64,000 bases of DNA, taken from contig CM018605.1 in assembly GCA_009192285.1 (NCBI GenBank), positions 1,574,530-1,638,529 on the forward strand. The letters are read 5' to 3'. Shown here piece after piece: positions 1 to 64,000 of the stretch. The notes beneath the pieces are model-generated. The model made no database searches. It saw only the letters and a list, made by a program, of their open reading frames with translations, and was not told where the DNA came from. How positions within the stretch are numbered: position 1 is the first letter of the stretch; each line of letters starts with the position of its first letter. Source of the DNA: Morchella semilibera. Lineage: Eukaryota; Ascomycota; Pezizomycetes; Pezizales; Morchellaceae. The position numbers and the translations under genes were made by a program.

Positions 1-3000
1 ACGATCGTTGCAGTCTCGGAATAAAAATAAAAATTATATTAAAAGAAGGGGATCACGAGGGAGGGACAGTCTACTCTACAGAGAGGGGGTGAAAGGGCTG
101 AGTGCATACCTATGGTACTCTACTGTACCTACGTACGTACTGACAGTCTTAGATTATTTACATCCAGACGAGCGCCGTCCCTACATGATCATGATGTGTG
201 CAGTACACTATGGTCACTATCGTACTCATACTCCACCTTACATATCGACGTTCTAGAGTACCACTCTCAGGAACCCTGTCTATCCAGTAGTTTCTCCTCG
301 GACCTTCTGAAAACCCCAATCTCGTCAACGAATTCGCTATTATATACCTGTCCGTCAGTCACCTCCCGCCCTGCGCTTGACATAGGCAGTATGTTAATTC
401 GGCCCCTGCCCGGTTTCCCCCACCACTTGACAACGAGGCTCTAGACTTTTTTTTTTCTCGAGTGCGGGGTTGGACTTTTTTTTTTCTTTCTTTCTTTTTT
501 TTTTTTTGTTTTCCCTTTACCTGGTAAAGCCGGCTCTCCAATCGGAACCGCAGGGTGCGGCCCGCTTTATGTTACGATACAAAGCGGGCGTACTGCAACG
601 ATTTAATTTTTCTTTGTGCGAGCTGCTGCGAGCGCGATCAAAACAACGTCGACATTGACGACGACGTCAAGCTGGCTCTGATCTGCTTGGATCGGACGCT
701 TAGTCCGGCCTACGTTCCACACGGGACCTGGTCGTGGAGTGAAGAGGGGAACGGCTGAGGAAAGTTGTGATATCGGCGTCGTTGGCGGGGAGGTGGTGGG
801 AGGGGTGGAAGGTGGGAAACCTTTTTTTCTTTTCCCTTCACTTCCCATTCTACAATGCGTGTCGGTACCAAGTGATCGAGAGAAATGTTCCGATTCATGA
901 TCGGAGTCAATGTGGGACTGTCACGCAGCACCTTGGCGGGTTGATTGGGGGGGGAGGGGGGGAACTCTTCGGTCAAGAATTCTGACACGACGACAGTTGT
1001 CCGAGGGAGAGCCGAGAATATAGCCTGTAGTAGAACTACTCACTCTGCTGCTGCTGCTAATTCCCGAACAAGGGCCGAGTACCTACTACTGCGTATGTTT
1101 AGATGGACGACTGTATACTAGGGAGGTGAATTTGGCTTTGTTAGGTTTGTTACATTATGTCGCAGAGCTGGAGTTACTAACACATGGGAGCACTGGAGTG
1201 TGCGAGATGCGGGCGGTCGCTTTGCTGGCTTTTAACTGGGCACACCGGCGACACTGACAAACTTTTCGGACTTTGCTAGCTGGCCAGCTGATGGGTGGAC
1301 AGGTGCGGGTGTCTTCCTCTGTCGAAACGTGCCTGGCCGGTGCCGAGGGACATCTGATCATTGACCGTATGTCCACCGCTGGCCGGTCTGTGTGAATCAA
1401 GAGGACTAATTAAAACGGGCGTGGCAACATACTCCTCTTAGTTACGACATGGTAGAAACTCGTTTAATTAATTATTTGGGGTTCTGAATATACTCTTTTG
1501 TAGGCCCCAGGGTTAGGTTTCGGTGTTAACCCAGGCATTTGTTAGAATTATACCTACTCTATGATTACATAGCTAGAGCATACGGGATAATGGCTCGATC
1601 GTCAGGGATGCTGCATGCACACAACTCTATAGGTCTGAGCTCAGCTATCCCCGCGCGTGGATCTTGGATCTGGAACCCAGTGGCCCAACTTTCACTCCGT
1701 GATACCTAGTCTACGTCAAATAATATGAAGGCCCGCTCTAGATGGAAATTTATAGTGATCACACCTAGACTATATCACGTAGAGCATTATGGCGAAGATT
1801 AAGGTTGTGTTACTTGTTAGACTCCCATACCCAAACGCTGGTCATCAATATCAATACAGTCACTTCCGGTAGTCAATCATTATAGCACCTATATACCTAC
1901 ATGTACATATATACTTTTGGCCCCCAAAATTATAAACACCTACTCAGAACACCGAGGGTTAGGTTAGGTTATACCCCCCCCCCCTGAGTCCCCCACACCT
2001 GCATAAGCATAAACCAAACTCGCAAGATCGATCACCATCGTACTCACCTCCCAAAACAATCCCACCTGGGACGGTGTTGTCAAGCTGCCCGCGGCTCATG
2101 GAGGAGCTCTGACCTGCACCCTGACGGCATCGAGATAATGAAGCTTTCTTTCTAATCTAATCGTTGCTATGCATGCAATATATGCAGTGAATCGCGGGGT
2201 GGAGCCGGGGAGGGGGGCGGGGAATTAAAACGAATGGATCTATGGCTTGGCGGGTGATTGTCCCCGGATCTAAAGATATGTACCTACTCTGTTATGGGGC
2301 CCCTGCCCACTCTGCCTGGCTGGGGCAGAGATCGTGGCTGGAGCCGAGTGATGCGGGATGACGCTTCCAGCTACCTCCTATCCTCGTTACCGGGCCGGTA
2401 TCGCTAGGCTCTGGTCTGGGAGTTCGTTGCCGCTAGTGCTACACTTTGTACCAAACATATTCGCCCAAGAATCCGGGAGGCCGACGCAAGGGTTTTTGTC
2501 CTGTGCACAGTTCCGCGGTGGGCCATGGGGAAGGTTATTCTTTTTGGAGGGAGGGGTAGGAGGAGGAGGCTGGCCGAGGTGTGGATGCAGAAACCCTAGC
2601 CCAGTATCACGTGTAATAAATCATGAGGTGTCACTCGGTACGGTAAGGTGGGGGTGGTTGATTGATTGAGGAGTGGGGGGGCGGTGCGGGGTTTTTAGTA
2701 TGGATCTTGGAATTGATTTTTTCTCTTTATTCTGCGTGTGGTGGGTGGTGGCTTGCCTTTGGGTACGTGGCTCTTTATGTTAGAGGTTGTTTGTCTTGAC
2801 TCTTGGTTTGTAGTCTTTTTGTATTTGGCCTGGTGATTGGCCTGTGGACCTGTTTTTGATCTCCTTAGCCACTGACTTTTGGAACTTTGCTTTCGGACCA
2901 CAGTATTTGCTTTTGTCAAGTCTCAAAACGTGCCTACGGCACAGATTTGAATATAGCCTGAGGTCCCTATGCCATCACATCGGACAAAATAAACTGGTTT

Positions 3001-3779
3001 TCCGGGTCCCCCAAATCTACATATCATGGAATGGGCTTATATCTAGCTATGGAGATCGAGCCGTCCATATATATGGCCGGGTGGTTGTAACCGTGGTACT
3101 ACTACCAAGTCATATCACATCACTCGATATTCTCAACTCAGGTTAGGATCGGATTTATTTATTTCAGGGTTAGACTTGGTTGGGTGTAATTACTGTACTC
3201 ATACCAAGCTGTAGGAAAGTGTGACGCCAGAGGGGGTTGGGTAGCTGTCATGATCGAAGGGTGTGCACTGAACATTTGTAGTAAATGCTTGGTGAGAAAT
3301 CCGGACACTATGACAAGTGGCTGGATACCCTCGAATAATAGGGAGAGACTATGTTGCTCTTCCCTATACGTTAACCACGATGGTGCGCAAGTCAGTTCCT
3401 TTGGTATCCACCCAACATCCATCCAACCCACCCACACCCACCTAAACACCATGCCCATTGAGTCCTTCCAATCAGTCAATAGGGAGGACCCTATATTCAG
3501 ATTGTGCCAAGGGGTTGTGAATACCCCCAGTTCCATACATCCCCCTTCCCATCCTCCCTTGCGGGCTTTACCGTGTATCGTGGCGCTCACCGTCTAGATC
3601 TTATGTGTATACCTTGCCTGGGATCCCTATACACCTTCTGTCGGTACCACATATCTGCCCCCTCGTCCCATACCACCATATTCTGTGCTGCCAACACACA
3701 GAGGTTTAACCATTGCTACCTGCTGTTGGTTGGCTCCACTCAAACAATTGCCTAATCGCTTCCTCCCACCCCTTAGCTA
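1..3779. other. gene-free stretch, low-complexity tracts
   Basis: No open frame here has recognisable protein features, codon bias or a convincing splice pattern. I see T-rich tracts near 447-515, a short GCT microsatellite near 1050, G tracts at 947-962, an 11-C run at 1974-1984, and short telomere-like GGTTAGG motifs near 1510 and 1958. The longest frame (3159-3590, minus) resembles no family I know and is probably chance. Confidence 0.6.
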
Positions 3780-4193
3780 TTGCCGGGTTACAAAAATAAC
3801 TACGCACCCCAATTTGTATGAAAAACAACTTCATTTGAGGGTATATTGTCCGGATATACCACCATAAGGTTCATAACATCTTCAGATTGCTAGGAATACA
3901 GCCATATACCTATCACAACTACATCCCATATGGTTGTGGAATGGTGAGTTTTCGAACTGAGCCTTTTTTGTTAGCAACCCACATAGCAACCATACAAAGC
4001 TCAACAGATTTGGCAGTGTAACATCACAAATACACAAGGTATTAGTAATATAACCATATATCCATAATTCCCGAGTTTGAGAGTTGTAGTACTAGCATGA
4101 AATTTAGAGTGGAATTTGTAGAGAAGATGCCCTCGGGAGGCGTTGTTTTTTCCATATAAATTGAGGTGCGTAGTTATTTCTGTAACCCGGCAA
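3780..4193. repeat. inverted-repeat element, MITE-like, about 414 bp
   Basis: The first and last roughly 50 bases are imperfect inverted copies. Both read inward TTGCCGGGTTAC, then an AAATAACTACGCACC block, then an A-rich stretch. The interior has no gene. A non-autonomous DNA transposon is the simplest reading. The target duplication is unclear, so the family is not assigned. Confidence 0.6.
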
Positions 4194-6169
4194 CATCTAC
4201 GATAAAATATGGGATGGCGATCAGGGCCTGTGGGGGGTTCGGTTTGTCCCGGGCTCCCAATTTTGCAGCTTAGCCTCTCCGAGCGCTTCGTGGATCTTGC
4301 AAGGGTCCTGATCTTCGCTCTGGGTTTATCTTTACCTACCCTGGGTCTGCGAATTGTCACTGGAGTCTCTTAAGCTTTTTTGGTTTTGCCTACAGCGCCT
4401 CTTTTGGCTCTCTCCGGCCGCCCCTCCTCCTGCCCCCCCCCCCCCCCGAGCTGCTTCATCCTCAGTCTATATGCGGGTGACCTCCCCCACCCCCTTTCTC
4501 TAGCTTACATGTAGCTACAGAATCTCCTTCGACCCACAGGCTCGGCCGAGTCCAGGTCCCTTTTTTGATCTTGTTTCTGTGTTTCTTTCGCCCCCCCCCC
4601 TCCCCCGCCTTCTCTCCCCGGGGCCCGTATGTTTAAAGCTCATGCTCCCCGAACCCCCCCCCCCCGGGGCCGGTCTTTGAGCCCCTTATATCCCTGGAGC
4701 TCTCCCTCCCCGTACGTAGGCGTATGTACATTCTCAGGACACAAACCAGGCTCTACGGCTCTGCATTTGCACAACCCGACCTTTCTGTTAAGGGTACATC
4801 CCTAACCTTTCTTTTCTTCAGTTTACCAAAACCCGCCAAACGCCCTCAAAAACCGGCGACATCATCAACCCACCTAGAACCCCCCTAAGCCCGCACCTCT
4901 ACCACCGGGCGGTGTATGTTTGCATCTACACACTCCCACGGCCTCTTGCATGCCGGCCCCCGTCAATGATCGAAATGCCGGAAATCCTGGTAGCCCTCGA
5001 TCGGGGGAGGATATCCCAAAGCAGGGGCTGAGGTTACCTCAGATAGGGAAACAATCAATCCTTTTTTTTTTAAAAAAAAAAAAATATAATTTCATTGTTT
5101 CTGGGCAATACAAGAATATCGCACGTAGCCAACGCTAGAAGCAATCAATCTTGGCCTCTCTCTATATATGTATATTGGTTTCAACCCTAACCCTTGTAGT
5201 ACATTGCTGGGTTTTTAGGTTATCCCTAGACACATACGGAATCGATGCCATTAATTGCCCAGCACCGTATCTCGATCTTGTCAATATCGGTTGGTAATGA
5301 TTGCATGTATTTACATTGGAGAAGACTTGTTCCTTCTCGAGCTCTGGCGCAATGGGAGGGAGCTTGTTAACCACCCGTCCTCTTTCTCCTCCGGATCAAT
5401 CACTCGAGTATAGTTCACCAGTTCTAGGTGTTTCGCTCAGGATAATAGCTCTCAAGAGTTTCAGTTAGGTTGGATTTATGTAGCAGTCTAGATGGATAAT
5501 ACGGAAACTTCACCAAGATAAAGTAAAACCTAACCCTATGCCCAAAAGGCAGAATAAACCCGGAGGTATCGCTCGCCTAATGGGGGATAGATTGAGCCTC
5601 TACATCTGTAATACTCCAGTCTCAACATTCGTCACTGCGGCTACTGCGTCTGGGTTTCGATCTTGTCGGGGCTTCCTAAGTTTGCGATCGATACTGCTGG
5701 GTTTGTCCTTAATTTTATTGGGGCTCCGGGAATAATACATGGTAGAAATGGCGCATCAATTGAAATAGGAGGTTTTCGTGTTCAACGCTGGAAAAAGTCT
5801 CGGACTGCCCGGAAAAACTGCTGTATTGCATCTCCCAAAAGAACTAAATACCTCGCGCCCATACCCGTCACCACCCTCCGTATTTCTCCACCCAAATGCC
5901 GTATTTCGAACTCGGGGCGCTACACCCACAACCATCCTGTCAGCCACAACAGTCAAATCAAAGGGGTGTGTGTAGGTTTGTAGGTGTATGCAAGTGCTTA
6001 CCTATCGCTGAAGACGTAACCGCGGCTCGTTTCAACCAGTTAATGCGCAGACAGACAAGTTTTTCTTTTTTTTTCTTTTTTTTTTTAGCCGTTATATATA
6101 TTATCGATTAGGTAGGTATAAGATGTATGTGAACTGAGGGGAAAGTTTCGTAATTGGTGGTCCGAAGAA
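4194..6169. other. gene-free stretch with poly-C cluster
   Basis: No gene was recognised. Three long C runs (15 at 4433-4447, 10 at 4591-4600, 12 at 4654-4665) lie in a pyrimidine-rich stretch. A T10-A13 fold-back lies near 5062-5084 and a T-rich tract near 6060-6086. Small frames at 5538-6111 look random. Confidence 0.55.
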
Positions 6170-6334
6170 CTATTTTGAGACTGGCTTGACGGTGGTAAAT
6201 TTCGTCGGGTTCTTGTCGGCGAAGCGGCCCATCATTGTGGCATTAATGGCGTAGCAGAGGCCCACGTACGCGACGGCCGCGCCGGCGACGGCAAGGACGG
6301 TTTGCGTAGAGGAGAGTTCCGAGATTAGTTCCAT
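6170..6334 (-). CDS. small single-span membrane protein, 54 aa
   Basis: This 54-residue frame begins MELISELSST and ends TVKPVSK before a TAG stop. Residues about 12-31 form one hydrophobic span (VLAVAGAAVAYVGLCYAI), followed by a short polar, basic tail containing RFADKNPTKF. Codons are strongly GC-ending (GCC, GTC, GGC) against an AT-rich surround, which argues for selection. The start has a good fungal context (CAATCAATGG). Upstream is a long pyrimidine/CA-rich leader typical of constitutively expressed fungal genes. Size and layout resemble small accessory subunits of mitochondrial or ER membrane complexes, but I recognise no specific family. It could also be an exon of a larger gene, though no splice acceptor is evident before the ATG. 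Confidence 0.6.
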   Translation of the reverse strand: MELISELSSTQTVLAVAGAAVAYVGLCYAINATMMGRFADKNPTKFTTVKPVSK

Positions 6335-6484
6335 TGATTGTATAGTGGAGCGTGAGGTGTGTGTGAGGAGGAGGAGGAGGAGGAGGAGGAAGAGGATGGG
6401 TGAGGCGTTGTGAGGTTCGTGAGGTGTGTTAGAGGAGAGGTGGTTGGTGGTGGATGGTGGGTGTGAGAGAGGTTATATGGTAGT
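6335..6484 (-). promoter_or_regulatory. pyrimidine-rich 5' leader with CTC repeat
   Basis: Read on the minus strand, this stretch is almost only C, T and A, with a (CTC)n microsatellite at about 6366-6392, ending directly at the ATG of the 54-aa gene. Such CT-rich leaders are common core-promoter elements in filamentous fungi. Confidence 0.5.
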
Positions 6485-8016
6485 AAGGTAGGGGGACCAA
6501 GCCTGATTAGTATTCGGGGGGAGGACACTCGCCGTGGGCTGATATGCGGCTGTTGGCTCTCCGGGTGGTGTAATTGGACGTAGGGAGGAATCCCTACATA
6601 GGATTGTTGAGCTGTTGCTGTTTAGTTCTAACAGTATTGGTTCAATTGTATTTGGGGAAACAGAATACATCAAATACATATACATAGAACCTCTCAATCC
6701 CCAAAATTTTCAATTCTAGCTCATGGAAAACCCGGCACTGAGAATGATTGAATCGAACCTCTCGCAAGATTAGATGTCTATGTAGCTTCTACCCCCTATT
6801 ACATAATCCACACTAACTAGGCGCCAATGATCGACGTTAAAAATTTACCAGGAGAGAATTAGCGCGCTAATTAAAAGTCTTCTGATTTTCTAGAAGAGAT
6901 GGGACCAGGTTTTGGGGTAATGGCGTTATGTGTGGTTGGAGCTTATTTATTTGCGTGTTCGTGTTCATGCTACATGGAGTGATTACCCCCTACTCGCGCC
7001 TGCTGGTTTGAAGCTGCTCAATGAACTGTGGCGAGCGATCCTTGTCTGAGCGGCTTTAATCCTGCAGCGCGAGTATATTGAGCCATCTTGGATCTTGAAT
7101 TTACTTAGCAGAGTAGAGAGAGCTCATGGGGAGATATAGGTGATAATGTAAGCTATAGCTTATGGCGGGGTAAAAAGCCTTACATGTATGTTTATAACAC
7201 CGTGATCAAACAACATGCAAGTACATGTAGAGCGGGGATAGGGACAGATGGAGCTGTGGAGAAGTTATTAATCCACATACGGCCTAGCTCGCGATTGGGC
7301 TAGTAAACACCCATACCAAGGTTGGACGGCGAGTGATTTCTCGTGAACGTAGGCGCTGCTCATACAAGTATGTACTACTGCTACATACTTAATCAAGCTA
7401 CATGTAGTGTATTCTATCTGCGTAAAAGCACAGATACTTATATGCAACTCAATCAAGTGGTAGCTCCCTGGTGATAGTTTCCTCGACCCCTCTTCCTAAC
7501 TCTACATGTAGTCAGATACCAATACCTAAAGGAGCGAGGTTGAGGTTAGACTAGGCATTTACTTAACATAGACGGGCCTTAGACTTGGGCCGCTGTGGGA
7601 GTCGACAAGGACAGTTGAAAAAAAGGCCAATCTCAGGAGTAGGGGAATATAAAGTATACGGCTACCGACTTCTGTCTCGGATCTCTATATCTATGCGCGT
7701 CTACTCTAGCGAGAATGCTTGGGTACGATCTCTGTGGGCTCTTGGCAGGAAACCTGTGAAGGCTGATCAATCCACCTTCACATGTTAGACTACATTCTGG
7801 GGAAAGAGACAGCTGAGATGCGTGTCTCATGCAAGTCACGAAAACTTCGGATCCAGGCGTGCTGATAGGTAGGTCAATATCAATAGGTACTCGAAGCAGG
7901 CAAGAGGTGCCCGAATATGCAAGTCTTGAGATGCAATTCTTATTGGATTAAAAGAGGGAAGTACACCAATTCAGTGCAGCTGCACTTTCAGGTACTTGTT
8001 ACCTGTCGCGAGTACT
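6485..8016. other. gene-free stretch
   Basis: Nothing gene-like was recognised. Four of the twelve TACATGTA octamers lie here (7181, 7222, 7399, 7503). A degenerate tRNA-like B box occurs near 6750 on the minus strand (see rejected list). Confidence 0.5.
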
Positions 8017-8147
8017 AGTACTGTCGTTCACTGGGTGTTGACGGACACTGGGTGTTGGAACAAGCCAAAAGAGAGACAGCCAAGCCAAGTTTTGCCTGCA
8101 ATCCGTCAACACCCAGTACCCGTCAAAACCCCGTGAACGACAGTACT
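8017..8147. repeat. fold-back inverted repeat, 131 bp
   Basis: The outer 15 bases are perfect inverted copies (AGTACTGTCGTTCAC at 8017-8031, its complement at 8133-8147). Inside, both arms carry two tandem GGGTGTTGACGG-like units, extending the stem to about 42 bases around a 44-base loop. It has no coding content. Confidence 0.65.
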
Positions 8148-8255
8148 TTCCTGACGTTTGGGAAATGGGCCACTATTGCATACCATACTAGATTTTGGAC
8201 TTGGCGCGTATTTGTATGGCATGCAATAGCGGTCATTTTTCCAAACGTCAGGAAA
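8147..8255. repeat. short MITE-like hairpin, 109 bp
   Basis: The arms of about 41 bases start TTTCCTGACGTTTGG and reappear inverted at 8214-8255 with roughly five differences. The loop is about 27 bases. It abuts the preceding fold-back exactly, so the two may be one compound insertion. Confidence 0.65.
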
Positions 8256-8740
8256 CTACGAGTAGACTACCAGGGTATCTCTGGGAGCAGTTCAGAGCTT
8301 TCTTTTTTTTTCAAAAATGTGTGTATTCCCTGCCTGAAATGAACACCAAAGTTGAAATCAATAACCTGATGTTAAATTTGAATTTTCTGTTAGATACTTA
8401 AGTATTCTCTCCGCTGTTAATGCCGAGGTTCTTACCCCATTTACCATAACACCCGATCGTGCTGTGGCCTTATATCTCACAAAGAGGCCATGCGCAAAAG
8501 CCGTATGGAATGATCCGTATTTGTATGTGGTAAGTCTGAACCAAGGCGGTTTTGCGTGATGCCCGATGGAGAAACTTTGATCCTGAGCCAATAGTATCTG
8601 CATTGATTAATTGATTACATTTATCTGAATAAGTTAATACATAGTACATACATATATTTAACCTCCACACTACATAAAATATCGTGCAACATTTAATACC
8701 AACTTCATGTCCCGTCTCTGAACCCTGCTATCTGTTGCCA

Positions 8741-8750
8741 CTATATATAG
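8741..8750 (+). promoter_or_regulatory. TATA box of the P450 gene
   Basis: CTATATATAG lies about 140 bases before the chosen ATG, a plausible core promoter given a leader of about 100 nt. Confidence 0.4.
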
Positions 8751-8885
8751 AGACTATAACCTGAATCTGGACACAGATTTGGGCAACCAAATTGGTTTTC
8801 CATACTCTATTGCCCAGCAAGCACCGCGACACGAAGAACACCACAATCCAAGGTGCCATTACAGCTTCCCAGACCAATAATAACA

Positions 8886-10815
8886 ATGAACTTCCTAGCT
8901 ACCTCAATCTGCCTCATTCTTCTACTCCTGGCCCGCTCGTTCATCCTCTTCCAGGACAGTCTTCGCGCGGCCAAGAAAACTAGCCTCCCCTACGTCTGCC
9001 TACCTCTTTTTGCGGACGGCCCCTTCTTCAGATTTCTACAGCCGTTCTTCCACTTCGTGCTGACCTGTATCCCGGCCCGTGCCTTAGAGAAGCTAGACCA
9101 CACCGTGAATCTAGGCTTCTATCTCAAGGACTGGCGGTTCAAGGCAAAGTACGAGATGCATAGGAGGCTGGGGGATGTCTTCCTGATTGTGTCGCCGGGG
9201 GTCATATCGCTAGAGGTGGCGGATCCACAGGTGTGTGCTCAGGTGGTGGATCGGAGGACGGACTTTATCAAGAACTCTGCCATCTATTGTGCGTGGTCTT
9301 GCCTGACTAGCGAGAATATTATATATATATTATTTACTGAACTGACTGTTATCTGCTTTCAGCCGTAATGCGCATATTTGGCCGCAACATTGTCGAGGTA
9401 CCTGATCTTAAATCGAGGAAGTTATAGTTGACAGGTACTAAACTTTAGTAGTCCACGGGTGAGACCTGGAAAAGACACCGCAGGGCAATTACGCCGCAGT
9501 ACAATGATGCTATGCACAGCTTTGTCTGGGACCAGTCTACCCTTCTAGCAAGGGAGATGCTTTCAGAGTGGAAACATGTAAAAGATACAGAGACGATCTT
9601 TGAAGAGCCATACACTTCGCGTGAATCCAGAGACCTGGGAACACTGGCCCACCGCATCGTAATGTCTTCCAGTAAGTTGTTATAAGACGCAGCTTCCAAC
9701 ATATATACATTCTAACCGTTCTAGTGTTCAACACCCCTCTAACATTCCGAGGAGGCGTGACTCCAGAGGGCATAGAGATCTCTGAATTCTCCGACTCGAT
9801 GAAGATCATCGTTGCAAACATCGTCTTCGAGGCACTAGTGCCCCGTCTCCTCTGGCCGTTTTTCCCAAGATTCCAGCATGTGCTAGCGGCCGCCACCCAC
9901 CTCGACTCGTATCTCATAAAGCTGATGGACGGAAGCACAGGCGAAAAGAGCGAGCACGATTCCCCTATAAAATTCAGCGTGCTGGATGGTCTGAGGAAGG
10001 CGCTGGTGCCGCTGGGCACCGTGCCAGGGTATGGCCAACTGTCGCTCAGCGAGGTTATGGGAAACATGTTTATATTGAACTTGGCCGGTACAGGCACTGT
10101 GTCTGACACCATACACTTCGCGATGATCCTGCTTGCGCTCCACCCTGAAGTGCAGTCTTGGATCACAGAGGAGCTGGACCAGGTCGTGGCCGAGCACGGC
10201 CACGAGTGGAAGTACCAAAAAGTGTATCCCAAGCTACTCCGGCTCTCTTGCCTTATGGTAAGTCCATTACCAGCCAGCCCTTTAAGTCCCTAACCCCCAT
10301 CTCACCCGGGCTGGTCTGACCCTACCTCACAGATGGAAACCGTCCGCCTCTTCCCCCCCGTTATCATGCTCCCCAAGGTCACCAACGCTGGCCCCCAAAC
10401 CATCACCTACCAAAATCACACCTATACTCTCCCGCAGAACACCATGATCGGGCTCTCCTCCGCCGCAATTCAATACAACCCCGCTGCCTGGGGCCCCGAC
10501 GCCGCCGTCTTCCGCCCTGCCCGGTGGCTCTCCGACGACGCCCAGTCGCTCCGGCCCGAGCCTGTAGATGGCTGCTTCGTCGGCTTCAGCCGGGGGTCCA
10601 GGAAGTGTCTCGGGAGGCGCTTTGCAGGGGCCGAGTTCACTGCGGTCATGGCCGAGGGCCTCCGCAGGTGTAGGGTCGAGCTGGCGCCGGAGGGGCCAGA
10701 GGAGACGGAGCAGATGATGAGGGAGAGGGCATTGAGGGCGCTGGAGAACAGCACGTCGCTTTTTACGTTGCATGCTGGGGGGAGGGTGCGGTTGAGGTTT
10801 GTGGATAGGTTTTAG
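8886..10815 (+). CDS. cytochrome P450 monooxygenase, five exons
   Basis: This is a microsomal-type P450, a haem-thiolate oxygenase that takes electrons from NADPH-P450 reductase at the ER; its substrate is unknown. My exon model is 8886-9288, 9363-9397, 9452-9671, 9725-10257 and 10333-10815, giving 557 aa, usual for fungal P450s. The introns are 53-75 nt with GT..AG ends, and intron 2 has a TACTAA-like branch site. Residues about 1-22 form the N-terminal membrane anchor. A C-helix WKRHRR motif lies in exon 3, the ExxR motif at 399-402 (ETVR), and the haem loop FSRGSRKCLG at 482-491 with the thiolate Cys489. The I-helix reads AGTGTVSDT (340-348), so the acidic residue usual before the conserved Thr is Gly. 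No biosynthetic partner genes lie beside it. The ATG at 8886 was chosen because it starts the anchor. Function may be secondary metabolism or detoxification. Confidence 0.88.
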
Positions 10816-11691
10816 TACTACTTTATAAATAGATACTAGTATTGAGATATTTAGCGAAAAATTTAATTACCCTAGTTTCTCGTTTTTGATTTTTCAGCTA
10901 GTTAACTGTATGCTAAGAATTTGAAAAGAAATTCAAACCCGGATCGACTACCCGTATATATACCCCGATACTAAAAAACTGAAGGTATGTTTAGTAGCTA
11001 TGTACCTTAGGGTATACAAGTACAGCCACTACTACATACAAGCCTGTCAATGAAGCAATTTACGTGTAGGCCCTGTACTGCTATGTTAGATCTAGCCATA
11101 CATACAAACCAGAACCTCACTCCCGAGTAAAACCCGACGCCTACGCGAGCTGTGATACATGTACCTACATTGCATCCAACTTCTCAGAAAGCTAACCTAG
11201 CCATGAGATCAGGAAATGGAGATGATCCGGATTATTATTTCGGAATTACTCATATGAAGATCTAGAGGATCCTGGGTGCGCGGGTGTAATCATAGTGTAT
11301 CACTCGACACATGTCCTGCTATATGTCAACAAATTCTTGGCAATACTCGGTGAAGACTTTCGCTAATAGTAGAAAAAAGGGAACAGCTCTGAGCACCCAT
11401 TCATTCACAGTCGACCTCAAAGTGAGATAAGATAGAAAATACCCGGTCATCTGTACAATTTATTTCGTGGCCGTAACCATACATCGTTGTCGTCGTCCTC
11501 ATCATGAACATCACCCTTCACCAAAGAAACAAAAAAAAAGTAACTACAAGGAAAGAAGCCAAAAAAAAAGAGAAAAATGGGAGGAAAGAGAAGGAACGGT
11601 ATATAATCACTAAACGAAACTCCCCCTCACAAACCCAACATATCAATCATATAATCTCACTCGCACGATATTTCCCTTGTGGTACAGCACA
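10816..11691. other. gene-free intergenic region between convergent genes
   Basis: This lies between the ends of the convergent P450 and beta-glucosidase genes and holds their presumed 3' ends. It is AT-rich, with A-rich tracts at about 11529-11580. One TACATGTA lies at 11156. No gene was seen. Confidence 0.6.
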
Positions 11692-14408
11692 CTAAGGCAG
11701 GGTAGCGCTCAAAGGCAGCCTGCGGCTCGAGCTTCCGACCTTGACAGTCCTCTCGATGTCGAGCACGACCCAATCGCCCTTAATAGTGTCCCATCTAGCC
11801 AGGTCCCTCCTGTTGAGGTGCATCGTCACCGTGGCGCTCTGTCCCGCGGGAATGCTGACCTTCTCGAAACCCCTAAGGACGTTGATTGGGTCATCCTCGA
11901 GCCCGGAGCTGATGTAAAGCTGTGCGGCCTCCTCGCCACTGTAGGAGCCAGTGTTGGTGATGGTTGCAGAGACCTCGTAGATAATGTCGTAGAGCGATGG
12001 GTTACCGCCGGGGGCACCACCAGCTGCAGGGATGGGCTGTGGGGAGGTGTCGTATGCGCCATCGGGAGCGATGTAGGTGGAGGCTGATGAGGTAGAGGTG
12101 GTGTTGTCAAGGTATGGGTAGATGAAGTTCCTGACCCTTCTCAACCCGGCTGGGAAGGCATAGTCGGCAGCTGACCCGAGGGTCTTGTTGCTCGCTGGGA
12201 TGCCGGCGGTGAAGCCGGTCATGGGGGTGTAGGAGGTGTTGGTGACCTTCTTGATGGAGAGGTTGGAGTAGTTGAAGGTTGTGTAGCTAAGTCCGAAGCC
12301 AAACTCGAAGCGGGGCTCAATCCCGGCTTTGTCGAAGTGGCGGTAGTCGAGGAAGAGGCCTTCAGTGAAGTTCTCTTGCGGGATAATACCATTGGGCTCG
12401 TACATGATGTCGGTACCATAGTCTTCGCGGGCCTTTGCCATTGTGAAGGGGAGCTTTCCGGAGGGGTTGACAGCGCCGTAGAGAACATCGACGAGGGCAT
12501 TTCCGGACTCCTGGCCGGGCAATCCGGCCCAGATGATAGCGGTAACGTTGGGGTGGTCGACAAATGATTCAACAAGAACGGTTCCTGGGGCATGGATGAT
12601 AACGACAGTGTTGTTACAGTTTGCAGCAACATTTGCGATGAGGGTTTCGCCATTGTTCCAGAGGGTGAGGTTGTTGCGGTCGCCCTCGTTGCCATCTACG
12701 GAGACGTAGCCTTCGCCGGCGTCGGAGTTGACGAAGGCGAGACAAACGGAGGCCTGCAAGGCCGTGGAGTTGATCTGGGCGTAGGCATAGTCATCAAGGA
12801 CAGACTGGACTACGGTACCGTCTTGGAGAGCGCGGGCCTTGATAGCCTCGAGTGGTGTAATCAGGTATGGGAAGTTTGCGGTTCCGGATCCCCAGCCCAT
12901 TGCGAGAGTACCGCTGTTGCAACTGCGATCTGAGCATCCATTGGGGCCCAATTTGGAGTCGCCGGCGTCAGATCCAAAGATGCCGATTTGGCGTTCACCT
13001 CCGAGAGGGAGGACTCCGTCAACGTTCTTCAAGAGGACATTAGACTTGGCGGCGACCTCGCGGATACCGATGTGGTGGTCACCCATAACATTGACTTGCT
13101 TGTTGACGAGTCCCCATCCATCCTGAACTTGGGAGTGGAGATACCCATAATCGCTGGTGGTCCAGGAATCGAAGTTAGTTTCGGGGAAGGTCTCGGGGTC
13201 CTGTCCAACCTTGAAGTAAGCGGCCATGATACGAGTTGCCATATCGTCGAGTCTCCATTCCGGGAAGGACCCGTTGAGTACAGAGGTAGTAAGGTTTGAA
13301 CCCCACCATGAGGTACCAGAGTTAAAAGTATAGTCGCCCGGCATGCTCATGTCCAGTCCGGCCAAACCAGAGTCAACCCCAGAGTGGTGCGCACCCCAAT
13401 CGCTCATGACAAACCCTTCAAATTTGAGCTCATCCTTGAGGAGGCCGTTGAGCATATGCGAGTTCTGGCAGCCGTAGGAGTTGTTGATCTGCTGGTATGA
13501 GCACATGATAGCTCCAACACCGGCACGAACAGCGTCAGCAAAGGGCCAGAGGTACATCTCGTGCATGGTACGGTCATCGATGTTAGACGAAATAGCTTGA
13601 GCAACAGGCTCGTGGGTTCCAAAGCTGTTTGATTCACCGGCTTGACGGAAGTGTTCCTGCTCATTACCTATCATTTCAAGTCAGCTCAACGCGGGGAATT
13701 GAAAAAAAAAAAAGGGGCATACCAATAAAATGCTTTGCAGTAGCAATGACTCCTGCATCCTGCATTCCCTTAACGGTCTCCCACATACCAATACCCGTCA
13801 ACCAAGGATCCACCGAGAAACCCTCCCAGTTACGACCACCTTCAGGATGTCTTCCGAGAGGACCCGCAACAGGTCCAAGAGCGATATTGGCACCTTTACC
13901 CTTGAATTCGGAACCCATGTCATATCCACGCTTGTACATGAGACCGCGATCCCATGTTGCCGCAGCGTTCATGCCCGATGAGAACGCGGAAGCGTATGTT
14001 CCCATACGGACACCGAGCGGGGAATCTTGAAGGCATAAGGAGGGGAAGTTGAGACGGGGAATTGTGCCGACGTTTCCGACACAGTGATCCTGACCCCAAC
14101 CGGTACCGGTGGTAAGATTTACTGGTAATAATATTAGTATAATTCTAGTTGAGGAATCAATCATAAAGATGACATAAAATCAATGATATACCTTTCTCCA
14201 ACAAAGTCAATTGATCAACAAAGTTCCGCGCCTTGACATAGGCTTCTGCCCAGTCTCCAGCACCAGAGGTAACAGGAGATGGGAAATAAGGAGGGCTCAC
14301 AGGAGCGATTGGAGCGCCATCGCCAGTGTAGTTCTTTGTGTAGCCAAAAGCACCGATGGGAGAGAGCAACAACAAAAATGTTGCTGCTGATAGCTTGGAG
14401 CTCGACAT
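11692..14408 (-). CDS. secreted GH3 beta-glucosidase, three exons
   Basis: Extracellular beta-glucosidase, cleaving cellobiose and short beta-glucosides to glucose as the last step of cellulose breakdown. Exons in reading order are 14408-14192, 14121-13723 and 13667-11692; introns of 70 and 54 nt have GT..AG ends. The product is 863 aa, matching the roughly 860 aa of Aspergillus BGL1-type enzymes. A signal peptide covers about residues 1-22 (LSAATFLLLLSPIGAFG). The N-terminal barrel contains GTGWGQDHCVGN and the nucleophile loop GFVMSDWGAHHSGVD, with Asp at about 295. The second GH3 domain carries SDAGEGY, whose Glu (about 524) is the probable acid/base by analogy with fungal BGL1. The C-terminus has a fibronectin-III-like region and many N-glycosylation sequons. 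No defects were seen. It is probably under carbon-source control, as is usual for the family, but I did not verify sites. Confidence 0.93.
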
Positions 14409-14530
14409 ATCTATTGGGAATTGAAAGGTTTGGTAGACAACTGAATGTTTTCCAAGCTGTATGAGACTTAAAGCCCAAGTTTTGCGATGGGGATGGGGAG
14501 GAAAGGTGAAAAAAGGTGAAAATCGGCGAT

Positions 14531-14537
14531 CTTTATA
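14531..14537 (-). promoter_or_regulatory. TATA box of the beta-glucosidase gene
   Basis: TATAAAG on the minus strand, about 125 bases before the beta-glucosidase ATG. Confidence 0.45.
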
Positions 14538-16138
14538 GCTTCTGAGAAGTCGCTGCTGGGTGGCATCGAGTGGCCTTCTCGAAATTAGAAAGGCTGTTAT
14601 TTCTGCCGTGCCAGCGAGAAAGAAAAAAAAAGATTAACGTCATCACGATCCTCTCGAGGGGTGATTTCTAATCGCCGGAATATGGAAACATAGTAAGGAA
14701 GTAGGTATACAAAATTGATAAACCAGTTTTCCTGTGCTGCATAGGGTCGTGACCTGCAATAAAGATGTAGTGAAAGAAAGTTAATACGTGCGTTCGGATA
14801 CCAACCCTACACTCCCCGGGGGATCAAAAGCTGTGGGGCCCCCGCAATTCGCGTTTTTTTTTTTGAGCAACTTTACAGTTAGCTGGGACCTGGGGAAGGA
14901 CCCTGATCATAACGTGGAGGTTAGATGCTTGCAGGGATAGGAGATTACGGTTATGTATGGACATACATGTACTTACCTCTAGATAGGTAGACACAACTGC
15001 ACGAGTGGTAGTATAGGCGCAAAGTCCAACTATGTACCTATTTTTTTTGTCTTGATCGGAGGTCTTCCGGTCCAGAGAGTAACGGTCATCGCTCCGTAGG
15101 ATGTCGGTGACCCAGGACATGGGGTAGATGTCTATTCCTGTCTTCCCCTCACATGGCTATCGACTGGAGGATTAAACGACTTTTCCCGGGGAAAAGATAT
15201 TCCCTGCCAAGTGTGGGGTAGGGTTGTCATGGTGTAGGTACATAGAGTAAATAAACGGTAAGCCTAACCCTATTGGTAATACTAGAGAATTTAGTAACGT
15301 CACTACTTGGAATCTCGACGCGCTTTTAACCATGGTAAACACTGCAAGAGTATACTAGAAAATGGTCGATTGCAAAACCAATGTCTAATTGGAGCTAATT
15401 GAAGACTAAAAATCATATTTATTTCCACGGTGGCCGGGTTTTACCAGGTCCAGCACCCCCGTTTACCAAGTCGTAGTAGCATTTGTCTGAAAGAGACCCC
15501 CGCCGGTAATTAGTCGATATTATCATACCACAACTACGTCTATTATCACCAGTCCCCAGTTTTTGTCCAGTGTGAGCTAGATGCATGTGGTAAACAGGGG
15601 AATTCAGAGAGCCGCGGTATCCTAAGAATCGACTGCGCTTGTCTATACCTAGGTATTCGGCGCGTGGCAGTACTAGCTAGCACTTAGTCTCATCACTCAT
15701 ACTCTTTAATTTCCGAACAATTGTGGGTACATGTAGGTGTACGTATTACACGCAAGTGGGGATGTAGGTACGCAAAGCCATTGCCCAACAAGCAGTACCG
15801 GAGGGCAGGGCTCCGGTACCCTAATCATGTGTATTCAAGAAAATCCCCACCTGGTTTTTCGCTAAGTTAATTTCATTTGCGCAAGGATAAATTCTGGTAT
15901 TTGGGACCGCATAGTCAACATCCCCACATCCCCACTGCCCCATAACCTATTGGTGCAATACCCGGTATATACCGAACTACCACCCATTAATGCATTTATT
16001 AACCTCCTCGCTAGAGAAACCCCACACATTTCACCGAGGTTTGTCCGGGTCTTAACCATCTTACTACATATGCATGTATTAATCCGGGAGGGTAACCAGC
16101 GTTTGCATAATTGTGGTGTTTCGAGTACTTACTTAAAG
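14538..16138. other. gene-free upstream region
   Basis: Promoter-distal sequence of the beta-glucosidase gene, then AT-rich DNA. It has two TACATGTA octamers (14964, 15728) and a 9-bp-stem hairpin GTACCGGAG..CTCCGGTAC near 15796-15820. No reading frame of interest was seen. Confidence 0.5.
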
Positions 16139-16140
16139 TA

Positions 16141-17453
16141 CAGTCGCGTCCAACAAATTTTGGCCGTTTTGGTGGCGGCAACGCAACCATCCCCGAACCC
16201 GCGCAACCACCCCCTTGACAACCATGAAGCCACAACCAAGTCAAAAGCCTTCAAGATATGATAGAAGACAAGCTATCATTACCCTCCATAAGACAGGCCT
16301 CAATGCTGCACAAATATCAAGAGATACAGGGTATCCAGCCAGGACTGTTCTCAGAACCATTGTTAATGAGGCTGAGAGAGGTCATACCCATGAACTCCCT
16401 AGACCTGGAAGACCACCAACCCTAACAGCTTGGGAGAAGAAAAGGATATTGAAAGTTGTTAAGGAGGATCCAAGCTCCTCTTTGGCAAAAATTAAAGAGG
16501 TGGGAAAGATCAATTGCAGTCGTATGACAATCAGCAAATTTCTCAAGCAAGAGAAATTAACCCTCCATGTCAAAAGACCCAAACCCTGGCTCAAAAAGGA
16601 TCACCCCCAGCTGAGGATGGAGTGGTGTAATAGGAGGCGTCGGTGGAGGAAGCAGGAATGGAGGAAAAGAGTCTGGACAGATGAGTGCAAGATTGAGTAT
16701 GATCCAAACCCAGTTGGTCAAAAAGTCAGATATAGACCAGGGGAACAACTCAATGAAAAACACCTTAAACCCACCTTCAAAAGCGGCAGAACATCAATTC
16801 AAGTTTGGTGTGCATTCCAGTACGGCAGCAGATGCAATCTAGTCAGAATTCGGAAAAGGACACCTGCAGAAAGGACTTCAAAAAGAGACAAATTGGGGAT
16901 GGATACAAAACAGTACTGTGAGGAGATTATTGACAACAATTTGGCCCCATATTGGATGTCTTTAGAGAATCCTGCGGGGTCTTATCTTGTTGAAGATAAT
17001 CTCAAGGTTCATCAGTCAAAAATGGCAAAGGAATATAGGGAGGCATATGGGATTGTTAAGGATGATTGGCCCTCAAATTCCCCAGATTTCAATGCTATTG
17101 AAAACGCATGGAAAATGCTCAAGGCAGCCCTAAGAAAGAGATGGAGTTATACCCAGAGAAGGCCCCATAGTGAAGATGAACTTTTTATTGCAGCTCAGGA
17201 GGAGTGGGAGGCAATTCCTCAGGCAAAGCTAGATAAGTTGGTGGATTCCTTACCAAAAAGAATTCAAGCATGTTTGGCAGCAAATGGAGGACACACAAAG
17301 TGGTAGTCATATCTTTAATTTTCTTATATCCTATTAAACACAGCTATGTATTTCCTATCAAAAATATCTTCAATTGATTTATTCGTTGATGTTTTGTGGG
17401 TTTCACGGGTTGCCGCCGCCACCAAAACGGCCAAAATTTGTTGGACGCGACTG
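16141..17453 (+). mobile_element. Tc1-like DNA transposon, apparently complete
   Basis: The 1,313-bp element is bounded by TA dinucleotides at 16139-16140 and 17454-17455, the target duplication of the Tc1/mariner superfamily. The terminal inverted repeats are identical for their first 39 bases (16141-16179 and 17415-17453), beginning CAGTCGCGTCCAACAAA. A single uninterrupted transposase gene fills the interior. The perfect ends and open frame suggest recent arrival and possibly an active copy. Confidence 0.95.
16215..17306 (+). CDS. Tc1-family transposase, DD34E, 363 aa
   Basis: Cut-and-paste transposase that binds the element ends and inserts at TA. The N-terminus (about 14-50) is a helix-turn-helix (RRQAIITLHKTGLNAAQISR), followed by the GRPP linker at about 65-68 and a second helix-turn-helix near 75-115. 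The catalytic triad is Asp156 (VWTDECK), Asp261 (YLVEDNLKVH) and Glu296 (SPDFNAIENAW). There are 34 residues between the last two, the Tc1 spacing. All catalytic residues are present and the length is normal. A second ATG three codons downstream could also serve. It is a plain transposon gene with no host function implied. Confidence 0.95.
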   Translation: MTTMKPQPSQKPSRYDRRQAIITLHKTGLNAAQISRDTGYPARTVLRTIVNEAERGHTHELPRPGRPPTLTAWEKKRILKVVKEDPSSSLAKIKEVGKINCSRMTISKFLKQEKLTLHVKRPKPWLKKDHPQLRMEWCNRRRRWRKQEWRKRVWTDECKIEYDPNPVGQKVRYRPGEQLNEKHLKPTFKSGRTSIQVWCAFQYGSRCNLVRIRKRTPAERTSKRDKLGMDTKQYCEEIIDNNLAPYWMSLENPAGSYLVEDNLKVHQSKMAKEYREAYGIVKDDWPSNSPDFNAIENAWKMLKAALRKRWSYTQRRPHSEDELFIAAQEEWEAIPQAKLDKLVDSLPKRIQACLAANGGHTKW

Positions 17454-17455
17454 TA

Positions 17456-19667
17456 CAATCATGCAGGGCTTGGTATGGATGTCCATATGGTTTATCAGAT
17501 CTTTCTTTGATCCTAGGGTTTATAGGATGAATGTCACCGCTTCCAAGCCACCGGAGTAATGATTCTACGAGGCCGAAGCGTGAGCGCGGGGAAGATCGGG
17601 TGTCCTATGACCACTGCTAGGTCTGGATTTTAAAAGCGGGTAGTAGAGAGACTATGGGGAGATGAATGGCAATGGAACTACATGTAGTTGACGTTACGTT
17701 ACCATTAGTCGGCCAGATCATGCTTTCCGGCACATAGAGTACAGGGGGAGTGTATGTGACCTACCCACTTCAGTAACGATTCAACATAGAAATGTGACCA
17801 ATCACAAACAAGAGACGGGTTTAGTAACTACTCTAGAGAGGATTCTCCAATTTAACTAGCGTTGGGGTTATGCTATTATTATGATGCCCTAGCAAGGAAA
17901 TGATCCGATTGCTTTGTTGCGGAGGCTGGAAAGATTTTTTTCCCCCAAAGGCTGAAGACGTACAGGTACTTGCAAGCTTCTCGGCTTTCCAACTGGGTCA
18001 CGAAAGGGGGGGGGGGGGGGCGGCGGCTTGAGTCCCGTACTGCACAGTCCCTAGCTATAGGTTATGCTCCCTGTGCTAAGTTTTTTTTCGCCAAAATTTA
18101 CCTCACCAGTTTGTAACTGTCTACATGTAGTTGCTTTCAATAGACGAGTTAGTCTGTGTTTGTGCAATAATATCGCGCTACTAGTTGAAGCTATCGAGAT
18201 GTGAAGGAAATATCGTTGGTCAAGTAAATGTAAATGGCTCAACTAAAACTTCGGAAGAACAAGCTGAAAATGCGTGCAGGGTTCACAAACGACATCCGAT
18301 ATCGACTCTTATTCACTAGTACGTTAGCTTGTATACGATAAGTGCGGTGATAAATTTGAAAGTAGAGGTTATTTAGAGGCATGGAACAATTCTGTTAGAA
18401 CAATTCTAGCAGCTAAGATTTTCCCTATTAACGAGCACTTACTGTGAGGTGAGCTAGTAGGGTAAATCTTGTTCTGCGCCCATTTATGACTGATAAGTGC
18501 GTGATTAGGATTGAGCTCGGCGTGTCGGGTGTGGGAATGATTTTTCCCTGTACGTCTCTGAATATTGGCTGTTATGATATATAAACACTTCTCGGAGAGG
18601 TACAAATAGGCACAAACGTGTACTGTCTTTCTGATTCTGATACTTTTTTCTCCTAGTCTCTTAATTTTTTGAACAAACTGGCAATTATATAAGTTTAACT
18701 CGAAAGCAACATTAGTATGTCAGCGCAGGACTGGAAGATAGCTCTACCTCTAAGTGTATTGTACTCATCCATTTCTGCTTACCTTGAGGTACACCTCGGA
18801 TCATTATCCACACCAATCCTATGATTCCTATCCCACCTGTCAAAACCGCCGGTACGGGCACCACTCCGATCCACGTTTTATCTCCCTGCCAGGTACCCAT
18901 ACATACGGCATGCATCGCAGCAAGATCTTGAGTCGAAGCCAAGCGGTCCAGAGTCCAGTCACAAATGAGGACTTAGAGGCCTGACCTGGCGGGACCCCGC
19001 TTAAAGTAGAAAGGTGGGAGAACTACATACCTTGCAATTGCTTGGTTTTCGAGTGCGAATGTCTCACATGGGGGGTGTACCAGGCTTAAAGCACTCCTTC
19101 AAGTCTTGGAGTCTTGGCCATAAGATAGCTGACCATTAAAACCCGAGAAACGCATTATCTCCGCCTCATTAACTCTTAATTCTAGGTAATAAAAAGTGTG
19201 TATCTGCACGAAGTCTGACTCGCAAATTCGCATTGGTCCGGATTACAGCACACAGTACGAGGATAGTAGAATAGATTATAAACTGTATGTAGTTCTCGCC
19301 CGGCTGTCTTCTTTATGACTCGGGCGCAACAGCTAGCTTGAAAATGTATTTCGAGATCATAGACCCGCACTCGGAAACCTACTGCTTGGCATGCATGTAA
19401 CGCTGTCACACATAAACCTTAAAATTTAGACAAGGAGCTTTATATAAATTTAGTATTCATGTTACTAAGAAAACTTCGGCATGGGCGCCATATAATAGCG
19501 CTGGCGATCGGTCTATGATATTAAACTCTAGGGCGCTTAAAGTGGTTGTGTCCATATATATGTCGGTCGGTCCTGAGGCCATAATATATGATTCGCTCTC
19601 TAATTTCTGGCACCAAGAGCCAGCCTAAGAAGTGCGCAGTAATTCAGACATGAGTAAGGATCAACAA
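17456..19667. other. gene-free stretch
   Basis: No gene was supported. It contains a 15-G run (18006-18020) and two TACATGTA octamers (17679, 18122), both in the longer palindrome CTACATGTAG. A minus-strand frame at 18712-18942 with one hydrophobic span is discussed among the rejected items. Confidence 0.45.
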
Positions 19668-19735
19668 TTTCTGGCACTAGACTGAATTGTACGTTTAAGT
19701 CACTGCATTGAATCCTTACCCTTGACACCTACGCC
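19668..19735 (-). repeat. degenerate copy of the hairpin repeat family
   Basis: On the minus strand this matches the repeat near 21115, sharing AAGGGTAAGG and the block around GCAGTGACTTAAACGT. Most differences from that copy are C-to-T or G-to-A transitions. It stands alone, without a gene. Confidence 0.55.
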
Positions 19736-19766
19736 CGACACTAGGCTTGAGTGCCATACATCACAT

Positions 19767-19914
19767 AGAGCGGTGGAGGGTCGGGCGAGAGGGAGGGTAT
19801 GGCGGGGCTTGGCTCACGAATGGGAATTCTAACTAAAAGATCTGCATCAATTTGCTACATGTATGTAGTAAGAACTGCCAAGCCCCGCCATACCCTCCGA
19901 CCCTCCACCGCTCT
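19767..19914. repeat. fold-back element, 148 bp
   Basis: Left arm AGAGCGGTGGAGGGTCGG continues through a GTATGGCGGGGCTTGGC block and recurs inverted at 19877-19914. The left arm has a 9-base insertion and the loop is about 63 bases. The loop includes one TACATGTA (19856). It has no coding content. Confidence 0.7.
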
Positions 19915-20567
19915 AAGCGCCAAGTTGATACAAGCAGGTGTCCAAAAGTGAGTGGACACAATGCTTGACACACGGTACAGGACGGTTAGTCAACCCTTAA
20001 TTGACTATGGTATAAATAAATTGATATATAGAAATGAGAAAGTGACTAGTTAAAATACATCTACCATCTGGTGTGACCTGCATAATTACCTTTACTACTT
20101 CCTCAACTGACTCCGACGGGATTCAATGTTGCCGACAATAGGCAAGACCGTACGCCCGGAGTAGTTGGTTGATTTCGTTCGCTATTTCAAACAGCAATGA
20201 ATCAGCAGGTCATCACAATAGACCAAACGACCTCCTTGGTGTGGAAACTAACAGTTCATGGCGGCGAGAGCTGCCCAGTTCCCAGGAAGGTTTGCGGCGT
20301 CCTGGTTCTGGGGATCCCGTAGGGGAGTCAGAGGCGTCGTGGGATGGTTCGCGTGACCGTTGGCGTGACGAGCAACCTAATTGTACTCGCTAGATGACCA
20401 AATCAGATACATATTGGTGGAGAGTTACTACCGACTGAGCGAACTTACATTGAATCGAAACGATTGTCAATACGAAGAGACAATGTATTGATGGCTTTAA
20501 GAATCTCTGCTCCCTGATTGAAAGCTGGGACGTTTTGCATTCTTTGAAGTTGATAGCCGTCGAGGTA
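19915..20567. other. gene-free stretch, possible transposon remnant
   Basis: A GTGTCC..GGACAC stem near 19939-19960 resembles ends of pogo/Tc1-type elements but has no partner end that I could find. No supported gene. Confidence 0.35.
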
Positions 20568-20719
20568 TCCCTTAGTCTGTCAATGTTGACCCCCCTATAA
20601 TAGAGGAATTAAATTTGTATGGAAGATCTATTATTTAATAAGGGAGGTAACGGGGTCTGTTAGTAAAGCCACACAAAATTTACTTCTTCTTGGGGGGTTA
20701 GCACTGACAGACTAAGGGA
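20568..20719. mobile_element. TA-flanked MITE, Tc1/mariner type, 152 bp
   Basis: The terminal inverted repeats of about 28 bases begin TCCCTTAGTCTGTCA and differ at about three positions. TA dinucleotides flank both sides (20566-20567, 20720-20721). It has no coding capacity. A related lone end occurs at 25096-25115. Confidence 0.75.
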
Positions 20720-21114
20720 TAGGCGCGAGCAACATTATTCATGTCGGCTGATCAGACGACTGAACACTGCAGCTCGTATTCCATCCTTTGCGCTGCCTTT
20801 GGGCCCTCGGCAATCTCTCTCATCATGTCCGAACCGGGTGGAAAGTCGGTCTCGAAGACGGGCTCCCCAGCTCCCTTCATATTCGCCAAGACTGGGTGCT
20901 TGAAATGCCAACGCAGAAGCTGATCAGCTAGGCTACGCTCTCATTTCCAAGCTCGAGGTGTTTTCCAGCTATGCCAAATCCATCATGATCGAAGCAAACG
21001 ACCTTATAGTTGTCCTAAGTGAAATAAATCATTAGCAACTAATATTGCCATAGTAGGAACCCATAAATCAGGATTGATTGACACATCGTAGTTGTCAAAA
21101 AGCGCACTATTTGC
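20720..21114. other. gene-free stretch
   Basis: A frame from 20741 is short and unlike any family I know. Part of it, GACTGAACACTGCAGCTCGT, resembles DNA near 26816 beside another hairpin repeat, so it probably belongs to repeat flanks rather than a gene. Confidence 0.4.
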
Positions 21115-21360
21115 CTGGTGTGTGGCAATGTGTCAAGGGTAAGGGTTCAATGCAGTGGCTTGAACGTACATCTCAGACTGGTGCTTCGATCCTTACATAG
21201 AAATGGTATCAAACTGCGTGGATATCTTAGCATGGTATGGTGCCAGCTAGGGAATCATAAAGGATCCTTCGGATTCGTAGCAGATTTCTTTGGCACCCGC
21301 CAGAAATCCTCTCTGGCGCGTCTATTAGGTAAGTGACGGTCGCTTGCGCCCCCGTACCCC
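21115..21360 (+). repeat. hairpin-bearing repeat, copy A
   Basis: Starts near GGTGTGTGGCAATGTGTC. It carries the family block AAGGGTAAGGGTTCAA, then an imperfect hairpin centred on GGATCCTTCGGATTC with arms GGTGCCA and TGGCACC. It lies past the 3' end of the leftward nuclease-like gene, as copy C lies past the rightward one. Confidence 0.7.
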
Positions 21361-21373
21361 TGTTCAATAAATA

Positions 21374-21518
21374 GACGACCTCCAGGGCCATTCGGACATC
21401 CCCCTCACTCGGACAGTTAACGTAGAAAAGGAAGGATCAACGTTCCAAGTGACTTCAGTTCCTCTATTCAACCAATGATGATTGACTGTCCGAGGGTGTC
21501 CCAGTGGCCCGGGTCGTC
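21374..21518. mobile_element. TA-flanked MITE inserted in repeat tail, 145 bp
   Basis: Inverted ends GACGACC..GGTCGTC extend imperfectly for about 45 bases through a CTCGGACAGT block. TA flanks both sides (21372-21373, 21519-21520). The equivalent position beside copy C lacks this insert, giving a natural empty site. Confidence 0.75.
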
Positions 21519-21716
21519 TAAATTAGGAGATCGAAGGTGATCTAATCTAGATGATCGGGATAAGATAAGATAACAAATTAAAATTAAAGATTAAATTTAT
21601 TTAATTACAAAGCCGGGTAATTCTCCCACCATCGCCCACTCTCGATTAAATTATCCCATGACTAACACATTAGTCACCGCTTACGCAAACGGGCCGCCTG
21701 GGATGGGTACTCACCT

Positions 21717-22448
21717 TCAATCAATGCCTCCGTTGCTCAACGCTGCGTACATGCAGTCTACCAGAACCGAGTAATTCTTCATCCATTCCTCTTTGTTCGT
21801 CCCCATAGTCTGAAATAAGACTGTGAACTCCTCCGTAGTGACGAAAGATGTACCATCATATCGAATCATCTTCCATTGTTTTCCTGTGGTAACAAAACCG
21901 TACACTTCACCTGCACAATTGTTGTCTCTGATATCCTTCATCGACAGCAAACACTGTCTCATCGCTAGCCCTAGGGAATATCTCTTTGCCTCTACTATAA
22001 AGACGAACTTCTCCTCCGTCACCGAAACACGGTCCACCATAACAAATTCTTCATAGCCGCCTGTCTCTGAGTCTGTAGAGGTGATCACCTTCTCCCTTTC
22101 TAACCGTAAGCTATTGCGTCCCGTGGCGCGTTTAAAGCTGGAGATTATGGGAACGATTATAGTGCAAACCAAGTCGTTGATGTTTGCTTCTTTGAAGTTC
22201 GGATTCGCCTCCGTAGGATATCCTTCGGCATCAATAAGTCCTACTATGTTGCGATAAACCCTCTTCTTGACTTTCTTCAATTTAGGATGGGTATGCTTGG
22301 CTTCCGCCAACATTGTTTCAACCGGTATCACTGGGAGTTCATCAATTCTGACGCCTAGTCTCCTATTTGCATCTTCCGCGGTGATACTGGAATATGAAGT
22401 GGCCCACTTCAACTTTCGCTTCTTCTGGTTCGTGTTGTCGTCACTCAT
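21717..22448 (-). CDS. PD-(D/E)XK nuclease-like protein, paralogue 1, 243 aa
   Basis: Single-exon gene of a fungal family I know only as hypothetical proteins. The core matches a PD-(D/E)XK nuclease-like arrangement: Asp139 (VMVDR), then FIVEAKR with Glu153 and Lys155, then a Gln (165) in AMRQCLLSMKD, as in motif IV of many such folds. The C-terminus contains VYGFVTTGKQWKMI and ends NYSVLVDCMYAALSNGG. The N-terminus is basic (QKKRKLKW, residues 8-15), which could act as a nuclear localisation signal. It lies head to head with its paralogue at 23147; the shared upstream DNA is a repeat. Activity on DNA is inference from motifs only. It might instead be a degenerate, non-catalytic member or an element-borne gene. 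Confidence 0.75.
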   Translation of the reverse strand: MSDDNTNQKKRKLKWATSYSSITAEDANRRLGVRIDELPVIPVETMLAEAKHTHPKLKKVKKRVYRNIVGLIDAEGYPTEANPNFKEANINDLVCTIIVPIISSFKRATGRNSLRLEREKVITSTDSETGGYEEFVMVDRVSVTEEKFVFIVEAKRYSLGLAMRQCLLSMKDIRDNNCAGEVYGFVTTGKQWKMIRYDGTSFVTTEEFTVLFQTMGTNKEEWMKNYSVLVDCMYAALSNGGID

Positions 22449-22628
22449 CGTGTCTGTGTATATTAATGCGTCAGTGTTACTTCTCGCCGGCCGTAGGGAA
22501 TAGAGAGAGACTCACCTCCTGTAATCTCACGATAGTTGTTGGTTAGGGTCTGTATCGAGTCCGTCCTGGAGAGGAGATGGCGCTTCTCCGTCAGAAGGCG
22601 GGGGGACACCACCCTATATACCTGCAGG

Positions 22629-23040
22629 TGATCAGGCCGGGTAATACAAGCTGGGCGCTTGTGGTGTGTGGCAATGTGTCAAGGGTAAGGGTTAAATTCA
22701 GTGGCTTTAACGTATCCTTGAGAACGGTATCTCAATCCTTAACTGCGTCTGTTTTCGGCGTATCTGGTGGGAGTGCACTAAGAGCCTGGGCTAGGGTTAG
22801 ATCTGCCAATATGATGTCAGTGGGGTGCCACTTATGATTCCCTAGCATCTTTCTGGCACCAGACACCTATGCTGGGGGCTGCCCGCAGGTATAGTTCATT
22901 TCTATGTAAGGCATCAAGCATCGTGATGTACCTACGTTCAAGCCACAGGTTGAACCCTTACCCATAGCACCAACGCCACACACCAGTGGTTCTGGTGCCA
23001 CACACCACTTGCCGCCCAGGCAACTTACCCGGCCTGATCG
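22629..23040. repeat. hairpin repeat B, centre of the large inverted repeat
   Basis: Both ends carry GATCAGGCCGGGTAA as inverted copies. Inside, the GTGTGTGGC and AAGGGTAAGGGTT blocks appear once in each orientation (about 22668 and 22955). The symmetry continues outward through CCTATAT and a G-rich tract into the two leaders. It therefore serves as the intergenic region, and probably part of the promoters, of the two divergent nuclease-like genes. Confidence 0.7.
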
Positions 23041-23146
23041 CTAGCAGATATAGGGAGTGGTCCCCCGCTTTAGCGCGTCCTTTCCTTGCAGAGAAAGACA
23101 CTCACCCTCACAGCCCTAACCAAGGGCCCTAACCAGCAGCAGCGCC

Positions 23147-23995
23147 ATGTTCAGAAAACTCACCCGCCAGACGGTCAGGGCTCTTCCTAGGCCTCGCTTT
23201 GTGTACTCGCGTTCGTTACACAGCACCCTGATCCCCCAACCGGGACCTAGCAACCCCGAGCAAAGGAAGGAGAGGAAGGCGAAGCGGACTATTTCCTATT
23301 CCAACATGACCGTGAACGAGGTCCAAAATAGAATAGGCATTAGGATACAAGATCTCTATTCAGCAATGATTCCAGTCGAGGAAATGCTAGTACAAGTGGG
23401 GTATAGCCTTGACGAAGAGGGCTCGAAAGCCATTTTGACGACCAAGGAAGATGTGTATAAGCAGATAGTACGATATCTAAGAACCGAAGGATATCCTGAG
23501 TCATCTCCGGACTTTAAAGAATCCAACGTCAGCGACTTGGTTCTCTTAATCATCCTTCCTATACTTGACGACTTCATGTGCAGCACAGGGCGCCAAAAAT
23601 TACGACTATGCAGGGAGAAACAGATTGTTTCCGGGGACTTAGAGATGGGGGGAATTGAGGAGTATGTTGTGATAGACCAGATTTCGCTGGCAGAAGAAAG
23701 ATATATCCTCATTGTAGAAGCAAAGAGTTCATCTCTCGGAGCGGCAATGGGACAGTGTTTGGTGTCATTGAAAGATATGGGAGACAAGAATGGCGGAGGC
23801 GTCGTGTATGGTTTTATCACAACTGGGGAAAGCTGGCGAATGCTCAGCTATGATGGTAAATCGTTCCAGGTGACAGATAAGATTGATGTCTTGTTTGGGA
23901 CGATGGGTAAAAGCAAAGAGAAATGGATGAGGGACTATTCGGTTGTGGTGGACTGCGTGTACGCCGCGTTGAACAATGGGGCACTATGTGATTGA
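23147..23995 (+). CDS. PD-(D/E)XK nuclease-like protein, paralogue 2, 282 aa
   Basis: Paralogue of the leftward gene, with roughly half of the aligned residues identical by eye. It keeps the same core: Asp177 (VVIDQ), LIVEAKS with Glu191 and Lys193, and Gln203 in AMGQCLVSLKD. It ends YSVVVDCVYAALNNGAL. It has an N-terminal extension of about 40 residues absent from paralogue 1. Residues 1-33 hold seven Arg and one Lys and no Asp or Glu, with FVYSRSLHST, which looks like a fungal mitochondrial presequence. The frame is single-exon and intact; the ATG at 23147 is kept because it begins that presequence. The leader has CCCTAACC motifs and a CAG-rich run. The enzymatic role is inferred from motifs; a host effector or transposon-associated role is equally possible. 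Confidence 0.75.
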   Translation: MFRKLTRQTVRALPRPRFVYSRSLHSTLIPQPGPSNPEQRKERKAKRTISYSNMTVNEVQNRIGIRIQDLYSAMIPVEEMLVQVGYSLDEEGSKAILTTKEDVYKQIVRYLRTEGYPESSPDFKESNVSDLVLLIILPILDDFMCSTGRQKLRLCREKQIVSGDLEMGGIEEYVVIDQISLAEERYILIVEAKSSSLGAAMGQCLVSLKDMGDKNGGGVVYGFITTGESWRMLSYDGKSFQVTDKIDVLFGTMGKSKEKWMRDYSVVVDCVYAALNNGALCD

Positions 23996-24009
23996 AGGGG
24001 GGTAACCTT

Positions 24010-24512
24010 TTCCGGCGCATTTGTTTGCGGTGACTAACCCATTATTCAGGGAATAATTTACTAGGAGAACGGGGGGTTCGAGTGAGGAGTGGGTGATGGT
24101 TGAGCGATTACCTGGCTTTGTATTTAATCAATTTAATCTTTTATTTTAATTTTTTATCTAATTTTATCTAATCCATCGGATCCTATCTAATCCATTGATC
24201 TATGTATTTACCCTTAACCGGGGGTAAGGGGGCGCAGCCCCTGTATAGGAAGGAGCGCAAGCGCGACAGGACGTATTCCTGGCGGGTGCCAGAGAAAAAT
24301 CCTAGGGCGCGCCAGCACCTATATGATTCCCTAGCATTTTTCTGGCACCAGACGCTAAGAAGTTCACACAGTTCGACTTCTTATGTAAGTAAGGCAGTTG
24401 GCACCATGCTCAACTATACGTTCAAGCCTCGTGGTTGAACCCTTATCCTTTGCACCAACGCCACACACCAGTGGTTCCGGTGCCACACACCACTAGGCGC
24501 CTCGACTAAAGT
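24010..24512 (-). repeat. repeat tail plus hairpin repeat, copy C
   Basis: The first part (to about 24200) mirrors the AT-rich tail at 21525-21700 beside paralogue 1, sharing GACTAACCCATTA-like and TAATTTAAT-like blocks. The second part carries the family hairpin (GATTCCCTAGCA, TCTGGCACCAGA) and ends with two ACACACCA units. It has the same orientation as the right half of repeat B, so paralogue 2 is bracketed by direct copies. Confidence 0.65.
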
Positions 24513-24944
24513 CACTTTGGGGACAACGACGAAACTGGTTGAACGATGTGGCTGCGGACACAGACTATAGAGGTTTTAAAGGTTTTAGAGACAGATGTTT
24601 TAGTTTTAGATAGAGATCGATGATTTTGCTTGATTCACTGTTCACTATGTTCGAACTGTTGCCCAAACTGATGAACCATGAACCTGATGATGATATTGAT
24701 GGGAGACCAGAAGGAAAAGAAACAGAGAACTATCTAACGCGCCACGTGACAAAACATCGCCAAGGCGCCAAGGCGCGCTAATCACTAGCCGCGCTCTCAG
24801 CCCTCGCTTACACGCTGGTTGCCTAATCTTCGCCCCACAACGACGAACAGGGATTTTTGGCGGACAAAGCACAGGCGCTCAGGCTGGTATCTGATCCTAA
24901 AAACTGTGTTTTCGTCGTTGCCCCAGGTTCGTCGTTGCCCCCAA

Positions 24945-25015
24945 TGTCTCAGGAGCCTCTTAGGAGACCTGGGACACTGCTGGGAGGCTCCAGTCACAAG
25001 TTGAGTTTGCTGATG
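24945..25015 (-). repeat. truncated, diverged copy of the 137-bp element
   Basis: Ends AGTTGAGTTTGCTGATG exactly as the full copies do and keeps the GGGAGGCTCCAGTCA block. About half of the element is missing. It is the only copy seen outside a retroelement. Confidence 0.6.
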
Positions 25016-25095
25016 TTCACAGGAACTGCACCCACATACCCCTAAACCAGAATATAACTAGAAATAATAGTTTATTAGTAATCGTGCCGCTATAG

Positions 25096-25115
25096 TATCC
25101 CTTAGACCGTCAGTC
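25096..25115 (+). repeat. lone MITE end
   Basis: TATCCCTTAGACCGTCAGTC matches the end of the 20568-20719 MITE at most positions. No partner end was found within the next kilobase. Confidence 0.4.
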
Positions 25116-25639
25116 CAAGTTGAAATATGTTGAACACACTGAATGCTTATTCTAGCACTGGATAACCCAGTGTAACACGCTGGAACAATCACAGCCTCAA
25201 TGCCAGGATAAACATAAGCGGCGTTCAACACAGAACAGATACCGGGTACGGTTAGTTTTATTTTTCAATTTAGACTGACCAACGAAGGATACATATAGAC
25301 CGGTCCTTGTCCGGGTAACTCGCTTTCCATCGCCCTGTTCCGCTATCACTTCACTCGAACCCCTACTTTTTCGAAGGCCGGGTAACTCCAGAACTGAACT
25401 CTTTTGATGTGTCGCGCCCGAGTAACCCCACCCACAAAAACCTAAAGATACTTCCAAAGAAGACAAAAGTCAGTCAAACTGAAGTACCCCAGTACTTGTC
25501 TAACAGTCAAAACAGGCCGACATACAAGTACCCCAACCATTCCTCGCTAACGCTTCGTTGAGGTAACTTCTAACTCGCCCACACGACGACTAATCAATTG
25601 AATGCTTGTCCCTGCTGTACTTATTTACCCTTACGAAAT

Positions 25640-26053
25640 CTAGCCAGGATGACCATCCCTTCCTTGAGTCATGATGCAATGCTCGAGCCCCTTCATCATC
25701 TCCATTATAGGCTTCTTCCCTTCAAGACTTTTGATCGTAGCTATAGCACTTCCGACAGCAATGACTTTAACTCTCTCGATCTCCGGAATGAGTCTCAACT
25801 CCGTAGCTCTGAGCTCGCTTATGGTCTCTTTGAGGTCGCCCCTGACCCCCTTGAGGCCGCTCCTGGTCTCTTTGCGGACAAAAAGGTTCTGGCAGAAGAT
25901 AAGACTGCCGCAAACAACGGTCACAATAGGATCTGCAAATTTGCGAACAATCTCTAGAGGAAAGATAAACTTCCATCAGCCAGCCATCATGGCGTTGTAT
26001 GGATAGAGATGCGAGGCATTCAGTAAAGGAGGATACGTACTTTGGGAACTCAT
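25640..26053 (-). CDS. small membrane/coiled-coil protein, two exons, 108 aa
   Basis: Exon 1 is 26053-26041 (ATGAGTTCCCAAA) and exon 2 is 25953-25640, joined across an 87-nt intron with GTACGT donor and CCTCTAG acceptor. Joining gives MSSQKIVRKFADPIVTV, in frame with the long exon. Residues about 13-29 (PIVTVVCGSLIFCQNLF) form one hydrophobic segment. After it come charged heptad-like stretches (LKGVRGDLKETISELR) compatible with a coiled coil, and a Lys-rich C-terminus. I recognise no family. A basic residue pair before the hydrophobic span would fit a tail-in, N-out anchor. It may be an orphan gene. The tiny first exon is the main uncertainty. Confidence 0.5.
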
Positions 26054-26379
26054 CGTCGTTCTTCGTCTCTATGCTGTTCGAGAGTGTGTAGGTTTAATCG
26101 TTCGATTAGGGTGTTATCGTCCTTCTAGAGAATCTTCACCTATGTCTTCGTCTGTTCCCGGTTTTCACAACTCTTTGGCGAAGAAACGGCGTGGTGATAG
26201 GCACAATCTTAGCGATAAATAGTATACACCATCACTCTTTTGTACAATTTTGCGTGACAAGTGGGTCTCTCTTGCACCGCCGACAGCCGTCCTTAGCTAG
26301 ACTCTCGTTTTTGTATGGTGAGCCATAGACTGCCACAAGTCCTGAATACAGACGAAGACATATACCTTAATGCGTGAAG
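26054..26379. other. upstream region of the 108-aa gene
   Basis: It contains a TATTTAT-like box near 26215-26221 on the minus strand and no other feature I could support. Confidence 0.35.
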
Positions 26380-26783
26380 GCCGGGTAAGATGCCTGGACG
26401 GCAAGTGCTGTGTGGCACTATTCGCTAGGTATGTGGCGATGTGTCAAGGGTAAGGGTTCTTCGCGGTGGCTTGAATGTACATCTCAGACTGGTGCTTCGA
26501 TCCTTACATAGAAATGATGTTATACTGCGTGAACATCTTAGCATGGTGTCTGGTGCCAGAAATCTGCTAGGGAATTATAGGATCCTTCGGATCCCTAGCA
26601 GATTGTCGGCACCCGCCGTCAGGTGCAGACTGGCGTCTATTAACGTCGGCCCCGTACCCCCTGTTCCATAAATATACTAGGGTTAGTTAATGGATCTAAT
26701 AGATTAGATAAATATGGCGTGAATTCACTCGGCCGCACTCCGTTAACAATAGACATTAGAATTAATTATTAATTACAAAAGCC
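26380..26783 (+). repeat. hairpin repeat, copy D, without a gene
   Basis: Begins GGCCGGGTAAGATGCC like the end of repeat B, has the GTGTCAAGGGTAAGGGTT block, and carries the best hairpin of the family. That hairpin (26552-26613) has arms of about 22 bases around GGATCCTTCGGATCC. The AT-rich tail follows, but no nuclease-like gene does. Confidence 0.7.
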
Positions 26784-26830
26784 ATGTCCTCCACTCACGT
26801 GACATCAACCAAACGACTGAACAGCTCGTA

Positions 26831-27015
26831 TATCACGGAGCGAGGCGAGGACAAGAATGAAAGGTGCCAAGGTACACAACCGAGGAAGGACGAGGTGGGG
26901 CGGAAGTATGTAAGTTTAAGCAAGATGGCAGAGGGGGGGTACAGGACAAGGAACGAAGCGAGACAAAGCGGGGTATGAGACAAGGTCTATAGGTTTCCTC
27001 CTACCTTCTAGGGGT
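26831..27015 (-). repeat. LTR fragment, TATCACGG type
   Basis: TATCACGGAGCGAGGCG on the plus strand is the inverted form of the end of a B/C-type LTR. It abuts the next LTR in the opposite orientation. A fossil fragment only. Confidence 0.55.
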
Positions 27016-27019
27016 AGGA

Positions 27020-27511
27020 TATCACGGCGTACTACGGACTACAGAGGGAGGAAGGATATTTAAGACTGGGTTAGGATTCGGGTTCTCTCTTTTGGGTTCT
27101 TTGGGTTTCTACGGGTTTCCGTTACACGGAGTATGAGTCATTACGGACAGGGGTAGGGACTAGTATATATATTTGGTTATGGGTTCTCGTTTTTTCTCTT
27201 TTTTCTTTCTTTCTTCTCTACTTCGTCTTCTTGTTATCAACCCTCATACATAGGGTTCTCGTCTCGTTTTTAGTATTGGCTTGTCTCTAGGAATATAGGA
27301 TCGTATCTCTAAAGTATCTTCGCTTGGCGTGTCGCCAAGAACCACGTGACTTCCCCGCTCTGCCATAGTCGTTCTCGTCTTCGTCTTCGCCCTCGCCATA
27401 GTTTCCGCTTCGCCATAGTCTTGCCTTACCATAGTCCTCGCCTCGGTCCCACATTGTTTTGGTTGTGAACCTTGGTCCTTCGTTTCATCGTCTCGACTTC
27501 GCTCCGTAACA
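27020..27511 (+). repeat. 5' LTR of the family C element
   Basis: 492 bp, with TATATATATTT at about 27162 followed by a long CT tract and ACTTCGTCTT (27220-27229). The last is a 9-of-10 match to the complement of the leader just past the LTR. Confidence 0.65.
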
Positions 27512-29280
27512 CTAAGACAAAGTCGAACCCCAACCAACCTTCACAACAACCCCGCCTCGTTTAAGCCTCGGTCGCAAGGATGACCGACCTCAGCTGGGAC
27601 GTCCCCATGGAGGACCTCTCCCGACCCCTCGTCTACTCCCCCAGTCCCTTTGAATGCTACTTCCCTGAACGAAAGGGATTCAGTCACCTCGCTCTCGTCC
27701 CCCGCTCTCACTGGTTCGATCTCGGCTGCCGCTTAGGTTCGGACCCCCACGTCCACCTGCTCCGCGAGTACGCTCTTTCCCATGGTCTCAAGCGCGCCGA
27801 CGCCCACTGGGCCAAGGCCACCTTTATGCAAACTGCCCCGGGTAAGCTCCATATCGGAGCTCCCACCACCGACGACTCCTACCCTGCCCACGACTCTGAA
27901 GCTATCATTCGTGGCCTCAGGGACTCCGCCCTCGCTCAACACACCATCGGCCGCTCTCTGTAAGTCCCCGCTGCTTTCGATTCCTGCACTCTGACCAAGA
28001 AACTCGCTGGTTTCTTGGAAACCTTTGGGCCCATTGAGGAAGACTTCGGGTATGAGCTCACTGAAGCCCACAGCCTTATTGCAGAAGCCCTCGCCGCGCT
28101 CACCGCAATCGCCGACGTCCCCACCCTCGCAGAACCTGTTATATGCATGATCCACGATGAGGCTATTGAGAACCTCAACCTGGAACTCGAAGCCGCGGCA
28201 TCACATATCTCTGGTCCCGTTAAAAACCTCTCGTCTCCTGGAAGTAATCGATGGTCACCTGATTGAATCAGGCAAGATCACTCACATTGCCAAACTTTCG
28301 ATGGACATCAATGGACACCAGGAAATTGTTCCCTTCTTCGTCACCAAGCTGGGTCACTATCCACTGGTCATGGGAATTCCTTGGATATGACGCCACGACC
28401 TGGCTATCCGCCCTAAAACGAACAAGGTCATCTCCGACTCTGACTTCTGCACCCAGAACTGCTCTCTGTCTCACGCTCCGGTTACAGCCAAAGGCATCTC
28501 TGTCTCGTTTCCTGACGCACCAGCCATACAGATCTGCGCAATCGGAGCTGTACTATTTGTAGGTCTTGCGCGACGGAAGCAAAATCAATTGTTCTGTGCC
28601 TTTCTGAAGGCAATTGACGAAGCCCTAGCTGAGAAGACCAATACCGATTTATTGTCTCATGTACCCTAGGATTTTCGGGAATTTATGACGTTGTTCAAGG
28701 AATCAGATGCCGCCGCACTGCCGCCACACCGTCCATATGATTTGAAAATAGTCTTGCAGGATGGAAAGGCACCCCCGTTTGGTCCTCTCTACGGAATGTC
28801 TAGGGCGGAGTTACAGGCCCTTCGAGATTACATCACGGAGAACCTCTCAAAGGGGTTTATTCGTTATTCAGAATCCCTTGCTGGCGCTCCCGTACTCTTT
28901 GTCAGGAAATCCGATGGCTCTCTTCGACTATGCGTGGATTACAGGAAACTCAACGAGATTACGGTCAAGAATCACCATCCTCTACCCTTGATTCTCGAGA
29001 CACTGTCCCGCCTCTTCAAGGCCAAGTACTATACCAAGTTGGATCTTCTTGGGGATATCATCAAATTCGGATTCAGGAGGGCGACGAATGGAAGACTGCT
29101 TTCAGGACCCACTATGGTCATTTCGAATACAACGTCATGCCATTTGGACTGACCAATGCCCCCGCCACGTTTCAGCACTGGATTAACGACCTTCTGCGTC
29201 CCTTTCTCGATCACTTTGCTACGGCCTACCTCGACGACGTCCTGATATACTCAGAGTCCCTGGAAGAACATAAGCAGCAC

Positions 29281-29417
29281 CATCAGCAAGCTCAACTTGT
29301 TACTGGAGTCTCCCAACAGTCTCCCGGGTCTCCTGAGACTCTCCTGAGATCCCTGGACATTTTTTGAGTCTCCTGAGGCTCAGGAGACATCAGGAGACAA
29401 ATGAGGTCTTGCTGATG
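29281..29417 (-). mobile_element. 137-bp inverted-end element, copy 1
   Basis: Ends CATCAGCAA and TTGCTGATG, with target duplication AC. Inserted in the reverse transcriptase region of the family C fossil. Strand is set by the end that reads GACTTCATTTG inward. Confidence 0.85.
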
Positions 29418-29965
29418 ACGTCAAGGAAATTCTCAAAGTCTTCTAGATTCATGGTGTACATCTCAAGCCAGAGAAATGTGAGTTCTATTTGCAATGGACC
29501 AAGTACCTGGGACTTATTATTACTCTCGAGGGTATCAAGATGGACGACAGAAAGGTATCCACAATTAGGGACTGGGAAATGCCCACCAAGCTTCGGGAAG
29601 TTCAAGAATTTTTAGGCTTCACCAATTTCTATCGACGGTTTATTTATGCTTACTCCAGAGTTGTGGCACCGCTCACCGCCCTGACCAAGAAAAATGTAAA
29701 GTTTGAATGGTCTCAGAGGGCGGAAGATGCATTCCGGAAACTCAAAGATGCGTTTACTTCGGCTCCTATCTTGGCACACTTCGACTTTGAAAAAGAGGAC
29801 ATAGTGGAAACTGATGCCTCCGATTATGTCTCCGCAGGAATTATGTCTCAGTACGATGACAACGGAATTCTCCACCCAGTAGCGTTTTTCTCCAAAAAAC
29901 ACTCCCCGGCTGAATGTAACTATGAGATTTACGACAAGGAATTACTTGCAGTTATCAGGAGTTTT

Positions 29966-30597
29966 TGTGACGGAGTAACCCGACGCAAAGAAGAAGATGA
30001 CAATGATGACGCAGAAGAACCCGAGGAGCACAGTCTACTCAATGAGGAGACTGACGAAGACAGAGGCAACACTGGGCAGGCACAAGCACAGGCACCGGCG
30101 AAGGCAAGGGCAAGAGCAAGGGCAAAAGAGCACGGAGCAGGGAGGTGAGGACCGAATGGACCTCAACGAGAACGATGAGAGGTGCTATGAGTTTCCTCTC
30201 GTCAGAGGATCAAGTATTTGATACGAGAGGCTATGGCTTGGAAATAGGGGTGGATTCCTATGTACCGAAATAACAAGAAGACGAGACAGAGAGAAAAGAA
30301 AGAAAGAACTAAGGAAAACATCTATCTCGGCTATTTAACACACCTCCTCCACTAGTCCAATATGACTCACACTTCCGCTCATAGAACCTCATAGAAACCT
30401 GTTGCTACCACACCCCGTAATCCTCCCCACCATCTCCGCTATTTTACATTACCAATCCATCACGCCATTGAACCTCCCAGAACCTAATGACGACAGCCTC
30501 CACCTCACAATCCCCGTTCTCGCTTAACATTACCCTGACAACCACAACCGTACATCGCCTACCGAACTATCGGGACAAATGCCAAGACGCCGGGACA
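29966..30597 (-). repeat. alpha LTR, 3' LTR of element M
   Basis: 632 bp. On the minus strand it runs TGTCCCGG..CCGTCACA with a TTAAATAG box and CT-rich start. It is preceded by a GGAGGGGAG polypurine tract near 30605-30615. Its outer part holds a GCAAGG/GCACAG short tandem array. Confidence 0.8.
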
Positions 30598-30618
30598 GAT
30601 CAGCTCCCCTCCAAGGGC

Positions 30619-32499
30619 CTAGCTCCTGATAGGCCGAGGTTTCGAAGGATATTGGTCGTGGAATTCTTTTCTAATGTCAGGGCTATGTTCCAAATCACCC
30701 GAAGGTTGCCAGGACGGTTCCTCATATCCAGTATATCTAACCAAATACTCCACCCGTCGCCCCCTCTTCCGCGAATCCAATATCTCCGCTACTTCCCATT
30801 CACTCTCTCCTTCAACTTCCACCGGTGGGGGTGGTTCAACAATTTGTCCGGGAATAGGATTCCCAACTGTCGGCGATAATAATGAAACATGAAGTACTGG
30901 ATGCATTTTCATAGAGACAGGCAATTCCAACTCGTAGGCATAGGGGCTCACAATTCGTTTGACCGGGTAGGGACCAATTTGTTTCCAGTCAAGTCCCCTC
31001 GAGGGTCGTTTTGTTTCAATATTTTTAGTCGAAAGCCAGACGAAATCGCCGACCGCATATCGAGGTGCCGGGGTCCGGTGTAAGTTGGCCATCTCCTCCT
31101 GTATCTTCTGTACCCTGAACATCTCGCTTTTCAGAAAGTCAAACACTTGAGACATCTCTCGTGCCAACCCATTAGCCTGGTCCGCATCCACGGTCTGTCC
31201 GTGCTGTAAGGGTCCAAATGTCATTCTCGGATGTCTCCCATAGTTAGCCTGGAAGGGGGACATATTAGTAGTTTTGGAGATATGATTATTAGTAGCAAAT
31301 TCAGTCAGAGGTAAAAAATCCGCCCAGTTATCCTGTTGATATGATACATAACTGCGGAGGTACTGTTCCATAATCGCATTGGTCCTTTCTGTTTGTCCAT
31401 CGGTCTGAGGATGAAAGGCTGTGGAGTAACGAGGGGCAATTTCCAGCCGTTCGCAGAGAACTTTCCAAAATTCAGCAGTAAACTGTGTCCCTCGATCGGA
31501 AACAATAGTCTCTGGTAGCCCATGTAATTTCCATACCTGCTCCAGGTATAGACGAGACAGATCCCTGGCATTAACATTCTCCGTCGTGGGAATCAAATGC
31601 TTCATCTTTGTCAACCGATCCACCACTACTAGAATGGCATTAAATCCATGACTCTCCGGAAGTCCCGTTACAAAATCCATCGTGACATCCGTCCAGGGTC
31701 CTTTAGGCACCAATAATGGGCGCAGAACTCCTTGTAAGGGGTTATGGTTCGTCTTACTTCACCGGCAGGTATGGCAATTCTGGACATAGCGGTCTGTATA
31801 TTTCCGCATGGTCGGCCAATAGTATTCCCGGTTGAGAAGTTCCAAGGTCTTTGATCGTCCAGGATGTCCCGCAGAGGGTTTATCGTGGTATTCTTGTAAT
31901 AAATAGAGTTTAAGTTCGTCGTAATCAGGGACATAGAGTGTATTCCGATAAAGCAATAACCCCTCCTCGCTCTCCTTGCACTCAGCCAACAAAATCTCTT
32001 TTGATTGTCGAACGCCATCTCGGAGCATGGATAGGATTTTGTTTGGAAAGCTATCACTCTAGTAAGCTTTGTTAAACAAATCAAGTATGGGAGACGATCC
32101 TTCAGCGGGTTCATTTGCCAAAGAACCCACTAACAAACCTATTTTAAAATCCAAATTCTCCTTCTTCAAAATCACTCGGCTTTGTTGCTTCAATCTCTCA
32201 TCCCCCTCCTTCGGTAAATCCTTGGGTCCTCTAGTCAAAATATCAACCTTCCTTCCCTGCTTCCCCGGCCTATACTGAATAATAAAATTAAACCGAGATA
32301 GAAACTCTGCCCAACGAGTTTGACGTCTATTCAGCAATTTAGTCGACATAAAGTACTCAAGATTGCGATGATCTGTAAGTACTTTGACTTGAAATTGAGC
32401 TGTTTCCAAATGGGGTCTCCATTCCTCGAAGCAACGAATAATGGCCAACAACTCTTTGTCGTAAATCTCGTAGTTGCATTCTGCTGGCGAGTGTGTTTT
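30619..32499 (-). pseudogene. RNase H to integrase/chromodomain part of element M
   Basis: Fossil pol segment. In order it has the connection/RNase H tail, an HHCC zinc finger (HPGRSKTLELL..NCHTC), an integrase core ([26 protein letters not shown]) and a chromodomain (VEYLVRYTGYEEPSWQP). The chromodomain places it among chromoviruses. It is broken. Confidence 0.8.
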
Positions 32500-33205
32500 T
32501 GTGACGGAGTAACCCGACGCAAAGAAGAAGATGACAATGATGACGCAGAGAGACTCGAGGAGCACAGTGTACTCGACGAGGGGGCCGATGAAGACAGGGA
32601 CAACGCCGGGCAGGCACGAGCACAGGCACTGGCGAAGACAAAGGCAAGAGCAAGGGCACAGGAGCATAGAGCAGGGAAGGTGAGGACCAGATGGACCACA
32701 ACGAGAACGATGAGAGATACTATGAGTGTCCTCTTGTCAGAGGATCGAGTCTTCGGTACGAGAGGCTATGGCTTTAGAAATAGGAGTAGATTCCTATGTA
32801 CTGAGATAACAGGAAGACGAGACAGAGAGAAAAGAAAGAAAGAACTAAGAAAAAACATCTATCCCCGCTATTTAACACACCTCCTCCACTAGTCCACTAT
32901 GACTCACACGTTCGCTCATAGAACCTCATAGAAACCCGTCGCTACCCACACCTCGTAATCCTCCCCACCATCTCCGCTATTCTACATTACCAATTCATCA
33001 CGCCATCGAACCTCCTAGAACCTAATGACGACAGCCTCCACCTCATACTCTCCCCCCTCGCTTATCATTACCCTAATCGAACCTCCTAGAACCTAATGAC
33101 GACAGCCTCCACCTCATACTCTCCCCCTCGCTTAACATTACCCTAACAACCACAACCGTACATCTCCTACCGAACTGTCGGGACGACTGCCATGACGCCG
33201 GGACA
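32500..33205 (-). repeat. alpha LTR with internal 71-bp duplication
   Basis: The duplication spans about 33003-33146. GTTTT lies directly on both sides, like a solo insertion in RNase H. Confidence 0.75.
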
Positions 33206-34051
33206 GTTTTGGAGAAGAAGGCAACCGGGTGCAGTATTCCTTCATCATCTCGTTGTGATAGTATCCCTGCCGACACATAATCTGACGCGTCGGTTTCTAC
33301 AATAAATTCTTTTTCGGGATCAGGATGCATCAATATAGGAGCGGTGGTAAAAGCAATCTTGAGTTTCTGAAAAGCTTGTTCAACTTTTTGGGTCCACTCA
33401 AATCGTACATGCTTTTTTTGTCAGAGTAGTCAATGGCCGAGCCACTCGGGAATAAGCATAAATAAAACGTCGATAGAAATTGGCAAACCCAAGGAATTCC
33501 TGAACCTCCTTTACTGTCTTTGGCGCCTCCCAGTCCACAATTGTCTGTACCTTAGCAGGGTCCATCTTCATTCCTCCAGGGGTCAAAATCATGCCCAAAT
33601 ATTTTGTCTCTTGTACGCTGAATTCGCATTTCTCTGGTTTTAGATGGACCTCATTTGCTTCCAAGGCTTCCAGTACTTGTCCCACGTCCTGTTGATGTTG
33701 TTCTAAGGTCTCCGAATAAATGAGAATATCATCCAGATAAGCAGTCGCGCAACGATCCAGAAAGGGGCGAAGAATATCATTAATCCATCGTTGAAAGGTA
33801 GCAGGAGCATTGGTTAGACCAAAAGGCATCACCAAATATTCCCAATGTCCATAGCGTGTTCGAAAAGCCGTTTTCCACTCGTCTCCTTCTTTAATCCTAA
33901 TCTGATTATACCCCCATCGTAGATGCAGCTTGGTAAAATAATTAGCTCGGGCTAAATTAGCCATCGTTTCTGGTGTAAGGGGAAGAGGGTATCGATTCTT
34001 GACTGTAATAGCATTAGCTTTCGATAATCGACACACAAACGTAAGGAACCA

Positions 34052-34188
34052 CATCAGCAAGACTTCATTTGTCTCCTGATGTCTCCTGAGCCTCAGGAGA
34101 CTCAAAAGATTTCCAGGAGTCTCAGGAGACTCTCAGGAGACCTGGGAGACTGTTGGGAGACTGCAGTCATAAGTTGAGTTTGCTGATG
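34052..34188 (+). mobile_element. 137-bp inverted-end element, copy 2
   Basis: Target duplication CA. Inserted in the RT region of block N; the related element M (near 44770) has the empty site. Confidence 0.85.
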
Positions 34189-36024
34189 CATCAGCCTTTT
34201 TAACAAATAGCACCGGGGCGCCGGCTGGAGAATTGCTAGATTTAAGAAATCCTTTCTGCAAATTGTCGGCCAAATAATCCCTCAACGCCTTCAACTCTTC
34301 CCGTGACATACTATACATGGGACCAAAGGGGGGTACTGTTCCTTCCTGAAGTTTGATCTCATGGTCATAGGGACGATGTGGTGGTAGTCTAGAAGCATTG
34401 GTCTCATCGAACAGCTGTCGGAACCGCTGATAATCAATTGGAATCGTTCCATCAGGATTGGCAGGCATCTCCAATATTTTGTTGACAGCATAGAGGGTAG
34501 TCGAATAAATTTGCACCGTAGGGTCTTGCGAAAGTTTCTTAAACGATCGAGGAGTAATTGCCGAAATTTTTGTAACAGGCCTTTCGGGTGGTGAAGTTGA
34601 AATTCCTCGAGCAATAATAGGTTTGTGGTTGGCTATGCAATGTTCAAGACACACTGATGATTGGAAGCGAATCTCATTCCTTCCACTATCAATCAAAACT
34701 CCATGCTTCCTCAGCCAAGGAATTCCCATCACAATCGGGTAATGTCCCAGCTTTGTAACAAAGAAAGGACACTCCTCCACATGTCCATTAATTTCCAATT
34801 CCAACGTCACCTTCCTGGTCACCTTCCCGGACTCAATAGGCCTCCCATCAATCACATCAATCTCCCTCTCAGTCCATAAATTTTTCATTTTTAATTCATG
34901 GCGGCGCACAAAGTCTTCATCAATAAATGCATATCCCGACGCTCCAGTATCAATTAAAGTATAAGTGGGTACAATAGATTTTTTATTTTGTGAAATGGAA
35001 CACACTACAATCAGTTGATTCCTATCCATCTCCCCTTCTGATACTGAAAACGTTGAAATAGACACCTGAGAGAAAACCTTTGGAGGTCCCTGGGCTATGC
35101 CGCCTAGGCCAGGGACGAATCTTTTAACTCCTCCTCATCCGACACCACCTCCTCTTCCTTTTCCTTCTTTTCCTTTCTTGCTTCCAACAACGCTCCCCTC
35201 ATCCTGGGTGCCGCCCTTCCCGAGGGCGAAAGCTTACAATCTCTAACCAAATGTCCAACCCCCCCGCAGTAATAACAGCGATTCTCCACCCGACGTGCCT
35301 CCCTTTCTCTGGGGTCCGGGCGACGATAACTATTAGACAGGTCCATAGGAACAGCTCCCCCAGGAGTATAGGAAGGGTGGGCTGCTGGCGCAGCATTTTC
35401 GGTAATGGTTGGGGTGGTCCTCGTACGACTGGAGATGTTGCTGGTGCAACGGGGGGACGAGGAGCAAAGGGACGCGGAGCCGGGGCACTTGGAATCTGGA
35501 AATGAAATCTCCCCATCCTGGCCTGTAGCGCCCGTTGCTTATTATCAAGACGTTGAAGGAGCAGCCCGCAGTCCTTAATTGTGGTTGGTGTTTCATTTTG
35601 AATCATCAGGGCCATTAGGTCCTGGTTAAGTCCCTCCAACAAACATTCAATCTTGGCCGCCTCGTTGAACTCAGAGTCGGCAGTATATCGCTGGAACTCT
35701 GCAAAATACTCGGAAAAGGTGCGTTGGCGCTGCCTGATCTCCCTCAAATTACGAGTAGCAGTGGCGGCGCGGTCTGGGTCTCCAAAAGCATTATCCAAAA
35801 TCTCAAAGAACTCTGCCATAGAATCAAGAGCGATTCCTTCATCCGTAATATAAACTAAAAATTGATCCGCCGCCGGTCCCTCCAGTCGAGAAATAGAGTA
35901 TGCCAATTGTTGGGCCGAGGTAGGGAAACGATCGAAATTGGCTGTAAGCTTAATCTGTAGTTGCCTCTGAAAGGTCCTGAGAGTCTTGCGGTCGCCCCGG
36001 TATTTCTCTGGGTCAGGAAGCTTC

Positions 36025-36657
36025 TGTCCCGGCATCTTGGCATTTGTCCCGACAGTTCGGTAGGCGATGTACGGTTGTGGTTGTTAGAGAAATGTTAAGC
36101 GAGAGCGGTGAGTGCGAGGTGGAGGTTGTCGTCATTGGGTTCTGGGAGGTTCGATGGCGTGATGGATTGGTAATGTAGAATAGCGGAAATGGTGGGGAGG
36201 ATTACGGGGTGTGGTAGTACGGGTTTCTATGAGGTTCTATGAGCGGAAGTGTGAGTCATATTGGACTAGTGGAGGAGGTGTGTTAAATAGCCGAGATAGA
36301 TGTTTTCCTTAGTTCTTTCTTTCTTTTCTCTCTGTCTCGTCTTCCTGTTATCTCGGTACATAGGAATCTATTCCTATTTCTACAGCCATAGTCTCTCGTA
36401 CCAAAGACTCGATCCTCTGACAAGAGGAAACTCATAGTATCCCTCATCGCTCTCGTTGAGGTCCCTTCGGTCCTCACTCTCCCTGCTCTGTGCTCTTGTG
36501 CCCTTGCTCTTGCCTTTGTCTTCGCCGGTGCCTGTGCTTGTGCCTGCCCGGTGTTGTCCCTGTCTTCATCGGCCCCCTCGTCGAGTACACTGTGCTCCTC
36601 GAGTTCCTCTGCGTCATCATTGTCATCTTCTTCTTTGCGTCGGTTTACTCCGTCACA
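36025..36657 (+). repeat. solo alpha LTR in gag of block N
   Basis: TGTCCCGG..CGTCACA, 633 bp, opposite in orientation to its host, with target duplication GCTTC on both sides. The empty site is visible in element M near 46890. Confidence 0.85.
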
Positions 36658-37043
36658 GCTTCTCTGATTTAGACGGCTTAGTTAAGTCATCGTGGAGCTC
36701 CTCTAGACCTCCTTTGACTCCTTCTTGCAACTTCTTAAGCTTGGCCCGTAGTCCCTGGATTTCTTTATGGAACTCAGCCCAGCCTTGTTCGGTTTCGGAG
36801 TGATGGGTGGTAATATCGACCGCATATTGCTGGACCCCTCCGTGCGCTCTTTGGAGGAGGGCATACGCTTGCTTCGCTTCTTCCGTTGCGGCGGGGTCCA
36901 CTTCAGGGTGAGCGACAAAGAACCCTTCGAGATCCGTATGGAGCTTTTGATAATCAAATGCATTGGTAGCAGGGGCGGTCATGGTGAACTGTAATGCGAG
37001 GAACTTGGACTGTGCTAGTCGAGTGGGGATGGTCTCGTCTTAG

Positions 37044-37493
37044 TATCACGGAGCGAAGCAGAGTACAGGGCGAAGCGAGCCAAGGTACACTACCTAGGCG
37101 GGGCGTAACAGTAATGTTCGAGGCGGGCGAGGCAAGACTATGGAGCGAAGCGGGACGCGAGGTAGAACCAGAGACCTGAATATATTCCGAAGGACTACAA
37201 ACTCTTGAAGATAGGAAGGTTGCGTGAAGAGGAAAGGAAAAGAACTATCTATAAACGAAAACGAGACCCCTATATATACACCACATGCCGACACGATGAC
37301 TCATCCACGTAACCCTGTACAGAACCCCATAGAATCTCCCAAGACCCGTAACCCCGAACCCAACCTTATTTTCTAATCCCGAACCCCTATTTCCGAACCA
37401 AACCCCTGCTTCCGAATCCCAAAGAATCCTAGAAGAATCCCTGACTAATCCCTCTTCCCGCAACACCGCTAGACCATGTTCCTCGCCGTGATA
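37044..37493 (-). repeat. 3' LTR of B1
   Basis: TATCACGG..CCGTGATA, preceded on the minus strand by the AGAGGGGGA polypurine tract near 37503. Confidence 0.85.
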
Positions 37494-37520
37494 GATATTA
37501 GGTCCCCCTCTGAGGCCTAA

Positions 37521-40500
37521 GTCCTCTTAGGCTTGCGTGGATATCGTTCGTGAAAGTCTTTGACTAACTCAGGGGAGTTGTCCACATCGCCGTAGGGTTG
37601 CCATGATGGTTCGTCGTAACCCATCAGCAAACTCAACTTATAATTGCAGTCTCCCAACAGTCTCCCAAGTCTCCTGAGAGTCTCCTGAGACTCCTGGAGA
37701 TCTTTTGAGTCTCCTGAGGCTCAGGAGACATCAGGAGACAAATGAAGTCTTGCTGATGCCGGTGTATCGAACGAGGTACTCAAGTCTTCCACGTCGTCTC
37801 CGTGAGTCCAAATTAGCATCAACTTCCCACTCTTGTTCGCCTTCGATCTCGACGGGGGGTGGGGGTATTTGTAATTGACCTGGTACGGGGTTGTTGACAG
37901 CAGGCGAGAGTAACGAGACATGAAACACTGGGTGAACTTTCATCGACGAGGGCAGTGTAAGTTCGTAGGCATAGGGGCTGACGACGCGAGAGATCGGGTA
38001 GGGTCCGACTTGCTTCCAATCCAATTTCTTCGACGGTCTCTTTGTTAACAAATTGCGAGTAGACAGCCATACCTTATCCCCGATCATATATCGTGGTGCC
38101 GGAGTACGATTTGCATTGGCCGATTCTTCCTGTATCCGTTGAGCTCTAAACATCTCCGCCCGGAGGAAATCAAACACTTCTGATATATCTCTTGCCATGG
38201 TCTTAGCCTGGTCCTCGTTGGTAGTAGTACCATGTCGTAGAGGACCAAAGTTCATGCGAGGATGACGACCATAGTTGGCTTCGAAGGGCGAGAGTTTGGT
38301 TGACTCAGAGACGTGATTATTGGTCGCGAACTCCGCCATGGGTAGATAAGTAGCCCAGTTGTCCTGTTGATAGTCCACGTAGCTGCGGAGATATTGCTCC
38401 ATAATAGCATTAATTCTTTCAGTCTGACCATCTGTCTGAGGATGGAACGCAGTGGAATAACGAGAAGAGATCTCGAGGCGCTCGCATAGTGATTTCCAGA
38501 AATCTGAGGTAAATTGTGTGCCGCGATCTGAGACTATCCTTTCCGGTAGGCCATGTAGCTTCCAAACGTTCTCTAAATACATTCGGGCAACGTCCCGAGC
38601 TCCTGATTCTTCGGTACATGGAATAAAGTGTCTCATTTTGGTGAGCCTATCAACGACGACGAGAATGGCATTATAATTATTGCTGAGAGGTAGTCCTGTA
38701 ACGAAGTCCATTGAAACGTCCGTCCATGGTGCCTTAGGAACTGAGAGAGGGCGAAGAACTCCTTGAGGGGCGTTGCGATTTGCTTTGCTTCGGCGGCAGA
38801 TATGACAATTCATGACATAGCGGTCAGTATATTTCCGCATGTTCGGCCAGTAATATTCGCGACTGAGTAACTCTAGGGTCTTTGCTCTACCCGGGTGTCC
38901 TGCTGATGGTTTATCGTGATACTCCTGAAGAAGTCTAAGTTGTAACTCCTCGTATTCTGGTACGAAGAGTTTGCGTCGATAAAGAAGAAATCCGTCTTCG
39001 TTTTCCGCGCATTCGGCAAGTGAGATTTGTTTCGATTGTTTCGTGCCATCTTTTAGCATCGTGAGTACCTTGCTCGGAAAACTATCTTCTTGGTAAGCTT
39101 TCGTAAATAACTCCTGAACAGTGGACGCTCCTTCAGCGGGTTCATTTGCCAAAGAACCCGCCAACAAACTTAACTTATTATCCAAATTTTTTCTCTTCAG
39201 CACGGTCTGATACTGATACGCGAGGCGTTCATCCCCTCCTTAGGGAGATCCCCTGATCGCCTGGTGAGTGCATCCGGCTTTCCTCCTTGTTTTCCTGGAC
39301 GAAACTGAATAACAAAGTCGAAGCGTGATAAAAATTCTGACCAGCGGGTTTGTCGACGATTTAGTAGCTTGGTTGACATAAAGTATTCAAGATTCCTATG
39401 GTCTGTTAAGACTTTAATAGGATATGAGGCTGTTTCTAGAAAATAGGGCCATTCTTCAAATCCCCGAATAATTGCCAGTAGTTCTTTATCGTATATCTCA
39501 TAATTGCATTCCGCTGGTGTATGTTTCTTGGAGAAAAAGGCAATTGGGTGCAGAATTCCTTCGTTATCCCTCTGTGACATAATGGCGGCCGAGACGTAGT
39601 CGGAGGCGTCTGTTTCCACAATAATTTCCCGGTCGGGTCGAAATGTCTAAGAATGGGAGCGGTGGTAAATGCGAGCTTAAGATCCTGAAACGCTTTTTCC
39701 GTTTTGTCTGTCCATTTGAATACCACTCCTGTCTTTGTTAGAGCGGTCAGGGGAGATACTACCCTTGAGTACGCATAGATAAATCGTCGATAGAAGTTCG
39801 CGAAACCTAGGAATTCTTGCACATCTTTCAGGCAAGTGGGGGTTTCCCAATTCCTTATGGTAGCCACTTTGGACTCATCCATCTTAATCCCTTCGGGTGT
39901 AAGAACAAAGCCGAGATACATGGTTTCTTTGACGTGCCATTCGCATTTCTCTGGTTTAAGATAAACCTGATTTTTATCGAGTATCCGAAGTACCTTGTCG
40001 ACGTGTTCTTTGTGTTCTTCAAGGGTGGCCGAGTATATGAGTATGTCATCGAGATATGCGGTTGCAAAGTGATCAAGATAAGGGCGAAGCATATCGTTGA
40101 CCCAATGTTGGAATGCAGCGGGGGCGTTGGTTAACCCAAAGGGCATAACGGTGTATTCAAAATGTCCATACCGCGTCCTGAATGCTGTTTTCCACTCATC
40201 TCCTTCCCTGATTCTCAACTGATGATATCCATTACGGAGATCTAACTTGGTGAAATACATGGCGGAGGAAATACCCATAAACGTCTCTGGTGTTAGTGGA
40301 AGAGGATGTCGATTCTTCACCGTTACTGCGTTCAACTTTCTATAGTCAACGCAAAGTCGTAGGGAGCCATCAGCCTTTTTGACAAACAGTACCGGGGAGC
40401 CTGCGGGAGAGGTGCTATGTCGAATCCGTCCATTGGATAGATACTCTGCTAGATAGTCCCTGAGTACCTGGAGTTCCAGTCGGGTCATCCCGTACATGGG

Positions 40501-41220
40501 TCCGAACGGTACAGTTTTTCCTTCCTGTATATCAATAGAAAGGTCGTATTCGGTACGATGAGGAGGAAGTTTGGAGGCGTTCGGTTCACTGAGAAGATGT
40601 AGATATTGATGATGTTCGACGGGGACGAGTGCTCGGGGGTCCTTAGGCATTTGGGCCAGAAGATCGTCGAGGGCTTTGAGCGTGGTGGAGTAGAGTTTCA
40701 TTCCTTTTCTTTTCTTATTAATAAGTCTATGGAATGCATAGGAGGTAATAACGGAGATATTGGTTATTGGTTTAGCGGGAGGCTCGATAGAAATCCCTTT
40801 AGCAATAATCTTGGTGTGAGTAAGGGAACAATTCTTTATACAGCTTGAAGAGTTGAATTGTATTTCGTTATCGGCTGGTAGTATCGTTGTTGCATGCCTG
40901 CGCATCCAAGGAAGGCCCATAACTATAGGGTAATGACCTAGTTGAGTAACAAAGAAGGGAGCATCTTCTCTGTGGCCATTGATATCGAGACTGAGGATGA
41001 CCTTATGGGTGACCTTTCCTGATTCAATAGGTCTACCGTCTATTACGTCTATGTGTCGGGGGAGAATAAGAGGAATAGTTTTAAGTTTGTGATGGCATAC
41101 GAAATCCTTATCTATGAACGCGTATCCTGAGGCGCCAGTATCAATGAGAGCATATGATGGAATAAAAGAATCTTCATTTTGAGAAATTGAGCAAGTTACG
41201 ACTAATTGATTCCCATCCAT
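37521..41220 (-). pseudogene. pol of B1
   Basis: Fossil pol. Protease DTGASGYAF near 41130, RT with YLDDILIYS near 40050, RNase H, an integrase with SDRGTQFT near 38525, and a chromodomain just before the polypurine tract. All domains are present; about two breaks and one insertion. Confidence 0.85.
37622..37758 (-). mobile_element. 137-bp inverted-end element, copy 3
   Basis: Target duplication CC, in the chromodomain part of B1; B2 has the empty site near 57970. Confidence 0.85.
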
Positions 41221-41294
41221 ATCCTTCTCCGAAACCGAAAACCCAGAAACCGAGAGCTTAGAAAAATTTCTTAACCGTCCCTGGAGTGAGCCAC

Positions 41295-42710
41295 TCAGTC
41301 CAGGGAAAAATTTTTTAACACCTCATCGCCGGAGGCTTCTTCCTTCTCTTCTCCTCTAATATCTGCCCTAGCTCCCCTCATCCTGGGGGCTGGGTTCCTG
41401 GGAGCCGGCGCCTGTGGGCATTCCCTAACGAGGTGTCCTACACCTCCACAATAAAAACACCTATTCTCTACGCGGCGGGCCTCTCTTTCCTGAGGGTCTG
41501 GGCGGCCACGACCAGTTGACAAATCCATAGGAACTACTCCTCCTGGTGTGTGAGATGGATGAATAGCAGGGGGGTTGGGGCGAGTGGGAGCTTGATAGCG
41601 GGGAGCCGGAGGAGGCGGGGCTGAGTACCGAGGGGCGGGGCCAGCAGGAGCCTGATAGCGGGGTGCGGGACGAGCTTGGGGTGCGGGGGCCTGGTAGCGA
41701 GGGCGGTAGCGAGCAGTAATTATCTGCTGCTTGTTGTCCAAGCGTTGGAGGATGGTGGCGAGTTCGATAACGGTAGCGGGGGTCTCCTCGTGGACCATGA
41801 GCTTGGTGAGTTCCTCGCTTAGACCTTCCATGAGGGCTTCCACATTGGCGGTCTCTCCCATTCCAGCTTCGGCGGCGTAGCGTTGGAACTCGGCGAAGTA
41901 CTCCGAGAAGGGACGATTGAGTTGCCTAATTCTTCTGAGGGCGCGACGGGCAGTACCTACCTGGTCTGGGTCGCCGAATGCTGTATTTAAAATTTCAAAG
42001 AACCTCTCCATGGAGGAGAGGTTGATCCCGGTAGTGGTAATGTATGGCATGAATTGGTCGGCGGCAGGGCCTTCCAAGCGAGAGATGGCGTAGGTTAGTT
42101 GATTCTGAAGGGTGGGGTATCGGTCGGCATTGCCCAAGAGCTTGAGTTTCAACATGTTTTGGAACTGTGGAAGTCCCTTCCTGTTTCCTCGATATTTTTC
42201 TGGGTCCGGAAGCTTTTCTGACCTTTCAGGTCTTGGTTCTTGGGTAAGGGCAATGCCTTCTAAGAGGCGGTTGCGACGTCGAGAAGGGGGTGGCGGAATA
42301 GGGTCCGCTGCCGGGGGCGGAGGAGGAGGCGGGAGTGCGATCTGGGCGGCGAGTGCATCCTCGGCGGATTGCGTTGCTTGGTTTGCGATCTTTACTTGTT
42401 TTTGGAGGGTGGTGACCTGAGCTTCAAGAACTGTTATCTGTCCCTCTAGCTCTTGATTCTCCCTTCCCAACTTTGTAAGTTTCTTGGTCCATTCTTTTCG
42501 AGCTTCATCCCCATCCTCTATTTCTTCCTGCCAATTAATAATAAGTTGCTTGACGGCTTGTTGAGCGCGGAACATTAGGTCATGAATTTTCTTGGCCTCC
42601 TCACTGGCATCGTCTGCAACGGTAGGGTGTGCGGCTACGAATGTATCAAGATCCCTTTGAAGGATCTCGTAGAGTCCTTCTGACTCTTCCATAGGGTCTG
42701 CGTGCGACAT
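41295..42710 (-). CDS. gag of B1, 471 aa
   Basis: Open from MSHADPMEESEGLYEILQRD to the stop. It has an N-terminal coiled-coil region, a proline run (about residues 126-145), the capsid-like core, Pro/Ala-rich repeats (RYQAPAPQARPAPRYQAP), and a zinc knuckle CFYCGGVGHLVREC near the C-terminus. It packages element RNA in its family. It belongs to the retroelement, not the host. Confidence 0.85.
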   Translation of the reverse strand: MSHADPMEESEGLYEILQRDLDTFVAAHPTVADDASEEAKKIHDLMFRAQQAVKQLIINWQEEIEDGDEARKEWTKKLTKLGRENQELEGQITVLEAQVTTLQKQVKIANQATQSAEDALAAQIALPPPPPPPAADPIPPPPSRRRNRLLEGIALTQEPRPERSEKLPDPEKYRGNRKGLPQFQNMLKLKLLGNADRYPTLQNQLTYAISRLEGPAADQFMPYITTTGINLSSMERFFEILNTAFGDPDQVGTARRALRRIRQLNRPFSEYFAEFQRYAAEAGMGETANVEALMEGLSEELTKLMVHEETPATVIELATILQRLDNKQQIITARYRPRYQAPAPQARPAPRYQAPAGPAPRYSAPPPPAPRYQAPTRPNPPAIHPSHTPGGVVPMDLSTGRGRPDPQEREARRVENRCFYCGGVGHLVRECPQAPAPRNPAPRMRGARADIRGEEKEEASGDEVLKNFSLD

Positions 42711-42774
42711 GATAGGTGATAAGATATTGTATCAATGTATGTAGTGTAGGTTGGCGTTGGAGACGCAACCTTAG

Positions 42775-43224
42775 TATCACGGAGCGAAGCGGAGTACAGG
42801 GCGAAGCGAGCCAAGGTACACTACCTAGGCGGGGCGTAACAGTAATGTTCGAGGCGGGCGAGGCAAGACTATGGAGCGAAGCGGGACGCGAGGTAGAACC
42901 AGAGACCTGAATATATTCCGAAGGACTACAAACTCCTGAAGATAGGAAGGTTGCGTGAAGAGGAAAGGAAAAGAACTATCTACAAGCGAAAACGAGACCC
43001 CTATATATACACCACATGCCGACACGATGACTCATCCACGTAACCCTGTACAGAACCCCATAGAATCTCCCAAGACCCGTAACCCCGAACCCAATCTTAT
43101 CTCCTAATCCCGAACCCCTATTTCCGAACCAAACCCCTGCTTCCGAAACCCAAAGAATCCTAGAAGAATCCCTGACTAATCCCTCTTCCCGCAACACCGC
43201 TAGACCATGTTCCTCGCCGTGATA
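42775..43224 (-). repeat. 5' LTR of B1
   Basis: 450 bp. The leader next to it (42763-42774) is complementary over 10 nt to ACGCAACCTT inside the LTR, just after its CT-rich start. Confidence 0.85.
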
Positions 43225-43229
43225 CTAAG

Positions 43230-43934
43230 TGTGACGGAGTAACCCGACGCAAAGAAGAAGATGACAATGATGACGCAGAGAGACTCGAGGAGCACAGTGT
43301 ACTCGACGAGGGGGCCGATGAAGACAGGGACAACGCCGGGCAGGCACGAGCACAGGCACTGGCGAAGACAAAGGCAAGAGCAAGGGCACAGGAGCACAGA
43401 GCAGGGAAGGTGAGGACCAGATGGACCACAACGAGAACGATGAGAGATACTATGAGTGTCCTCTCGTCAGAGGATCGAGTCTTCGGTACGAGAGGCTATG
43501 GCTTTAGAAATAGGAGTAGATTCCTATGTACCGAGATAACAGGAAGACGAGACAGAGAGAAAAGAAAGAAAGAACTAAGGAAAACATCTATCCCCGCTAT
43601 TTAACACACCTCCTTCACTGATCCGCTATGACTCACACTTTCGCTCATAGAACCCCATAGAAACCCGTCGCTACCACACCTCGTAATCCTCCCCACCATC
43701 TCCGCTATTCTACATTACCAATTCATCACGCCATCGAACCTCCTAGAACCTAATGACGACAGCCTCCACCTCATACTCTCCCCCCTCGCTTATCATTACC
43801 CTAATCGAACCTCCTAGAACCTAATGACGACAGCCTCCACCTCATACTCTCCCCCCTCGCTTAACATTACCCTAACAACCACAACCGTACATCTCCTACC
43901 GAACTGTCGGGACGACTGCCATGACGCCGGGACA
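43230..43934 (-). repeat. alpha LTR at the N/M junction
   Basis: Near-identical to the LTR at 32500-33205, including the internal duplication. Its left neighbour is leader DNA and its right neighbour the RNase H of element M, flanked by GTTTT. Confidence 0.75.
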
Positions 43935-44970
43935 GTTTTGGAGAAGAAGGCAACCGGGTGCAGTATTCCTTCATCATCTCGTTGTGATAGTATCCCTGCC
44001 GACACATAATCTGACGCGTCGGTTTCTACAATAAATTCTTTTTCGGGATCAGGATGCATCAATATAGGAGCGGTGGTAAAAGCAGTCTTGAGTTTCTGAA
44101 AAGCTTGTTCAACTTTTTGGGTCCACTCAAATCGTACATGCTTTTTTGTCAGAGTAGTCAATGGCCGAGCCACTCGGGAATAAGCATAGATGAAACGTCG
44201 ATGGAAATTGGCAAACCCAAGGAATTCCTGAACTTCCTTCACTGTCTTCGGCACTTCCCAATCCACAATCGTCCGTACCTTAGCAGGATCCATCTTCATT
44301 CCTCCGGGAGTTAGAATCATGCCTAAATATTTTGTTTCCTGCACACTAAATTCATACTTCTCGGGCTTCAAGTGAACCTCATTAGCCTCTAGGGCTTCAA
44401 GTACTTGCTGCACATCCTGTTGATGTTGCTCCAGGGTTTCCGAATAAATAAGAATATCATCAAGATACGCAGTAGCACAACGGTCCAAAAAAGGCCGGAG
44501 AATATCGTTAATCCAGCGTTGAAAGGTAGCAGGGGCGTTGGTTAGACCAAAAGGCATCACCAGATATTCCCAGTGTCCATAGCGAGTTCTAAAAGCCGTC
44601 TTCCACTCATCCCCCTCCTTGATCCTAATCTGATTATAGCCCCAACATAAATCCAAATTGGTAAAATAATTCGCCCGTGCTAAGTTGGCCATAGTTTCTG
44701 GTGTAAGGGGAAGAGGATATCGATCCTTAACCGTGATGGCATTTAGCTTCCGATAGTCAACGCATAAGTGTAAGGAACCATCAGCTTTCTTAACGAATAG
44801 CACTGGGGCGCCAGCTGGGGAGTTGCTAGACCTAAGAAATCCTTTCTTCAAATTATCGGCCAGATAGTCCCTCAACGCCTTCAACTCTTCCCGTGACATG
44901 CTATATATGGGACCAAAGGGAGGTGCTGTTCCCTCTTGCAATTTTATCTCATGATCATAGGAACGATGTG

Positions 44971-45107
44971 CATCAGCAAGACTTCATTTGTCTCCTGATG
45001 TCTCCTGAGCCTCATGAGACTCAAAAAATATCAAGGGGTCACAGGAGACTCTCAGGAGACTCAGGAGACTGTTGGGAGACTCCAGTCAGAAGTTGAGTTT
45101 GCTGATG
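44971..45107 (+). mobile_element. 137-bp inverted-end element, copy 4
   Basis: Target duplication TG; empty site in block N near 34378. Confidence 0.85.
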
Positions 45108-46299
45108 TGGTGGTAGCCTGGATGCATTGGTTTCATCAAATAACTGCCGAAAACGTTGATAATCTATTGGAATCTTTCCATCAGGGTTGGCAGGCATTTC
45201 CAATATTTTGTTAACGGCATATAGTGTAGTTGAACAAACTTGAACGGCAGGATCCTGAGCCAACTTCTTAAACGATTGAGGGGTAACCGCTGAAATATGT
45301 GTAACTGGCCTTTCTGGTGGTGGCGTTGAAATTCCCCGAGCAACAATAGGTTTACGGTTGGCTATGCAATGTTCAAGGCATACTGATGACTGGAAGCGAA
45401 TCTCATTCCTTCCACTATCAATCAAAACCCCATGTCTTCTCATCCAAGGTATTCCCATCACTATCGGGTAGTGTCCTAGTTTCGTAACAAAGAAAGGACA
45501 TTCCTCCACATGTCCATTAATCTCCAACTCCAACGTCACCTTCTTGATTACTTTTCCTGATTCAATAGGTCTTCCATCAATCACATCAATCTCCCTCTCA
45601 GTCCTCAAATTCTTCATTTTCAATTCATGGCGGCGCACAAAGTCTTCATCAATGAATGCATATCCCGACGCTCCAGTATCAATCAAGGCATAGGTGGGTA
45701 CAATAGATTTTTTATTTTGCCAAATAGAACAAACCACAATCAATTGATTCCCATCCATCTCCCCTTCTGATACTGAAAACGTAGAAATAGACACCTTAGA
45801 AAAATCTTTAGGAGGTCCCTGGGCTATGCCGCTTAGGCCAGGGACGAATCTTTTAACTCCTCCTCATCTGACAATAAATCCTCCTCCTTTTCCTTCTTTT
45901 CCTTCTTCGCTTCCAGCAAAGCTCCCCTCATTCTAGGTACTGCCCTTCCCGAAGGCGAAAGCTTGCAGTCTCTAACCAAATGTCCAACCCCTCCACAATA
46001 ATAACAACGATTCTCCACGCGACGTGCCTCCCTTTCTCTGAGATCCGGGCGACGATAACTATTAGACAAGTCCATGGGAACAGCTCCCCCAGGAGTATAG
46101 GAAGGGTGGGCCGCTGGCGCAGTATTCTTCGGTGGTGGTTGGGGTGGTCCTCGTACGACTGAGGATGTTGCTGGTGCAACAGGGGGACGAGGAGCAAAGG
46201 GACGCGGAGCAGGAGCACTTGGAATCTGAAAACGAAATCTCCCCATCCTGGCCTGTAGCGCCCGTTGCTTATTATCAAGACGTTGAAGGAGCAGCCCGC

Positions 46300-46436
46300 C
46301 ATCAGCAAGACTTCATTTGTCTCCTGATGTCTCCTGAGCCTCAGGAGACTCAAAAGATCTCCAGGAATCTCAGGAGACTCTCAGGAGACTTTGGAGACTG
46401 TTGGGAGACTGCAGTCATAAGTTGAGTTTGCTGATG
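46300..46436 (+). mobile_element. 137-bp inverted-end element, copy 5
   Basis: Target duplication GC; empty site in block N near 35572. Confidence 0.85.
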
Positions 46437-47274
46437 GCAGTCCTTAATCGTGGTTGGTGTTTCATTCTGAATCATCAGGGCCATTAGGTCCTGGTTAAGT
46501 CCCTCCAACAAACATTCAATCTTAGCCGCCTCGTTGAACTCAGAGTCGGCAGCATATCGCTGAAACTCTGCAAAGTACTCAGAAAAAGTGCGTTGGCGCT
46601 GCCTGATCTCCCTCAAATTACGAGCAGCAGTGGCGGCGCGGTCTGAATCCCCAAAAGCATTATCCAAAATCTCAAAAAACTCCGCCATGGAATCAAGAAC
46701 GATTCCTTCATCCGTAATATAAACTAAAAATTGATCCGCCGCCGGTCCCTCCAGTCGAGAAATGGAATATGCCAATTTTTGGGCCGAGGTAGGAAAACGA
46801 TCGAAATTGGCTGTGAGCTTAATCTGTAGTTGCCTCTGAAAGGTCCTGAGAGTCTTGCGATCACCCCGGTATTTCTCCGGGTCAGGAAGCTTCTCAGATT
46901 TAGATGACTTGGTTAAGTCGTCGTGGAGCTCCTCTAAACCTCCTTTGACTCCTTCTTGCAACTTTTTGATCTTAGCCCGTAGTCCCTGGATTTCTTTATG
47001 GAACTCGGCCCGGCCTTGTTCTGTTTCGGAGTAATAGGTGGTGATGTCGACCGCATATTGCTGGACTCCTCCGTGCGCTCTTTGAAGAAGGGCATACGCT
47101 TGCTTCGCTTCTTCCGTTGCGGCGGGGTCCACTTCAGGGTGAGCGACAAAGAACCCTTCGAGATCCGTATGGAGCTTTTGATAATCAAATGCATTGGTAG
47201 CTGGAGAGGTCATGGTGGACTATGGTGCGAGGAACTCGGACTGTGCCAGTCGAGTGAGAACGGTCTCGTCTTAG

Positions 47275-47907
47275 TGTGACGGAGTAACCCGACGCAAAGA
47301 AGAAGATGACAATAATGACGCAGAAGAACCCGAGGAGCACAGTCTACTCAACGAGGAGACTGACGAAGACAGAGGCAACACTGGGCAGGCACAAGCACAG
47401 GCACCGGCGAAGGCAAGGGCAAGAGCAAGGGCACAAGAGCACGGAGCAGGGAGGGTGAGGACCGAATGGACCTCAACGAGAACGATGAGAGGTGCTATGA
47501 GTTTCCTCTCGTCAGAGGATCAAGTATTTGATACGAGAGGCTATGGCTTGGAAATAGGGGTAGATTCCTATGTACTGAAATAACAAGAAGACGAGACAGA
47601 GAGAAAAGAAAGAAAGAACTAAGGAAAACATCTATCCTCGCTATTTAACATACCTCCTCCACTAGTCCGCTATGACTCACACTTTTGCTCATAGAACCTC
47701 ATAGAAACCCGTTGCTACCACACCCCGTAATCCTCCCCACCATCTCCGCTATTTTACATTACCAATCCATCACGCCATCGAACCTCCCAGAACCTAATGA
47801 CGACAGCCTCCACCTCACAATCCCCGCTCTCACTTAACATTACCCTGACAACCACAACCGTACATCGCCTACCGAACTATCGGGACAAATGCCAAGACGC
47901 GGGGACA
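47275..47907 (-). repeat. alpha LTR, 5' LTR of element M
   Basis: 633 bp. AAGACGAGAC on the plus strand (47588-47597) means the transcript start region reads GTCTCGTCTT, complementary to the leader at 47263-47274. Confidence 0.85.
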
Positions 47908-48806
47908 TCAATGGGACCCGCAAGGAGCTACCCGGGTTCCTCAATCTCCTCCGTACCAAACTCAGGGTTAACCATGATAGGTTCCTGAACGAAGAGGCTA
48001 TGGTCTTTTATGCAGTAAGTCAGTTGGAAGGGAAGGCTTTAGATCAAGTCATCCCAATGGCCACCGGAGATGCCGCCCCGTTTGTTTCTGTCGCTACCTT
48101 TGTTGCATTTTTGGAAGCATCTTTCGGAGACCCAGACCCTAGAGGCACAGCCCAAAGGGAGCTCCAAGGCCTCCGCCAAGGCAAAGGAGACTTCGCGACC
48201 TACCTTACCCAATTCTTACGTATTATGGGCCAACTCAATTACAATGAGGAAGCCAAGAAGGACGCCCTAGAGACTGGGCTATCCGACGACCTTAAAGACG
48301 CCATGATCTATCAAGACACTACTGAGGAAGGCTTTGATGCCTATGTTAGAAGACTTATGACTATGGACAACAGGATTAGGGCTAGGAAGGATGCCCACAA
48401 AATCAATAGGAACCCGATAGGACAATTTACCCCCCAACCCGCTTCTCCACACCCGTCGCATACGCCAGGAGGCCTGGCCCCTATGGATCTTTCTGCCCTT
48501 CAGGCTCGTCCTACTATACGTCCCCCACCAGAGGGAAGATATACTTTTGCTAATGGCCGCCGGCATACTACCGCCGCTGAAAAGAAATGGAGAATGGAGA
48601 ATGGCCGCTGCGCCTATTGTGCCGCCGCCGACCATGTCTTCGCCAACTGCCCTCAAGGCAATCGCCCGCGTGCCCCCCCTCTGGTTATGAGAGGTGCCAT
48701 CCTATCTGCTCCCCCCGCTGCCCCCATTGAGACTCTCGTCCCTATTTCTTCTTCTTCTTCGTCTACGGATATTGCGTTGTCTTCCGGTAATTCGGGTTTT
48801 CAGTAG
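47908..48806 (+). pseudogene. gag of the E element, 5'-truncated
   Basis: Fossil capsid-like gag (TRKELPGFLNLLRTKLRVNH) with an atypical zinc knuckle CAYCAAADHVFANC near 48609 and a Ser-rich tail. Confidence 0.7.
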
Positions 48807-49139
48807 TACCTGGTCAGTATCATAGCCCTCGCCAGGGACCTTCAAAGGAATTTTCTTTATCTGCGTTTTCTATTTCTGGGTTTTCAGTTTCGGTTATGGC
48901 AGAGGAGGAATTAAATGGAGATCACTTAGTTGTAGCCTGTGATATTGCTCACAATAAGAACTCCATTTCCACCTACGCTATGATTGATACTGGGGCCTCG
49001 GGATTCGCATTTATTGATGAGACCCTTGCGCGCCATCACCAACTTCCTCTTTTCCCCCTTAAAATACCTCGTACTCTTGAGGTGATTGATGGGAGACCTA
49101 TAGCATCTGGACAAATTACCTCAATATGCCGTGTACCTC

Positions 49140-49276
49140 CATCAGCAAGACCTCATTTGTCTCCTGATGTCTCCTGAGTCTCAGGAGACTCAAAAAATGT
49201 CCAGGAATCTCAGGAGAGTCTCAGGAGACCTGGGAGACTGTTGGGAGACTCCAGTCACAAGTTGAGCTTGCTGATG
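49140..49276 (+). mobile_element. 137-bp inverted-end element, copy 6
   Basis: Target duplication TC, in the protease region of the E element. Confidence 0.85.
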
Positions 49277-49821
49277 TCTACTTATCGGCTCTCATCAAGA
49301 ACAAATTCCACTTTTCGTCACCAAGTTGGGACAGTACCCCCTAGTTCTTGGCATCCCTTAGCTGCAACATCACGATGCCACTCTTAAATTTAAGAGCAAT
49401 ACGGTGGCCTTTGACTCGGAGTTCTGTAAAAAGAACTGTAATTCTATGACTACCCCTGATGTTATTCTCGGTATTAAACCCCCAACCTATATGATAGGCC
49501 CAGTTCCCTTTAGCCGCCTCGCCCGTCGCAAACAACTACAAATTTGCAGCATAACATTGTATGAGATTGAGAAGACCCTTCAGGACGCTCCAAAGGATGG
49601 GTGGAAACAAAGGATCCCCAAACGCTATCATAACCGATTGAATATGTTCGATGAAGCCTTTGCCCAGGACCTACCGCCTCGACGCCCCTACGACCATAAG
49701 ATACCCCTGAAGGAAGGAAAGGAGCCTCCATTTGGTCCCCTCTATGGCATGTCTAGGGACGAGTTGCTCGCATTAAGGGATTATATTCGGGAGAATCTTT
49801 CTAAGGGGTTTATCCGCGCTA

Positions 49822-49958
49822 CATCAGCAAACTCAACTTATGACTGCAGTCTCCCAACAGTCTCCCAAGTCTCCTGAGAGTCTCCTGAGATTCCTGGAGA
49901 TCTTTTGAGTCTCCTGAGGCTCAGGAGACATCAGGAGACAAATGAATTCTTGCTGATG
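49822..49958 (-). mobile_element. 137-bp inverted-end element, copy 7
   Basis: Target duplication TA, in the RT region of the E element, opposite in orientation to copy 6. Confidence 0.85.
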
Positions 49959-51195
49959 TAGTTCATCCCCGGCTGGGGCCCAGGTATTATTTGTTAAAAA
50001 GGCTGATGGGTCACTTCGTCTCTGCGTAGATTACCGAGGGTTAAATGAGCTGACGGTTAAGAATCGATACCCATTACCCTTAATTCAGGAAACTTTGGAC
50101 CGTCTTTCTAAAACCAAGTGGTATACTAAGCTGGATTTACAACAGGGGTACAATCAAATCCGAATGGCCGAAGGGGAAGAGTGGAAGACGGCGTTTAGGA
50201 CCCGCTACGGTCACTTCGAATACACCGTGATGCCATTCGGTCTTACCAATGCTCCCGCTACCTTCCAACATTTCATCAACGACTGCCTCCGAGAACACTT
50301 AGATCAATTCTGCACTGCATATTTGGATGATATCCTTATATATAGTGACTCCCTCGAGGAACATGAACGACACGTCGAAATTATATTGGGGGTACTACAG
50401 GAGAATAGAATTCTGCTGAAACCAGAGAAATGCGAATTTCATACCCAGAGTACTACCTATCTTGGACTGATTATTGAACCCAATGGTATCCATATGGACC
50501 CTCATAAGGTATCGGCAGTACAAGAATGGACTACTCCTAAGTCGGTTAAAGACGTACAAGCCTTTCTGGGTTTCGCTAATTTCTATCACCGCTTTATTTT
50601 TGCATTCTCGAAGCTTGCAGCCCCCTTGACAAAACTTACAAAGAAGAATGTTCCTTTCTTCTGGACCCCGGAAGCAGAAATAGCATTTCAATCCTTGAAA
50701 GAAGCCTTCACCACCGCCCCCATTTTGATTCATTTCGATCCTGAAAAGCCAATTACAGTGGAAACAGATGCGTCGGACTATGTTGCCGGTGGTATACTTT
50801 CCCAATATGATGAACAAGGGAAATTACACCCTGTGGCGTTCTTCTCTAAGAAACATACGCCTGCGGAATGTAACTACGAAATTTATGACAAAGAGTTACT
50901 GGCAATAATTAGATGTTTCGAGGAATGGAGGCCGGAGTTGGAAGGAGCTAAACACCCTATTGAGGTTATTTCCGACCACAAAAATCTTGAATATTTTATG
51001 TCTACCAAGCAACTCAATAGGAGACAAGTACGATGGGCTAAATATTTATCGCGATTTGATTTTATTATTAAATATAGACCGGGAAGGCAGAGTGGGAAGC
51101 CGGATGCGTTGACTAGGTGTCCCGGCGTCTTGGCATCTGTCCCGACAGTCCGGTAGGTGATGTATGGTTATGATTGTTGTGGTAATGTTAAGCGA

Positions 51196-51640
51196 TATCA
51201 CGGCGTGGGGCGCGGTCTAGTGGTGTTGCGGGAAGAGGGATTAATCAGGGATTCTCTTAGGTTCTTTGAGTTTCGGTATTAGGGGTTCGGTTCGGAAATA
51301 GCGGGTCGGAAATAGGAGATAAGGTTGGGTTCGGATATAGTGGTCTTGGGAGGTTCTATCGGATTCTGTACAGGGATGCTCGGGTTAGTCATCGGGTCGG
51401 GTGATGTGATATATGAATGGGCTTTTGCCCCGCTTGTAGATAGTTTCTTTCCTTTCCTCTTCACGCAACCTTCCTATCCTTAGGAGTTTGTAGTCCTTTA
51501 GAATATATTCGGTTCTCTACCTCGTATTTTGCCTCGTTCCATAGTCTCGCCTCGCCCCGCCTCGGATATTACTGCTACGACCCGCCTAGGTAGTGTACCT
51601 TGGCTCACTTCGTCCCAACCTCCGTTTTCGCTCCGTGATA
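51196..51640 (+). repeat. 5' LTR of B2
   Basis: 445 bp, TATCACGG..CCGTGATA, TATA-like GATATATGAATGG near 51407 and a CT-rich start. Confidence 0.88.
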
Positions 51641-51704
51641 CTAAGGTTGCGTCTCCAACGCCAACCTACACTACACATATCGATACAATATCTGGTTATT
51701 TACC

Positions 51705-53789
51705 ATGTCACACGTCGAGCCTATGGAAGAGTCAGAAGGACTCTACGAGATCCTTCAAAGGGATCTTGATACATTTATAGCCACACACCCTACCGTCGCT
51801 GACGATGCCAGTGAGGAAGCCAAGAAAATCCATGACCTAATGTTCCGCGCTCAACAAGCCGTCAAGCAACTTATTATTAATTGGCAGGTAGAAATAGAGG
51901 ATGGAGATGAAGCTCGAAAAGAATGGACCAAGAAACTCACAAAGTTGGGAAGGGAGAATCAAGATTTGGAGGGACAGATAACAGTTCTCGAAACTCAGGT
52001 CACCACTCTCCAAACTCAAGTAAGAACAGCAAACCAAGCAACGCAATCCGCCGAAGACGCACTCGCCGCCCAGATTGCACTCCCACCTCCTCCTCCGCCC
52101 CCAGCGGCAGACCCTATTCCACCACCCCCCTCTCGACGTCGCAACCGCCTCTTAGAAGGCATCGCCCTTACCCAGGAACCTGTCCCGGCGTCTTGGCAGT
52201 CGTCCCGACAGCCCGGTAGGCGATGTACGATTGTGGTTGTTAAGGTAATGATAAGCGAGAGTGGGGAGTACGAGGTGGAGGCTGTCGTCATTAGGTTCTA
52301 GGAGGTTCGATGGCGTGATGGATTGGTAATGTAGGATAGCGGAGGTGGTGGGGAGGATTACGAGGTGTGGTAGCGACGGGTTTCTATGAGGTTCTATGAG
52401 CAAGAGTGTGAGTCATAGCGGACTAGTGGAGGGGGTATGTTAAATAGCGGGGATAGATGTTTTCCTTAGTTCTTTCTTTCTTTCCTCTCTGTCTCGTCTT
52501 CCTGTTATCTTGGTACATAGGAATCTACTCCTATTTCTAAAGCCATAGCCTCTCGTACCAAAGACTCGATCCTCTGACAAGAGGAAACTCATAGTATCCC
52601 TCATCGTTCTCGTTGAGGTCCCTTCGGTCCTCACTCTCCCTGCTCTGTGCCCTTGTGCCCTTGCTCTTGCCTTTGTCTTCGTCGGTGCCTGTGCTTGTAC
52701 CTGCCCGGCGTTGTCCCTGTCTTCATCGGCCCCCTCGTCGAGTATACTGTGCTCCTCGAGTCCCTCTGCGTCATCATTGTCATCTTCTTCTTTGCGTCGG
52801 GTTACTCCGTCACAGAACCAAGGGCAGAAAGGTCAGAAAAGCTGCCAGACCCGGAGAAATACCGAGGTAGCCGAAAGGGACTCCCCCAGTTCCAAAATAT
52901 GTTGAAACTCAAACTCTTGGGCAATGCCGACAGGTACCCCACTCTGCAAAATCAGTTGACCTATGCCATTTCTCGTTTGGAAGGCCCCGCCGCCGACCAA
53001 TTTATGCCCTATATTACTGCTATTGGAATCAACCTTCCTTCCATGGAAAGGTTTTTCGAAATTTTGAATACGGCCTTTGGAGATCCAGACCAGGTAGGGA
53101 CTGCCCGCCGCGCCCTCAGAAGAATTAAGCAACTCAACCGTCCCTTCTCGGAATACTTTGCCGAGTTCCAACGCTACGCTGCGGAGGCTGGTATGGGAGA
53201 AGCTGCCAATGTGAAGGCTCTCATGGAAGGCCTGAGCGAGGAACTCACCAAGCTCATGGTCCATGAGGAGACCCCCGCCACTGTTATTGAACTTGCCACC
53301 ATCCTCCAACGTTTGGACAACAAGCAGCAGATGATTACTGCTCGCTACCGCCCTCGCTACCAGGCCCCCGCACCCCAAGCCCGCCTGGCCCCTCGTTATA
53401 CTGCTCCCGCTCCTCCTGGACCTCGCTATCAGGCCCCAGCTGCTCCTGCCCTGCGATATTCAGCTCCGCCTCCGCCCGTCCCTCGCTATCAAGCCCCCGC
53501 TCGCCCCAACCCTCCAGCTGCCCACCCGTCCCATACGCCCGGAGGAGTGGTCCCTATGGATTTGTCGCAAGGCCGTGGCCGCCCGGATCCCCAGGAAAGA
53601 GAAGCCCGGCGCGTAGAGAATAGGTGTTTTTATTGTGGAGGTGTAGGACACCTTGTAAGGGAATGCCCGCAGGCGCCGGCCCCCAGGAACCCAGCCCCCA
53701 GGATGAGGGGAGCTAGGGCAGATATTAGGAAAGAAGAAAAGGAAGAAGCCTCCGGCGATGAGGCGTTAAAAGATTTTTCCCTGGACTGA
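51705..53789 (+). pseudogene. gag of B2, split by a solo LTR
   Basis: Begins MSHVEPMEESEGLYEILQRD. The second part after the LTR has the capsid core, Pro/Ala repeats and zinc knuckle CFYCGGVGHLVREC. Close to B1 gag. Fossil by insertion. Confidence 0.85.
52181..52814 (+). repeat. solo alpha LTR in gag of B2
   Basis: 634 bp, target duplication GAACC on both sides. Confidence 0.88.
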
Positions 53790-53863
53790 GTGGCTCACTC
53801 CAGGGACGGTTAAGGGACTTTTCTAGGATTTCGGTTTCTGGGTTTTCGGTTTCGGAGAAGGAT

Positions 53864-56800
53864 ATGGATGGGAATCAATTAGTCGTAACTTGCTCAATTT
53901 CTCAAAATAAAGATTCTTTTATCCCATCATATGCCCTCATTGATACTGGCGCCTCAGGATACGCGTTCATAGATAAGGACTTCGTATGCCACCATAAATT
54001 AAAAACAATTCCTCTTATTCTCCCTCGACACATAGACGTAATAGATGGTAGACCTATCGAATCGGGAAAGGTCACCCATAAAGTCATCCTTAGTCTCGAT
54101 ATCAACGGCCACAGAGAAGACGCCCCCTTTTTTGTCACACAATTAGGTCATTACCCGATTGTTATGGGCCTTCCATGGATGCGCAGACATGCGACCACGA
54201 TACTACCCGCCGATAATGAAATACACTTCAATTCGTCAACTTGCATTAGGGACTGCTCCCTGGATCATACTAAAGTCATCGCTAAGGGTATTTCTATTGA
54301 GCCCCCCGCTAAGCCAACAACCAATATCTCAGTTATTACCTCCTACGCTTTTCACAGACTTATTCATAAAAAACGAAAAGGAATGAAACTTTATTCCACC
54401 ACCCTTAAAGCCCTTGACGACCTATTGGCCCAAGTACCTAAGGATCCTCGAGCACTCGTACCTATGGAACATCATCAATATTTGCATCTTCTCAGTGAAC
54501 CAAATGCCGCCAAACTGCCTCCTCATCGCATCGAATATGATCTGTCTATTGATATACAAGAAGGAAAGACTGTACCATTCGGACCCATGTATGGGATGAC
54601 TCGGTTAGAACTTCAGGCACTTAGAGATTATCTAGCGGAATATCTATCCAATGGACGGATTCGACATGGTACCTCTCCTGCAGGCTCTCCGGTACTATTT
54701 GTTAAAAAGGCTGATGGCTCCCTTCGACTCTGTGTTGACTATAGAAAGTTGAATGCGGTAACGGTCAAGAATCGACATCCCCTACCATTAACACCGGAAA
54801 CTTTTATGGGCATTTCCTCGGCCAAATACTTTACTAAATTGGACCTCCGCAATGGCTATCATCAGTTAAGAATCAGGGAAGGAGACGAGTGGAAAACGGC
54901 ATTTAGGACGCGATACAGTCACTTTGAATATACCGTTATGCCCTTTGGATTGACCAATGCTCCCGCTGCATTTCAACACTGGGTCAACGACATGCTCCGC
55001 CCTTATCTCGACCACTTCGCCACCGCATATCTTGATGATATCCTTATATATTCGGCTACTCTTGAAGAACATAAAGAACATGTTGACAAGGTCCTAAGAA
55101 TTCTCGACAGGAATCAGGTCCACCTTAAACCCGAAAAATGTGAATGGCATGTCAAGGAAACAATGTATCTCGGCTTTGTTCTTACACCCGAAGGGATTAA
55201 GATGGACGAATCCAAAGTCGCTACCATAAGGAACTGGGAAACCCCAACTTGCCTGAAAGATGTACAGGAATTTTTGGGATTTGCAAACTTCTACCGGCGA
55301 TTTATCTATGCGTACTCAAGGGTAGTATCTCCTTTGACCGCCCTGACAAAGACAGGAGTGGTATTTAAATGGACAGACAAAACGGAGAAGGCATTTCAGG
55401 ATCTCAAGCTTGCATTTACCACGGCACCCATACTCAGGCATTTTGTCCCGGCGTCTTGGCAGTCGTCCCGACAGTTCGGTAGGCGATGCACGATTGTGGT
55501 TGTTTAGGTAATGATAAGCGAGAGTGGGGAGTACGAGGTGGAGGCTGTCGTCATTAGGTTCTAGCAGGTTCGGTGGCGTGATGGATTGGTAATGTAGAAT
55601 AGCGGAGATGGTGGGGAGGATTACGAGGTGTGGTAGCGACGGGTTTCTATGAGGTTCTATGAGCGAGAGTGTGAGTCATAGCGGACTAGTGGAGGAGGTA
55701 TGTTAAATAGCGGGGATAGATGTTTTCCTTAGTTCTTTCTTTCTTTCTTCTCTGTCTCGTCTTCCTGTTATCTCGGTATATAGGAATCTATTCCTATTTC
55801 TACAAAGCCATAGCCTCTCGTACCAAAGACTCGATCCTCTGACAAGAGGAAACTCATAGCATCCCTCATCGTTCTCGTTGAGGTCCCTTCGGTCCTCACT
55901 CTCCCTGCTCTGTGCTCTTGTGCCCTTGCTCTTGCCTTTGTCTTCGCCGGTGCCTGTGCTTGTGCCTGCCCGGCGTTGTTCCTGTCTTCATCGGCCCCCT
56001 CGTCAAGTACACTGTGCTCCTCGAGTCCCTCTGCGTCATCATTGTCATCTTCTTCTTTGCGTCGGGTTACTCCGTCACACATTTCGACCCAGATCGAGAA
56101 ATTATAGTAGAAACGGACGCCTCCGATTATGTCTCAGCCGCTATTATGTCACAACGGGACGACGAAGGAATTTTGCACCCAGTCGCCTTCTTCTCCAAGA
56201 AGCACACGCCAGCAGAGTGCAATTATGAAATATACGATAAGGAGCTTTTGGCAATTATTCGGGGATTTGAAGAATGGCGTTATTTCCTGGAAACAGCCTC
56301 ATATCCTATCAAGGTTCTTACAGACCACAGGAACCTGGAATACTTTATGTCTACTAAGTTGTTAAATCGTCGACAAACTCGTTGGTCAGAATTTTTATCT
56401 CGCTTTGATTTTGTTATTCAATTTCGTCCAGGCAAACAGGGAGGTAAACCGGATGCACTCACTAGGCGATCAGGAGATCTCCCTAAGGAGGGGGATGAAC
56501 GCCTTGCGTATCAGTATCAGACCGTGTTGAAGAGAAAAAATTTGGATAATAAGCTAAGTTTGTTGGCGGGTTCTTTAGCAAATGAACCCGCTGAAGGAAT
56601 GCCCACTATTCAGGAGTTATTTATAAAAGCTTACCAAGAAGATAGTTTCCCAAACAAGGTGCTCACGATGCTGAAAGACGGCACGAAGCAATCGAAACAA
56701 ATCTCCCTCGCCGAATGCGCCGAGAACGAAGACGGACTTCTTCTATATCGCCGCAAGCTTTTCGTACCAGAACATGAGGAGTTACAACTCAGACTTCTTC

Positions 56801-58070
56801 AGGAATATCACGATAAACCATCAGCGGGACATCCGGGTAGAGCAAAGACTCTAGAGCTACTTAGTCGCAATTATTACTGGCCGAACATGCGGAAATACAC
56901 TGACCGCTATGTTATGAACTGCCATATCTGCCGCAGGAGCAAAGCAAATCGCAATGCCCCTCAAGGTGTTCTTCGACCTCTCCCAGTTCCTAAAGCACCA
57001 TGGACAGATGTCTCGATGGACTTTGTTACCGGCCTACCTCTTAGTGATAATTACAATGCCATTCTCGTTGTCGTCGACCGCCTCACAAAAATGAGACACT
57101 TTATTCCATGCACTGAAGAATCAGGAGCTAGAGATGTTGCTCGAATGTATCTGGAAAATGTATGGAAATTACATGGTCTTCCGGAAAAGATAGTGTCGGA
57201 TCGCGGCACTCAATTTACCTCAGATTTTGGAAATCGTTATGCGAGCGCCTCGAAATTTCTCCCCGTTATTCTACCGCATTTCACCCCCAGACAGACGGTC
57301 AGACCGAAAGGATCAATGCCATCATGGAACAATATCTTCGAAGCTATGTGGACTATCAACAGGATAATTGGGCCACTTATTTACCTATGGCAGAATTCGC
57401 CACCAATAATCATGTTTCCGAATCAACCAAGCTCTCCCCCTTCGAAGCTAACTACGGCCGCCACCCTCGCATGAACTTCGGTCCTCTACGACATGGTACT
57501 ACCACGAATGAAGACCAGGCTAACACTATGGCGAGAGATATGTCAGAAGTGTTTGACTTTCTCCGAGCAGAAATGTTCAGAGCCCAACGGATTCAGGAGG
57601 AGTCTGCTAATGCCAATCGTATTCCGGCACCACGCTATAGTATTGGGGATAAGGTATGGTTGTCTACCCGAAACCTATTGACCAAACGACCATCAAAAAA
57701 GTTGGATTGGAAACAGATCGGACCTTATCCAATCTCTCGTGTTGTTAGCCCCTATGCGTATGAACTCGCGCTACCTGCCTCAATGAAAATACACCCAGTG
57801 TTCCATATTTCGCTATTATCATCCGCCGCCAATGATCCCGTCCCAGGTCAGATACAAATACCTCCACCGGCCGTTCAAATCGAAGGTGAACAAGAGTGGG
57901 AAGTGGATGCTATTCTGGACTCTCGGAAACAACGCGGAAGACTTGAGTATCTTGTTAGATATACCGGTTATGATGAGCCATCATGGCAACCCTACGGCGA
58001 CTTAGACAACTCCCCTGAGTTAATTAAAGATTTTCACGAACGATACCCACGCAAGCCTAAGAGGACTTAG
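53864..58070 (+). pseudogene. pol of B2, split by a solo LTR
   Basis: Protease DTGASGYAF, RT ([20 protein letters not shown]), RNase H after the LTR, integrase ([19 protein letters not shown]) and a chromodomain (LEYLVRYTGYDEPSWQP). It ends beside the polypurine tract. About one break besides the insertion. Confidence 0.85.
55444..56079 (+). repeat. solo alpha LTR in pol of B2
   Basis: 636 bp, target duplication CATTT on both sides. Confidence 0.88.
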
Positions 58071-58093
58071 GCCTCAGAGGGGGACCTAATATC

Positions 58094-58537
58094 TATCACG
58101 GCGTGGGGCGCGGTCTAGTGGTGTTGCGGGAAGAGGGATTAATCAGGGATTCTCTTAGGTTCTTTGAGTTTCGGTATTAGGGGTTCGGTTCGGAAATAGC
58201 GGGTCGGAAATAGGGATAAGGTTGGGTTCGGATATAGTGGTCTTGGGAGGTTCTATCGGATTCTGTACAGGGATGCTCGAGTTAGTCATCGGGTCGGGTG
58301 ATGTGATATATGAATGGGCTTTTGCCCCGCTTGTAGATAGTTTCTTTCCTTTCCTCTTCACGCAACCTTCCTATCCTTAGGAGTTTGTAGTCCTTTAGAA
58401 TATATTCGGTTCTCTACCTCGTATTTTGCCTTGTTCCATAGTCTCGCCTCGCCCCGCCTCGGATATTACTGCTACGACCCGCCTAGGTAGTGTACCTTGG
58501 CTCACTTCGTCCCAACCTCCGTTTTCGCTCCGTGATA
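58094..58537 (+). repeat. 3' LTR of B2
   Basis: 444 bp, preceded by the AGAGGGGGACC polypurine tract at about 58077-58087. Confidence 0.88.
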
Positions 58538-59100
58538 AGCGAGAGCGGGGAACGCGAGTTGAAGGTTGTCGTCATTAGGTTCTAGGAGGTTCGATGGCGT
58601 GATGGATTGGTAATGTAGAATAGCGGAGATGGTGGGAGGATTACGAGGTGTGGTAGCGATGGGTTTCTATGGGGTTCTATGAGCGAAAGTGTGAGTCATA
58701 GCGGATCAGTGAAGGAGGTGTGTTAAATAGCGGGGATAGATGTTTTCCTTAGTTCTTTCTTTCTTTTCTCTCTGTCTCGTCTTCCTGTTATTCTGGTACA
58801 TAGGAATTAACTCCTATTTCTAAGCCATAGTCTCCCGTATCAAAGACTCTGTCCTCCGAAAGGGGAATCTTATAGTACTTATTATCGTCCTCGTTGAAGT
58901 CCATCTGGTCCTCGCTTTCCCTGCTCTGTGTCCTTGTGCCTTTACCCTTGCCTTTGCCTTCGCCGGTGCCTGTGCTTGTGCCTGCCCGGTGTTGTCTTTG
59001 TCTTTGTCGGTCTCCTCGTCGCGTAGACTGTGCTCCTCGAGCCTATCTGCGTCATCATTGTCATCTTCTTCTTTGCGTCAGGTTACTCCGTCACACTAGG

Positions 59101-60792
59101 AGATCAGGAGATCTCCTTGAGGAAGGGGATGAAAGATTGTTGCACCAGAGTCAGACGGTTTTGAAGAAGGAAAATTTGGATCCCAAGCTAAGTTTGTTAG
59201 CGGGTTCTTTGGCAAATGAACCCGCTGAAAAGAACGCCTCTCTACAGAAATTATTTGATAAAGGATACTTAGCCGACCCATTCCCACAAAAGATTTTGGA
59301 CCTACGGCAGACGGATACAAAACACTGCAAGGAGATATCCCTAGCGGAATGCACCGAAGTGGATGGCCGTCTACTCTATCGCGGAAGTATTTATGTTCCT
59401 GATTATGCACCATTGAGGCTGGAGATTTTGAAACAATATCACGACGCCCCCTCGGCAGGACACCCTGGCAGAGAGAAAACCTTTGAACTGGTCAGCAGGG
59501 ACTACTATTGGCCAAATATGCGCGATTATATCGGTCAATATATTCGGAACTGCCATATTTGCCAGCGAAGTAAGCTAATGACACATGGGAAGCTAGGAGT
59601 ACTTCGACCGCTACCCATACCAGAACAACCCTGGAGAGAGATTTCTATAGACTTTGTCACGGGTCTACCAGAGAGTGAAGGGTACAATGCTATACTGGTG
59701 ATCGTGGATCGGTTAACGAAGATGCGTCATCTCTTGCCCTGCAACACTACCGTTAATGCGGAAGACTTAACCGATTTATATTTGCAATACGTTTGGAAGC
59801 TACACGGCCTGCCTACACATATTACATCCGACAGGGGAACTCAATTTACCGCGAAGTTCTGGAAATCCCTCTGTAAGCAGTTGAAGGTGGAAGCCAGAAT
59901 GTCAACAGCCTTTCATCCGGAGACAGATGGTCAAATAAAGCGACTGAATGCAGTGATGGAGCAATACCTCCGAGGGTATGTGTCGTACCAACAAGATGAT
60001 TGGGTTAAAGGGTTGCCGATGGCAGAATTTGCAGCAAATAATCAAGTATCAGCCTCTACCAAAGCTACCCCATTCTTTGCCAATTATGGCTACCACCCTC
60101 GATTCACGATGGATTTACGGAAATTGGAAAAGACTCCACCGAGCCTCGATGCCTACGACTTTGCAGGCAAGATGAAGGAGCTACATGATTATTTACGAAC
60201 TCAACTTAGGACTGCTCAAGATCAACAAGAGAAGTCAGTCAATATGAAGCGTACTCCCGCCCCACGCTATGAAGTCGGTGATATGGTGTTTGTTTCAGCA
60301 AAGAATATTCGAACTTCGCGAAATTCTAGGAAGCTCGATTGGAAAAGATTGGGACCTTTTCCTGTTCAAGAGGTTGTCTCGCCCTATGCTTATCGATTAA
60401 ATCTACCTAGTTCGATGAAGATGCACCCCGTCTTCCATGTTTCCCTGTTGGACCTTGCCGCCATCGACCCTGTACCAGGACAGATACAACCACCACCCCC
60501 GCCTATTATTGTTGATCAGGAGGAGGAATATGAGGTCGAAGAAGTTTTGGATTCGAGGTATCATGAAAAGCAGGGACTTCAGTATTATGTGAAGTGGACA
60601 GAGTATGCTGACCCTACATGGGAACCGGCCGGTTACCATCAACAGACTGCCGCTGTCGATAATTTTCATACGCGCTATCCTGCTAAACCAGGACCAGGGG
60701 AAATTAAGGCTCGCAGGAGCTCGCGCTTGAAGGGGGGGGCTACTTTCATGGATACGCTAGGTTCGGAGTGCTGGAAGAATTGGCAGGGTTGA
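59101..60792 (+). pseudogene. integrase and chromodomain of the E element
   Basis: HHCC finger (HPGREKTFELV..NCHICQRS), integrase core ([26 protein letters not shown]) and a chromodomain (LQYYVKWTEYADPTWEP) with a basic tail that runs past the polypurine tract. This stretch is open throughout. Confidence 0.82.
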
Positions 60793-61127
60793 GATTACTG
60801 TAAGCTAGGAGGCGGGGATGAGTCAGAGTAGATTCTATGGGTTTCCGTTACGCGAGAATGTGAGTCATGGTCGGGGTTATGCGGGGATATGAGTCAGGCT
60901 TGGCTCTGAAATAATGGGTATATAAGGGAGGCAATGGTGCCTACTCCTGTACTTTTTCTCTTTCTTTCTTTACGCAACGTCTTCTGTATCTATCTATAAT
61001 ACATCATAGTCTCTACTCTCCACTAGTGACTATCGCCGCTCCTTTTATCTCTTGTTCATACTTCCCCCTTCTTGGGAAGTATCGCTGCTATTACCCCGCA
61101 CCCTGCGGAACGAAGCTATATCCCTGA
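60741..61127 (+). repeat. probable 3' LTR of the E element
   Basis: Follows the polypurine tract. It contains GGGTATATAAGGG near 60916 and a CTTT-rich start with ACGCAACGTCTTC near 60972. Exact ends are unknown because the matching 5' LTR is missing. Confidence 0.5.
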
Positions 61128-61251
61128 CACCTCCTTGAGATAATGACAACAACCTCCAACTCGCATTCCCCGCTCTCGCTTAACATTACCACAACAATCA
61201 TAACCGTGCATCACCTACCAGACTGTTGGGACAGATGCCAAGACGCCGGGA
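61128..61251 (-). repeat. alpha LTR fragment
   Basis: Only the TGTCCCGG-end part of an alpha LTR, ending GCCGGGACA on the plus strand and fused to an alpha pol fragment. Confidence 0.7.
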
Positions 61252-62772
61252 CACCAGGGACCTCCTAAAGTTTTTTCTAAGGTGTCTATTTCTATGTTTT
61301 CAGTATCGGAAGGAGAAATGGATGGGAATCAATTGATTGTAGTCTGTTCTATTTTGCAGAATAAAAAATCTATTGTACTCACCATTGCCTTGATTGATAC
61401 TGGAACGTCGGGATATGCATTCATTGATGAAAACTTTGTGCGCCGCCATGAATTGAAAATGAAGAATTTGAGGACTGAGAGGGAGATTGATGTGATTGAT
61501 GGGAGACCTATTGAATCAGGAAAAGTAATCAAGAAGGTGACGTTGGAGTTGGAGATTAATGGACATGTGGAGGAATGTCCTTTCTTTGTTACAAAATTGG
61601 GACACTATCTAATAGTAATGGGAATACCTTGGATGAGAAGACATGGGGTTTTGATTGATAGCGGAAGGAATGAGATTCGCTTCCAATCATCAGTATGCCT
61701 TGAACATTGTATAGCCAACCGTAAACCTATTATCGCTCGAGGAATTTCAACTCCACCGCCGAAAAGGCCAGTTACCCATATTTCAGCAATTACTCCTCGA
61801 TCGTTGAAGAAGCTGGCTCAGGATCCTACTGTTCAAATTTATTCAACCACATTATATGCCGTCAACAAAATATTGGAGATGCCTGCCAATCCTGATGGAA
61901 AGATCCCAATAGATTATCAACGCTTTCGACAACTATTTGATGAAACCAATGCATCCAGGTTACCACCACATCGTTCCTACGATCATGAGATAAAGCTACA
62001 AGAATGATCAGTACCACCCTTTGGTCCCATGTATAGTATGTCACGGGAGGAGTTAAAGGCGTTCAGGGATTATCTGGCCGACAATTTGAAGAAAAGATTT
62101 TTTAGGTCTAGCAACTCCCCAGCTGGCGCTCCAGTGCTATTTATTAAGAAAGCCGATGGTTCCTTACGCTTGTGTGTTGACTATTGGAAGCTAAATGCCA
62201 TTACGGTTAAGGATCGATATCCTCTTCCCCTTACACCAGAAACTATGGCCAACCTAGCCCGAGCTAATTATTTTACCAAGCTGGACCTACGATAGGGGTA
62301 TAATCAGATTAGGATTAAAGAAGGGGACGAGTGGAAAACGGCTTTTCGAACACGCTATGGGCATTGGGAATATTTGGTGATGCCTTTTGGTCTAACCAAT
62401 GCTCCTGCTACCTTTCAACGCTGGATTAATGATATTCTTCGACCCTTTCTAGACCGTTGCGCTACTGCTTATCTGGATAATATTCTCATCTATTCGAAAA
62501 CCTTGGAGCAACACCAACAAGATGTGCGACAGGTATTGGAAGCTCTAGAAGCCAATGAGGTTCATTTGAAACCGGAGAAGTGCGAGTTCAGCGTACAAGA
62601 GACCAAGTATCTAGGTATGATTCTTACTCCTGGAGGAATGAAGATAGATCCTGCCAAGGTCCAGACGATTGTAGATTGGGAGGCGCCGAAGACGGTGAAG
62701 GAGGTTCAGGAATTTCTTGGGTTCGCCAATTTTTATCGACGTTTTATTTATGCTTACTCCCGAGTGCCTCGA
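61252..62772 (+). mobile_element. alpha-family protease-RT fragment
   Basis: Starts at the gag/protease border. It has a DTG protease motif and RT motifs ([11 protein letters not shown]) close to elements M and N, and stops before RNase H where the next LTR begins. Ends are rearranged, with a few breaks. A fossil. Confidence 0.8.
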
Positions 62773-63406
62773 TGTAACGGAGTAACCCGACGCAAAGAAG
62801 AAGATGACAATGATGACGCAGAAGGACTCGAGGAGCACAGTCTACGTGATGAGGGGACTGACGAAGACAAAGGTGACACCGGCCCGGCACGAGCGCAGGC
62901 ACAGGCGAGGACAAAGGCAAGAGCAAGGGCACAGGAGCACAGAGCAGGGAGAGTGAGGGCCGAATGGACCTCAACGAGAACGATGAGGAGTACTATAGGT
63001 TTCCTCTTGTCAGAGGAGCAAATATTGGGTACAAGAGGCTGTGGCTTTTAGAAATAGGAATAGATTCCTATGTATCGAGATGACAGGAAGACAAGACGAA
63101 GAGAAAAGAAAGAAAGAACTAAGGAAAACATCTAACCCCGCTATTTAACACTACTCCTCCACCAGTCCGTTATGACTCAAACATCAATTCATAGAAACCC
63201 ACAGAAACCCATCGCATCCACACCTCGTATTCCTCCCCACCATCTCCGCTATTTATATTACAAATCCATCACGCCATCGAACCTCCCAGAACCTAATGAC
63301 GACACCCTCCCTTAACACACCCCCGTCCTCGCTTAACTATTCCTAAATAATCACAGCAGCGCTTCGACTACCGAACCCTCGGAACCGATGCCAAGACGCC
63401 GGGACA
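62773..63406 (-). repeat. alpha LTR at a rearranged junction
   Basis: 634 bp, full length, but left flank (alpha RT) and right flank (another LTR) share no target duplication. Confidence 0.75.
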
Positions 63407-63918
63407 TATCACGGCTCCGCCTCCTGCACCTCGCCTGCCGCCAAGGCGTCTTCGGAACAGGGTTGTTGGATAGTATCGGTCGATGTCGGAAGTAGAATGA
63501 GGGATTAGGAAGAAGCTCGGGTAATGGAATGTAAGCGCTAGGAAGGATTGGGTAGTAACGGATAGAATTGGGGTTATCGGGATTAGTATGGGTGGTACGG
63601 GAGTGTAGTAGGTTCTATGAGATTCTATGGTATGAGTCATCGGTGCGGGGGGGATAGTTGTATATATAGTGTCTGTTCTTTCCTATGTTTCTGCCTCTCT
63701 AGGCAACGTCTTCTTCCTGTTAGCAATACATTACTTTGGCTTCGGCCCTCCTGTATCCTCCTCGTCCCTGAACCTGAACTTGAACCTGAACCTGAATCCG
63801 AACCTGAACCTAAACCCGAACCTGTCTCGCCTTGGGTATATCCTGAGCCGATCCCGTCCTGCCTTCGTTTCTAAGTTCTATCTCGCCTCGTTCCTGAGTC
63901 CGACCCCGTCCCGTTAGA
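63407..63918 (+). repeat. 5' LTR of a further chromovirus at the window edge
   Basis: TATCACGG..CCGTTAGA with TATATATAG near 63660. AGGCAACGT (63701-63709) is complementary to the leader at 63919-63930 (CTACGTTGCCTC). It contains an AACCTG hexamer array near 63768-63825. Confidence 0.6.
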
Positions 63919-63955
63919 CTACGTTGCCTCCTTCTTTCGGCTCCCGATATACATT

Positions 63956-64000
63956 ATGTCCGCTCAAGAAGCCTGGGTGTTTCCCGCCGCTCTTACCGAG
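63956..64000 (+). CDS. start of a gag-like frame, cut by window end
   Basis: MSAQEAWVFPAALTE remains open at the edge. Position after an LTR and leader suggests gag; too short to confirm. Confidence 0.4.
   Translation, partial: MSAQEAWVFPAALTE

Follow-up and report, generated by a model that had tools for sequence, protein, structure and literature searches.

Seven copies of a 137-bp element lie in the window, the whole stretch of 64,000 nt analyzed here. As the first-pass annotation had reported, all seven are exactly 137 bp long, begin and end with CATCAGCAA/TTGCTGATG, and are flanked by matching dinucleotides (AC, CA, CC, TG, GC, TC, and TA). The copies are as follows.

24946..25015, plus strand: broken half copy, of which the TTGCTGATG end alone remains
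29281..29417, minus strand: 137 bp, intact; AC duplicated (2 bp; 29279-29280, 29418-29419)
34052..34188, plus strand: 137 bp, intact; CA duplicated (34050-34051, 34189-34190); two empty sites (44680-44880, 62057-62252)
37622..37758, minus strand: 137 bp, intact; CC duplicated (37620-37621, 37759-37760); one empty site (57871-58065)
44971..45107, plus strand: 137 bp, intact; TG duplicated (44969-44970, 45108-45109); two empty sites (61867-62066, 34281-34480)
46300..46436, plus strand: 137 bp, intact; GC duplicated (46298-46299, 46437-46438); one empty site (35470-35669)
49140..49276, plus strand: 137 bp, intact, between gag-like and RT-like open frames; TC duplicated (49138-49139, 49277-49278)
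49822..49958, minus strand: 137 bp, intact; TA duplicated (49820-49821, 49959-49960)

Both orientations occur, as had been noted: the copies at 34052, 44971, 46300, and 49140 point one way and those at 29281, 37622, and 49822 the opposite way. Pairwise identity among the seven is 89.8-98.5%, and the 9-bp end (CATCAGCAA/TTGCTGATG) occurs 15 times in the window versus 0.49 expected. The description of all copies as lying inside retroelements fits the seven intact ones, which are in a gypsy-rich block; it does not extend to the eighth, the half copy at 24946-25015, which is outside the retroelement block.

The element has the properties of a MITE, that is, a non-coding, non-autonomous cut-and-paste DNA transposon. 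It has inverted terminal repeats, a target duplication, and empty sites; it is too short for coding and is present in many copies, of which the intact ones are uniform in length. The empty sites, also claimed for several copies from the outset, align without gaps for the copies at 34052, 37622, 44971, and 46300, with 40-49 matching bases out of 50 over the insertion joint. The copies at 29281 and 49822 have only weak relatives in the window (67-73% identity), and no window relative spans the insertion joint of the copy at 49140. The existence of empty sites refutes the reading of the 137-bp unit as a piece of gypsy retroelements, copied along with them and not independently mobile. All seven intact window copies do lie in a gypsy-rich block, but no two window copies share an insertion position, four have empty sites in sister elements, and no pair among 35 sites shares flanks of more than 60% identity. 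Some copies also occur where our sample shows no repeat, and some inside an older MITE copy. We thus assign the gypsy reading practically no probability.

A genome-wide pattern search, as the annotation had proposed, found 592 copies with exact ends within the length range 127-139 bp, while the reversed-pattern control found none. Among the distinct copies listed, 67 of 69 are 137 bp long, and the remaining two are 136 and 138 bp. A fixed length holds for intact copies and not overall: taking the window together with 21 loci, 32 of 52 copy-like stretches measure 137 bp. Nor is constant length unusual for a MITE, as had been suggested: uniform length of intact copies is normal in MITE families. 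MITEs in general resemble the 137-bp element in being short and non-coding, with inverted ends, a target duplication, many copies, a uniform intact length, and a hairpin (the three copies folded here gave z of -4.4 to -6.0). The 137-bp element differs from them in its strong genomic clustering and in its filling of GTCTCC-type units, about seven by eye.

We find a 2-bp target duplication of varied sequence at 34 of 35 distinct readable sites. Equal 3-bp flanks occur at none of the 35; this test, equality of three bases left versus right, excludes a 3-bp duplication and nothing more. Tc1/mariner elements make TA duplications only. Here, TA accounts for only 7 of the 34 duplications, and 2-bp duplications without a fixed sequence rule out Tc1/mariner, in line with the original suggestion.

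Copies are strongly clustered in the genome and are often, though not invariably, found within repeats. The proposed preference for transposon DNA is real as an enrichment: more than half of the flanking sequence is repetitive in 36 of the 52 copy-like stretches (a count that includes seven sampled loci picked for copy density), against a baseline of 5.3% of bases in 12 loci taken at arbitrary places. It is not exclusive, however, as none of the four stretches at the sole arbitrary locus with copies (L016) reaches this level.

The ends of the element resemble those of a known transposon group. PlavakaB DNA transposons belong to the CMCT clade and were described from Agaricomycotina (PMC12730594); their termini are given as 5'-CATCA..TGATG-3' and their duplications as 2 or 3 bp (PMC12730594, section 3.2.2). 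The 137-bp element has CATCA..TGATG ends and duplications of 2 bp at 34 of 35 distinct sites. Thus, going by that section, the view that no named family has such ends has to be abandoned, since PlavakaB, already described, shares them. The likeness comprises termini, 2-bp duplications, and Plavaka transposase matches beside CATCAGCAA ends in the genome. The 137-bp element differs from PlavakaB as described there in being non-coding and 137 bp long and in its host, a morel (Ascomycota, Pezizomycetes), where candidate partner Plavaka elements were read at their 3' ends.

This genome contains matches to Plavaka transposase, with related ends beside them. A search with the Plavaka profile PF18759 gave at least 128 such matches (best E 1.2e-77), compared with matches in 0 of 14 control genomes. 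The sequence CATCAGCAAGCTTGGGGT, allowing up to 2 mismatches, occurs at 41 genome places and at none in the control. In 29 of these 41, the CATCAGCAAGCTTG-type terminus lies 1.4-3.1 kb from a Plavaka match, on its 3' side; no other arrangement within 4 kb of a Plavaka match was seen at any of the 41, the random expectation being ~0.3% for each arrangement. About 24 of the 29 are independent, since paired contigs account for five pairs among them. When seven such Plavaka 3' ends were compared with the left end of the MITE, six agreed at 20-22 of 27 bases and the seventh at 18 of 27. At the right end of the MITE, resemblance to the CATCAGCAAGCTTG ends stops after base 9 or 10.

In a second Plavaka group (C7:827157), an end reading CATCAGCAA lies ~2 kb from the match, at the junction TA/CATCAGCAAGATTC. 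Behind it comes an array of CTCCTGAGCC-like units, the unit type that also fills the 137-bp element. Within the 360 bp after this end, a CTCCTGAG-like unit recurs at 10 places, and CTCCTGAGCCT, allowing up to 2 mismatches, is present 8 times in 801 bases versus 0.60 expected. The alignment between the MITE and this end spans 51 columns with a score of 40; all 366 control windows scored lower, the best at 32. The Plavaka match of this group contains an in-frame TAG, which is either an intron or a defect. A 5' end was not found in the stretches read at either of the two Plavaka elements followed.

One-sided arrays of short repeated motifs are also borne by EnSpm/CACTA elements in this genome, and the MITE might accordingly be of EnSpm/CACTA lineage, which we consider improbable. 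There are 25 Transposase_21 matches in the genome, and the three loci read (L037-L039) contain dense arrays of TTAAACAGT, GTGGTTTAA, and CATCAGTAA, the last (L039) being one base off the MITE end. EnSpm is also related to Plavaka, within a CMCT clade given as having 2- to 5-bp duplications, although the fungal EnSpm families are listed there with CAC..GTG ends and 3-bp duplications (PMC12730594), against CATCA ends and 2 bp in the 137-bp element. The array motifs differ, however. In the 3 of 25 EnSpm loci read, there is no GTCTCC array, and exact CATCAGCAA is found only in L039, at 5321, within the transposase frame and not as an element end; CATCAGCAA ends adjoin Plavaka instead of EnSpm. The first EnSpm locus had seemed promising because of its palindromic array, but its start, CACTATGGTACATAC, was found in four elements, a single time in each, and is therefore no inverted end.

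Even less probable is an assignment to PIF/Harbinger-ISL2EU, a group in which part of the elements make 2-bp duplications. The genome has 35 DDE_Tnp_4 matches, and reports on relatives give duplications of 0, 2, or 3 bp, but in none of the 12 of 35 DDE_Tnp_4 loci read (~3.5 kb each, ~1.5 kb per side) is the gene enclosed by an exact CATCAGCAA/TTGCTGATG pair. At one locus (L026), an end pair (1027, 2711) with one mismatch each encloses the DDE_Tnp_4 gene, which we take as chance.

The annotation had also called for a longer element with the same ends. Searching by the MITE's own end gave none; what the genome does hold is the Plavaka transposase matches beside CATCAGCAA ends. Genome patterns for a founder with the MITE end and another interior gave 1, 1, 0, and 2 places in four cases and 16 and 30 rows in two others, by eye mostly MITE variants by substitution or indel. 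As the few divergent places (C15:379969, C16:473344, C19:4611755, and C23:1565778 among the 16 rows; C1:1191578 and C20:4562381 among the 30) are chance-like or uninspected, no founder was found.

Judged by its sequence, the 137-bp element is very probably a Plavaka-group MITE, by its ends nearest to PlavakaB, that is moved in trans by a Plavaka transposase. Rather than a new kind of element, it appears to represent a new family within a known kind. The transposase would bind the 9-bp ends together with the repeated GTCTCCTGA-type units, excise the 137-bp unit, and join it to staggered cuts 2 bp apart, the repair of which would yield the 2-bp duplication. Copies would accumulate in certain blocks mainly because insertions there cause no harm, and a preference of the Plavaka transposase for such chromatin perhaps aids the clustering. 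In a bolder and less likely reading, the element did not arise by deletion from any one Plavaka element. Instead, two Plavaka ends would have been combined with subterminal transposase-binding units, leaving little besides binding sites: an optimal, compact substrate that would have outcompeted its autonomous partners and that the Plavaka transposase would steer into transposon-rich chromatin.

No earlier Plavaka MITE came up in the paper listings consulted, which included most of the openly accessible papers that mention Plavaka. For Plavaka, the element provides an assayable 137-bp substrate that is present in many copies and whose ends and duplication length are known, along with candidate transposases, and CATCAGCAA-ended Plavaka elements are now placed in a morel. 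The MITE is probably part of the 9.90% unclassified repeats reported for the M. crassipes genome (M10M26, PMC7014384).

The 137-bp element forms a genuine and large MITE family whose ends are of a known kind. In the genome searched (56,756,124 bases, 23 contigs), the pattern CATCAGCAA-N(109-121)-TTGCTGATG occurs at 592 places, against 0 for the reversed-pattern control. The window holds 15 end motifs where 0.49 are expected, and its seven copies are, as the first-pass annotation described them, each 137 bp with termini CATCAGCAA/TTGCTGATG and a different 2-bp flanking duplication. They sit in a block with gag, protease, RT, RNase H, integrase and chromodomain matches of Ty3/gypsy type, outside which lies one further remnant:

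24946..25015: broken half copy

Empty sites had also been reported, and for four of the seven copies the window contains ungapped ones in sister gypsy elements, which match at 40-49 of 50 bases across the joint and have the dinucleotide once; for the other three the window offers weak relatives or none. Elsewhere in the window, a beta-glucosidase shows 91% identity to one named for Morchella conica.

Duplications are of 2 bp and free in sequence. At 34 of 35 distinct sites in fetched DNA with both ends exact and 60-base flanks, the 2 bp on either side agree; at none of the 35 do the 3 bp on either side agree. In the orientation of the element, the duplications are TA (7), AA (7), TG (5), CA (4), CT (3) and TT (3), with five others seen once each; the pooled empty sites show a weak leaning towards C-TA-G. 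Because the duplications have no fixed sequence, Tc1/mariner is ruled out as the mover, as the first reading had argued. The window does encode a Tc1/mariner-like transposase in an open frame of 389 codons (16137-17303; HTH_Tnp_Tc3_2, DDE_3).

The claim of constant length holds in part. By coordinates, 67 of 69 distinct copies among the matches listed, all on contig C1, are 137 bp long. Across the window and 21 fetched loci, 32 of 52 copy-like stretches are exactly 137 bp; the others include short, slightly long, broken and nested ones and some truncated by a locus end. Thirty-two distinct 137-bp copies each depart from the majority sequence of the set at 2-9 positions. At 7712-8012 of locus L004, a 137-bp copy with an AA duplication is nested in an older one that has about 85% likeness to the consensus; the family has therefore been active at more than one time. 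Three copies that were folded form hairpins (z -4.4 to -6.0) because their halves are inverted, which requires no function. The Morchella crassipes M10M26 genome is reported to contain 15.34% repeats, with unclassified repeats making up 9.90% of the genome (PMC7014384).

Copies are clustered. When the first 2.9 Mb of C1 is divided into 29 bins of 100 kb, 15 of them contain none of its 69 exact-end copies; random placement on this stretch leaves a mean of 2.6 bins empty and a maximum of 8 (10,000 trials). The proposed preference for transposon DNA finds support in flanks that are more than half repetitive for 36 of the 52 copy-like stretches, whereas repeats make up 5.3% of bases in 12 loci taken arbitrarily rather than at random. 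Copies in two loci are contrary: three in L007 have no repeat detected nearby, and none of the four stretches in L016, the sole arbitrary locus with copies, passes the half-repetitive mark. Since the measure is blind to repeats absent from the sample and seven loci were picked for copy density, enrichment is shown, its size not. Selection against near-gene insertions explains the clustering as well as targeting does.

Harbinger and EnSpm transposases were considered as candidate movers. No exact CATCAGCAA/TTGCTGATG pair surrounds the gene in the loci read for 12 of 35 Harbinger and 3 of 25 EnSpm matches. The pair is present with one mismatch per end in one Harbinger locus (L026), and a single CATCAGCAA lies within the gene of one EnSpm locus (L039). 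Dense arrays of a short motif, different in every case, are present in this genome's EnSpm-type elements:

L037 777..1290: array of TTAAACAGT
L038 1333..1860: array of GTGGTTTAA
L039 6880..7530: array of CATCAGTAA, one base off the MITE's end

Pattern searches pairing the MITE end with a different interior returned mostly MITE variants, plus a few places that were not read.

The first-pass annotation knew no named family with these ends; PlavakaB families, however, are described with termini 5'-CATCA..TGATG-3' and duplications of 2 or 3 bp (PMC12730594). Compared by published description, PlavakaB and the MITE are alike in kind of end and in 2-bp duplications. In the literature searched, the MITE does not appear as a named family; as a mobile element, it does not represent a new kind. 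The Plavaka profile PF18759 has 128 matches in this genome (best E 1.2e-77) and none in 14 control genomes, and several matches sit in open frames of 993-1028 codons. In L042, the frame ahead of the Plavaka domain contains what we take, by eye, to be a C2H2 zinc-finger-like stretch; in L049, GGAGRCT repeats precede the transposase match.

One group of Plavaka elements has an end like the MITE's left end. In L006, TG followed by CATCAGCAAGCTTGGGGT lies 2 kb 3' of a Plavaka match (8696-9151). The 18-mer CATCAGCAAGCTTGGGGT occurs, with up to 2 mismatches, at 41 places in the genome (control, 0). Of these, 29 are situated 1.4-3.1 kb 3' of a Plavaka match, where about 0.3% are expected at random, and the seven exact occurrences are all among them. 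The other 12 have no such match nearby, and no other arrangement within 4 kb is seen at any of the 41. Five pairs among the 29 have almost matching positions on paired contigs (C9/C10 once, C12/C13 and C21/C22 twice each), so about 24 are independent. We take CATCAGCAA to be the 3' terminus of this group, whose elements are known here from that side. Seven such ends were read: six match the MITE left end at 20-22 of the first 27 bases and have TTGTCTC at the same distance, and the seventh matches at 18. When bases 10-27 are shuffled, the likeness of the six is equalled in 0.005-0.4% of trials and that of the seventh in 4.2%. The MITE right end shows no comparable likeness to these seven. Two of the six, on different contigs (L045 on C3, L046 on C11), are not independent: they have an identical 12-base flank, which would fit duplication of a larger stretch.

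Five Plavaka matches that all score 3.0e-54, and all contain one in-frame TAG, mark a second group. In the C7 copy, TA and then CATCAGCAAGATTCAAACTCTCTCC occur 2 kb downstream of the match, and CTCC(T/C)GAGCC-like units are arrayed behind them. Allowing up to 2 mismatches, 801 bases of this end contain CTCCTGAGCCT 8 times, where 0.60 are expected. The MITE aligns with the first 360 bases of this end over 51 columns (score 40); controls reach 32 at best (366 windows, 14 loci) and at most 28 (300 shuffles). The unit that fills the MITE is therefore also found inside a Plavaka end. A control window nearly as rich in units, with 10 against 11 at the C7 end (both strands), follows a further CATCAGCAA end in L013 (C14:500000-509999); there, at 4851-5400, the end is followed by a CTCCTGAG/CTCCGGAG/CTCCTGAT array. 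The genome profile search gives no PF18759 match at this place, which may represent a larger relative, decayed or non-coding.

What the sequence shows directly is the presence of the ends, the units, the transposase matches and the duplications. Most likely, autonomous Plavaka copies supply a transposase that would recognise the 9-bp ends and repeated units and excise the 137-bp DNA, which would then be inserted at a 2-bp stagger; transposase binding and cutting, and which copy serves the MITE, we infer. The family would be useful as a Plavaka substrate.

On C21/C22, C12/C13 and C9/C10, transposase matches or ends have closely corresponding positions, so that each pair looks like two versions of a single stretch of chromosome.
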